From: Owenia fusiformis
Lineage: Eukaryota > Annelida > Polychaeta > Sabellida > Oweniidae
Length of the DNA stretch: 64,000 bases
Direction of reading: 5' to 3'
Assembly: GCA_903813345.2 (NCBI GenBank)
Contig: CAIIXF020000011.1
Span: 36,118,166-36,182,165, forward strand
Numbering within the stretch: position 1 is the stretch's first letter; each line of letters starts with the position of its first letter. Under the pieces are notes generated by a model that saw nothing but the letters and a program-made list of their open reading frames with translations, was not told the origin of the DNA and ran no database searches. Positions 1 through 64,000 of the stretch are shown here, in pieces. The translations under genes and the position numbers were made by a program.

Positions 1-117
1 GATAATTGGTGATTTATTGCCATTAGAAGAGGTCTCTTGCACCTTATCAGTTATTTCCACATCATCAATAGAAGGTTGTGCAGGCATTTCCAAATTTTTC
101 ACATTCTTACGTCTCTT
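1..117 (-). CDS. USP16/45: USP16/45 coding exon 15 (partial, cut by window edge)
   Basis: 39 open codons after acceptor [21 protein letters not shown] then an acidic, Ser-rich stretch, still in the variable insert. It runs off the window, so the real exon end is unknown. Confidence 0.78.
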
Positions 118-3100
118 CTGTTAATACATACAATGTAGTGCATTGGAATTGGAATTTCATTCAAATAAACATGAAAATATATATTTGTACAACATTAGTC
201 AGATAAAATGAGATCTTCATTACACATAATACACAAGGGCAGAGTCCCAGTACATTAACCTTGTATCATTCTTTGTTGGAAATCTAAAAGCATGAATGCA
301 AGTACTAGCCATTACACATCATGCACAAGGGCAGAGTCCTAGTACATTAACCTTGTATCATTCTTTGTTGGAAATCCAAAAGCATGAATGCAAGTACTAG
401 CCATCACACATAATGCACAAGGACAGAGTCCTACTACATTAACCTTGTATCATTCTTTGTTAGAAATCCAAAAGCATGAATGCAAGTACTAGCCATCACA
501 CATAATGCACAAGGACAGAGTCCTACTACATTAACCTTGTATCATTCTTTGTTAGAAATCCAAAAGCATGAATGCAAGTACTAGCCATCACACATAATGC
601 ACAAGGACAGAGTCCTACTACATTAACCTTGTATCATTCTTTGTTAGAAATCCAAAAGCATGAATGCAAGTACTAGCCATCACACATAATGCACAAAGGC
701 AGAGTCTTAGTACATTAACCTTGTATCAATCTTTGTTAGAAATCCAAAAGCATGAATGCAAGTACTAGCCATCACACATAATGCACAAGGGCAGAGTCCT
801 AGTACATTAACCTTGTATCATTCTTTGTTGGAAATCCAAAAGCATGAATGCAAGTACTAGCCATCACACATAATGCACAAAGGCAGAGTCCTAGTACATT
901 AACCTTGTATCATTCTTTGTTGGAAATCCAAAAGCATGAATGCAAGTACTAGCCATCACACATAATGCACAAAGGCAGAGTCTTAGTACATTAACCTTGT
1001 ATCAATCTTTGTTAGAAATCCAAAAGTATGAATGCAAGTACTAGCCATCACACATAATGCACAAGGGCAGAGTCCTAGTACATTAACCTTGTATCATTCT
1101 TTGTTAGAAATCCAAAAGCATGAATGCAAGTACTAGCCATCACACATAATGCACAAGAGCAGAGTCCTAGTACATTAACCTTGTATCATTCTTTGTTAGA
1201 AATCCAAAAGCATGAATGCAAGTACTAGCCATTACACATAATGCACAAGGGCAGAGTCCTAGTACATTAACCTTGTATCATTCTTTGTTAGAAATCCAAA
1301 AGCATGAATGTAAGTACTAGCCATTACACATAATGCACAAGGGCAGAGCCCTGGTACATTATCATGATGAGTTAGTACATGCATGAATACTTGCATGAAT
1401 CCAATTATTCTTGCAATTTAAATATGCTATCATTCCCTTAAATATAGATTATTTCCACAAACCTTTGAATCTCGCTTTGCTTGTTTCTTTGATTTCTTAT
1501 CCTGGTATTTTGATTGCCTCGCATTTGTGGAGAAGCCATCTATAGCACCCGCAAGCTCATCCGTCTTCTCCAATCCCATAATCCCTTTGCGGTGAGAGCC
1601 ATTATTATTGCGTGTTGGCTAAATAAAGCAAGAAAATATCCATGTACTGCCAAAAAAGTAACATGTTAGAAAAAAAGACAAGTAAGTGTTGCCATGGTAA
1701 TTCTAACAACAGTATCGTAAGAGGATTCCATCATTCAGATAGCCTGTACATGTACTATCAGTTATCACACGTTTCAGCATGTGATACAGGAAATATTCCA
1801 CGAAAGGTAATACTGTATCATACACGAAAGCGAAGCTTGAGTGGTGATACATTGTTACCCGAGTGGAATATTTCATGTATCACATAAGCTGAAACGTGTG
1901 ATGACGATTTTATCACATGTCTAGGAATTTTGAGGCATTTTGATTTGGTCAGTTATGATTGTTTTCAGTACTCTGTACTCCTGGTAACTATTATAATTTT
2001 TGATTTCGCTTTGAAACAATATGACGTCATACCGTTGTTTTCGTACTTGTTTGTGAAATAGTATGACGTCATATTGTTTTCCTTAGCTAGAAGTGATATA
2101 ATCAGTGACGTCACATCGTTGCTATTGACTCTGTAGTGATACAGCTCACCGTATCACATGAAAATTAGTCACGTGTCATGTGATACGGAATATACATCAT
2201 CACAATTGACCAATCAAAATGCGTAGACACTCCTTATCATGTGTTAAACGTACATATTGTACATATAATTATTTCAATGTGATAAATCAAAAATTTTGAT
2301 AAATCCTAACTATTAGTCAATTATTGATTTCTATTCACCTTTTCAACCACAATTGGTAGTGACAGGTCAAGGAATGCTTCAAAGACTTGGGATGGCTAAA
2401 AACAACAAAAAATAAGTGTACATGATTATATGTTGATTAGTCAAAAATGATATCATTAACAAATCAACAAACTCAGCTGAGACCCCTTGAATTTCAGGGG
2501 CTCTCCAAATCTGCAGATTTTATCTAGTATCCTACAGATTTTTATAGAAACAGAAAGCATAAAGATATTGTTCCCATATTGCACTTCTCACAGTAGACAA
2601 ATAGAAAGAATAACTATATCCTTACTGTATTGCACTCCTCGCAGTTGACTGTACTGATGAGGTTGCCCCCAAACACACTGTCAACAAATGTATGTTTACC
2701 CTGACGACCATATTCTACAATACAAAAGAAAAGTATAAAACATGACACAAATTAGTACAATTTTATTATCATATAATATCCAATACTATGGTTATTATAT
2801 AAAGACAATCAATTCAATGAAGAGGGATGAGATTTAAAATGTATTTAAAATGTGTTTTCAAATTTCAAAATAAGGTTTTAAAAACTACTTGTACAACCCT
2901 TAGGATGATGAATCTAAATGGACTCGTGGACACAAAGTCCAATATTACAGTTTACACAACGGGAAACACTATTTTGTAAGCACTACTAAGAAAGAATACT
3001 TTATGTGTTATCCATAAGTAATAACCACGACTAACTACTAATTCATAGGAATAAAAAGTCCACTCTATTGAGAGATAGATAGAGTTTATCCTTGGACCAG

Positions 3101-6100
3101 TTACGTCTTATCCGTGTGTCATATGACTACTGACAGTGTTAATTAACTAAGTTAAGTATTCCAATTAAAAAGTGTTGTATGTTTGCATGCAGCAAGCGTT
3201 TAATAATTCTTCGCATATATAATATTGTCCATAAAAGAGTCTGATATATAATATTGTCCATAAAAGATCGGTCTGATAATTACAAGTAACTCATGTTTAT
3301 TTTAAAACTATTCTTTACGAATTTATGATAAGTGTATAATGTTCAATGCTCGCCAGATATGGGGGTAACCAAGATATAATAATACATACAAATCGCAGTC
3401 AGTGATTGTTCTCCACACTCACCCCTCCCCCTTCCTGACATGAACTATTTTGTAAAACCATTGACAGTGTGGAAAGGATTCTTACACTCGAGTGTCAAGG
3501 GGGGGGGGCAGTTATAAAAAATTTCAAAACTGCTCAACATGGTGAAAACTTCACGTTTTTAAAGAATGCTTGCCCGGCGAGTGGTTTGCTCTGGATTGCG
3601 AGAGAACAAAAACTTTGAATTAGGATTTTTCCTAATACTATCATTAATCTAAACAACTTTTTAAACCGTCTCTGATTACATATCATGCCAATTAATACCA
3701 TTATTGTGTTGACAGGATTAAATATGATATCTATGGAATTATAATTTAATGAACTCAATAGTCTAAATGATAATAAGTTCATAATTTAGTCTTGGCTGAC
3801 TAGTCTTGCATCATCAGAGTTGGATTGCAAATACCTCCCTAAATCAAATAATTTAAATTTACAAATTTACTAGTGTACGGGGTGGGGAAACAAGTCTCCA
3901 TCCAACCACTAAAGTTTAAAAGGAAGACTATAGTGTCCCGTGAATTCATTATAATAATCTTAGACAATAGTGAAGCGGTACAATCATGGGAGTGTTAATT
4001 AATCGGAATGCAAGTTTGATTTAAAATAACTCCTTTGGATCAAATATTTAAATTCTACTAGAATGCGGGGAGTGGAAACAAGTTTCCATTCAAGCACTAA
4101 ATATCAAAAGAAAGATTTCAGTACCCCTTAACTTCACTCCCGGACTTCACTATTCACCCCCCCCCCCCTTCCCCAGTTATCCCTTATGACCCCAGAATGT
4201 TGGTTTCTGTGCCCCCCCCCCCTGTCCATGGCCAGTAAGTAATCTATGTGTATATTGGCATATTGGCTCCCTCCCAAAGGTGGGAAAACCAGATGCAGGC
4301 ATAGACATTGACAAGGTGAGGGGATTTAAATATAAAAATAGCCTTGTTTTTGGCTCCGACTTAAATATTTTGGCACTGTTTAACGAAGCCGGTTTAAGGA
4401 ATGAGAGGCAGAAATAATTCCTAGAAATATGATGGCCTGTCTTTACTGTAATCAAGATGCTACCTAATCGCAGTTATTTTGGGATATTGCTCGAGCTTGA
4501 ATAACAAATTAAAGGCATTTTCTTATTTCTGTATTTAGTCCTTTGATTGTGTATTAAGTTGAGCTGCACACCAAACGTTAAGATTGTTAAAACGCTTAAA
4601 ATAAAACTTTATTCCTCTCAATTTACATAAAAATGAAACAGATTAGATTCGAATCTCAGTCACACCAGCCACTGGTCAAGGGAAGTACAAATATCTATAT
4701 TAATCAAATGTCTGAGAATTTGATAACTGTCTGGGATCCAATGTTAATTTTATTGAATCAAACTAAGAAAAGTATAAAGATGAATTTTAAACGTTTAGAG
4801 GGAAAAGTCAAATATGCATTGTAACCCTAAAATAACTCATTAAAGTGTCGTACACATTTCATAACATTTATATAAATAAAACAAATAAAGCACAACCCTA
4901 ATGCCCTAATGAATTCATATCGGCGCTAAACGGCCTCTGCAATAAAAACGCATCGAAGCAGGGAATGCTTGGGGAATTCTTCCGAGACTGACTTTTGTTA
5001 TTTCAAAATTGAAATATGCCTAATTCCTATGAAATAATCAAATAACCACGCGATCTTTTTCCCTGGGTTTTACTCTATTTTAGATTTACTAGAAAAATGT
5101 TTATATGATGATTGCGTTTGCTTCTCACGAGTTCATTGAAAAGTTCAGTCGTAAAACTTTAGAGATCAAAAGACTAATTAGGCACCTGATTGCGAAAGTT
5201 TGATTGCATTTCGATTGCCGGGATTTTACAAACGTATTGTTTAAGTAGCGATCGTGTTCTTGGGATCTTGATAACTTCCTATTTTAAGTTTTGGGTTGAA
5301 AGCAATGAGTATGTCGGACTTTCTCAAGTCCATATAATGAAACAATATCCCTTTATATTAGTCCAATCGGAATTTGCATGAACATACCAGTTTTTTATTG
5401 CAAAAAGAACTGTAATTAGGCTTTGTATAAAAAACCTCCTACCCACGTACCCTCGTACCCACGTACGTGGGTCCTGACCCAGTCTTTAAAGAGTTAAATT
5501 TTTAAATGTTTAAAACATTATTCAATCTCAGTTTATCCTGAATTATAGATGAATTTATGCATCCATAAGTCGGAATTGCACAAATGTTCATTATTTTTGA
5601 GCTATTTGATTTATGTTTTTGATATGTCGAAATGTTTTTTGTTGATCGGGCAGTCTTACCTGTTAAACACATCAGTGCTGATTAGCAATCTCCTAGCCTT
5701 CGTTCAGTGCAATCCGTGCCTCCTGTTACCTCATGCAGATTGTAAATGTCCCGGGAAGTTTACCCTTGTCCAAAAGTTGACATCTTTTTAAAAATATATT
5801 TCTTAGAGTTTCCAACCAATTAAATTCACCACATTTTATTAGATGTTTAGGCTATTTCAAATGTTATTAGAATTCATTCTTACGAATATTATACGTTATT
5901 AACGTATGTTAGTCAAAGATTTGGTGTCGTTGTTGTCCATTGTATTCACGTTTTACGCGCAAAAAGCTAGAAACTACAAAGCTGAACTTTTATCATTCAA
6001 ACCAGTTTTATATCAAATCATTGTCAAAATAAAACTCTACTCTTCATATTACCTAATTATGGATCAAACGGCCATGAATAATGTCGAAGTTTACAAAACC

Positions 6101-9100
6101 AAACTTACACTCCCCTGCAAAAGTTTGGCAACTCTAACTTTTAATTCCATCTAAATGATCCACTGAACTAGTGCGCACAATTATCCTTAAATTGTGCCAA
6201 AAAGCGATAAAAAACGAATATAGCGAATCCTTCTACTTTTCAAATATTTCGTTATTTAATTGCGCCACGGTTAAACAGAAATGCAGCCTTTATTATTCCT
6301 TGAGATCGTGTGAATTGATCACTCTATCACTTTGTATCTCCAATTCTGATGTTAAATTAAATAAAAGACATAAGACAAATTACACGTATAGTTCAAATCT
6401 GTCGTGCAAACAATGAATACTTGTAATATCGTTTGAAAGAATAAAAAGTATATGTGATAAAAATCGAAACTACAGGGTGTTAAAAAACAGGACCGATGAA
6501 AAGTTGAATAACGCTTCGATATATCAAAAACAACACTCAAATAGCTCAAATGAACATTATGCAATGCCGGCTTTATTTTATGACGAGACAGATGTCCGAT
6601 CTAGAAATAAAGGCATATGGGTACATAAATTCATCCATAATTAAGCATACATTGAGATAGAATAATGTTTAAAAAATGTTAAAGATTTAACTCTTTAAAG
6701 ACTGGGTCAGGACCCACGTACGTGGGTACGAGGGTACGTGGGTAGGAGGTTTTTTATACAAAGCCCTGTAATTAATAGCCTACATAAAAGCATCATGATA
6801 AATAAAACATAAAAGCCTATTTTTATCAAAATCCATAAATCCTCACCATATAAATATAGTTTAATTGATGACCAAAAACAGATATCAAGGGCGTAGCCAG
6901 CTTTCAGTCAGGGGGGAGGGGTGCGATCGCCAAAAAGATTTCGGTTTTCAGTCAGGAGGATATGATTGTGGCATTTTAATGCTCCTTTCTTCTTCTTTCT
7001 CAGCGTTTTATTTTTATTGTTATGGGGGAGGTTGCTATCGCACCCCCCCCCCCCCTCCTGGCTACGCCTATGGATATTTTGGCAACTTTCACGTTTACCC
7101 CGCCCCCTAATAATTTTTGCACCCCCTCTAAATATCAGACCCGTCAGGCGTTGAGGCATGGATTAGAATACCCTGACTCCCAAGCTGTGCGACTTCTGGC
7201 AACCGCTACACCTATATTCCCGGGGAAACGCTTTTAAAAAAATTGTCAAATATGGTCGTGTGTGGGCAAACACGGAGGAGGAGGAGAGGGATGCGTGCAT
7301 TGCGTGCGACCCTTCATCAGTTGTGTACCTTATTTTTGTATGAATCTCTTCCGAATAGTTATGCTAGAGGGGTTCTGATATTTATTTCTGTTTTCAAATG
7401 AAATAGTTTCACCCTTGCCCGACTGACGTGTAGATAATGCACGAATCAAATAACATGCAAATGGAGATCAGATAATCAGATTGATTCGTATTTTCGCAAT
7501 CAGATGAATTAACTTATTGTTTTCTCTGATTAAAAAGCGGTTTGAAGCTACTTTTACAGGATTTGTAAATTCGCAATCAGACTGGCTTATTTTAATATTT
7601 AGTCAGTGCAAGAGTAGGGGACTATTAATGTAGAAAATTGTTTTGATTTCGACACTAACTGAATAATTTATCACAATTGTTAAATACGCAAACAGAAACG
7701 GGTTTAAAAATGAGAATAGAGGCAAAAAGTCTAGACATAAAAAGTAATTAAAACCCAGGAATTAAAAGCAATTTTAGACTTAGATGATCTCTTCTGTAAT
7801 CAAGGTGATGTTGGTACACTTCCGCCGTTAGAAAAACAAAGACTAAGACAAAGACTATATAGCAATTAATCCTTTTGTAATCATTAAATGTTGGATTCTT
7901 ATTATTTTGTTGGACAATGTTTAGACTTCTGACCAAGATTAAATCATTTATGTTTGTATTTAAAAAATAGTATTTCAATCAGACAGACGTGCTAATGAGT
8001 TCGAAAAATACATTTGTCCATTTCCTCTCAAGAAGTTTTCAAAGGTAATCAAGTCGATTTGTTTCAGTGTTTAGCATTGTTTTTCATAACTTGACGCTTC
8101 CATGAACATAATGACTTTGAAATTAGTTTTTATAATTTTAGCTTTTATACGGGCATGCTTATTGTATATTTCTATATGAACGTTGTAGTTATGTGATGTA
8201 ACATCGCCCCCCCAAATTACAGGTATACACATTTTGATCGGAATGCATTAACTTGCAATTAAAAGCAATTTTAATTTTAATCTCTTATGTAATCTAGGTG
8301 ATGTTGGTACACTTCCGCATTTAAGAAAACAAAGACTAAGACAAAGAGAACTAAGCAATTAATCCGTTTGTTATCATTAAATTTTAGATTCTTATTTTTT
8401 GATTGGACAATATTAAGACTTCTGTATCCGATTGTTATGCAGGTATGTGTATAAAATCATGTGAACAACATTATTGTAGAAACTCCCATCTTCATTCTCA
8501 TAATGTCTTACAGCTATTTCGCAAATTACATAATCCTAAACAACATATGGACATAACGATAATATCACTGAGCGAAAAGAACGGTGGAACAAATTAGATT
8601 AAGATATTTTCTTTTTCAAATGCACAAAGGGCAACAGTTGAAGAACAAAAGTTAAAGGCGTTTTGAAATAGATCGTGCTTTTATATGATCCCCTCTATAA
8701 TACCCTACCCTTTGCATTTGTTCGACTTCACTTCTTAAATGAGAGTTTCGTCTTCTCGTAGTTTATAATTAGACTCTGCACGCAGCGTAATAGTGCCCCT
8801 ATTATCCATGTTCAGGGGCGTAGCCAACTTTCAGTCAGGGGGGGGTGCGATCGCCAAAAAACAATAACGGTTTTCAGTCGGGGGAGGGGGTTGCGATCGT
8901 GGCAAAAGCAAGCCAAAAGATGCAACTTCCTTCAAAGTTGAGCTTGAAGCTTCTATCTCTTCTTCTATTTCTTGGTTCTATTTTATTGGTTATGCACCGC
9001 AACCTCCCCCCCCCCTGGCTACGCCTATGCCTGTCGAGAGACAAAAAGAGAAGCGAAAAGACTGTTAAAACAAGTACTTCCAATAAATACTTTTACAGTT

Positions 9101-12100
9101 ATATGTGTTTATCAACGACCCTACTTGTCAAATTAATATAATTAATAGAAACGAAATCTAAATTCTTTCATTACGCGAAAACTGTTGAAATATCTACCTG
9201 ATTCGCTGGAATAGTCATTAGTCACATTATTTCAGAGCAAACAATTAGCATCTACTATAATATTTATTTTTCTATCCGATATACAACTGATATTGATATC
9301 TTTCCCCGGACAATGTACTGTGTTATCTCATGATCCGTTGACATCATCAACAATTTGATTTACCACAAGAGAGTAACCAACATTCCTTAATTAAAAAGTT
9401 GACATTTCTTGAATTTTATAGCAAAAACACTATGACACAATAACATCGAGGCAAAATCAAAACATGGTGTGGAAATGAAAGGCATACAAAATGGCCATTA
9501 AAATGAAATTCTTGTTCATAAAAGTATCAACTTTATTACATTGGACGCAAATACAAAGTATAGAATAAATAAAAATAACGTCTTCCCAGAGATTACAATA
9601 CGGATCAGTAAGTCAACAAATCTAACTGTTAAATAAACAAACTTAGCCCATGTCTGCAATTGTTCGTCTGCTGGTCAGAACTCGGTATCCTCTTCGGATA
9701 ATCAATTTCTGTGACTACTGATGTCTTAAATAATTCATAAAGACGACGTTGTCTTTAAATAAGGATCTTTAATCTACAAACTGTAAATAAATAGCCTGAG
9801 TCCGGGATTGTAGACAACAACATTGATACCTTGCTGTCCTCTGTTAAATCACGAAACCAGTTTCCCTTAAATTTTTTACTAAGAGACTTATACATGCATA
9901 AGTTATCTATCAAATTATTTTTCTTTAAATATTAAATGTCGTCTAAGTTTGTTTTAATGATTAGTCTTCATCTAGATTCATTAATCATCACAATATTTAT
10001 ATATACATATTATGTGATAGACCTATCATATCACGTCCGTAGTTACAAAGTCAACTACATATTAATGCAATAGAATAAGACTCAATAATTAAAAAAATAA
10101 ACCTCAGTATTCGGGCCTAAAAACACAGATAAGTGTATCAATACCAACGGGTAAGCTCAAATAACCTTCCAGATAAGTGTATCAATAATCAAGGATTGCG
10201 AGTACTAAGGACCAGGTAAGATGGTTGTAACATTGGTATTGCTAGTTATTAAACACGATTTTGTCTTGTGTTACAGTTTGCTTATAATGTTCAGTGTACA
10301 GGCAACTGACACCCATACGGGTGTATATAGTTACAAATGATTAAACTACATAATTGTATTAATCAAGATGACAAGATATAAAACTGTTTTTTAAAAGATA
10401 GAAAATTAGGAGAAAAGTAACAGAAGAGAAAGAAATATACATATATATAAGCACATATAGCTAAATAGTTATACAGTTCAATTTAATACGTGTCCAGATA
10501 ATACTTTTTCAAATCTAACTTAAATTCATTTCTAGAATTTCGATGTCTAAAAGTTTCAGGTCCATGTTGTCTGTCCTATGTATTTAACCCCTTGAATCCC
10601 AGGCTCTAAAATTGGCATGAAACCAGAGAATTTTTCATTTTTTGCCACCTTTTGACATTTTATTACATACCTATACAACTTTAGATGCTCAGCTTAGTAA
10701 AATTGGACGACAGAGATCATTTCTACACGTTTTAAAACGATTTTTGTGTAAATTGGATGAAAATTGTTCAAATGAGAGCAATTTTTGTGAAAAATTTTGT
10801 GACGGATTTTCTCGTCCCTCTGGGCACCAGTCTTATTTCATTTGTGACGGATATATTTGTCACTCTGGGTATTCAAGAGGTTAATGCTCCTTTGTCCAAA
10901 TGTGGATTTAAATTGATTAGATCTAAGATTGAATCTATAACATGTCCCTTGTCCATGTGTTTGGGCATTGATATGAAGTAGTCACAGAATAATGTTTAAT
11001 ATTGGAAAACTGCTTTGAACTATATACATTTCTTTTATTGACAATAGTATCAAAACTATATATACCTTTGATTTTTAGCTTAGTCTCTTTGTCAAAGTCT
11101 TTAGGAGTAATCCCTGGCCTCTGGAACTCTTGTAGTATCCCACCTTGAATCCTCTAAATGTCAAAAGAAGTATCATATGTATTAGGTTTAACTTATGAAC
11201 TTGGAAACAATATCTTTGTTGTGTAATCAGAACACTCTATCAACTCCAAATTGTGCAATCAGCTTTAATTTTTGTACATTCAAAAAACTGTCACCCCTTT
11301 TTACTAGTCGCCTTTAAACGGTTTCACTGATTTATGATGTGTTTGAGATAATTTTTTGTAAAAGTGATTGGTCATGACATTCATTTACTTAAAATGAGTT
11401 TAGTAATTCAAATATTTTCTTACATTTTTGTTAAACAGGCCTATTCATATTTCAGACTAAAGCCAAAGGTTTAACAATTTAGAAAATCATTTTTCAAATA
11501 TTGTATTGCCCCTATAATTTAAAGCTACAATATTTATCTAGAAAAACAGCAACTCCCAAAAGAAGCAATTCTCAACAGACAAAACATGTATTAACAAATC
11601 CCCTCTTATTTTAAACATAACATGGAAGGAATAACCAAACAGTAGTATTAGTCTCCTATCTGAGTAATCAGAAATTCTGTTTCTTCTGAAAAGGGTGGCC
11701 ATTTTGAATTCAGCGATCATCTTGTAATTTCTTTTTGAGCAGATTGATGACATATGGCATCAGAGCATAAAATCTTAACTTATGTGGCAACTGGTATTCA
11801 AGATCAGTCAGCAGTTACTAGAGCAGAAGTTCTACACCAAAAAGGCATGAGCCTATAAAATTTGAACGAGATATGCCAATCAGTACTTGAGTACAGTGCC
11901 CAAACAGACAAATGAATGACAGACAATTGGACAGGTGGATACTTGGCTTTTCTCTATAAATCATATCCCTCCCTCACTCATTGGTAAAACAAACCTTTAT
12001 TTCCTCTGCCCTCATTCCATCTAATAGGTGGCGTAACAGCTCATGGCTATCTTGTTGTTGAAAACCTTTAAATCTTGGAGCTCTGTGAAAGAAAAGAACG

Positions 12101-15100
12101 GGATGTTTAAATAAGGGGTACATTTAAATATAAAGTGTATAAGATGATTCTTTTTCTAATCTGGTATATGGGGGGGGGGTTAAATACTGAGTTTCTATGA
12201 CTAGGATTTTATTTTAATGATATTTTGGGGATTGATCTTTAAATGACATTTTGGGCTTTTAATGACATTTTTTCACTAAACATTAACAAATTACATGTAT
12301 TTCAAAATAAATTCCAAAGTTGTCATTCAAGTGTAATAAACAATTGCAATTGTTCTAAGCCTTAGATTCAATTTATTAGGAAAATGGAGAGGCAAAACCT
12401 TATTTAATTTTTTAACCTTTTTATTTTAAATACATTTTTATTCCCATCACTGCACATAATATTTTTCAATCTAAATTCAACTATATAAATAACAAATAAT
12501 GTACCAATTAGGTACATTGGGACCTTCTCCATATTTGAATTTGAAGATATGTCATGTCATGTACATAGATTTCACAATTTGAATTAAAGTAAAGAGACGT
12601 AACTGACCATATATATTATTATTTATAATTCTGTTCAGCTATTAAAAAAGACTTACTTTTTACAAACTTGGCCAAAGAGGGTCGAGGGACTGATGGTTGA
12701 ATTTTTACTCGATGATGTCATATCATGGATAAATGAGCGCAATGCCATTGTCAAGCCTACGCAGTCTGAGAGGCGAATCTCCATTGGCATCTGTAAGAAG
12801 ATACATTATGTAATCGTTTAATTTAATCATTTCACAACTTTTCTTAATCAATAAGTCATATCATGAGTAAATGTGCACATCTCAATTGGTATCTACAAAA
12901 ATACAATTGTTTAATTTTAAATCTTACTGTATTTGATATTTGTATTTTTCAATAGGAATAGTAAAAAGTGAGTCCCATAGACTTATTATGTCCCATACAT
13001 AAAAATGGGTTTATCTAATTTGCCAACCCCACCCACTATTTAGTAGCTTGATTTCCTCCTACCTACCACCTAGTAGGCTCTTTTGATTTCTCTTGCATGA
13101 CTAGACTATTCAACCCAGTAAATACAATTGAGAATTTATCATTTATTTACTGTTATCCTACACTTAGTCTTCTAAATGTATAATAACATTAAAAAATAAA
13201 TTTGATATTTATTGGCAAAATGAATAACCTGAGGATATCGTGATGATATACTCCGGGCGGAGGATATCATGACGATATACTCTGGAAAACCAAATATGCG
13301 GAGGATATTGTGACGATATACTCCGCTTGTTGTTTTCCCGCTTGTTGTTTTTTGACTCTATTTGGCATGAAATTCATTCTGCAATGATATCATACATTTA
13401 GTACACTCCTTTAAGTGTAGGATGATAAGTACATCCTATGATTTTTTTCAGAATATCATTTTAATCGACTCGGTGATATTGATATATGCACTCATTCACT
13501 TTGCTCTCTCGTGCAGATATCAATATCACCTCGTAGATAAAAATGATATTCCTCAAAATCATAGGATATCTTACAAGTATTGCACATTGGTACCTTAAAC
13601 ATAATTTTTCTATTTTCATACACATGGCAGGATAATGAATATGCTTTAATATTCAACTGACATAGTTCTTAACTGTTTCTACTATAATTGACTGATTTGA
13701 AGTATTCACAAAAAATCAGACCCGACATGGTATGGTGGGTAGGTGGAAATCTACCAAAGTGGGGTGGCAAATAAGAAAACCTGCAGCAGCCAATGGAATG
13801 AAAATGGGATCCATATTAAAGTGTTCACATTACAGAAAGGTGTTCGAATTAAAACTGGATAATATATGTTCATCCTTTATGAAAGTTTATTTAGGAATGA
13901 CTGAAGAATGATTTACTTCTGTATAAGACACAACATGTTTTTTCCAAGTGCTTTACTTTTTTGTCCTAATGTTAAACCAATGAAAACTCAGTGAGCATCA
14001 AAATATTTCAAATTAATACATTTCCCCTATAATCTACAGTTTATTAATTGAGATATATAGTCTAACACACATAACCGAGACAGCTGCATTTGGGATCTTT
14101 CATTCATTTTTACAATGAAACTTATAGAGCAGTAGAGTGGAACACTTTTCAGAGTCCCATAAATGAACCTCCATAAGTGGAACACCTCCCAAGTAGAACA
14201 CTTGATACTAAAGGTGTTCCACTTAGACAGGTTTTACTGTATCTTACTTTGCGCAAATAAGGATATCAATTTCATTATCTCATTGACTAAATAACGCAGA
14301 ATGTTTCTCAGATATAAATTACAGTACTACTTTTATCAAGTTCAGAGTATATGCTATATAAGGAATGTTTTGTAATCTGAAGTAAAGTCAAAAGAAGAAA
14401 AGTGATGACATCTAACTCTATTGTTCCTGTCTTTACAGGACCATTTCCTGCAGAAATTAAAGAAGACATTAGACGCTTAAAGAACTTTGTGAATTTCATT
14501 GCATTTAATGCTGATGTGAAGAATAGATACTCACCACAAAAACTTCAAGAACATATTTCATACATTGAGGCTAAGGTACAAACTTTATGTACAAAAGTTG
14601 GTGAATATGACTCATGGATGAGCACATCTAAGATTTTGAGACAAGGAAGTAGCTATAAGGGAACTAAGATCTTAAAGCCTGATGAGCTGGACTACATGCC
14701 AATCCTGGCAATATTTACTAGAGAGACTGTTGTAGTGGAGGATGTGAAAGAGAATTGTGAGTTGAAAGACAAGGGGTGTGTTTACATCAAAGTGAACAAT
14801 TCAACCATAAAAGACAATCTAGATGAGTTATGTCATCATACTCCAAGTGGATCATACCTTAAAGGTGGAACAATATATCTAGCTAAACTGAGAGAAGCTG
14901 TGAAATGGGCCCTCGGTGAAATAGACTCATTGACATACACAGGTGAGCATAAACATAAGGATGAAGACCAGGATGAGCCTTACCCATTAGGAAATATCAG
15001 TGTATGTGAGAAAATACATGGTCCTAGTATAACACTTAAGATGGGTGCCCCTCTGTGCACTGCTAAGGTGGACCTGTGTTTCTCTATAGAAGGTAGAGAC

Positions 15101-18100
15101 ACCAACCTCGGACAATGTGCTATGGTATCCGCCAATGCATTTGTTGAAAGTTCCTGCCAGTGTGGCCTTTCCTCCAGCAGACACTGGGATGAATCTCCTA
15201 TCAATCCTCCTAACAAGTATGAATTGTCAGAATCACATAGAGAACTTTTCCTCACTTTTAAGCTTATCAGTCACATTCTCAATGATACATGTCAACATCT
15301 AGGAATAGACACAACATTTTCTGTAGTTCATGCATCCTCCAGTTATAACATCCAGTCACTGGTATGGCAACATCAACAAACATGCCAAGCAACCAATGTG
15401 GGGGAATGTTACAGAAATATTGTTCAGATGCTCAACTGTGGAGAACTTGATAAACCAGATGAGTTATATGTTAAAGTACATGATTCTCCACAAGGATATC
15501 TTGAAGACATGTTCTTCCCAGAAGTTGAAAGGGAGATTAGCCCCATAAGTATTGTTGGATTTATGTGGTTCTTACAGCAGGTGTGTCATACAGAATCTAC
15601 AGAGTGGTGGAAAACACTTTTCATTGAGGATGACACAAGGTACAATGACAATGATCATCTGTCTGGTTTATGTGAAGCATCAAACCATTTAAATGAATTA
15701 ACAGCATGTTTCTCATATCCACCGCCACCACCCATTACATTGATTCAGAAATGGAATAATGAAAGAAACAATCAAATAGCATCATTAACTATCTCTCGCA
15801 GGTAGTTAACTGTTCATTGAACATCTAATCAAATGCGATTACTTAGAGGACAAGCACCAATAATTCTACCTTGTTTATTGACAAAAGCTACTTCATCATC
15901 TACTATATGCTGTTACAGCAAACATTGGATAATTCGAATTATCATATCATTGCTAGAAATCGTGTGATTTGATTGGCTGATTCAGTACCATGTGATCAAA
16001 AAACCATAGTATATTTCACAGCTCCCTCAATTTTGGGATTACAAAAGACGTATTGCCAGGCATATTGCCCGCCCGGGGAATTTTGACAAGAACAAATATT
16101 TCATTCTATGTTCGGGCAATACCTGTTGCACTTTCAATGATTTTTGAAGCATGCATTTCCCTCACCCTACTGGCTGCTGGCAATATACACTGCAAAAATC
16201 ATTGAAAGATGGACAGGTATTGCCCTCCATAGAATGAAATATTTGCTTTATATGTTTACACAGATAGTTTTGCATCAAGCCCCTGTGTTGCTCCACATTT
16301 CCAATCAATCAAGTAAAACTAGACAACAGCAACGCCAAAACGTAGCAAATCCCATCGAACAGCAATGGCTGGCATTTTTACAAACGAAATATATAGCAAG
16401 TATACTACCTGAAGTGTCATGAGACAGTGTGCAAGGCTCATGAGTATTCACATATCAAATATGGACAAAATCGCTTCACTACTTTTCGAGTTACAGTAAA
16501 AAATGTTAAATAACAAACATAAAAATGGCGGCCATTTTTCAAAATGGCCACCTACTACACAAAATATCATTAGACATTGTGCAATGCTTATAGAATTCAC
16601 ATACCAAATATGAAAAAAATAGCTCCACAACTTTTCAAGTTACAGCAAAAATCGTAAAATGACATGCAAAGGCAGCCATTTTTCAAGATGGCTGTATGTA
16701 CAAAATATGAACAAAATCGGGCGAACGGTATTTGAGTTATTGCCCGGACAGACAGATGGACGGACAGAGGCATTCCCTATATCCCTCCGAACATCGTTCG
16801 ATGGGATAATAAAGATGTCAGTTAGGGAGGGGACAAATGGGTTTGATGCAAGACTAGCAAATCTCTTTCAGATAATATATTGATTTAGATAGCTGAATGT
16901 TGTCAGCTGGGCTTGGGAGGTTCATAATATCATATGCCTTGGAATTGTCAGGCACATTGTTCCTTTCTTATACAAAAGAACACTTAATATTTAAAATATG
17001 GATATACATGTATTTAAATATAAATTGTTTCATAACGTGACAAGTTACACTTTGTTTGTTGAGTTGAAATTTTGGCTGTTCAACAATTCACAAAACAGGC
17101 AAAAAACAAAAAATACCAAGTAAAGTGAAAAGTTCAAATAACAAGCATTCTGAAACCTGGAAGGTTGTTCCCTAACGTATAAGCAGAACTGTATAAATAG
17201 AACTGCTAAACCAAACAGCCACATTTTCTGATTTAGTGATCAAAACTACAAAACTACCTTATCAGAAAACCAGACAATACTGCAGCGCTATGGCAATCAT
17301 ACCAGGTAGCACATCTCACACCAAGAGATTGTACTATGCATGAATAGGTACACAACCTACAATATAGTTATAATATGCACTAACACATTATAACCATTGA
17401 CCCAACCAAGAATCAACAAATCGCACAATACAAAAGAACACAACCCATTGTCAAATAAACAAAAATGCAACGGGCACAACCAATACCAAACTAGCATAAC
17501 ACAGATTGCCATACAACCACCAATGACAAAACTAACTGTCAAACACAATACAATTGGGCACAATCCAATAATAAACCAAACACGACCCATTGTCAAATTA
17601 ACAAAGCACAATTGGGCACAACCCATTACCACACCAATATAACTCAACCGGACAAACAGTCACCAAAACTTAACCTTCTGTCAAAATAACACAACACAAT
17701 CGGGCATAATCCAATAGTTTATCAACACAACCCAAACATAAAATCAAACCAAACATAATCCATTGTTGAATTAACACAACACAATAACCTCACACCAAGC
17801 TATCATAACACAATCAGGCAAAATCTAATACATATGCAATAAAATACAACCAAACATGGAAGCTTAGATAAACACATACATAGATACTTGTATGTGTTTC
17901 AAGTCAACCCAACCTTAACTTCTGAAGTTTTGATTTATTTTTTCTTGGATTATTGCTATGTTACATTAATGCTAATGCGAGTTCGAGACGCTTGTACTTC
18001 TTGTGTTTATTCATTTACAGAATGTTACACATTCTCGTTACCATGGTAACAGATATTGCCAAACATATCTTGAAACTGTGAACTGTGAAAGCTTTGTCAA

Positions 18101-21100
18101 GAAATCTTGAATTTTGAATCAAACTAGTATGTGAAGGTTAATGATGTTTTAGTTCACAAAATCATACAACAATACTGAAATAAATAACAATTCATTGATA
18201 GATGGCGCACTATATTTTGGAATGCTGGGATATTTACAGGAAGTTCAAAATAGAAAAATATTGAAAAAAAAGTTCATGCAATGATTGTATCTTTATGCCT
18301 ATTCTAAGTGAGTAGCAACCTTAAATTGATAATATTATAAATAAATGAATCTTTATTTAATGATTTCAGATCAAGAACAAATAATTACATGAAAAGTAGC
18401 TCATATATAGAGTCTTCCATGATATTTGTTTATTTTTCTGTTTTTCAAAATAATTTTAAACTTTTTGAAATCTAAGCTGAGGGCCTAAATTAGGTAAATT
18501 TAGAGCACAAAAAAATGTGCAAGCTCAAAATCACAAAAAGTTCAAAGCAACAGTGTGATATCAATCGTAGAAAATGAAAAAACTGAATAGAAACACGACC
18601 TTTTCTCCTTTTTATGACTGCCATTTTTGTTTCAGACAATTTTCTAAAATATTTAAAAGCTTAAGTTATCAGTTAGAGCAATATACTGGGTTATATACTG
18701 GGTACACTTTCTGAAAACTTCAAAAGATTCTGTTCAGTGACCTTTCTCAAGGTGCTACTTTTGGCTATTCTTCAGTCACATTTTCAGAGGGCTGAAAAAG
18801 TTATTTCATCATGTTTAGGGTCATTCTGACCATGTACATTGTGATCCTGGTCATGTAAATGGGTGCATTAATTCACTTATAATTCATCATAAACTAAGAT
18901 TTAATAATCTTTAAAACTGAACCCTTCAAAGACTGTATCATGTCCCACATATCATGTATGTGGGTAGGTGGGCACGAGGTATATAGTAGGAGGTTTTTTA
19001 TACAAAGCCCTTATGATCGGACAAATGTATGATGTGTACTTCAATGTTATGAAGTAACATCATATGTGGATCATAAGTTTTCTAAAAGATATATAAGAAG
19101 TTGGTCTATCATATTACCAAATTTGAGGCTTCAACTTATTCATAACGCGATCAATTTGATGATTGTTCACAGATATCACTTTTCTACTGGCTTGTTATAA
19201 AGTTTTTTTTTCATTTTTGAATCACAACACGGGTTTGTGTAAAAAACCGAGTGACCAGGTAACCGGCCGACCGGGTACCTAACGCCAAGCAGGGTTACCA
19301 ACTTTCAAAGTTCCACATTTCCCCCGATATATAGTAGCGAATTGACTTGACAGACTTAGCCTTCCGAGTGCACTGCTGTTCGATATTTTTACCCTATACG
19401 AGACGGAGCACTTTTTAAAATAATTGATCCAGCAAAGTAGCATATAAGTTCCTAGAAGACATTGCACATTTTCGTTCTTTACACATGGAGGCAACATAAA
19501 CATGAGACATCTATTGATGGTATAAAAAGAATGTGTTGTAACATGTCCGCAAAGTTTGTTAGTGTTGAAAACATAACAAACAGGAACGTTTGATTTTTTA
19601 CTACATTGGTCCATATGTGACGTAACTCAAACGTTAACATTCAACGTTGTCAAAACAGGCTTTTAATATCAAAATATTTGTTGGTGGAAAAAACATGTCA
19701 AAAACTTTGTGTTCTCACTAAGTCGGTTCATTTCCGACATATTGTTAACGTTAAAATTTAACGTTGTTGAAACGTTTTTTCGATTTGAAATAACCTCAAA
19801 ACGTGACTTCAATAATGATGTTCATGGGCCGTATTAACCTGACGTTATTTAAATAATCAGCAAAACGTCGATGGATGGTTGAATTTCAACATTGTGGAAA
19901 TGGCTTCAAAATATTTGTGAGTTAAGGAAACGTTACAAAGACGTCAATATGTTCTCACTAAATCGGTTCATTACCGACATTATTTTAGCGTTAAAAGTTA
20001 ACATTGTCAAAATGTTCTTACGATGTGAAATAACCTCAAAACGTGACGTCAAAAATAACGCACATGTGAGTTTTGAGGAAATGGCTTCAAAATATTTGTG
20101 AGTTAAGGAAACGTTACAAAGACGTCAATATGTTCTCACTAAATCGGTTCATTACCGACGTTATTTTAACGTTAAAAGTTAACGTTGTCAAAACATTCTT
20201 ACGATGTGAAGTAACCTCAAAACGTGACGTCGAAAATAACGCACATGGATCGTCCAGATCCAACGTTATAAATAAAAAAAATTCCTAACCCTGCTAGGAA
20301 TGTTAAGTACCCAGTCACCCAGTTACCCAGTCACCCGGTTTTTTACACAAACCCATCACAACACATTCTTGATATCTTTCCCCATGACACTAAGATATTT
20401 ATTACTTTCAAGGGTTTCATAAATATATATAAAATGGTTGTATGTTGTTTTTTACTAATTGTGTTTTTTCCGACAGTTCTTGTTCTGTTGATTTTTTCAA
20501 TGTATCGGTGATACTGTGCCCTCAATTTGTTCTCAAGATTTTAGGTATGTAAGATATTATGTGAACAATCATAATGGGACATCACTGATTGTCTGGGGGA
20601 GAAACCGTCCCCTCCCACCCCTCCGTCCCAAATTCATTATTTTCGATTATTTTTTATTTCACATATGGAAACTTATTTTATAAATTCAGCAATGACATTA
20701 ATTTAGTTATGATAACATCACTTACAAGTATTTATTACAGGTCGTGTAGTCCATTGTTGCTTGATTTATAGCAAAAACGTTGATTTGTGCCTGTTGATGG
20801 CCTTGTGCCTTTTTTAATAGATCTCATACCTTAGATGCGTATCGTTTCAGAAAAAATCCCAGAAAACCTAACATATTCTACCATACCGTGCGCCTATCCA
20901 TTTAGCAATTCAATAGTAAACTTTTTCTTGAAAAAATAAATCTTCCAGATTTGTTGAATTTCCTAGCAGAAATTGCCTGCTCCCCCCCCCCTCCGTCCCA
21001 TATTCACGATCACCGGGTGTGATAATAAACGAAAATTCAGGACAGAACAAGCAGTTTTATCGATAACAGTGTTTCCCTTTGAAATATGCTTCAATTTAAA

Positions 21101-24100
21101 CAATAACAAAGAACTTCATGGGTGAAAAAGGTAACAACTTAAAATTATTCTCAGATTACAAGTTTTTGGGCAACATGCGCAGCAATCTTATGATGTTCAA
21201 AAGATCCGCGCTGCATAAGCATAACCGGAAAAAGATGGAAAATGTAAGTTGTTGAAGTGTTTTAAACTTACCGGTATTAACTATTTTATATTGGTTATGT
21301 CCGTCCCATCCCCTCCCGAATGTCCCATCCCGAAATGGATAATTCCCGTCCCATCCCGAAATATTTTTGTCCTGTGACATCCCTAAAGCTTATAGGGTTT
21401 TTGTTTCTTTTTTTGTATATATCTATCAATTTTCCACAAAGACATTATATATAGGAGTTGGGAATATCAATTTGTGCAATGGGGAATATCTAGTGGTGTG
21501 TCTCTCTTAAGAATTTTCTATGCTACAACAAAGGTAGTACGTTCCACATCATGAGGAGAATTTTTATGTAATTTTATTGATTCTAATTACCATATTCTCT
21601 CTAATGAGTGCACAGTTCCAATTAACGCACATACGACTTTTATTTTGTATTTGGCCTCAAGAAGTCACAAAGTTTCATGCATTAGTTCGTTTTGATTATT
21701 TACACAAACTCTTGATTGATGATTATATTTAAGGTAGAACGTCAATGTCTACAGACTTTTTTTCTACTATTCAGATTTTCTTGAAAAAATTCTAGGTGAA
21801 AGACATACTGATGTGTAAAAAAAATGTGAAAATTAGAAAAATTGACTGTTTAGTTATTTCTAAAAAAAAAGTTTTAATTTAACATTGCTCTCAATTTCTT
21901 TTTTTTTTTTAAATTGCGCAATTCAGATTTTCTTCAAACAAATTGTGATTATTCTATGAGAATACAAAAGTATTTAAAATAATATTCATGAAAATTCACC
22001 TTACAGATCTTGAGAAAAAAAAACGTTGAATATTATGAATCAGTGGGAGAGATCAAACGGTTTAAAATAAAAAATATAGATTCTGCCGGGTCTCCAACCC
22101 AATTTCTTGGAGTTTAAAAACAGTGAAAAACCTGGCGCTTTAATTGATTGCGTCATGTAGCATTTGAACAATCAGAAGAAATTTTTGAAATGAATAAATA
22201 TCTACATTTTATTCAGTCCTCGTTTTTTGGCATTAGAGATGCACGAACTGATTGCAAATAGACATTGAAGTTCTACCTTAATGTATAGAAAAAAATACAG
22301 GAGCTTTGGAGTAGAAACCTTAGTGATGACAACTATTTCTAATTTTTTTGTGTGTGTGCTTATTGGAATCTCTCAATATTCTACCCCTTTAAACTTCAGT
22401 ATGGTAACCCAACTCTGCACTCATTAGAGAGAATACAGTTCTAAGAATTAATGAAATAATAATTTTTCACATTTTATGTGGATATTTACAATTTTATTTT
22501 CAAATACTGTACTCCCAGTATTTTTCATGTGCTATTTATTTTCGCATAATTTGCGATGGTAGTAAAATTTATTTATTTACATAAAACATATTATAATCAT
22601 TTGTTCCAGATCACAACTGGATGCTGTCCATTTTCACAACCAATTCGAGGGTCCAGCCATTCTACTAAGATGTATGGAGCAGAGATAGACTTGGAGTCGA
22701 ATAGTTTATGTCTGATAGACAGTGCCATTACCAGTCTACAAGATGTTCCCCTTAGACCACACCTGACCAATCTCAACCTCCATTCTAACCACATAGAAAG
22801 AATAGAGAAACTCTCTCATTTAACATTATTAAAACATTTAGATTTGTCTTCAAATCAAATCTCAAGAATAGAAGGACTCAATGGACTAGTGTCGTTAAAA
22901 AGTCTAAACCTTGCGTGTAATCACATCTCAAGAGTTGAGGGATTGGAGCGTCTAAACAATCTTGAAAGACTTAATTTATCATACAACAATCTAACAGACA
23001 TAACATGTCTTCAATTAATGTATGAACCCCAATATAAACTTTCACATATTGATCTCCATGGCAACAACATCCAGTCAATTGACATGGTAACACAGAGTTT
23101 AGCAGGATGTACATCACTACGCCACCTTTACCTACAGTATGAATCTGCTGATAATCCAGTATGTTATGTTCCCAATTACCATAAACATGTCATGACTGTC
23201 TTGCCTCAGCTGATCTCGCTTGATGGCTTAGATCAACATGAGCGACCAATGGCTGTCACCGTCGACAATGTATTAGCAGATATCCCAGGAATTGAAGATT
23301 TTATGGATGTGTTAAAACCACCATCCAGTACAGATGCAAAGGATGTCATAAAACTAGCAACTCCTAATATCGACACAGTTCTTGAGAAGTTTCGTTCTCG
23401 TGGTGCATCAACTCCAGAGTTAACAAGCAATACATCTTTTGGAAATACCACATCCTCTGTTACTTCTGATGGTAGAGGTCTATCAGGTGCTACAACATCA
23501 AGTTCAAACGATCTCATTCATACACCACCAGAAAAACTAAAGAAAACTGATCATGAAGAAAGACTGGAAAAACTAGAGCAGCAACTTGCTGAATATCTGA
23601 CATCTAATGATAAGAAAGGTATTGAGTCAGCAGAAGAAAAAACCAAAAAGTCTAATACAATTGAGAAAAGACCAGTAAGGAGTAGATATGTAGCAAAAAG
23701 AGATTGTGATGTCACAGATGAAAGTGATGTTGATAGTGCACAGAGTCAAAGAACTTTGAAAAACAAAAAGACAACTGGCATTCCCAGTCTACAAAAAGGT
23801 GGTAGAGGTAGTCAAAGAACAGCCAAACCAACTCAATCTATGAGCGAACCTCAATATAATACAAGACAACCAAATAAATACACAAATGGACCCCAACAAA
23901 ATAAAAGACAACCAATTAGCACAAAAGTAAACACAATGGATTCACCATCAGCAATAGCTCAAGATGACCAACAGCGCAGAGATATTGAAGACACATATGT
24001 ACAGCTCATGAAGGAAGTTGAAAGTGAAAGAGAAAGAAGGTGGAAGGCAGAACAAGCTGCAAGGAAACTTGTAGAGCATATACAGAAGCTACAAACATCA

Positions 24101-27100
24101 GCAAAGGAAGAACATGACGTACAGGATATTGCCATTCAAGCCACTACAAGACTCAAACATGCACTCACCAATGAGAGAGAAGCAAAACTGAGACTTCAAG
24201 ATGACCTAGATGCAACTAAAAAGCAATTAGAAGATGTTTCAGAACAACTTAAAGCAAGCCAGAAACACGAGGAAGAACAAAGAAGGGCATTAAGAGCTTT
24301 AGAGACAACATCAGTGCAATTTGAGACAAAGAGAATACAAGAGTCATCGGAGCAAGCCAAGAAGGTTCAACAGGCACAGTTACAGAACAGTGCTACACAG
24401 AGGGAAGCTGAACTACTGCGAACATCAGTCAAATCACTTAAAGGACAATTACAGCAGATGCAAGAACTATTGGCTGATAGAGAACAGGAACACAGGAAGG
24501 AGCTGTCACAAAGATACAGTCTTGGAAGCCCAGAGCTACAGGGTCTTATAAGCAAAGAGGTCGCCAGAGTAGAATCCAGACACATACAAGAACTGCAAGC
24601 CAATCAGAACAAGATCGCCAACCTAACACAGCAGTATAATGAGCTGGAAGATGAGTTTAGGATGGGCCTACAAGTAGAGGCAAACAGATTCAATGAGCTA
24701 CAAACAGCATACAAAGCATCAAGTACAGAAGCAGCAGAGAACAGACAAGCTTTAGTTGCTGCACAGAAAAAGGATGAAAAGACAAGTAATATTGTAACAG
24801 AGCTGACTGCATTGGTAAAAGAGCAAAAAGCAAGGATAACTGAACTGGCTAAGACTAAACAGGAGCAGGTTGCTGATATGAAAGAACGCCTTAATCAGCA
24901 GGATGCCCATTTGGAAGAGGCTAGGAAGAGACTGTCGCAAATGGAATTTCTGAAACAGGAAAATAAAAAGTTGGTTTCAAAGAACCATGCTTTAGAGTCA
25001 GTCATAGAAGGTCTGAGATCAGAAAGAAAACTATGGAGTGAGGAATTAGCTCAACAGGGGTCATCACTTGCCCAGGATAGAGGGCGCTTGGAGTCAAAGA
25101 TAGAGGCTCTTACACAGGAAACGCAAACACTCAGGAAACAGTTAGATAGAGAAGTAGATGGGATGAAAATCAAATCAAAAATGATAGATGACCAGACTGA
25201 AACTATAAGAAAACTCAAAGAGGGACTTTCAGAGAGGGATAACGATGTTAAAAAGGCACGTGAAGAAAGCCTTAAGATTCAACAAGATCTCGAAGCACAA
25301 CTAGCTGAGGAGAGCACTGCGTACCAAGATGCCCAAAACACAATAGAAAAGCTACAGCAGAGGAAAGAAGACCTTAAGGAACAACTTATGGAGCTCCAGG
25401 CCCAGTTGGAAGATTCACAAAAGGCACATGGGATACTCAACAAGAAGTGGACTGACAAGTCTTCCTTGATTGGGAGACTAGAGGAACAGGTACGGTTCTC
25501 ATTAGTTCAACTACCTCATGTTATCCCAAGGTGTACCAGAGAATTCTATGATTTCCATGGTTACAGTTGTGAAATTACCAATTTTTAAAGCTGGGAATAT
25601 TCTGCTACACTACCACAGAACGTTTACTCTTTAGGCTGTAAAATTGCTTTATTTTACATTTTGCTTGGATACAAAATATCAGAAACGAGTCAAAACTTTC
25701 ATTTGAGTTTTCATTTTGGACATGAGATATTTCAACTGAGTGCTAGGTTATTATTAAGGTTTCACATAGATATAGTACCTGGTTTTGATTATCCGGTTTG
25801 AATTATGATTTTAATGTTATAACTGTTATTCCAGGTGCAAGGAATGAAGACTACATGGGAGAATAAGGAGAAGACTCTTACAGAGGAGAGAGACAAGGCT
25901 GTACAAGCAGCTGAGTAAGTAATCCACAAGACACACACTAGTGATAAATATCACTTTTTAATAGTAAATCCAAAATGACCACAAACTAATCTAAAGCATG
26001 GGGCTGATCTGTACATTTTGAAGGGCACTTGTATATGAGCATGGATACTTATGGCCCTCTAGGATTAAGTCTCCCCTTCGTAGAATTCATTGGCCCAATT
26101 GAGTATAAAGAAAATAGTTGTCATTAGGTCCCTGGAAAACATATTGAGAGGGAGACAGTAATGGGACATAAAATTACACATTCACATTTTTTTAATATAT
26201 AATATAGAACTATTCTTACTTATTTCTCACATATTGATAAAACAATTGCAGCTTGAAACTTGTGCAAGTCTATATATATCTGTCACAGAGCTTTATGATT
26301 TTACATTGATTATTCCATGAGATAAAGGTCATTAAAATATACAGTAAAACATGTTTATCTGGTTCTCTTATACCTGTATTAACCAGTACATTGATTTCAC
26401 TTTCAGATCTGCAGTTGAAAAGTTGAAATCATTGGACAATGCATTCCGTAAACAACTTGATGCCAAGGAATCTAGTCACCAGATCGAACTTGATAAACTG
26501 ACCAATCAGAAGCAAGAAGAGCTTAATGAGGCATATCGCCGCATAATGGAGGTTGAGGATGAAATGCGAGCACTTCTAGCTGAGAATGAATCTAATAAGA
26601 AAGCAATGGACGACAGGATTAGGAAATTGACTCAAGGTTTTACTGAGCTCCAACAAGACCTCATTAGATGATACTGGGCTAGTAATAAATGTGATACTTA
26701 GGCAATAATAATAGATTGAAGTGAATATACAGTTTACAATACTATCAGGATTGTTCCTCTTTAGAACGATTTTTGCAAATGATCTCTCAAATACCAGCTA
26801 GAGTTGGCCAGGATTGTGTTTAATTATTAATTGTGTTTAAATGTTTGTATTTATGTTCTTAAAATAAATTTAGTTTTTTAAAAAATATATTTATATATTT
26901 TTTTGGTAATTACTGGATCGACAGTGGACACCCTTGATTCATGAAAAGCTGAAAAAGTTACATTAATATTAATATTTACTAGTACCTTCAACACATTCAT
27001 GTCTCAGGTCTTGGAATATTCATAATGAAGTGCATGTATGACATGTATTTGTGGATAAAGTATAATATTATATAGAGTTTATTCCATTAGTACTTAAATA

Positions 27101-30100
27101 GGTGGGATGTCAATTTCTGTCACCAACTTGACCATATTTGGGCAGAACTTGACCATATTTGGGCAGAACTTGACCATACTTGAGTGGAACTTGACCATAT
27201 TTGAGCAGAACTTGACCATATTTGGGCAGAACTTGACCATATTTGGGCAGAACTTGACCATACTTGAGTGGAACTTGACCATATTTGAGCAGAACTTGAC
27301 CATATTTGGGCAAAACCTGACCATATTTGGGCAGAACTTTAAAATATTTGAGCAGAACTTGACCATATTTGGGCAGAACTTGACCATATTTGAGCAGAAC
27401 TTGACCATATTTGGGAAGTCTTGACCTTATTCAAGTTATCAGGCCCATGATGCCTCATAGATGTTCATGGGTTTCATTTAACATCACTCAGATGTAAATT
27501 AGTGAGAAACTGTTGTAGAAAGAGACATTTTCCTCTGGTTTCTCTTACAAAAATTGTAGAAATATTACAACTTGGTTTTACAAATTCTTTTAAAAGAATA
27601 TTTCTGAAAAATGTGCCAGTTTTCATTCATTTTGTCTGTTGTCTAATGAAACCCCTCTAATGAAACCCCTGATTGCTATAATGTACATACTACATGTACT
27701 TCATGTACCGTGTTTGTAAGATGTGTGTGCTAATTAAATGAAAACTTACAAGTTTAGGTAGCATGACGTCATCATCATCGTCACATTTGATGGCCTCACG
27801 TCCTGGCAATGTCATTTTGACATCTTTGCTGCATTGCAATAACTGCTGCTCAAGAATATGGGTCTGGCTAAGATTCTAAAACACATCAATTAAATAACAA
27901 TGAAAAATAGTCATAAGATTGTTCATGTCTAAAATTAAGAAGATTAGACAATTTTTTACATTTTTTGTAACTTTAGTTTAAACTTTTATAATACAGATAA
28001 AACTGTAAAGCAAAACACCTAGTGGAACAGTCTTAAAGTCCAGTAACCCATCTAATGTGAAATAAATCTCTTTGGAACATTTCTCAAATAGAAATGACTC
28101 ATTCATTCAATGTGGCATGAAAGTTGAAAGTAAATAAGATTTCAATTTCAGCCAAACAAGATTTAAGATTAAGTACACATACAAAGTATTAGGATCCATC
28201 ATAGTTTGGTTTGGTTGATGACAAACACTAGGCATCTACATGTGTACTTCAAAACTGATAGATCTTTCTGACCCAAGTCATTACTAAATAATTAGTCACT
28301 TCAGAATAACAAGATATATGTCATCCACTGCATTCTAACATGTTCATCTGAGAGCCAAAACTGACTGGCCCTACTCAATAACTTATGTGACAGTCAGCAA
28401 TAACTCTGAAGGAATACCTGTTAGAGACCTACCTGCATAACTGCATTGAAGAAACATGTGTTTCCAAGATTGCTTAGGCCCTGAAATATAGAAAATATTT
28501 TATAACATGATATTACCAGATTTTCTCGCATATACGCCCCCCTAAATTTAGGCCCATGGGCCAAAAATCGAATATAGTACGCTTATACGCCCATGGGCCT
28601 ATAAAAAATGACTATTTATTGATTTTTTCAATAAATTCAAGAGTATTTTGTCACTGGCAGATCGTTCTGTCGTACTTTGTTTCATTGTATTAACATTCAT
28701 TAACAACTTAACATTCCATTGTATTCATCAGCTCTTCTCACCTTTACGCCCACTGGGCCAAAAATCGAAAGTAGTACACTTCTACGCCCATGGGCGAAAA
28801 ATAAGAGGTAAAATAACAGACGAAATTGCCCCTTCTTTCAGTTATACGCCCAGGGCTTATATGCGAGAAAATCCGGTAGCCTGTCTCTTAATTCTAAAAT
28901 AAGTACATAAAATAATACGATTTTCTCACTCTTCTGCCCACTGGGCATTTATTTGGAAATACATTAGAATGAATTCTCATGGGCATTCATTAAGACAGAA
29001 ATATTGATTTATAAGGTTAGATTATCTTTTCCAATGGCAATTTTCATTGAAATTATTCGAAACAGGACTTCTTCATGATTACTGAAAATACTGCAAACAA
29101 TTTTTTAACACAGTCTGAAGCCAAACATTCGACACCCAAAACAAAACTAATGTAACAGGCAATCAAATAGTGTTATGTTTAATCATTGTATAAGTAAACA
29201 GAATGAGTAAACTGTGTGTTCACTTATGACACTCTAAAATGAGTGGAACACATATGATTAACATCAATACAGTAAAACTTGTATTGAACAACTCCTTACA
29301 CCAAACATCTCTCATTACACTTAATTAGTGACAATAGCATTTGAATCAAGACAGGTTTCACTGAATGTAGCATACACTTGCTTTGGAATCTTTTTCAATA
29401 TTTCACCCACTGAATCTTTATTTGAAAAATCAATGAAAAAGTAAAATGACCATGACGGGCTCACCTTGACTTTTGGCAGAATACTGTTGTTTGGCTGCTT
29501 AGTGGCAGATTTAGCAGCAACTGCTTCAACAGCTTCATTGGCACTGGGCTCACTTCCTTCAATCCCTGCCTTTTTGCCTGGATGTAAAACATTGCGAATT
29601 CAATGACAATGAAGTATCCATAAGATGAATTAAGGTTGATGTGTACATGAGCCTAGATGCTAGTGGCAATAATCTCAACCAAATATTCAAGAATTAGTGA
29701 ATATTACCTGGTATTTGTGTTGCCTGCTGGGTAGATGCTGAAGAGAGCGCTTTACGTAAAAAATCGACACATTCTAAGAGACGTTTGCTACTCCCAGAAT
29801 TCACCTCATCATCGCAGTCATAACACCTAGAATAATAGAGTCGTGAGATTTAATAATCATAACACCTAAAAAGATAATCATTGATCTCCCAAGGGTGCTA
29901 TATATAAATTCTAATTTTACCTTTATTTTGGAATGATTGGAATGGGGTAGCATGTAATTTTTAGATTTTCAAGCAGTTGCTATTTTAATGCTGATTGATA
30001 CATTGGTTAAATAGCCATTTCATGTTAACTGCACTAGTTATTGCAAATGTATACAAGAACACAAATGTGTACAAAATGTCCCCACCAATGGGTGATCCCA

Positions 30101-33100
30101 TCAAATGGTTATCCTGAAAATGAGTAGACAAGACTTTACCAACACAATTTGAGGACGGAAAATCCAAAATGGCCACCTTAAAATTTACCCAGAATGCCAA
30201 ATTTTAGTCAGTTATAGATTTTCAAACTAAGAACCACCCCTGAAAATTTTTAATTGACCGTCACACAGTTAACCAGAAAACATGTAAACAAGACTTTACA
30301 GACAAGATTTTAGGATGGAAAATCCAAAATGGCTGCCTTGAAATTTACCCAGAATGTCAAAAAACTTTTCATACTAAGAATCATCCCTGAAAATATGACA
30401 TTGATCTACCAAATAATTCACCTGAAAACCAGACGGTTCACCTAAAAACGCGTAGACAAGACTTTACAGGCAAGATTTTAAGACGGAAAATCTAAAATGG
30501 CTGCCTTGACATTTATCCAGAATGCCAATAAACTAATCAGATCTAGATTTTCATACTAAGAATCATCCCTGAAAATTTGAAATTGATCTACAGAACGGTT
30601 CACCTGGAAATGCGTAGACAAGACTTTACAGACAAGATTTTAGGACGGAAAATCCAAAATGGCTGCCTTGACATTTACCCAGAATGCAAAAAAACTGATC
30701 AGTTCTACATTTTTATACTAAGAATCATCCCTGAAAATTTGAAATTGATCTACCAAATGGTTCACCTGAAAACGCGTAGACAAGACTTTACAGACAAGAT
30801 TTTAGGACGGAAAATCCAAAACGGCTGCCTTGACATTTACCAAGAATGCCAAAAAACTAATCAGATCTAGATTTTTTTACTAAGAATCATCCCTGAAAAT
30901 TTAGAATTGATCCACCAAACGGTTCACCTGAAAACACGTAAACAAGACTTCACAGACAAGATTTAAGGACGGAAAAATCCAAAATGGCCGACAATAAAAA
31001 AGTGATTATGAGTTTTTGCTGATTTCTTTTTACAAAATTATCACATATAACTACTGTTAACAATAACATAGGCTTTTACAACAAAGTACATCTGAAACTA
31101 TTTATAAAGCTACTAAATAGTTAAAGTATGAAAACTCAAAAACACCATTCAATATGATACAAAGTATTATCGTGCGCTAACTTTTATTAAGACATTCAAA
31201 ATGGCTGACATGACTGAGCTAACAGGTCCAAAACCTAATCAGATCTAGAATGAAGTGAGCTGAACAAGATGTTAAAGTTTTAAAAGCAACTATGAAGCCG
31301 TTTTTCTTAAAGTTTGCAGACAAGGATTTTAGCATTTGACTTCAAAATGGCCGACAAGAAGTAGGTATCGAGTTAAATTTTTTTCATCCACATCTGTATG
31401 CACATATAAGTTATCCCTGAAAATTTGAAGGTGATATCTGTAGCGGTTTTGGAGAAAACTCCCGGACGTACGGACGGACAGACGGATAGACAAACGGACG
31501 CGCCTAGGCCGACAATATGGCCCCACACTATGTGGTGGGGACATAAAAAGAGTACAGCATGGATGGATGCATTTCTAACCAGAACAACGGCAACGCCAAA
31601 GCGTAGCGAATCCCATCGAACAGAAATCGCTGGCATTTTTACAAACGAAATATATAGCAAATATCATAAAACAACACACCAGAAAGGCCACCATTTTCAA
31701 AATGGTTGCTCACTAGCCAAGTTGTCATCAGAAGAAATAATATGCTTTTAAGTAGCCATCTATAAAATTTTTGAAAAATCGCACACATGTACTTGTAAAA
31801 TAACATAAAAATGGTGGCCATTTTTCAAAATGGCCGACTACTCCCCAAAGTTTTAATAGACAATGTGCCATGCTAAGAGTATTCACATATCAAATATGAA
31901 CAAAATCGCTCCACTACTTTTCGAGTTATAGTAAAAAATGTAAAAATGACAGCCATTTTTTAAAATGGCCACCTACTATCTGAAGTGTCATGATACAGTG
32001 TGCAAGGTTCATGAGTATTCACATATCAAACATGAACAAAATCGCTTCACTACTTTTCAAGTTACAGTAAAAAACCTAAAAATGATGACCATTTTTCAAA
32101 ATGGCTGCCTACTACCCAAAGTGTCATTAGACAGTGCGCCATGCTTATAGTATTCACATATAAAATATGAGACATACCAAATATGAACAAAATCGCTGAA
32201 CTACTTTTCGATTTAAATTAAAAAAAGTTAAAATGGCGGCCATTTTTCAAAATGGCCGCCTTCTACCAAAAGTGTCATAGGACAGTGTGGCATGCTTATA
32301 GTATTCACATACCAAATATGAACAAAATCGCTCCACTACTTTTTGAGTAATAGTAAAATACGTTAAAATGGCGGCCATTTTTCAAAATGGCCGCCTTCTA
32401 CCAAAAGTGTCTTTAGACAGTGTGCAATGTTTATAGTATTCACATACCAAATATGAACAAAATCGCTCCACTACTTTTTGAGTTACAGCAAAAATCGTAA
32501 AATAACGAGTAAAGGCCGCCATTTTTCAAGATGGCTGCCATGTGCTTTTTTAATATCTACATTTGAAGCTTTATTAATGTCCTTTATAATTTTTTTACAT
32601 TTTAAACATATTGCTATTACAGTTTTACATATTGCACCTAAATTACTGTAAAATCGTCACTAAAATGGCCGCCATTTTGAAATGAGCGGCCATTTTGAAA
32701 ATCTGCTTTCGAGCAGAACTTCTACCCCCATAGGGTATATGTGTACAAAATATGAACAAAATCGAGCCAACGGTATTTGAGTTATTGCCCGGACGGACGG
32801 ACGGACGGACGGACGGACGTACGTACGGACGGACAGACGTACGTACGGACGGACGGACATACGTACGGACGGACGGACGGAGGCGTTCCCTATATCCCTC
32901 CGAACTTCGTTCGATGGGATAATAATTTTGTTAATTCTCCATACATACCAATGAGCCAATATTTGTAGCAGGTAATCAGGGATAAGGGGGCTAAATTGAA
33001 CAAAATTACTCACAATATAAGTAAACTCTTGAGGTTCATGACCAAGGAATGTGAGGCTAAACTAAACAATATTACTCACAATATAAGCCAACTGTTGAGA

Positions 33101-36100
33101 TTGATGACCAAGGAATGTGGGGCTAAACTGAACAATATTACTCACCATATAAGCCAACTGTTGAGTTTGATGACCAAGGAATGTGAGGCTAAACTGAACA
33201 ATATTACTCACCATATAAGCCAACTGTTGAGCTTGATAACCAAGGATTGTGAGGCTAAACTGAACAATATTACTCACCATATAAGCCAACTTTTGAGGTT
33301 GATGACCAAGGAATCTGAGGCTAAACTGAACAATATTACTCACCATATAAGCCAACTGTTGAGTTTGATGACCAAGGAATGTGAGGCTAAACTGAACAAT
33401 ATTACTCACCATATAAGCCAACTTTTGAGGTTGATGACCAAGGAATGTGAGGCTAAACTGAACAATATTACTCACCATATAAGCCAACTTTTGAGGTTCA
33501 TGACCAAGGAATGTGAGGCTAAACTGAACAATATTACTCACCTTATAAGCCAACTGTTGAGGTCAATGACCAAGGAATGTGAGGTTAAACTGAACAATAT
33601 TACTCACAATATAAGCCAACTGTCGAGGTTCATGACCAAGGTATGTGAGGCTAAACTGAACAATATTACTCACAATATAAGCCAACTGTTGAGGTTGATG
33701 ACCAAGGTATGTGAGGCTGAAATGAACAATATTACTCACCTTATAAGCCAACTTTTGAGGTTGATGACCAAGGTATGTGAGGCTAAACTGAACAATATTA
33801 CTCACCATATAAGCCAACTTTTGAGGTTGATGACCAAGGTATGTGAGGCTAAACTGAACAATATTACTCACCATATAAGCCAACTGTTGAGATTGATGAC
33901 CAAGGAATGTGGGGCTAAACTGAACAATATTACTCACCATATAAGCCAACTGTTGAGTTTGATGACCAAGGAATGTGAGGCTAAACTGAACAATATTACT
34001 CACCATATAAGCCAACTGTTGAGCTTGATAACCAAGGATTGTGAGGCTAAACTGAACAATATTACTCACCATATAAGCCAACTGTTGAGGTCAATGACCA
34101 AGGAATGTCAGGCTGAAATGAACAATATTCCTCACCATATAAGCCAACTTTTGAGGTTGATGAACAAGGAATCTGAGGCTTAACTGAACAATGTTACTCA
34201 CCAAATAAGCCAACTTTTGAGGTTGATGACCAAGGTATGTGAGGCTAAACTGAACAATATTACTCACCATATAAGCCAACTGTTGAGGTTGATGACCAAG
34301 GAATGTGAGGCTAAACTGAACAATATTACTCACCATATAAGCCAACTGTTGAGCTTGATGACCAAGGAATGTGAGATTAAACTGAACAATATTACTCACC
34401 ATATAAGCCAACTTTTGAGGTAGATGACCAAGGAATGTGAGGCTAAACTGAACAATATTACTCACCATATAAGCCAACTTTTGAGGTAGATGACCAAGGA
34501 ATGTGAGGCTAAACTGAACAATATTACTCACCATATAAGCCAACTTTTGAGGTTGATGACCAAGGAATCTGAGGCTAAACTGAACAATATTCCTCACCAT
34601 ATAAGCCAACTGTTGAGGTTGATGACCAAGGAATGTGAGGCTAAACTGAACAATATTACTCACCATATAAGCCAACTGTTGAGGTTGATGACCAAGGAAT
34701 GTGAGGCTGAAATGAACAATATTACTCACCTTATAAGCCAACTGTTGAGGTTGATGACCAAGGAATGTGAGGCTAAACTGAACAATATTACTCACCATAT
34801 AAGCCAACTGTTGAGCTTGATGACCAAGGAATGTGAGATTAAACTGAACAATATTACTCACCATATAAGCCAACTTTTGAGGTAGATGACCAAGGAATGT
34901 GAGGCTAAACTGAACAATATTACTCACCATATAAGCCAACTTTTGAGGTTGATGACCAAGGAATCTGAGGCTAAACTGAACAATATTCCTCACCATATAA
35001 GCCAACTGTTGAGGTTGATGACCAAGGAATGTGAGGCTAAACTGAACAATATTACTCACCATATAAGCCAACTTTTGAGGTTGATGAACAAGGAATCTGA
35101 GGCTTAACTGAACAATATTACTCACCATATAAGCCAACTTTTGAGGTTGATGACCAAGGAATCTGAGGCTAAACTGAACAATATTGCTCACCATATAAGC
35201 CAACTGTTGAGGTTGATGACCAAGGAATGTGAGGTTAAACTGAACAATATTACTCATCATATAAGCCAACTTTTGAGGTTGATGACCAAGGAATCTGAGG
35301 CTAAACTGAACAATATTACTCACCATATAAGCCAACTTTTGAGGTTGATGACCAAGGAATCTGAGGCTAAACTGAACAATATTCCTCACCATATAAGCCA
35401 ACTGTTGAGGTTGATGACCAAGGAATGTGAGGCTAAACTGAACAATATTACTCACCATATAAGCCAACTTTTGAGGTTGATGAACAAGGAATCTGAGGCT
35501 TAACTGAACAATATTACTCACCATATAAGCCAACTTTTGAGGTTGATGACCAAGGAATCTGAGGCTAAACTGAACAATATTACTCACCATATAAGCCAAC
35601 TGTTGAGGTTGATGACCAAGGAATGTGAGGTTAAACTGAACAATATTACTCATCATATAAGCCAACTTTTGAGGTTGATGACCAAGGAATCTGAGGCTAA
35701 ACTGAACAATATTACTCACCATATAAGCCAACTGTTGAGGTCGATGACCAAGGAATGTGAGGTTAAACTGAACAATATTACTCACCATATAAGCCAACTT
35801 TTGAGGTTGATGACCAAGGAATGTGGGGCTAAACTGAACAATATTACTCACCATATAAGCCAACTTTTGAGGTTCATGACCAAGGAATGTGAGACTAAAC
35901 TGAACAATATTACTCACCATATAAGCCAACTGTTGAGATTGATGACCAAGGAATGTGAGGCTAAACTGAACAGTATTACTCACCATATAAGCCAACTTTT
36001 GAGGTTGATGAACAAGGAATCTGAGGCTTAACTGAACAATGTTACTCACCAAATAAGCCAACTTTTGAGGTTGATGACCAAGGTATGTGAGGCTAAACTG

Positions 36101-38422
36101 AACAATATTACTCACCATATAAGCCAACTGTTGAGATTGATGACCAAGGAATGTGAGACTAAACTGAACAATATTACTCACCATATAAGCCAACTGTCGA
36201 GGTTCATGACCAAGGAATGTGAGGCTAAACTGAACAATATTACTCACCATATAAGCCAACTTTTGAGGTTGATGACCAAGGAATGTGAGGCTAAACTGAA
36301 CAATATTACTCACCTTATAAGCCAACTGTAGAGGTTGATGACCAAGGAATGTGAGGCTAAACTGAACAATATTACTCACCATATAAGCCAACTTTTGAGG
36401 TAGATGACCAAGGAATGTGAGGCTAAACTGAACAATATTACTCACCATATAAGCCAACTTTTGAGGTTGATGACCAAGGTATGTGAGGCTAAACTGAACA
36501 ATATTACTCACCATATAAGCCAACTTTTGAGATTGATGACCAAGGTATGTGAGGCTAAACTGAACAATATTACTCACCATATAAGCCAACTTTTGAGGTT
36601 GATGACCAAGGTATGTGAGGCTAAACTGAACAATATTACTCACAATATAAGCCAACTGTTGAGGTTGATGACCAAGGAATGTGAGGCTAAACTGAACAAT
36701 ATTACTCACCATATACGCCAACTTTTGAGGTTGATGACCAAGGAATGTGAGGCTAAACTGAAAAATATTACTCACCATATAAGTAAACTTTTGAGGTTGA
36801 TGACCAAGGAATGTGAGGCTAAACTGAACAATATTACTCACCATATAAGCCAACTGTTGAGCTTGATGACCAAGGAATGTGAGGCTAAACTGAACAATAT
36901 TACTCACCATATAAGCCAACTGTTGAGGTTGATGACCAAGGAATGTGAGGTTGACCGAGGCTGCATATAATGTTGCACTGCATGACGTTCCTTAGAGTAA
37001 CGATCACATCCCTAAAATGTAAAAATATTGATATCATGATAAAATATTTTGATAGCCATCGATGAATGTTATTGGCTTAGCTAATATAAAGTATAATCAT
37101 CATGGAATGGCCCTCTCTTCTTGCATCATAGATTGCCATGGAATATGGTATAGGGATTTAGAATTGGTGAAATAGACTGACGAATCAAATTTGTAATAAC
37201 AAACGTGTGATTTGAAACGTCACTGCATAGACAAGTGTAATAAACAATTTCCGATTGCAAACGGTCAATTCCTTGCAAAGTACTAAGTGGGTCTAGAGAT
37301 AAAATTCATTCATGCCGGTTATAGATCACGTGAGAATGCTGCTATAGCTAGTCCTCTTTGGAATTTCCCAATGCAGTGTAGATACATTACCTGATTTCCA
37401 CATTGAAGGCAAACAATTATGCCAACATCCTCGTCTGAGGGGGACATGACTGGCTTGGCTCCACCTTTGCTGGCATTCTTTACACATGTCTGCAATTAAA
37501 TAAATAAATTTGGTTGATCAGCGTATGAACTTTTTTCTTTTTCAACATATTTCATGTCATTTTTTCACATTTAAACACAATTTAATGTACTTTATGATTT
37601 TTATTTCCATGCTCAAAGCAACCATTGATGGACTGAAAAGTATTAGATCAATTATATGCATATTTGAAACTGATAGCATCTGACCTTAAAAAGAACAAAG
37701 TGTGTGAAACATAACTGAACACTACAGTTATGAAAATAATTGAGTATCCCACACTACAGTTATGAAAATAACTAAGTATCCCAGAGATTCGTTAATCTTA
37801 CCACACATTCTCCAATTGCACCTTGTTGTTTCAATGACTTCTTCATTGCATTAAGGTTGACAGACTTATTGATGTGGGGGCATGTCTGACCTACAATACA
37901 ATAAAGAAAACAATTGACATAACATTATCAAATTAAAGCCAAATGTTATTTCCTTGTAAGGGCAGGGTTGACATCATTTTCCTTGGTAATATCTAGTCTA
38001 TTAAAAGCCAACCTTTGATAACAGTGAAATTATAACATATTGTATGAAGTGAGAACCAAGGTCTATAAATTATTCTTAAAGTGTGTTAGAAATGGTCTCA
38101 TTCTTTATTCTTTGTACAATAACTGTCTGGTTTTATAATATCAAATGATTCTTTTACGTAAGCGTTGAGATAGTCAGACAGGAGGACAAGTGGATGATTC
38201 CATAGGCTAAGCAAGCAAGTCACAAATATATCAGACAGAAACCTCACATACATGTAGTCAGACAGGAGGACAAGTGGGTGATTCCATAGGCTAAGCAACA
38301 AGTCATAAATATATCAGACAGAAACCTCACATACCTGTAGCTTGAAGGCCCTCATCCGAAGACTCACTATTCAAGTCAATGTCCTTCTTTCCATGACGCA
38401 ACTTGTGCTTTTTCTTGCCCAT
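1..38422 (-). CDS. USP16/45: USP16/USP45-type ubiquitin carboxyl-terminal hydrolase, 5' part (15 coding exons, truncated by window edge)
   Basis: Cysteine-protease deubiquitinase of the USP16/USP45 family. Human USP16 deubiquitinates histone H2A and USP45 acts in DNA repair; which role applies here is unknown. I joined the exons by hand: 38422-38335, 37890-37802, 37489-37391, 37011-36908, 29826-29708, 29577-29465, 28480-28433, 27875-27750, 12790-12657, 12082-11995, 11153-11066, 2714-2626, 2395-2339, 1618-1463 and 117-1. All have GT-AG borders and agreeing phases, giving 505 codons without a stop. Residues 33-131 carry the ZnF-UBP ligands (C33, H35, C58, C61, C86, C89, C94, H102, H106, C128, C131). 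Residues 205-220 are the Cys box [16 protein letters not shown], with C213 the predicted nucleophile. QQQDSHELL and FLDLSLP follow as in vertebrate homologues. The His box and C-terminus lie beyond position 1. The start MGKKKHK resembles MGKK of human USP16. Whether the best orthologue name is USP16 or USP45 is open, since invertebrates often have one copy. Confidence 0.93.
232..1360. repeat. 92-bp tandem array, about 12 copies
   Basis: Exact 92-bp period (unit starts at 232, 324, 416 ... 1336), each unit holding CACAAGGGCAGAG and CATGAATGCAAGTACTAG. Copies differ by few substitutions. The array fills most of USP intron 14. No ORF, and no resemblance to the flanking exons. Confidence 0.97.
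1463..1618 (-). CDS. USP16/45: USP16/45 coding exon 14 (basic insert)
   Basis: 52 codons of poorly conserved, basic sequence ending [14 protein letters not shown], in the position of the variable insert that interrupts the catalytic domain in USP16/45. Accepted on frame and splice sites (TTTAG / GTTTGT) rather than similarity. Confidence 0.8.
1764..1902. repeat. 139-bp foldback (hairpin) element
   Basis: ATCACACGTTTCAGC at the left end pairs with GCTGAAACGTGTGAT at the right, and the arms run about 38 bp with few mismatches. Probably a short MITE remnant in USP intron 13. Confidence 0.8.
2339..2395 (-). CDS. USP16/45: USP16/45 coding exon 13
   Basis: 57-bp exon encoding [19 protein letters not shown], the conserved FLDLSLP strand. 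Phase 0, acceptor TTTTAG, donor GTGAAT. Confidence 0.9.
2626..2714 (-). CDS. USP16/45: USP16/45 coding exon 12
   Basis: Encodes [19 protein letters not shown] and [10 protein letters not shown], the family FVDRIFGGELTSxxxCxxC segment with the CxxC pair. 89 bp, phase 1 in, phase 0 out, donor GTAAGG. Confidence 0.92.
2715..5409. other. USP intron 11, first part: no gene seen
   Basis: AT-rich non-coding DNA with poly-C/poly-G runs (near 3,500, 4,160 and 4,210) and a 32-bp direct duplication near 3,215-3,268 (ATATAATATTGTCCATAAAAG). The short ORFs here have no recognisable domains. Confidence 0.6.
5419..6765. mobile_element. 1.35-kb non-autonomous DNA transposon (TIRs about 90 bp)
   Basis: Terminal inverted repeats begin GGCTTTGTATAAAAAACCTC and contain CCCACGTACGTGGG. 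They are flanked by CTGTAATTA on both sides (5410-5418 and 6766-6774), a 9-bp (or 8-bp) target duplication. The interior has only short unrecognised ORFs, so it is non-autonomous. A diverged single end of the same family lies near 18,930-19,008. The TSD size would fit hAT or Mutator-like elements; the superfamily is not decided. Confidence 0.88.
6889..7069. mobile_element. MITE with GGCGTAGCC ends, copy 1
   Basis: Starts GGGCGTAGCCAG and ends CTGGCTACGCC, with G-rich and C-rich subterminal tracts. A second copy lies at 8815-9026. Short overlapping ORFs across it are by-products. Confidence 0.65.
7758..8430. repeat. 175-bp direct duplication (7758-7935 and 8259-8426)
   Basis: Both copies share TTAAAAGCAATTTTA, GGTGATGTTGGTACACTTCC and ACAAAGACTAAGACAAAG, with substitutions and indels, about 500 bp apart. 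No protein domain recognised; both copies have a stop soon after. Confidence 0.7.
8815..9026. mobile_element. MITE with GGCGTAGCC ends, copy 2
   Basis: Same ends (GGGGCGTAGCCAACTTTCAG ... CTGGCTACGCC) and G/C tracts as the copy at 6889-7069, but a different interior. Confidence 0.65.
9027..10583. other. USP intron 11, middle part: nothing recognised
   Basis: AT-rich sequence without a supported gene, repeat array or inverted repeat that I could identify. No RNA gene seen. Confidence 0.5.
10588..10880. mobile_element. piggyBac-like MITE with TTAA target site
   Basis: TTAA precedes (10584-10587) and follows (10881-10884) a 293-bp element. Its ends are CCCCTTGAATCCCAG and CTGGGTATTCAAGAGG. The TTAA duplication and CCC...GGG ends are typical of piggyBac-type elements. 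No transposase. Confidence 0.78.
11066..11153 (-). CDS. USP16/45: USP16/45 coding exon 11
   Basis: Encodes [14 protein letters not shown]... and KETKLKIK, corresponding to the RVSKGILKAF region of the human protein. 88 bp, phase 1 out, donor GTATAT. Confidence 0.87.
11538..11950. mobile_element. diverged Helentron-like repeat fragment
   Basis: Starts TCTAGAAAAACAGCAACTCC, like the 5' ends at 16,31x, 31,57x and 38,60x. It contains the shared GTGGCCATTTTGAA, ATAAAATTTGAAC and GACAGACAATTGGAC blocks. Old copy in USP intron 10. Confidence 0.5.
11995..12082 (-). CDS. USP16/45: USP16/45 coding exon 10 (QQQDSHELL box)
   Basis: Encodes [19 protein letters not shown] followed by [10 protein letters not shown], the USP QQD motif. 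88 bp, phase 2 in, phase 0 out. Acceptor TTCACAG, donor GTTTGT. Confidence 0.92.
12657..12790 (-). CDS. USP16/45: USP16/45 coding exon 9
   Basis: Encodes [12 protein letters not shown]...[11 protein letters not shown], matching the family segment that ends LFSQVCKK. 134 bp, phase 0 in, phase 2 out, donor GTAAGT. Confidence 0.9.
13237..13325. repeat. three tandem GGAGGATAT...GATATACTCC palindromic units
   Basis: Three copies of GAGGATATnGTGAnGATATACTC within 90 bp, each near-palindromic. Function unknown. Confidence 0.7.
13434..13566. repeat. 133-bp foldback element
   Basis: TCCTATGATTTT at the left pairs with AAAATCATAGGA at the right, and the imperfect pairing extends through GGTGATATTGATAT. 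Hairpin MITE remnant in USP intron 8. Confidence 0.78.
14100..14241. mobile_element. fragment of the AAGTGGAACACC MITE family
   Basis: Carries repeated GTGGAACACCTCC blocks and ends GACAGGTTTTACTGTA, like the complete element at 52,628-53,466. It lies just upstream of the cGAS-like gene. Confidence 0.6.
14402..15805 (+). CDS. cGAS-like receptor / Mab-21 domain nucleotidyltransferase
   Basis: 467 residues without an intron in the frame. Family members use a nucleotidyltransferase fold; catalytic ones (cGAS, cGLRs) make cyclic dinucleotides that signal through STING after sensing nucleic acid, while Mab-21 proteins are often inactive. Seen: GSS at 82-84 followed by DELDYMP, with E95 and D97 in the position of the metal-binding E/D pair, and VDLCFSIE with D224 as a likely third metal ligand. 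The activation triad therefore looks intact. The C-terminal half (about 275-465) is helical in character, as in Mab-21 domains, and ends in a PPPPP stretch. No cGAS zinc-thumb cluster was recognised. A good acceptor (CTGTCTTTACAG at 14,439) lies inside the predicted N-terminus, so an upstream exon may replace the first 12-13 residues. It lies in USP intron 8 on the opposite strand. Ligand and product are unknown. Confidence 0.8.
   Translation: MMTSNSIVPVFTGPFPAEIKEDIRRLKNFVNFIAFNADVKNRYSPQKLQEHISYIEAKVQTLCTKVGEYDSWMSTSKILRQGSSYKGTKILKPDELDYMPILAIFTRETVVVEDVKENCELKDKGCVYIKVNNSTIKDNLDELCHHTPSGSYLKGGTIYLAKLREAVKWALGEIDSLTYTGEHKHKDEDQDEPYPLGNISVCEKIHGPSITLKMGAPLCTAKVDLCFSIEGRDTNLGQCAMVSANAFVESSCQCGLSSSRHWDESPINPPNKYELSESHRELFLTFKLISHILNDTCQHLGIDTTFSVVHASSSYNIQSLVWQHQQTCQATNVGECYRNIVQMLNCGELDKPDELYVKVHDSPQGYLEDMFFPEVEREISPISIVGFMWFLQQVCHTESTEWWKTLFIEDDTRYNDNDHLSGLCEASNHLNELTACFSYPPPPPITLIQKWNNERNNQIASLTISRR
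16093..16245. repeat. 153-bp foldback element
   Basis: CAAATATTTCATTCTATG pairs with CATAGAATGAAATATTTG, and GGGCAATACCTGT and TTTCAATGATTTTTG also pair with the other arm. Strong hairpin. Confidence 0.82.
16319..16815 (+). mobile_element. Helentron-like (HINE) element, short copy
   Basis: 5' part has CAACGCCAAAACG and ATCCCATCGAACAGC. The middle has two copies of a unit with AATGGCnGCCATTTTTCAA. The 3' part has a short GGACAGACAGATGGACGGAC tract, then CCTCCGAACATCGTTCGATG, a hairpin, and GGGATAATAA. ATCCCATCGAAC near the start is the inverse of GTTCGATGGGAT near the end. Longer relative at 31,578-32,925. Confidence 0.6.
17390..17830. repeat. degenerate tandem repeat rich in GGGCACAAnCCAAT
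   Basis: A-and-C-rich low-complexity block in which GGGCACAACCCATT-like and CAnTTGTCAAA-like words recur every 40-100 bp. The ORFs on both strands here are artefacts of composition. Confidence 0.65.
17831..19220. other. USP intron 8 between repeats: no gene seen
   Basis: AT-rich non-coding DNA. Only the single transposon end at about 18,930-19,008 (GGAGGTTTTTTATACAAAGC, same family as 5419-6765) was recognised. Confidence 0.5.
19231..20354. mobile_element. 1.12-kb Mutator-like MITE with 10-bp target duplication
   Basis: About 66-bp inverted ends, GGGTTTGTGTAAAAAACCG on the left and its complement on the right, flanked on both sides by ATCACAACAC (19221-19230 and 20355-20364). The interior is built of AACGTT-rich sequence, including a 181-bp tandem duplication (19,890-20,250). 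The 69- and 71-residue ORFs there are shadows of this duplication. A 10-bp duplication fits Mutator-like elements. Confidence 0.88.
20365..21590. other. USP intron 8: nothing firm; C-rich repeat fragments
   Basis: Contains CCTCCGTCCCA blocks (20,600-20,635; 20,980-21,001) and CCGTCCCATCCCGAA repeats (21,300-21,370), probably old transposon ends. No gene supported. Confidence 0.5.
21595..22433. mobile_element. TA-flanked MITE (Tc1/mariner-like), 839 bp
   Basis: Inverted ends TTCTCTCTAATGAGTGCA and TGCACTCATTAGAGAGAA, with TA on both sides (21593-21594, 22434-22435). AT-rich interior without ORF. It ends about 180 bp before the LRRCC1 acceptor, so it may have affected that gene's 5' region. 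Confidence 0.82.
22670..26671 (+). CDS. LRRCC1: LRRCC1 (leucine-rich repeat and coiled-coil centrosomal protein), 3 coding exons
   Basis: Centrosomal/centriolar protein; human LRRCC1 (CLERC) helps keep spindle poles intact. Exons 22670-25489, 25835-25914 and 26407-26671 join in frame to 1,054 residues (human about 1,030). Residues about 32-140 form four to five leucine-rich repeats ([14 protein letters not shown] matches the human protein closely), followed by a cap ending near [11 protein letters not shown]. Residues 200-430 are polar and disordered. About 440-1050 is a long coiled coil, including [21 protein letters not shown] and [11 protein letters not shown] as in vertebrates. The start ATG at 22670 follows an acceptor at 22609 (TTGTTCCAG). 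The frame is open back to that acceptor, so extra N-terminal codons or a 5' UTR exon remain possible. Reading past 25489 gives an intronic tail to 25588 that I exclude. Nested antisense in USP intron 8. Confidence 0.93.
25835..25914 (+). CDS. LRRCC1: LRRCC1 coding exon 2
   Basis: 80-bp exon between acceptor TTATTCCAG and donor GTAAGT. It encodes [20 protein letters not shown] and KAVQAA, continuing the coiled coil as VKEVKEKFENKEKKL does in the human protein. Phase 0 in, phase 2 out. Confidence 0.9.
26407..26671 (+). CDS. LRRCC1: LRRCC1 coding exon 3 (C-terminus)
   Basis: Begins after TTTCAG; the split codon gives Glu, then [20 protein letters not shown], and it ends TELQQDLIR-stop, like the human C-terminus (NEIQQDM). 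Reading upstream of 26407 in the same frame is intronic. Confidence 0.9.
26863..26868 (+). terminator. LRRCC1: LRRCC1 poly(A) signal AATAAA
   Basis: Canonical AATAAA about 190 bp after the LRRCC1 stop codon, followed by a T-rich stretch. Likely polyadenylation signal. Confidence 0.6.
27120..27430. repeat. 21-bp tandem array, about 14 copies
   Basis: Period 21 bp, core TTGACCATATTTGGGCAGAAC with variants (ACTTGAGTGG, TTTGAGCAGA) arranged in a higher-order pattern. Since 21 is divisible by three, ORFs stay open on both strands (about 105 residues each); I do not regard them as genes. Confidence 0.95.
27750..27875 (-). CDS. USP16/45: USP16/45 coding exon 8
   Basis: Begins [12 protein letters not shown], continuing the Cys-box helix as in human USP16 (NLSQT), then an acidic [10 protein letters not shown] loop. 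42 codons, phase 0, donor GTAAGT. The next intron (12,791-27,749) holds two plus-strand genes. Confidence 0.9.
28433..28480 (-). CDS. USP16/45: USP16/45 coding exon 7 (catalytic Cys box)
   Basis: A 48-bp exon encoding exactly [16 protein letters not shown], identical to the USP16/45 Cys box. The catalytic cysteine is residue 213. Acceptor TTTCAG, donor GTAGGT, phase 0 on both sides. Confidence 0.95.
28516..28876. mobile_element. TA-flanked MITE, 361 bp
   Basis: Ends CCAGATTTTCTCGCATATAC and TATATGCGAGAAAATCCGG, flanked by TA (28514-28515, 28877-28878). Internal CGCCCATGGGC palindromes. Sits in USP intron 6, about 35 bp from exon 7. Confidence 0.82.
29465..29577 (-). CDS. USP16/45: USP16/45 coding exon 6 (linker)
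   Basis: Ala/Glu/Lys-rich linker between the zinc finger and the catalytic domain (residues about 167-204, ending NNSILPKVK). Acceptor ATCCAG and donor GTGAGC. Low conservation is expected here; it is accepted because it keeps the frame to the catalytic Cys box. Confidence 0.85.
29708..29826 (-). CDS. USP16/45: USP16/45 coding exon 5
   Basis: Its first base completes Trp127. It then encodes CYDCDDEV (last two zinc ligands C128 and C131) and a helix-like stretch, [16 protein letters not shown]. 119 bp, phase 2 in and phase 1 out, donor GTAATA. It is separated from exon 4 by a 7.1-kb intron full of repeats. Confidence 0.9.
30065..31545 (+). mobile_element. Helentron-like (HINE) element, family 2, with six internal repeats
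   Basis: TGTCCCCACCA near 30,078 and TGGTGGGGACA near 31,530 are inverted subterminal repeats. Between them are six units of about 161-168 bp (GTAGACAAGACTTTACA at 30,123 to 30,939), each containing AATCCAAAATGGC. The 3' part has a GGACGGACAGACGG tract and the hairpin CCCCACACTATGTGGTGGGG. This layout is described for non-autonomous Helentrons; the assignment is inferred. Confidence 0.65.
31578..32925 (+). mobile_element. Helentron-like (HINE) element, long copy
   Basis: Same family as 16,319-16,815. It has CAACGCCAAAGCG, ATCCCATCGAACAG, about six internal units of roughly 130-150 bp (AATGGCGGCCATTTTTCAAA), a (GGAC/GTAC)n tract at 32,791-32,880, then a CCGAACTTCGTTCGATGGGA hairpin. Lies immediately beside the 66-bp donor array in USP intron 4. 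Confidence 0.65.
32988..36949 (-). repeat. 60-copy, 66-bp tandem array of the exon 4 / 5' splice-site junction of the USP gene
   Basis: On the minus strand each unit is 42 bp equal or close to the end of USP exon 4 (CTCACATTCC ... GGCTTATATG), then GTGAGT and 18 more intron bases. Donor positions run at exact multiples of 66 bp from 36,902 to 33,008 (59 steps), so there is no net insertion or deletion in 4 kb. Copies differ by scattered substitutions. Only the copy at 36,908-36,949 continues into the upstream coding part of exon 4. The 942-, 395-, 172-, 164- and 163-residue ORFs across it are consequences of a stop-free unit divisible by three. Confidence 0.97.
36908..37011 (-). CDS. USP16/45: USP16/45 coding exon 4 (ZnF-UBP; parent of the 66-bp array)
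   Basis: Encodes residues 93-127: [15 protein letters not shown] with C94, H102 and H106, then [14 protein letters not shown], matching the family pattern before CYxCD. It ends in phase 2 inside the Trp codon (TG) at donor GTGAGT (36907-36902). The last 42 exon bases plus the first 24 intron bases form the unit repeated down to 32,988. The match to ZnF-UBP and the joining to CYDCDDEV in exon 5 make this copy the real exon end. Confidence 0.9.
37391..37489 (-). CDS. USP16/45: USP16/45 coding exon 3 (ZnF-UBP)
   Basis: Encodes residues 60-92, from TCVKN to CLQCGNQ, supplying C61 and the C86-x-x-C89 pair. It is 99 bp, phase 0 on both sides, with acceptor ATTGCAG and donor GTAATG. Confidence 0.88.
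37802..37890 (-). CDS. USP16/45: USP16/45 coding exon 2 (first ZnF-UBP ligands)
   Basis: Encodes residues 30-59, including C33-x-H35 and C58, the opening of the ZnF-UBP finger (CPHI, compare CRHI in human USP16). Acceptor TTGTAG and donor GTAAGA; phase 1 in, phase 0 out. Confidence 0.88.
38173..38340 (-). repeat. tandem duplication of the USP exon 1 / 5' splice-site junction (2 copies)
   Basis: GTATGTGAGGTTTCTGTCTG follows exon 1 at 38,334 and recurs at 38,251, 83 bp into the intron. The preceding exon bases CTACA are also duplicated (CTACAG and CTACAT). The copies are nearly identical over about 84 bp. Confidence 0.93.
38335..38422 (-). CDS. USP16/45: USP16/45 coding exon 1 (start codon)
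   Basis: Starts with ATG at 38422-38420 and encodes 29 residues beginning [18 protein letters not shown], basic then acidic. It ends in phase 1 at a GTATGT donor (38334). The donor region, including the last exon bases CTACA, is tandemly duplicated 83 bp further into the intron. No upstream in-frame coding was identified. The promoter presumably lies just above 38422, where I see no clear TATA box. Confidence 0.85.
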
Positions 38423-38597
38423 ACTAACTGTTTGACTCGTCCCTGTCTCTAGTACACGCATTGAGATGGACTGCTACTGGAGGCCTATCACAACATAGAC
38501 GCGTTGTCTTGAAATTTCAATGTCTTATAAACACTGATGAATCTAAAAAGGACCCAAATTGTGCAATAATAAAATCTATAAAACAGGTCCAATAAAG

Positions 38598-40835
38598 AAC
38601 TAGAAAAAAAGCAACTCCATGGAGAAGCAAATCCCACCGAACAAAACATATTTTGATTTTTAGTTGCCATCTTGAAAATTCCTTGTTTGTCCCTAGGCAT
38701 GGTAAAGATTAAAAGGTGGATTGGATCGAGTGGATTGGATTCATGTAAAAGGTGGATTGGATTGGATTTCTTCAAAATATGGATTTTCCCTTAAAAATTT
38801 CTATTGATCTTCCTTTAGGAAGATTGGTGCTCTCTTCACTTGCACAATGTCAAAAAATAGATGTAATATTATTTTGCTTGGGTGGGCTAGAAGGATGACC
38901 TGGTACCCGCTTTCTGATACACGATCTTATTCATTCCAAGTGTAATTTGAGACCTTTCATAAATCATAAAGCAGACTGGTTTGAAGATCCATATCCAGGG
39001 CTGTGGGGGGTAGGTACGAAAAATTTCGAACGGAATGCGTGACATATACGTAATTCACGTGAAAAGTCCGAACGAAATGCGTACGTTTTTTTCCGGCGTT
39101 CGTATTTTTGCTGGGTAGACGATCTTTTTTAGAAATTTTTCTACAGAAATATTTTTGCTTGACAATTACCAGGTAAAATGCGTATTTGCGTGACATTTTC
39201 TGTCACGCAAAAATAACTGGCGTGACTTCAAATTCTTCAGCAAATGCGTGACAAATACGCAAATTGCGGGACAGTTGACAGGCCTGCCTAAGTCCAAATC
39301 TGAACACTTTTGTCCAAATTTTGAACACCTTTGGCCAACTTTTAAACACCTTTGGCCAAAGTTTGAGCACCTTTGCCAAACTTTTATCACCTCAAATTTT
39401 TCGCGCTCGCTACGCTCGCGGTGTCGTCAACGGGGGAGGGAGGGGTAGTTACGAAAATTTCAAATGAACATGCGTGACATATACGGGATTCGCGTGACAA
39501 ATCCGAACAAATTGCGTTCGGTTTTTTCTGACGCTCGTATATTTACCGTATCGTAAACATATTTCGAAAAATTTTCTACAGAAATATATTTGCTTGACAA
39601 TTACCAGGTAAAATGCGTATTTGCGTGACATTTTCTGTCACGCAAAAAAAACTGGCGTGACTTCAAATTCTTCAGCAAATGCATGACAAATACGCAAATT
39701 GCGGGACAGTTGACAGGCCTGCATATCATCTGTTTTCAATCCAAACTGAACATACCAGAAATGTTTTGTGAACATTCACACATCAATTTGAATGACAGGT
39801 TTTCTTTTTCTAAAGATCTATGTCTTACAAAAGTTGATTTACAAGGGAAAGCGGTTAAATACTTAAGAGTGTCCATGAACTAATTGTAGTATGTATTTGT
39901 CATTGCTTTGTTCTGATTTCTCAAAAGGGACCTGTAATACTGTTAGTAGAGGGAAATTGTTTAGAGGGAGATCAACAGAAATTTTTTATAAGAAATTCCA
40001 CATTTTGAAGATTCCCGATCCAATCCACCTTTTACATGAATCCAATCCACTCGATCCAATCCACCTTTTAATCTCTACCCTAGGCATATATATAAAATGT
40101 AAACCATATCCGTAAATTAACATTTGAGTTATCAAATATCATATTCCTCTTTTACGAAAATGGCAGCCATTTTGAAATTCAGCCCCCATTTTGAAAATCT
40201 TTCTCGAACAGAGCTACTGTGTCCTTAGGCATCAGCATATAAAATTTGAACAAAATCCATTCACTGCTGTTTGAGTCATCAATTACATTTTTTTACGAAA
40301 AATAGTGGCCATTTTTAAATCCAGCTGCCATCTTGAAAATTCTTTGTGAAACAGAAGTACTGTGTCTCTAGGCATCACCATACAAAATTTGATATAAATG
40401 TGTTCACTGGTATTTGAGTTATCAAACATTTCTTTTTTTTACGAAAATGGCCCCCATTTTGATATCTAGCAGCCAATCTAAAAATCTCGTTTCAGTGTAG
40501 CTCCTTTGTCCCTAGGCATCAGCATATAAAATTTGAACCAAATCCGTCAACTAGTTTTTGAGTTATCAAAGATTACATATTTTTATGAAAAATGGCGGCC
40601 ATTTTGAAATTCAGCCGCCATCTTGAAAATTCTTTCTTGAGCAAATCGACTTTTTCCCTAGGCATCATCATATAAATTTTAACCAAATCTGTTCACTGGT
40701 ATTTGAGTTATCAAAGATAATGTTTTTTATGAAAAATGGCCACCATTTTTCAGTCGATATGTTATGACATGGGCAAAGCTCTATTTAGTGATACTTTCAT
40801 TTCAAATATGGCGGCCAATCCGATGTCTGACAACC
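38598..40835. mobile_element. Helentron-like repeat, third copy, interrupted by a TIR element
   Basis: Starts near AACTAGAAAAAAAGCAACTC and ATCCCACCGAACAAAAC at 38,600-38,650. It is broken at CCCTAGGCAT by the element at 38,701-40,077 and continues from 40,078 with four to five units carrying CCCTAGGCATCA, ATAAAATTTGAAC and GGCGGCCATTTTGAAAT. The 3' hairpin is not clear. Confidence 0.6.
38701..40077. mobile_element. 1.38-kb TIR element with 10-bp target duplication
   Basis: About 70-bp inverted ends containing AGATTAAAAGGTGGATTGG and TGGATTGGATTCATGTAAAA, flanked by CCCTAGGCAT (38691-38700 and 40078-40087). The interior has two tandem copies (about 39,000-39,290 and 39,435-39,725) of a sequence rich in GCGTGACA and GGGACAGTTGACAGGCCTGC. 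No transposase. Confidence 0.85.
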
Positions 40836-40941
40836 CTTGACTTACCTTCTAAAGGTTAGAACCCGAATCTTAATGAAACCATATCACCTTTGTTCCGTCA
40901 TTGATGATGCAAAAACACAGCATTTGATAGAAATTAGTGTA

Positions 40942-41178
40942 CAGTTGGGGACATAAATAAATGACAGGTGGATTTGCTGAAGTGAGGATTTCCCATGTTA
41001 AAAATAAGAGAATTTACAAGAGGCCATAAATCAGTGGATGAGATTATACAAAATGTAAAATATACAAATTTTAAGGGATATGTATCTAGACAATATTGGA
41101 AATTATGGGCTTTCAGACCACCATAATTAGGAAATGGTGATCGAAAATCGACCTGTCATTTATTTTTGTCCCCAACTG
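40942..41178. mobile_element. TA-flanked MITE, 237 bp
   Basis: Ends CAGTTGGGGACATAAATAAA and its inverse CCCCAACTG, flanked by TA (40940-40941, 41179-41180). Tc1/mariner-type features, no ORF. Nested inside the 63-bp-TIR element. Confidence 0.88.
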
Positions 41179-41631
41179 TAAATGCTTTTCCGACTCTTTA
41201 TTTTTCATTAATGTTGACTTCCGGGAAGGCGTTGTAGTTATCACGAAATAACGCATTGACCCTTGAACTTTACTTTGTTGACGTGTCAACCAAGCATGTC
41301 TGGTGTGAAAATTAAAAGAATATTAAGCAATGTTCTACATCCGCCAAGCTAAGTGAAGTAGCCAATATTTAAAATTACCAATTTCAAGTGAAGTACGCAA
41401 CGAACGAAACTGCGTGATCTGCACTCCCACTATTGGTCTGAACGAAATGCTATGTAGAAATATGAGCCGTCTGCTGTATTAGTCGATTAATAGAGTAAGA
41501 CCTGTTGGTGATGCTTTATAATTTAGACCAAAACATTGGAGAACAAACGAACCTGTAAATCGTGAAAACAACGAACAAATATTCGGTTTTTACATATGTT
41601 CGGTAATTTTTCGTATTGAAACTTCCGGAAC

Positions 41632-41795
41632 TGTCATGTGATACAAACATGAGCCTTTAATTTAGTTTCATAAGTCACCGATAGGTGTCTCTAGTTGTAT
41701 TGTACTTGATGACGTCACGAATAGCTTCTCAATAAAGTTGTACTTTCTCTAAGTCAATTGCTCCTGTTTTATCTATCATTACTGATCAACGGACA
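41632..41795 (+). repeat. 5' LTR of the Ty3/gypsy element (164 bp)
   Basis: Starts TGTCATGTGATAC, ends CAACGGACA. Contains TGACGTCA and a CAATAAAG poly(A)-type signal. No difference from the 3' LTR was seen. Preceded by target duplication GGAAC (41627-41631). Confidence 0.97.
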
Positions 41796-41812
41796 TGGTG
41801 GCAGTGGAAACG
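41796..41812 (+). other. primer-binding-site candidate
   Basis: TGGTGGCAGTGGAAACG immediately follows the 5' LTR; TGG complements a tRNA CCA end. The priming tRNA was not identified. Confidence 0.6.
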
Positions 41813-42040
41813 TTATTAACATGTTGTATTGGAAGCGCCAAAGATCATTTTGACACTAAAATCGACAAGATTGATGACTGTTTTGATAGAGAAATCCGGG
41901 TGCAGATGTTGAGACTGAAAGAATAAAATTGCTGAATTTTGTCTTTCGCGTGAAGACAGAAGATCTCTATTGCGCATGTGCAAGACATTTTGACTGTAAA
42001 CATCCGGTCAAAAAGGAAAATTTTCACGGAGACTTAAAAT

Positions 42041-42306
42041 ATCCTGTGTGGAACATATATCCTGTGTGGAACAAATATCCTGTGTGGAGAATATATATCC
42101 TGTGTGGAACAAATATCCTGTGTGGAAATTTCGTGGAAATATTGTGTAACTATTTTGATAAAGCTATTTAGTCATTACAAGCTGTGTGAGTACCGTTTGA
42201 ATACATTTGATAATTGATATCTTATGTACATTTACTGTGCGACTTCATCCTGTGTGGATATTATACGTACATAAACGACAATTACTGTGTGATTACATCC
42301 TGTGTG
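42041..42306 (+). repeat. seven CCTGTGTGG repeats in the retrotransposon leader
   Basis: CCTGTGTGG occurs at about 42,043, 42,061, 42,079, 42,099, 42,117, 42,250 and 42,299. The first five are in an 18-20 bp tandem register (TATCCTGTGTGGAACA). They lie between the primer site and the gag start, where packaging signals normally are. Confidence 0.85.
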
Positions 42307-42355
42307 GATATATTATCTGATAATTGCTGTGTGAACTATATTGTATACATAGACT

Positions 42356-45300
42356 ATGGCTAAATTTCATCCTCCAGATAAGTTTGCGTTTGATAAGCCA
42401 AACGATTGGCCTGAATGGAAAACACAATTCCTGAGATTTAGAATAGCGACAAAGCTACATAAGGAGGATAATGACGTGCAAGTGTCGGCACTGATATATG
42501 CTATGGGTCCAGATGCGGAAAAGATCTACAAGACTTTACAATTTACTGATGTTGGTCCCCAGGAGGAAGGCCAGCCTGTGCCAGATCCTCGATCGTTTGA
42601 GCGGGTTATAGAAGCGTATGATACTTACTTCATTCCGAAAATAAACCTGTTCAGTGAAGAGATCAAATTCGATAGTCGATCTCAACATGAAGGAGAGTCG
42701 GCAGAATCTTTCATTCGTGATCTATACCATTTAAGTGAAAGATGTGATTTCGATAATCGTGATAGGCGCATAAAGATTCGATTAGTGAATGGTATGCTGG
42801 ACAAGAAGCTGTCTATGGAGTTACAGTTAAAAACATTATCATTAGAACAATGTATTCAGAAAATACGTCAACATGAGTTGGTGAAAAACCAAATGTCATC
42901 AGAATCAGAGTTGGATTCAGTGAAATTCAAACATAGGCCTAAGCCTAAACATCCCAAAGGGAAATCTGCTAAGAGTGATAAATGTAGCAGATGTGGAAAT
43001 GATTTTCATCAAGGAGGGATAACGACTTGTCCTGCTATGGGGCGCAAATGTTTTAAGTGCCAGGGCAGAGATCATTTCGCAACGTGCTGTAGAACAACGA
43101 CAAAACAAAACAGTGGTGAACAAAAACCTACACGAAACAACAAGAACAAGAAAGTACTAACAGAGGTTGTGGTAGAACCTGATACTGTTGTATATCCTGT
43201 GGACTATTGTATTGATAATGTTGATTTTAGTGATAAGGTTGACATTGAGCCTCCGTGGCGAGTTTTATTACCACTTGAAAAGAATTATGTAAATTTCAAA
43301 ATAGATACTGGGGCTGATGTTTCTGTTATAGGTGTAGACCAATATAAGCAACTTAAAAACCCACCCAGTCTACGTCCAGTAACAAACATGTTATCGAGTC
43401 CAGGTGGTAAATTACATGCAAAAGGTCAGTTTGTGGCAAAGCTTACAGATCGTCAAAACATGTATATACGTGTGTATGTTGTTGATGAAAAATGTGATAA
43501 TCTGCTTAGCAGAAATGCAGCACACAAACTGGGCTTGGTGAAAAGGGTTGATGTTGATAAGGTTTCAATTGAAAAGCCTAGTGTAAAAATTCCTGTAGTG
43601 GAAAATGTGAGTTCTAATTTTGAACAAATTCAAAAACTAAACTTACCTGTAAATGAAAATGTTGCACAAGAATTATTTGGTAGTGACGGTTTGTATAAAG
43701 GTGAACCTGTAGACATAAAGTTGGTTGAAAATGCAGTACCTTACGCTGTTGCTACTCCCCACAGGGTGCAATACCCTTTGTTAAATGGTGTGAAGGAGGA
43801 GCTTGAGCGTTTGGAGACTGAAGGTAAAATACGTAAGGTCACTGAACCTACAGACTGGTGTGCTCCAATGGTACCTGTTAAACGTAAATCTGGTAAACGT
43901 CTTAGACTGTGTGGGGACTTCCGGAAATTAAATAAACAGATAAAACGTGAACGTTACATGATGCCAACAACAGACTCGGTTTTGAATAAATTGTCTGATT
44001 GTGTGGTGTTTTCAACACTAGATGCTAGTGGATGCTTTCATCAGTTCAAACTTACAGAAAATAGTCAATTGATGACAACTTTTATGACACCTTTTGGAAG
44101 GTATTGCTTTACAAGATTGCCTTATGGGGTATCTCTTGCACCAGAAATTTGTCAAAGAGAAATGTCTGAACTGATCAAAGACATACCACAGTGCGATGTG
44201 TTTATGGATGACATTATAATTGGAGGGAAAAACAAAGCGGATCACGATAAGATAGCCGCGAGAGTTTTAAATGCGATACACGGGGCCGGTTTAAAGCTCA
44301 ATATTGAGAAATGTGTTTTTGAAAAACCGGAAGTTGAGTTCGTAGGACAAATTGTCGGAAAGGATGGTGTTAAAACAAATCCTAGCCGTGTAAAAGCAAT
44401 ATTAGAAATGGAACCTCCTACTAATGTGAGTGAACTGAGAACCTTTATTGGGGGTGTAACTTATCTTGGTAGGTTTGTGAAAAATCTTGCAACCATTCTA
44501 GGTCCACTTTATGAATTACTCAAAAATGATGTAGCGTGGAGATGGGACCAAGCTCAAATAAGATCCTTCAATGATATAAAGAAAGCTGTATCTCAAACTC
44601 CAGTATTACAGATTTATGACGTGAAGTTGCCTACTCTAGTAAGTGCGGATGCATCATCGTTCGGTATTGGCGGTGCTATTATGCAGCTCCATGATAGTGA
44701 GTGGAAGCCAGTTGCATTCGTGTCGCGTACTTTAACAGATGCGGAGAAACGATACGCGCAAATAGAAAAGGAGTGTCTAGCAGCAGTTTGGACTTGTGAA
44801 AGACTAGACCGATATTTGATAGGTCTCGATTCGTTCAAACTTCTGTGTGATCACAAACCTTTGATACCATTATTCAATGAAAAAGACATTGACAAAGTGC
44901 CTATTAGGTGTCAACGGTTATTACTGAGATTTATGCGGTTTAACGCAGTAGCTGAACACAGAGCAGGTAAGGACTTAGTTCTAGCAGATCTTTTGTCGCG
45001 GAAACCTCTCGCCTGTGTTAACAAGAATGAGTTGAATGAGATAGATAACATAGAATCACATGTTAGCTCAGTGATGTCAGAAATACCAGTTACTTCTAAC
45101 AGATTAGATAAAATTAGAGAAGCTTTAGCTCAAGATGAAGAAATGACCACAGTTATTGAGTATACACTTGAAGGGTGGCCTAAAAACTATGGTAAAATTC
45201 CTGATAACATTTCTCGGTATTTTCAAGCGCGGGCTAATTTATCTGTCGTGAACGGATTACTTTTATATGACGATAGAATCGTTATTCCCAAGGCTATGTA

Positions 45301-46474
45301 CCGTGAAATTTTGGAAAAACTTCATGTGGGTCATTTTGGTGTGGCTAAATGCCGGGAGCGAGCTCAGTCAACTGTGTGGTGGCCAGGTATTAGTAACATG
45401 ATCAAACAAATGGTTCAAAATTGTGAACATTGTCAAATACATAAACCAACTCAGACTAAGGAACCATTAATTCCTACACAGTTGCCTGACAGGCCATGGC
45501 AAAGGTTAGCAGCAGATATGTGTCAATATGCTGCAAAACAATATTTGGTTGTAGTAGACTATTATTCCAGATTCATGGAGATATGTAATGTACCAGGTAG
45601 TGTAACTGCAAGCAAAATTATCGGAAAATTGAAATCAATTTTTGCGAGATTCGGGATTTGTGAAACACTGGTTACGGATGGGGGTCCACAGTTCACTTCA
45701 CTAGAATTCAAGCAATTTGCAAAACAACTTGGATTCAATCACGTGATCACTAGTCCTCATTTCGCGCAAGCCAATGGTATGTCAGAAAGGGCCGTGCAAG
45801 CCGCGAAGCGTATTCTTAGAACAGAAGATCCAGCACAGTCTTTGATGTCTCACCATGCTACACCAACAGTACCTACTGGTGTTAGTCCAGCAGAATTGCT
45901 TTTGGGACGTCAAATTGATACTAATATTCCTGTGTTACCCAGTAAATTATCTCCCAAAATCATAGATCATGATAAAGTGAAACATTGTGATGTAAGGGCA
46001 AAAGCTAAATATGTGAAATACTTCAATAGAGGTGCAAAGCCACTTAGTAACTTACAACCAGGGGATAGTGTAAGAATTAAGCTTGACAAAGATAAACTCT
46101 GGAGTGAACCGGGTAAAGTGATTAGTCAAGGGAAAACACCTCGTTCTTACATTATAGAACATAATGGGTCAATATATAGGCGTAATAGAAAACATTTGTC
46201 TAAAACAAACTGGGAACCTTTACCTCCAGATCCAGTTGTTAGTGATCCATTTTCAAGTTCAGGGTGTTCAAATCCTATTGATACTAAGCCACATTATGAA
46301 AATGTGCCATTCATTCCAAGGGAACCTCAGCATGAAAACTCAGGTGCTACTAGTATGTCAATTCCTGTATCTGTATCAAAGCCTGTTTGTAATGTTCCAA
46401 CTACAAGGGTTATACAAACTAGATCCAGAAGTGGACTTGCCATTAATAAGCCAGTAAGGTATAAAGACACTTGA
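42356..46474 (+). CDS. Ty3/gypsy gag-pol polyprotein, single frame, 1,372 residues
   Basis: Gag region (1-200), then Cys/His knuckles near 209-245 (CSRCGNDFHQGG... and CFKCQGRDHFATCC). Aspartic protease with D317-T-G-A. Reverse transcriptase with the FMDD box (D618, D619). RNase H with D765-A-S. Integrase with an H...H-C..C zinc site (about 988-1025) and D1054, D1108 and E1144, the last two 35 residues apart (DD35E). A GPY/F-like module follows (RIKLDKDKLW...). No stop or frameshift breaks it; gag and pol share one frame. The start ATG at 42356 lies 560 bp after the LTR. Mobilises by reverse transcription in cytoplasmic particles and integration. Confidence 0.97.
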   Translation: MAKFHPPDKFAFDKPNDWPEWKTQFLRFRIATKLHKEDNDVQVSALIYAMGPDAEKIYKTLQFTDVGPQEEGQPVPDPRSFERVIEAYDTYFIPKINLFSEEIKFDSRSQHEGESAESFIRDLYHLSERCDFDNRDRRIKIRLVNGMLDKKLSMELQLKTLSLEQCIQKIRQHELVKNQMSSESELDSVKFKHRPKPKHPKGKSAKSDKCSRCGNDFHQGGITTCPAMGRKCFKCQGRDHFATCCRTTTKQNSGEQKPTRNNKNKKVLTEVVVEPDTVVYPVDYCIDNVDFSDKVDIEPPWRVLLPLEKNYVNFKIDTGADVSVIGVDQYKQLKNPPSLRPVTNMLSSPGGKLHAKGQFVAKLTDRQNMYIRVYVVDEKCDNLLSRNAAHKLGLVKRVDVDKVSIEKPSVKIPVVENVSSNFEQIQKLNLPVNENVAQELFGSDGLYKGEPVDIKLVENAVPYAVATPHRVQYPLLNGVKEELERLETEGKIRKVTEPTDWCAPMVPVKRKSGKRLRLCGDFRKLNKQIKRERYMMPTTDSVLNKLSDCVVFSTLDASGCFHQFKLTENSQLMTTFMTPFGRYCFTRLPYGVSLAPEICQREMSELIKDIPQCDVFMDDIIIGGKNKADHDKIAARVLNAIHGAGLKLNIEKCVFEKPEVEFVGQIVGKDGVKTNPSRVKAILEMEPPTNVSELRTFIGGVTYLGRFVKNLATILGPLYELLKNDVAWRWDQAQIRSFNDIKKAVSQTPVLQIYDVKLPTLVSADASSFGIGGAIMQLHDSEWKPVAFVSRTLTDAEKRYAQIEKECLAAVWTCERLDRYLIGLDSFKLLCDHKPLIPLFNEKDIDKVPIRCQRLLLRFMRFNAVAEHRAGKDLVLADLLSRKPLACVNKNELNEIDNIESHVSSVMSEIPVTSNRLDKIREALAQDEEMTTVIEYTLEGWPKNYGKIPDNISRYFQARANLSVVNGLLLYDDRIVIPKAMYREILEKLHVGHFGVAKCRERAQSTVWWPGISNMIKQMVQNCEHCQIHKPTQTKEPLIPTQLPDRPWQRLAADMCQYAAKQYLVVVDYYSRFMEICNVPGSVTASKIIGKLKSIFARFGICETLVTDGGPQFTSLEFKQFAKQLGFNHVITSPHFAQANGMSERAVQAAKRILRTEDPAQSLMSHHATPTVPTGVSPAELLLGRQIDTNIPVLPSKLSPKIIDHDKVKHCDVRAKAKYVKYFNRGAKPLSNLQPGDSVRIKLDKDKLWSEPGKVISQGKTPRSYIIEHNGSIYRRNRKHLSKTNWEPLPPDPVVSDPFSSSGCSNPIDTKPHYENVPFIPREPQHENSGATSMSIPVSVSKPVCNVPTTRVIQTRSRSGLAINKPVRYKDT

Positions 46475-46617
46475 GTGACATTTGTTTCATGATTAGGACT
46501 GAGTTATATTTTGTATTACATGTATATAAGCATAACATGTTAAAGAGACAGTTTCAGTTTATTGCTTAAACATTACATGTTAAAGAGACAGTCCTAGTAT
46601 GGTCTAGTAAAAGACTT

Positions 46618-46627
46618 AAGGGGAAGA
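46618..46627 (+). other. polypurine tract
   Basis: AAGGGGAAGA directly upstream of the 3' LTR; the usual plus-strand primer for LTR elements. Confidence 0.75.
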
Positions 46628-46791
46628 TGTCATGTGATACAAACATGAGCCTTTAATTTAGTTTCATAAGTCACCGATAGGTGTCTCTAGTTGTATTGTA
46701 CTTGATGACGTCACGAATAGCTTCTCAATAAAGTTGTACTTTCTCTAAGTCAATTGCTCCTGTTTTATCTATCATTACTGATCAACGGACA
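46628..46791 (+). repeat. 3' LTR of the Ty3/gypsy element (164 bp)
   Basis: Matches the 5' LTR base for base as far as I can read, and is followed by GGAAC (46792-46796). Confidence 0.97.
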
Positions 46792-47160
46792 GGAACTTAC
46801 AAGGAAATCATTCATTTTCACGGTCCATGATTTACCTCTTGGATGTTGAGGCAAATGCTCCATGGTTGACGGAACAAAGGTGACATGGTTTCATTAAGAT
46901 TCGGGTTCTAACCTTTAGAAGGTAAGTCAGACTCCCAAACGTCAGCTAACTCGGCATACTCGTTAAATAGCGCCCCCGAAGACCCCTTGGAAAAAATCAA
47001 AAATAAGTATATTAATGAGTAATCCCAAATCCCCAAAACTAGGCCAGCACAATTTCTATTGTGGCATGAAAAAAATTTAAAATGATTTCATATAAAATGC
47101 ACCTTATTATCTAATATACTTCTTCCTAGTCTATAATAAAAAAAGTCGGGATCATCTTCT

Positions 47161-47690
47161 TCCTATATATAACTCGTCAAATAGCGCCCCTCCGTGTTAT
47201 TTTCCCATTGGATTTATGGCCAAGGGGCGCTATTTGACGAGCTATAATAAGACACTTCTTCCTCGTCTATAATAACAAAATCTAGAGAACATCGTCTTCC
47301 TATATATAACTCGTCAAATAGCGCCCCTCCATGTTATTTTCTCATTGGGTTTATGGCGGAGGGGCGCTAATTAACGAGCTATAATAAGACACTTCTTCCT
47401 AGTCTATAATAACGAAATTTAGGGAACATCGTCGTCCTATATATAACTCATCAAATAGCGCCCCTCCATGTTAAATACTCATTGAGTTTATGGAGGAGGG
47501 GCGCTAATTAACGAGCTATAATAAGACACTTCTTCCTAGTCTATAATAACGAAATCGAGGGAACATCGTCTTCCTATATATAACTCGTCAAATAGCGCCC
47601 CTCCATGCTATTTCCCCATTGGATTTATGGCGGAGGGGCGCTATTTGACGAGCTATAATAAGAGCCTTCTTCCTAGTCTATAATAAAAAA
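47161..47690. repeat. 137-bp palindromic tandem repeats, left block (4 copies)
   Basis: Hairpin units begin (CTCGTCAAATAGCGCCCCTC) at 47,173, 47,310, 47,447 and 47,584; each has the inverse arm about 50 bp later and a linker TTCTTCCTAGTCTATAATAA. Confidence 0.96.
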
Positions 47691-49239
47691 TGTTGGCCAA
47701 TAACATCTTTTGTGTCACACATTTTCATAGAATTCAAATCTGTATTTTTATTCATCAGTGATAATAAAATAAAATATTGTAGGACGTTCAACATACATGT
47801 ATATATATAATTAATGGCCTGGCGGTCAGTTTGATGAATTGGTGTACGTGACTAGATGCACGATGTTTTATGCAAACTATATGAAGTATTCATACACTGG
47901 ACACGAGGGATTCAGTCGAAATAATTTAATTTTACATGTATATATCAACGAATTTGAGAGGGATAAAATTTACTTTTATAAGTTCTGAGTTAAATTTATG
48001 AAGGAAATTTTCAATTATGGGAGAATGACATGGGAAGAATCACAGTCTTTATTGCGTATAGATATTAGAGGTCATATTCTCCAGTATTTATAACCCAACA
48101 ATGAACGATCGTGTGTGATAACTAATGGTATATTTTAGGACGTTTTTTATAACGCTAATAATTGAATTTACGAAGATATAAGATTTACAAACATTTATCG
48201 GACTAAATACTGCATCTTGATTCTCAGGGTTTTAGTTGCTCAAACTTCGCCTTGATATATCTAGTGTATGATTCAATTGCTAATGCCGTGGTCATTTTTA
48301 GCACCGATGCCCTGCCGATGAGTATTTTGTTCAAAATTTTCTCATTGGGTTTATGGCGAAGGGGCGCTATTTGACGAGCTTTAAAGTCCCCGTCTAAAGT
48401 TTGAAAATAATTTCATATCATTCATTTACTATTTGTCAGGACTTAAAAAGTGATTTTAGAGATTTTTGAACCAAAAAAAATTTTTGAAAAAAAAGTTGTT
48501 AGCATTTCATTTCTCAAATATTCAAATTTCCCGCCATTTTTCAAAAAAATTTGAAATTTCTTAATCATCAAATATTTCTTAATGCATTTCAAAAAAGATT
48601 ATCTTTTTAACACCAATGCAAAGGTTGAACAAAGGACACACTATTTCAATAAGAAAATGCCATATTTAATGGGCCACTTCAATGTTTTAACATATCAAAA
48701 ATATTTTGAAACATTAGTGATGTCACTAAGGTACCAAAAACTTTTTGAAAAAAATTGAAATTTTTTTTTCGATGTCAATCTTTTCTAAATATGTTAGACT
48801 TTCATAAAAAAACAATGTTGATTGTCTAACCAGGTTAAAAGGAAGAATAAATTATGTTTTAGATATCATTGTACCATTGGTTTCTATGAGAACTAAAATT
48901 TTGAAATGCATTTTTCTCAGAACCATTTTCATGCACTGATAAGTTCATTTCTCGCTTATTAATGAACCGATTTTCTTAATTTTTTCGGCAAAACACATGG
49001 GAGGATGAATGCTATGCATTGGTATGAATTCTGGCTAATTAGAAGATATGAGTGACCTCTAAAAGTTGGTTTTAAATATATTCACAAATTTTGGAACAAA
49101 AAGTCTATCAAAAACCAATTTTTGAAATTAAAAAAAAAAGTTTCACATATCCCACTTTGATTACATTGGGTAAGACTACAATATAAGCCAAAGTGGTTTA
49201 AACTTTATATGGGGCCTTTAATAATAGCCTTCTTCCTAG
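47691..49239. other. AT-rich centre of the 3.9-kb element, no gene
   Basis: No ORF or domain supported. One isolated half-palindrome (GAAGGGGCGCTATTTGACGA) near 48,356 suggests a lost repeat unit. Confidence 0.6.
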
Positions 49240-49560
49240 TCTATAATAACAAAAATAAAGGGGCACTATTAAGTATCTATGTAATTTTATTTTATATTAA
49301 AGTAGGAGGCGCTACTAAGCAGGGGCACTATAATGTTGTATTATAATGTGAGGGGCGCTATTAAGTAGTGCCCCTATAATGTAATATCATTAATTGAGGG
49401 GTGCTATTAAATAGTGCCCCTCAATGCTAATATCATAATGTGAGGGGCGCTATTAAGTAATGCCGCTATAATGTAATATCATTAATTGAGGGGTGCTATT
49501 TAATAGTGCCCCTCAATGGTAATATCATAATGTTAGGGGCGCTATTAAATAGCGCCCCTT
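49240..49560. repeat. short palindromic block with GGGGCGCTATTAA cores
   Basis: Alternating AGGGGCGCTATTAAGTAGTG and GAGGGGTGCTATTAAATAG units about 45-95 bp apart, with CCCCT inverses. Related core but different linkers from the 137-bp units. Confidence 0.85.
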
Positions 49561-49740
49561 TTCATATTTTTCATTTTTTATATTTTTCCCCCAAAAAATA
49601 CCTTGCCCCTTTTTTTATATAAGGCCCCAAAATAAATCCCTTTTAGAATGTAATCTTACATTGTAGTGTGTGTAATAAATAAATAAATAGAAAATATATT
49701 TTTGGTTGTTTTAAATTCGACAAAATTTGTATAATAAGTG

Positions 49741-50650
49741 TATAATATAACTCATTAATTAGCGCCCCTCCATGTTATTTCCCCATTTGATTTATGGCGA
49801 AGGGGCGCTAATTAACGAGCTATAATAAGACACTTCTTCCTAGTCTATAATAACGAAATTTAGAGAACATCGTCTTCCTATATATAACTCGTCAAATAGC
49901 GCCCCTCAATGTTATTTTCTCATTGGGTTTATGGCGGAGGGGCGCTATTTGACGAGCTATAATAAGACACTTCTTCCTAGTCTATAATAACGAAATCTAG
50001 AGAACATCGTCTTCCTATATATAACTCGTCAAATAGCACCCCTCCATGATATTTTCTCATTGGGTTTATGGCGGAGGGGCGCTATTTAACGAGCTATAAT
50101 AAGAGCCTTCTTCCTAGTCTATAATAACGAAATTTAGGGAACATCGTCGTCCTATATATAACTCGTCAAATAGCGCCCCTCCATGTTAAATACTCATTGA
50201 GTTTATGGAGGAGGGGCGCTAATTAACGAGCTATAATAAGACACTTCTTCCTAGTCTATAATAACGAAATCGAGAGAACATCGTCTTCCTATATATAACT
50301 CGTCAAATAGCGCCCCTCGATGTTATTTTCTCATTGGGTTTATGGCGGAGGGGCGCTATTTAACGAGCTATAATAAGAGCCTTCTTCCTAGTCTATAATA
50401 ACGAAATTTAGGGAACATCGTCTTCTTATATATAACTCGTCAAATAGCGCCCCTCCATGTTAAATACTCATTGAGTTTATGGAGGAGGGGCGCTAATTAA
50501 CGAGCTATAATAAGACACTTCTTCCTAGTCTATAATAACAAAATCTAGAGAACATCGTCTTCCTATATATAACTCGTCAAATAGCGCCCCTCCCATATTA
50601 TTTTCTCATTGGGTTTATGGCGGAGGGGCGCTATTTGACGAGTTATATAT
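49741..50650. repeat. 137-bp palindromic tandem repeats, right block (7 copies)
   Basis: Unit starts at 49,751, 49,888, 50,025, 50,162, 50,299, 50,436 and 50,573, an exact 137-bp period. Each unit forms a hairpin with about 21-bp arms around a TTATTTTCTCATTGGGTTTA loop. Confidence 0.97.
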
Positions 50651-51250
50651 AGAAAGTCGATGTTACCATATAGGAAGATCCCTGTTTTTTTAAATGTATT
50701 AATACATTAGGAAAAGTCTTTTTTAGATAATAAGGGGCATTTTTATGGATACTTATAATTATTTTAGACAATAGATTTCATTTTGGGCTTTATTATACCT
50801 AATTTATGTATTTTTTCTAAGGGGTCTTCGGGGGCGCTATTTAACGAGTATGCCGCTAACTCTTATATTTAGCATATTAGCGACGAACTCAGGCCATGAA
50901 AAAAATAGTAGTGTGTGGTCCATAGGCCAAGGGTAAAATAATAGTAAGCCATATATAAAAGAGACAGGTGAACAACTCTGACTTGGACTACTTGTTAAGA
51001 TGGAGATTTCAACAATATTTAGTGTATTATTTTCAAAAAGCCATGGGGAGTTGATAGAAAATTGATAGTTTGTAGCTCTTACCTAAGATTGAAACTCATT
51101 CAGATGATATAGAGTGAATAATGCTGTCTAAAAGAGAGAATTTCTGAAAACCTGCAATTGCCTGGCAAGTTCATTAGTAAACAAGTGATCTGATTGGTCA
51201 CTGCTGACCTCCCTGACCTCCAACAGTGACAATCAGTTTCAGCTTGCCAG

Positions 51251-51556
51251 GCCAGAGGCGTAGCGTGGGTATTTTGTGAGAATACGCCACGAGTGAGCGA
51301 AGTGAACGAGTTCGAAGGGGGTGGGGGGGGTTCTCCCCCAAGAAAATTTTAAAATGAGATTGCATTTGAAGCGTCCTGGGTCGGTTTGAAATACGAAATT
51401 CCGACTTAATCTGGACCAATTCAAAATGTAAATTATTAGTCATTTTTATCCACTATTTTATGATTACATGAACCCGTTTTAAAATAATGGCAAGATCATT
51501 TTTCTCTCAAATTTGAGAGTACGCAATGGCTTTTTTTGCGTATATGACGCTACGCC
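51251..51556. mobile_element. possible small TIR element with GGCGTAGCGT ends
   Basis: AGGCGTAGCGT near 51,251 and ACGCTACGCC near 51,548 are inverse, resembling the GGCGTAGCC MITEs at 6.9 and 8.8 kb. Confidence 0.45.
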
Positions 51557-52627
51557 ATTGCAGGCAATTGCAGATATCCATAGTTGTTGTTTTATATGCA
51601 GTATTATATGCAGTTTTTAGATAAAGATTTGAAAAAAACAATGATATAAGTTTGAAAAACACTTTGAAGAAGATTTTAGAGAGATTTGGGAATACAATTT
51701 GATACCAGTAAGGAGAACTAGTGCCAAGACTAAAAAAATTTGAAAAATTTTCAATCTTACTTGTGGACCTGTCTCTTCTATATTTAGACAGGTTCCAATT
51801 CAAATAATTCAAGTTTTTGAGGCATTTTTTAGAAAAAGCAACAGACCTATTTTTACTAGATCAGTTTTTCATGCTGATAAAGATATTAAAAGATGACAGC
51901 TCAACGGGGTGGTCACGACACTAAATTTTGGCATTTTTACCCCCCTAGGAAAATAATCTAGGGGGTACTATGAAACTAGTTCATAACTCAAAGGATATAT
52001 GAGCTATTGTTCTGAGTTGTACACCATACATTGCTAGTACAAATACGAATACTATCCTAAAGTTATAGGTTGATACCCTTATTGATCTCAGAAAAATACA
52101 AAAAAACAGGAAAAAGATACGCAATTTTTGTCTTGCCAATTTTATATTTGTAGCTTCAACCACAATATGACAGCTTTAACAGCTCATTGTAGTATTCTAA
52201 AAACATTTCCAAGCTATGTGTGGTATTGTAATACATCTATTTTAGTTATGAAGTACTATTTTGTAATTTTAATATGACTTTATAGTGCCCTACCCCTGGA
52301 AAATTGAAGAAAGTGGATGTGGTGAATTTTATCATTTTGCAGCATTAAGTTAGAAACATGTATTGATAGACACCAAATCAATAAATTCATACCATCATCA
52401 AATGTTAGGTGACATTCTAATTCATTTATTACTAGAATATAGGACTTAAGATATTTTATATGTAAGTTTTCAATTTAGTACATGTATCATAATGAAATCT
52501 AGTGTAATCACATACTAGAGAGGTTGGCATACAGTCTGGACATTGACATAAAGTCTAAACATTATAATCATCAATTGATCTCATTTGAGCAACTAGACTA
52601 TGGTGGTCATCATGCACAAGTAATGTA

Positions 52628-53466
52628 CAGTAGAACCTGCTAAGTGGAACACCTCTGTAAGTGGAACACCTCCCAAGTGGAACGCCTTTTCAAAGTCCCG
52701 TTTTAAAAACCCATTGACTTAATGTTAATTGAACCTCTGTAAATGGAACACCTCCAAACTTGAACAGTGAACACCCCATATTGAAAAATTAACCTGCTAA
52801 GTGGAACAGTCAATTTCCATAGATTTCAATATTGATATATGTAAACAGAATTAATCTCCTTCAATGATATCTGGGTATGAAAACAGGTAATACTGTGATA
52901 ATTGGCAAATTAGGACTTTAATGGATTTTAATGGATTAACCTCCTGTAGAGGTCAACATGTGATGCAACCAATAATTAATTTGATAATCAGCAAATTAGG
53001 ATTTCAAAAAGATTATCATTCAGAAAATTGGATTAACCTCCTGTAGAACTGGACATGTGATGCTACCACTAATTAATATCCCTTGCTGTTTGTTTCAAAC
53101 TTAATAAGTAAGATTAAAAATGTCATTTAAAAACAATTGAATTATTAGCAGTAGGAACAAGTCTTTAAAACTTAATTGCCTAATCTTTGTACCTGAGACT
53201 GGCACAATTAGAATGTCAGAAAACATTTTTGGCAGAATGAGGAGGATTAAGAATGTCAGATACCTTTTTGAGTAAAATAAATAGATTATTAATGGTATAC
53301 CTGCCCTGTAATGAAGGAAGAATCATATTTCCAATGATACATATTAATCCTATATTTGATCTTGTATGTTCCCTGCGAACCCAAAACCTCCATAAGTGGA
53401 ACACCTTCTAAGTGGAACGCTTTGTGGCATAATGGAGAGTGTTCCACTTAAACACAGGTTCTACTG
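52628..53466. mobile_element. TA-flanked MITE with AAGTGGAACACC ends, 839 bp
   Basis: Starts CAGTAGAACCTGCTAAGTGG, ends CACAGGTTCTACTG, flanked by TA (52626-52627, 53467-53468). Internal AAGTGGAACACCTCC repeats near both ends. Inserted in the 4-kb long-TIR element. Relatives at 14,100-14,241 and 63,725-63,910. Confidence 0.85.
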
Positions 53467-53468
53467 TA

Positions 53469-55184
53469 TTTACATAATAATGTTATAAAGGAGCATGTAG
53501 GTTATCGCAAACAACTCCAGACAATTCTAACTTGAATTATGAATATTTTCTGACCATGAACATGGGTATATCTTTTAGATCTATTCATTATCTTCAAGAA
53601 AAGTAAATATAATGATTGAAATCAGACCTAAGTGATATTAAAGGGAATGGCCCAATCAACATACTTTTTACTAAAAATGGTGACCTAATTTTCACCAAAG
53701 ATGCAACCTTTAATTATATTGTTGAATGCATAATTAGAATATGCTTTGAGACATGTTCTATTTCCTAAGAGGAAAAGTGGATTGCTCCAGGGACTTTAAA
53801 GACACCGAATTGTTAACATTGTTAAAATGATGGCATTTTTGGTGAAAATGAGGTCAACAACTTTGAAAAAATATATTGATGGGTTGATTGCTAGTGAAAT
53901 ATCTCCGAGTCCGATTGACTTTATTATCCCTGTATACCTGTCTTCATGGTCAGAAAATAGTCATAATCAAAGATATAACTGTCTGAAATTGTTTGTGATT
54001 ACTTACCTGAACCTTTAAAGGTCAAATCAGGAGTGACAAAATTATTTCCACCAAATTTTTGACATGTCTTCAAATACGATAATATTTTCTTCATAAGATA
54101 GAGTGTCACTTGTGAAATTTATTGATTGACTAGAGATCGTACCACATCTTTATGACATAGAAGCGAACTAGCCATATTGAACTTTAATGATGTTTGTTTA
54201 ATTGTTGTTTGCCACTTTTCGACAATTGTCAAAATTTGGGGGTTTTGGGGTAGGGGTACAATTAGGTTAAAAAATTCACCTGATTCAGACTATCTTTAAA
54301 TGAGCACTGATTCACCCGAGAGCATAACTTTTTCAAAACATGTAAGTGTTATTTTTGGACCACTCACATTAATGTTTCGTCTAATTTTCCCTCAGAGTTT
54401 CATCATCATTGTCCAAATCTTAGGCCATATTTGTTGAGATATATGAATGTTCATTATTAAAATCTTGCCTTCCTTTGCAGTTGGAAAAGATTCGGCATTA
54501 GGTGTTATAAGTCCCAGAGCACGATAAATAAATAAAAATAACAACAAAATGACATAGAACTGATAGACGTTTTCTCTTGTGCGTGTCAGCCATGGTCTAC
54601 CAAATTGCTATTCAGTTTCCATTTTAATTTCCTGACAAATAGAGCGATCATCTCAGGATTTTTTCTATGATCTATGTGTCGCCCTAGCAACTTCTGTTTT
54701 AGAGAACAATAGAACAATAGAAAAGATTACTTTACCATAATTTTAATCATCCCACATTGTAGACATATTTAGAATTAAAAATATGAAGAGAATGACAAAA
54801 CCTCTTAAAACACATTTCTTAGGAAACAAATAGTGTCGTATTCTTGTTACTATGGCAACAGAGTTTTTTCTTTTTGTCATTTTTGTCATACAGATTACCT
54901 ATCATACCAGGACCAAATCCTGAAAATTTGAATTCAGTATCTTCATTAGTATCTTAGATATATAGGTTTCTTATAGTATCTCCTGCAGATTTTATCGGAG
55001 TATAAGGAAAATGCTCTGAAGAGGGTTGCCCAAGGATGCCACTTAACAGTATTTTTGAGGTCCCAACCCTCTATTCATGGGAATAGTTGACCATTGTAAA
55101 GCTTCTCATGGTTAACTGACAGAATTGATTGTATCTTCAACTAAGAAGACAATAAAATGTTATAAAACCAGAAAAAAACCACAC
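53469..55184. other. interior of the 4-kb element, no gene
   Basis: AT-rich, only short ORFs without domains. Confidence 0.5.
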
Positions 55185-55735
55185 CAACTTTCTTCTATTT
55201 ACCAGGGGTAGGGCACTATAAAGTCATATTAAAATTACAAAATAGTACTTCATCACTAAAATAGATGTATTACAATATCACACATAGCTTGGGAATGTTT
55301 TTAGAATACTACTTTGAGCTGTTTAAGTTATCATATTTTGCTTGAAGCTACAAATATAAAATAAGCAAGAAAAAAATAACAAAAATTGCATATTTTTTTC
55401 TAATTAATTGTATTTTTCCGAAACCAACAAAGATATCAACCTATAACTTTAGGGTAGTATTCATCTCTGTACTAACAATGTATGCTGTAGAACTCAGAAC
55501 AACAGTTTATATATCCTTTGAGTTATGAACTAGTTTCATAGTACCCCCTAGAATATTTTCCTAGGGGGGTAAAAACGCTAAAATTCAGTGTCGTGACCAC
55601 CCCGTTGAGCTGTCATCTTTTAATATCTTTATCAGCATGAAAAACTGATCCAGAAGAAATAGGTCTGTTGCTTTTTCTAAAAAATGCCTCAAAAACCCTT
55701 TCCCTTGAGATATTCTGAAATTGGAACCTGTCTAA

Positions 55736-58540
55736 TCAAGGGAAAGATCAATACCCGGTGATTTCAGAGGGAAGTGGCGTTTCGTTCATTGGATGAGCTG
55801 CGCGCGCACGCATAAATGTGATTATCCAATATAATTAGGGGAGGGCTATTTGAAGTAGTTTTTGGTCTCAGGCGCGACCCAGGGCTGTTGTCTTAAGGAC
55901 ATTTCGTTGAAAATGAGCCATTCGGCTGATAATTGGTAAGAGTTTGCGATCTTATAATGTATAACTGTTACTCAGACACATATTTTGACACGATTCTGTT
56001 GGAAATAAGCTTTGAACCGAGAGATATTCACGATTGATATGCACATTTTTGATTGTGCCATTGCTTTTCTATTGCACAATCCATGTATTGATAGAAGAAA
56101 CATTAATAATACAGATTGGTTTACCTTCAATACATGGCAGACACTACATATCGGTCTATTAATACCAGTTTGTGCCTTAAATAGTTTTATATTTCCATCC
56201 ACGGCCTGGAGCCTGGGTGTGTTTGTCTCTTATGTGTATGCTTGTACATGGACTTCTAATCACTAGCAGAATTTAACATGATGCAAACTCGACATTATAA
56301 CTCATGCTGTAACATTTTGACTTCGCTGGAAAACAATAGGAATTATTTTTCTTGCCAATCAATCATGAATCACAATCAAAATTTCAGAATGATCAATCAG
56401 GCAATGGTCCAAATCAAGTTATAACATTATATGATATTCAGCAAGAAGTCCGGTAGAAATACAGAATATTTAAACATCAAAGCTGAAAGTTAAAAGCTAA
56501 TCTGTCAATTTTCTGTCTGCAAAAGAGCGTCCCAAGAGCGTTTACATTTGACACAATAACAGACTGAGGCTTTGAAATCTAGGATTCCCCAGGAAAATAT
56601 GACGTCATACTAATTAGCATAAGGATTTCCCTATTGGTGTGGGTCGAGCCTTGTTCGAAAACACAATCCATAAATACATGCTAATTTCTAAGGAGATAGG
56701 AAGTGTATAACGTGTTTATCGATTTTGTTTAAAGATTTAATCAATTATCAAATTGTTTAAGTGGATAAAGTGGTCACACTTGCTTCAATTCATAGCGAAA
56801 TCGACGGATAGAAACTGACCGAATTCCCGATATCCTACCCCGTATTACTGTAGGCTATAAGCACAGTGACCTACAGAGGGCGCTATCACAAATAAGTACT
56901 GGACGAACCGATAAATTCCCGGGTATTGTAACGCCCTTGGTCTAATTCAGCTTACTATTACTTTTCCCTTGGCCTATGGTGTGGTAGTCATATAAATCCG
57001 ACCATCGTATGCTTTATTTGTCATTATTTTTTGATAATTTGGATATTTATTTTTTGTTATTTTCTTGCATACTAGGGTCGTACACACTTCCCGGTTGTAA
57101 ATTGAGGGAAATGCTTTCCTGGCCTGTTTAGGCAACCAAAATCACACAAATTATGTATTAGAATATGCTCTTCATCGATAATGTATTTAATCCTACCTTA
57201 CACACGTCAAACGCTTGATAATTGAAGAAGTATAAGAATTTTTCTGGAAACAATTTTTTTCCCCATGTGTAGATGCATTCTGGGTAATGATTGTGTAAAA
57301 GTAAAACTCTAGGTGAAGCGAAAAACGAAATTACAATAAATAACAGCAGCCATATTGAGATCGAGATTTCAACTCGAAAGTTTATCATCGTCTTATGACA
57401 ATTGAATCGCCTTCTCAGACACCAAGGAGGGTGAAGAAACCGAAAACAGATATGTTGGTAATAAATAATTACGATTTCGTTTTGGTTGCATGGTTTCACA
57501 TTTAGACAGTATTCAGTGACCTTGAGTGACCTTGAGAACCATATTGGAAATTGGTTCAAACATATACGAAAATGATTACATTTCTTCAATTATCAAGTAT
57601 TTCCTGTGTTTAAGGTAAGAGTTAATACATTCTAGTTGAAGCATTGGATCCATTATCTTATCTGTGTAACTTTTGTTGAGCATAGAGGGCAGAAAAGCAT
57701 TTACCGCAATATACAGGGCTTAATATCCTCGACGCAAATGTTGAAAACAAAAATAAAAAACAAATATCCAAATCGTCAAAAAGAAACGTGAAACAACAAC
57801 ATTAGTCGAGTTCACTTGACTAATGGTGTGGTCAAATCGAGTACCAATATAGTGACTATAAACAAGATCAAATAACTATACCACAAAAGTACTTACATTA
57901 ACCAATCCCTATACTTGAATTAACCGGTTAGTTGTGGCACAAATGGATATATTTCAAAGTGAATGTGAAATGTGGAAATGTTGGATAAAAATGAACCACT
58001 TCCGGTCCAAATTTACGACGTACGAATCACTTACGTTTTTCTTTGATCTTTAGTGTTTCTGAATTGAAGAAATAGGGAATACATTACATAATGCAATAAT
58101 GATGATGAGTTTTACATTAAATATACAATCACATATAAATAAAAGTCAATATCAATAAAACCATGTCGTAATTTTATTATGCAAAAGAGGGCGCACGCAC
58201 CTGTCAAAACTAAATCAGTAAATGAAAAATCTTTGTTCCATTTTTCTTTTTTCTTATCTTCTGGTTTTATCTTATTCTGTATTATTAATAAATGTAATAC
58301 ATAATAAGTTTAGACCAACTATACCATGGTACGTATAATTGCTTTGATTTTACGCAGCATCTATAGATCTACATCTTCTTTGTGTTGTTGAGTAAAAGTT
58401 GATTTGAATAATTTTTTAGTAGAAATTATTTAGCTTACATAAGAACTCTGCTTACTTTTTGTACCATTGAGATGCATGTCAAATTGACAAAGTTCGAATT
58501 AGAATTTCTCAAATCGCAGCCCATCGATTCTCAAAGAATT
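55736..58540. other. intergenic region, nothing recognised
   Basis: No supported gene. A 143-residue minus-strand ORF at 57,158-57,589 has no family features and an unremarkable start context. It might hold the promoter or 5' UTR of the zinc-finger gene towards its end. Confidence 0.45.
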
Positions 58541-58544
58541 TCAG

Positions 58545-58918
58545 AGACAGGGCTGTCAACTTGGGACCATCTAACATGAGTGACTTCCAAAAGTCGAACA
58601 CCTTCCTTCAAACTTTGGACAGCTTTGGCAGATTTTGGACACCTAAAATTTAGGTGTAAATATTTTCGAAACAAATGCGTGATATATACACATATTTTGT
58701 ACCAAATGCGTGACATAAGCAAAGACCGAACGGAATGCGTTCGCTTTTTTTCGCCATTAGGTATTTTACCGTATTGGCATTTCACAAAAAACGATTTTTA
58801 AAAATATCAACAAAATGCGTGATATTTGGTCACACATGCAAAATTGATGCGTGATTTCTATTTTCCCAGCAAATGCGTGACAATCACGCCTAATGCGTGA
58901 GGGTGGACAGGGCAGCAG
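58545..58918. repeat. interspersed repeat with AAATGCGTGACA words
   Basis: Begins GACAGGGCTGTCAACTT and contains repeated AATGCGTGA/GCGTGACA words, like the two tandem blocks inside the element at 38,701-40,077. Single copy here. Confidence 0.55.
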
Positions 58919-59141
58919 AGATATACAGCAAAGCATCTATCACCTCCATGTCAAAAAAATTCAAAAAATCTTTGGATAATCATTATCTTCATTTGAAATT
59001 GTTTTTCTCATTTTTTCCAGGTTTCCGAGTGATTTAAACTGAAGGACCAGATGTTACAAACCTGGGGCCAGACCCACAGAGGTCTCTTTAATGTAATGTT
59101 CAAAAGATTGTAAATGGCTGGAAGAAATACATAACCTTCCA

Positions 59142-59226
59142 ATGGAGTCTGAGTTTGTGCCAGCTTCAACTTGCAAAAACATCTGCATTAAAGAGGAGAT
59201 TTCTGAGCCAGATACTCTATATCCAG
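59142..59226 (+). CDS. zinc-finger gene coding exon 1
   Basis: 28 codons plus one base, from the ATG at 59142 to donor GTTAGT. An acceptor-like TTTTTCCAG at 59,011-59,019 suggests a non-coding exon start just upstream. The exon joins in frame to the acceptor ATATTTCAG at 60,961. Confidence 0.75.
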
Positions 59227-62200
59227 GTTAGTGAAACTGGGTAAATAGGAGGTTGAGCTACATGTTTTAGAGAATTTTTCATTTTTTGTGGATGTTTAAT
59301 TTCAGGACCTCCAGGGATGGGAACGCTGGAAAACTATTACAACTATTTTCCTTATGATTTTACAATAAGGCAGTTAAATTACAAAATGGTAGTGTTATGC
59401 ACTAAGTGCGGCATCTGGCTGTTGTGCTGTATCTATGTTGATTGTGCAGCATGTGGTTGCTAAGCAATATCTGCTTCCTGCACAACATCTGGTTACCGCA
59501 CAGCATCTGATGGCTGTGCAACATCTGGTTTCTGTGCATCATCTCATTGCAGTGCATCATCTCATTGCTGTGCAGCATCTCATTGCTGTGCAGCATCTCA
59601 TTGCTGTGCAACATCTGGTTGCTGTGCATCATCTCATTGCTGTGCATCATCTCATTGCTGTGCAACATCTGGTTGCTGTGCATCATCTCATTGCTGTGCA
59701 TCATCTCATTGCTGTGCATCATCTCATTGCTGTTCAACATCTGGTTGCTGTGCATCATCTCATTGCTGTGCATCATCTCATTGCTGTTCAACATCTGGTT
59801 GCTGTGCATCATCTCATTGCTGTGCATCATCTCATTGCTGTTCAACATCTGGTTGCTGTGCATCATCTCATTGCTGTGCATCATCTCATTGCTGTTCAAC
59901 ATCTGGTTGCTGTGCATCATCTCATTGCTGTGCATCATCTCATTGCTGTTCAACATCTGGTTGCTATGCATCATCTTATTGCTGTTCAACATCTGGTTGC
60001 TGTGCATCATCTCATTGCTGTTCAACATCTCATTGCTGTGCATCATCTCATTGCTGTTCAACATCTGGTTGCTATGCATCATCTTATTGCTGTTCAACAT
60101 CTGGTTGCTATGCATCATCTTATTGCTGTTCAACATCTGGTTGCTATGCATCATCTTATTGCTGTTCAACATCTCATTGCTGTGCATCATCTCATTGCTG
60201 TTCAACATCTGGTTGCTATGCATCATCTTATTGCTGTTCAACATCTGGTTGCTGTGCATCATCTCATTGCTGTTCAACATCTGGTTGCTATGCATCATCT
60301 TATTGCTGTTCAACATCTGGTTGCTGTGCATCATCTCATTGCTGTTCAACATCTCATTGCTGTGCATCATCTCATTGCTGTTCAACATCTGGTTGCTATG
60401 CATCATCTTATTGCTGTTCAACATCTGGTTGCTATGCATCATCTTATTGCTGTTCAACATCTGGTTGCTATGCATCATCTTATTGCTGTTCAACATCTCA
60501 TTGCTGTGCATCATCTCATTGCTGTTCAACATCTGGTTGCTATGCATCATCTTATTGCTGTTCAACATCTGGTTGCTGTGCATCATCTCATTGCTGTGCA
60601 TCATCTCATTGCTGTTCAACATCTGGTTGCTATGCATCATCTTATTGCTGTTCAACATCTGGTTGCTATGCATCATCTCATTGCTGTTCAACATCTGGTT
60701 GCTGTGCATCATATCATTGCTGTGCATCATCTCATTGCTGTTCAACATCTGGTTGCTGTGCATCATCTCATCCTATTTCTTCGCATTGTCTGACTACTGT
60801 GTAGCATCTGGCTATTGTGCAGCATCTAATTGTGTTGCAGCATCTGGTTCATTCGGGCATCTGGTTAATATGCGGCATCTGGTTGCTATTTATCTTCTGG
60901 TTGCTTTAATGTTGGGATATAACTTTTATAAATCTAATAGTTATTGTTTTATATATTTCAGGAGCAGATAAAGGAAGTTGCCAGTTGCAGTGTACATGTA
61001 CAACAGCAGCATATGACAACATTAACAATGGTGCAGTGCTCCCTTCAACAGAGGATGGCATTACTTTTACTTGTAATCACAATGAACATTGCACATGTTG
61101 TTCAAACCCACAATTTGGAGTATGTGGAAGTTCAACCTGTTGTAATATTAAGGAGGAGCCTGTAGAAACAAACATTGAAGATTCATACACCACTATCCCT
61201 GATGTCCAAACACCTGATGAAGAAATAAATGAAATGAACAATGGAGAAAATGTTACTATGAATTGGAAAAATGGTGAAATTGATGATGCTGTGTTGGTCA
61301 AACAAACCAATCAAAGGATAAAGAGGAAGAATACTACTACTTTGAATTCTGAGAAAATCAAAGTTAAGATAGTTAAGTGTACACCAAAGACACATTCTAA
61401 CCAAGATAATACTGTTACTGAAAATGCACAAATTGGTGCAAAGAAAAGAGCCCCATATGTCGTCATTAAAGAAAAAGCAAAGTATGGTAAACTGAATAAT
61501 AAATCTCGAAATTTGAAGAAGAACATTGGGTCAACCAATGAAGATGAAATTGAAAATACAATATTAAAAACTGAATCAGCTAAAACAAAAATCAATACAG
61601 TTAAAACAAAAGCTAAATCAAAAAAGAAAAAAAGTGATGATTTGACAGATGATCTTCTAAATCTGTCTAAAAAACATTCTGGAACAGAAAATGTCTCCAA
61701 ACAGGTTGATAAACTCCAATGTGAATTCTGCCAGAAGCTTCTGTCGACAAAATTAGCTTTGAAAAGGCATCATGAAAGATACCATGAAGCAACAAGGAAG
61801 ATGTACCCATGTGATGCCTGTCATAGATCATTCACAAGAAAAGACAAGTTGAAATATCATTTGAAAAACCTTTGTCCATATGGGCAGTCTAGAGACCCTA
61901 AAAATGCATGTGAAATTTGTAAATTGTCCTTCTATGATGCAAGAAGTGTACAAAGACACATGAAAAATCGGCACTTTCTGGTAGCCTCTAAGGATGGATT
62001 TACTTGCCAAAAATGTGATGTAACAATTGAAAGCTTGGATAAGTTTAATTGTCATTTTGAACCAAGTTTTACCCAGCATGCAACATCAAGACAATTGAGT
62101 AATTTCCATAACAAAACTTGTGAGGTCTGTCAATCAACATTTGATTCAATGAGAGACTTGCAAAATCACATGCCTACCCATTTCAAGGAAGGGAACTATG

Positions 62201-63513
62201 AATGCAAAATTTGTGATGCAAAATATTCGCTTCTCAAGAATCTGCTTCGGCATATACGTCAAATTCACAAAATACAGACTGAAAATTTTGTTTGCGCTGT
62301 ATGCGATAAATCATTTGTGAGGAAAGATGTTTTACGGAAACATATGTTATCACACACTAATGCAAAAGAATATGTATGTAAAATCTGCAAGAAGACTTTT
62401 AACAGAAGAGATTGTATGATGTCACATATGAAAAATATACATGCTCCAGAATCAGAGAAACACCAATATAAGAAAGAAGCTAAATCATGTTGCGATACCT
62501 GTGGATCTGTCTTCTCGACTGCGTTCTTACTTAGAGAGCATATCATGATAACCCACGAAGGCAAGGCAGTTGAATGTAAGCTTTGTGGCTACCAATGTCT
62601 CCATAGGCTCACTGTATACAACCATCTGAAGGTGAAACACGGGCAAATGACGTCTCTTGGCTTTGTTTTATATCGTCTTCGTAAACCTGGTACAAAAGCT
62701 CCAGTTGAAACTGTGTGTGAATTTTGTAACAAAAGGCTCTGCTCGAGACACTCGTATATGACACATATGCGGATGCTCCACCCGGAGAAGTACGAAATGG
62801 TTAAAAAACAATCCAAGATACCAAAGAAAAATAAAGCGCAGCTAAGGGATATATCAGTCAGAAATAAGCAAAGGGTGAGGAAGAGGGGGAAATCTAAAAG
62901 GAATAAAAAAGTAAGGAGAGTGAAATCTCCATTGAATTCATCTCTGAAATCAAAACAAAATCTTGATGAAACTGATACAAACGTGGCCAATAAAGATGTT
63001 GGAAATATTGAAGCAAATGATAAAGAAAAGAGAACTAAATTGGAACCTATCATGCCTGTAGAACCAAATGAAATGATGAATATATCTGAGAAAAACATGT
63101 CTAATGAAAACACTATTAATGAATATGAAAATGAGGATTCAAAGTGCATCAGTGATAATAAAACTACTGATATCGCAACAATTATGAACTCAAATCCTGA
63201 AGACATGGCACTGGGAGAAACAGCCTCTATAGAGCCGTATGACATTCAGAATACTACACCAACACAAAAGGATCGAACTACCAACCTGTCTGATAAGGCT
63301 AAACTGTGCAATATTATTGGACTTAAATCTAAGGAGACTACTATTGAACATGGCAATATCTATTTCACTTTTGGCAATACATCTGCAATAAAAACAAATG
63401 AGTCGAGAGACATACCAGAAAATGAGACTATTAATGGAGATACATGTTTGGATACTGATGATGATGTGATTATAAGCCATGAAACTGATTTTGAAGACAG
63501 TGAATCTGATTAA
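59142..63513 (+). CDS. C2H2 zinc-finger protein, two coding exons
   Basis: Exons 59142-59226 and 60962-63513 join in frame (split Gly codon) into 878 residues. Exon 1 starts MESEFVPAST and carries IKEE, a SUMO-type acidic motif that recurs near 61,150 (IKEEPVE). Between 61,717 and 62,785 there are about 11 C2H2 fingers (first CEFC...H-H, last CEFC...HMRMLH). One (CQKCDVTIES...) has irregular His spacing. The linkers are not the TGEKP type of KRAB-ZNFs. Fingers are followed by a strongly basic stretch (KRGKSKRNKKVRRVKS, a likely nuclear signal) and an acidic C-terminus ending DFEDSESD. Probably a nuclear DNA-binding protein; target and orthologue not recognised. The coding intron (59,227-60,961) is mostly an 18-bp-based tandem array. 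Confidence 0.88.
59510..60775. repeat. 18-bp-based tandem array in the zinc-finger gene intron (about 70 units)
   Basis: Units such as TGCTGTGCATCATCTCAT and TGCTGTTCAACATCTGGT alternate in 36- and 54-bp higher-order blocks. Divisible by three and stop-free in three frames, giving ORFs of 452, 474 and 454 residues on both strands. These are repeat artefacts unless the intron is retained. Confidence 0.97.
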
Positions 63514-63570
63514 GATTTTATTTGATTCAAGACTCTTGCTTGTGAAACATGAAGTTATATACTATTGTGT

Positions 63571-63576
63571 AATAAA
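63571..63576 (+). terminator. zinc-finger gene poly(A) signal AATAAA
   Basis: Canonical AATAAA 57 bp after the stop codon of the zinc-finger gene. Confidence 0.6.
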
Positions 63577-63724
63577 TTCAAAGGTGCTAAATTGATGTTA
63601 ATAACATGTTTTATGGTATTGAACAAGGAAGAGATTTAATAGTATACTGTTTGTGTGACTGGTGGTAGGAAGACAGCTTTTTGGTATCTGTAACAATTGT
63701 TACACTTTTGTAATCATTTCCTAT

Positions 63725-63910
63725 TACAGTGTAAAATGGAACACCTCCACTGAGTGTAACTACATAAGTTGAATGCTTGTCAAAGTCCCGCAGCATATTG
63801 ACTTATTGCTAACTGTTAAATGAACCTCTTTAAGGGGAACATCAAAGATATACCACTAAATGAATCTCTTTGAGGGGTACATGAAAGAGGTACCAAAGGT
63901 GTTCCACATT
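63725..63910. mobile_element. fragment of the AAGTGGAACACC MITE family
   Basis: Begins CAGTGTAAAATGGAACACCT, ends AAAGGTGTTCCACATT. Diverged copy downstream of the zinc-finger gene. Confidence 0.5.
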
Positions 63911-64000
63911 AAAGTTTCTGAAAATTGTATGTTTTCAGAATTTCAGAAATGGTTTGTTATTTAATGTCGATTTAACATGTAACATTTTAGTGGCTTTTGC

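Follow-up and report, generated by a model that had tools for sequence, protein, structure and literature searches.

The locus analyzed here raises the question of what a long tandem array that repeats the 5' splice site of a coding exon means for the gene in which it resides. The original prediction had proposed that the array was born from the donor border of a coding exon inside its own gene, and that it could either regulate how much functional enzyme is made or represent a harmless satellite. Positions refer to the window, i.e., the whole analyzed stretch of 64,000 nucleotides, unless stated otherwise.

Exons 1-14 and almost the whole of exon 15 of a USP16/45 gene were located on the minus strand of the window, and the 19-exon gene model was completed with 30 kb from below the window's low end. 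Translation of this model yielded, letter for letter, the existing 920-aa protein P0121 of this genome. Within the first 395 residues, both the zf-UBP (PF02148) and the UCH (PF00443) domain scored above the Pfam cut-off, and the Cys box GNTCFF as well as the His box SGGHYTAY are present. The top solved-structure matches of the protein are human USP16 chains, and Lingula anatina provided the best named relative of the full protein among 120 listed (41% over 100%), on which the placement of the host as probably a lophotrochozoan is based. The USP16/45 gene is intact. Separately, a long plus-strand open frame of coiled-coil appearance was noticed at about position 24900 inside intron 8 of the gene, perhaps representing a nested gene. 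The features of the gene surrounding the array are as follows:

1..38461, minus strand: part of the USP16/45 gene inside the window (translation starts in exon 1 at 38461; the low end of the window cuts through exon 15; gene end at C11:36113244)
36908..37011, minus strand: exon 4, 104 nt, the final 43 nt being the exonic part of copy 1 of the array (spliced model equal to P0121)
36902..36907, minus strand: true donor of intron 4, GTGAGT (junction as in P0121)
29827..36907, minus strand: intron 4, 7081 bases, of which the array makes up 3919
29708..29826, minus strand: exon 5 with the acceptor joined to exon 4 (model and P0121)

The junction of exons 4 and 5 lies within the zinc finger and reads NSWLIW-CYDCD. 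In P0121, which may be a prediction, exon 4 is joined to exon 5, and residues derived from the array are absent from this protein.

Tandem Repeats Finder (TRF) reported the array at 32989-36950 with a period of 66, 60.0 copies, 94% matches and 0% indels, representing the top score among the window's 41 rows. When cut every 66 bases, the array was resolved into 60 full units without any indel, 39 of which are distinct, at a mean pairwise identity of 94.0%.

32989..36950, minus strand (sense): tandem array of 60 units of 66 bp at the exon 4/intron 4 border (TRF and cutting every 66 bases)
36950-36885, minus strand: copy 1
about 33056-32989, minus strand: copy 60
32989..36884, minus strand: the 59 later units, whose donor sites comprise 57 GT and 2 AT; 45 of the 59 reach or exceed the score of the true donor

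Each 66-bp unit joins the terminal 43 nt of exon 4 to the initial 23 nt of intron 4, within which the donor GTGAGT lies. The composition given in the original prediction, namely 42 bp of exon, GTGAGT and 18 further bases, is equivalent, the phase being ambiguous by a shared CC. This CC is all that the flanks before copy 1 and after copy 60 have in common with the unit junction, and the first duplication would therefore have needed little or no homology. As had been predicted, exon 4 (37011-36908) continues upstream from copy 1 only, so that the authentic exon end forms one end of the array, and exon 5 begins at 29826, 3162 bases past the last copy (predicted: about 3.2 kb). The predicted arrangement of one true donor followed by 59 decoys was correct in placing the true donor at copy 1; the number of GT decoys, however, is 57, since AT replaces GT in copies 20 and 26, leaving GT in 58 of the 60 copies. 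The unit make-up, together with copy 1 being the border of an intact gene, bears out the proposed origin from a coding exon's donor border. Moreover, the exonic part of the array codes for conserved zf-UBP sequence common to human USP16 chains and other USP16/45 proteins, which indicates that the exon came first. A satellite of the same unit elsewhere in the genome had been named as an observation speaking against this origin; a 201-base array query searched against the 498-Mb genome (525 contigs, best-scoring candidates only) matched this locus alone.

Relative to the consensus, copy 1 has one deviating site and copy 60, the most divergent copy, has seven, a pattern examined with regard to the homogenised centre and divergent edge of mirage repeats. 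Furthermore, units 22-25 are identical to units 28-31, and this four-unit block, shifted by six units, is a trace of block turnover in the array.

Splice sites were scored with a metazoan frequency table, which is not species-specific. On this table, the true donor ATG/GTGAGT ranks second among the 12 donors of exons 1-12. In total, 46 of the 60 donors in the array match or surpass the score of the true donor, and 42 of the 60 contain its 9-mer, the true donor being counted in both cases; decoys sharing the exonic context of the true donor had been predicted and were thus found. The array holds 11.6 donors per kb that equal or exceed the score of the true one, versus three such sites in 30,693 bases of other intron sequence between exons 1 and 12, so that chance is no issue for the array. 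The unit end represents an acceptor-like sequence, ttgttcagtttag, with a median score of 3.97 compared to 5.4-12.1 for the 11 real acceptors scored; five of the 60 array acceptor copies (5.76 and 6.92) are within the range of the real ones. AG and GT are both kept in 51 of the 59 later units, which gives the outline of 43-nt pseudo-exons. With regard to a splicing decoy exon, in which both splice sites should be recognisable, the array donors are strong and the acceptors mostly below the range of the gene. Moreover, the acceptor of exon 5 is accompanied by a short duplicate:

29827..29868, minus strand: TAGGTGTTATGA, a second occurrence of 12 bases from the exon 5 acceptor, placed 39 bases upstream of the genuine site and scoring 7.47 (genuine site: 8.84)

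For donors 2, 3, 10 and 60, the predicted transcripts were computed, and the in-frame TGA located directly behind donor 1 ended the reading frame 127 codons from the second methionine, corresponding to 140 in P0121 numbering. Since this TGA sits directly behind donor 1, any later donor carries a premature stop by construction. Insertion of one or two 43-nt pieces likewise introduced stops in the three cases computed, and with three inserts the frame was preserved in all three combinations. As later donors and one or two inserts bring stops, no obvious productive isoform arises from the array.

Variable sites are distributed evenly, with 19 of 43 in the exon part and 10 of 23 in the intron part (38 distinct mutations among the copies; Fisher p = 1). 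An excess of synonymous changes among the array mutations was absent in each of the six frames. In the donor core GTGAG, one distinct mutation was counted versus 3.2 expected, which is not significant (p = 0.10) at the low power given by 38 distinct mutations. Counted by occurrences, non-majority bases amount to 1.30 per site in the intron part and 2.63 in the exon part. The smaller number of intron variants by occurrence and the count for the donor core are weak hints of constraint; overall, selection on the array was not detectable at low power. Copies 2-4, located beside the true exon, keep intact donors, and therefore nothing has purged them. The complete lack of indels was dropped as a sign of constraint, as other arrays of the window also show 0% indels.

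Long open frames were observed within the array because 66 is a multiple of three. A sense frame offset by one is open over 966 aa (34091-36991, minus strand), with three stops elsewhere in the array, and an antisense frame over 404 aa (32969-34183, plus strand), with nine. Pfam searches with the consensus repeats returned nothing over the cut-off, the antisense repeat reaching 22.4 for EzrA at a cut-off of 39.6. A coding role of the array was rejected based on the frames being broken elsewhere in the array, the missing synonymous excess and the lack of Pfam matches above the cut-off.

The exon 4 border is not the only duplicated border of the gene:

C11:36115405-36116471 (L009 7240-8306), below the window: second border array, intron 16/exon 17 acceptor, 11 copies spaced 92-97 bases apart, of which the final one is the true exon
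38160..38345, minus strand: tandem duplication of the exon 1 donor region, shifted by 83 bases and sharing about the last five exon bases, no more

The ten decoy acceptors of exon 17 score 6.13-7.31, the true acceptor 6.13, and when reading continues from any one of the ten as far as the donor of exon 17, the frame ends in a stop after 758-774 of the 920 residues. A local duplicate (at least 28 of 40 bases, within 600 bases) was found at four of 36 gene borders versus 16.7% of 1500 random intron positions when the 66-bp array was left out, and 24.5% when it was included. Thus, local duplications strike the USP16/45 exon borders no more often than intron positions generally. Within 200 kb sampled at 20 places, 15 arrays with a period of at least 15 and at least four copies were detected, of which two have at least ten copies and none at least 20; tandem arrays as such are thus frequent in this genome, and the 66-bp array is long for it. 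In a small survey, border arrays were absent from 13 AAA-domain exon pieces (of 22 matches) in eight loci, where a single duplicate, located no more than 40 bases from an exon match, turned out to be intronic on inspection, and hence such arrays do not occur at every gene.

Further repeats were recorded as side observations. Intron 12 contains, 51 bases in, a degenerate copy of the end of exon 12 that agrees at 17 of 20 exon bases (window 2540-2660); it may represent an ancient duplication of the border. Below the window, 10.8 copies of a 17-bp unit form an array (C11:36113845-36114028) whose start lies a few bases at most from the donor of exon 18. A 36-bp array of about 36 copies is located at window positions 59483-60771, and the stretch 58900-61200 is open over at least 446 aa in four of six frames.

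The original prediction had stated that no described system of this kind was known to its author, which does not hold for the field. Minisatellite-like duplications of exon-intron boundaries were described for amphioxus globin genes, and the corresponding repeats of Adh3 were named mirages (PMC3087553). According to the same source, mirage units may carry AG/GT signals, RT-PCR suggests that regular splicing is undisturbed, repeat length is unstable and at Adh3 even somatically variable, and intron gain from mirages was proposed. TnC and PGBD5 were added as amphioxus mirage genes, again with regular splicing reported as undisturbed (PMC3902484). The array resembles the mirages of Adh3, BflGb6, BflGb9, TnC and PGBD5, as these are described there: it spans the exon-intron border, contains AG/GT signals (GT in 58 of 60 units, AG and GT in 51 of 59 later units) and has the authentic exon at one end. 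Amphioxus mirages are described on the donor or the acceptor side. Differences concern the copy number, which is 60 here compared to six and three in the BflGb6 haplotypes of amphioxus, a member of another phylum, and the unit length, which is 66 bp here compared to 10-72 bp in amphioxus Adh3 and 150-160 bp in the globin genes. Furthermore, RT-PCR results and length polymorphism were reported for amphioxus mirages, whereas the present array is known from one assembly.

Comparable repeats are also described in human genes. The CBS gene contains a 31-bp VNTR, c.1444_1467+7(16_21) (PMC2630376), placed at exon 13-intron 13 (PMC1395315). Like the array, it is a repeated donor border (by its name, 24 exon and seven intron bases) of constant unit length with substitutions; unlike the array, it has 16-21 copies and is described as polymorphic in people. 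Going by the title of Lievers 2001, the CBS VNTR is reportedly associated with reduced activity. In IFI6 (6-16), a minisatellite supplies multiple donors, and downstream units are used (PMC4526556). Several coding mRNAs are described for IFI6, whereas use of a later donor brings a stop in the case of the array. The unit of this donor minisatellite, for which Turri 1995 is the primary paper, is short, about 12 bp. In intron 4 of OGT, a splicing decoy exon offers non-productive sites beside the real ones (PMC12017769). As described, the OGT decoy is one exon of about 150 bp with weak sites, unrelated origin and shown function; the array, in contrast, comprises 59 donor copies, which are strong and combined with weak acceptors, and is known from its sequence. 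Tandem duplication across an exon-intron border led to intron gain in potato RdRp (PMC4974935), where a single duplication is reported to have made the new intron, whereas the gene model here is without a new intron. Moreover, human segmental duplicates are reported to contain tandem repeats at exon-intron boundaries, from which novel introns may arise (PMC2812944). Literal-word matching in the open-licence literature found neither a 60-copy border array nor any such array in a lophotrochozoan. In summary, the array is a strikingly long member of the known mirage kind; new are its copy number, its probably lophotrochozoan host and the second border array, at the exon 17 acceptor, in the same gene.

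Considering these results together, the array is probably a tolerated mirage minisatellite, in which the exon 4/intron 4 border of USP16/45 was duplicated in tandem and grew within the intron. Expansion would have proceeded by ordinary minisatellite turnover. In the pre-mRNA, donor 1 would win over the later copies, because it is nearest to the upstream acceptor and closes the normal 104-nt exon, and the remaining copies would be removed together with intron 4. Occasional use of a later copy would produce a premature stop and mostly useless mRNA. With donor 1 winning and the rest being spliced away, the array would cost little, if anything, and would lack an evolved function; its effect is most likely small. 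The use of downstream repeat units as donors in IFI6 (PMC4526556), the reduced activity reported in association with the CBS VNTR and the hints of constraint noted above speak against this explanation.

An unlikely alternative is a splicing rheostat, in which donor 1 would face competition for U1 from the other copies. A fraction of the transcripts would then be retained or mis-spliced and destroyed, and array length would set the amount of USP16/45. The many donors with scores equal to or above that of the true one fit such a device, as does the in-frame TGA that every later donor leaves behind donor 1; in a VWF minigene, a cryptic donor can cause intron retention (PMC8706089), and OGT decoy exons act in this way (PMC12017769). 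The title-based report on reduced CBS activity points in the same direction. However, constraint on the donor is not significant, amphioxus mirages are reported to be harmless to regular splicing (PMC3087553, PMC3902484), and the second array of the gene is of the acceptor type, which speaks for general repeat turnover and not for a designed donor array. An extended form, rated as quite unlikely, is a brake tunable by copy number, in which the array donors, dozens of them matching the true one in strength and context, would titrate U1 and send some of the USP16/45 pre-mRNA into dead ends, the exon 17 acceptor array would act from the other side, and array length would set the USP16/45 level.

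Very unlikely is a reservoir of pseudo-exons, in which the units, as 43-nt exons with a weak acceptor and a strong donor, would occasionally be spliced in, comparable to the intron-gain model for mirages (PMC3087553) and the border duplication of potato RdRp (PMC4974935). Retention of AG and GT in most later units and the frame kept by three pieces in all three combinations computed are in line with it, but the array acceptors score low, one or two inserted units bring stops in the cases computed, and P0121 is free of array-derived residues. Furthermore, gaps of only 23 nt separate the 43-nt pieces, which is below the minimal intron length. Donors can also protect long introns from premature polyadenylation (U1 telescripting), and the array could shield intron 4 accordingly: the intron is long, and eight AATAAA/ATTAAA sites occur in the 3162 bases after the array, none within it. 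Yet introns 8 (14,959 bases) and 11 (8,351 bases) are longer, and the 66-bp array occurs only in intron 4, making a shielding role highly improbable. It is just as hard to credit that copy number or order in the array is an assembly artefact. Tandem arrays are hard to assemble and one assembly is concerned; the 39 distinct units and the repeated four-unit block nevertheless look like real turnover, and the array lies within a contig of 37.3 Mb. Between the regulator and the harmless satellite of the original prediction, the evidence favours the latter, because significant donor constraint is lacking, a second border array exists in the gene, and borders are duplicated at a rate not above that of intron positions.

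The array represents a natural experiment on splice-site choice: in a conserved gene, the true donor is followed by dozens of others with an identical 9-mer and near-identical exonic context, and the exon 17 array adds ten acceptors with scores equal to or above that of the true acceptor. Mirages, found described in amphioxus, are now observed in what is probably a lophotrochozoan. Hence, the duplication of borders, on which one model of intron gain draws, seems not to be confined to cephalochordates. If the brake were true, array length would set the level of a chromatin and ribosome deubiquitinase.
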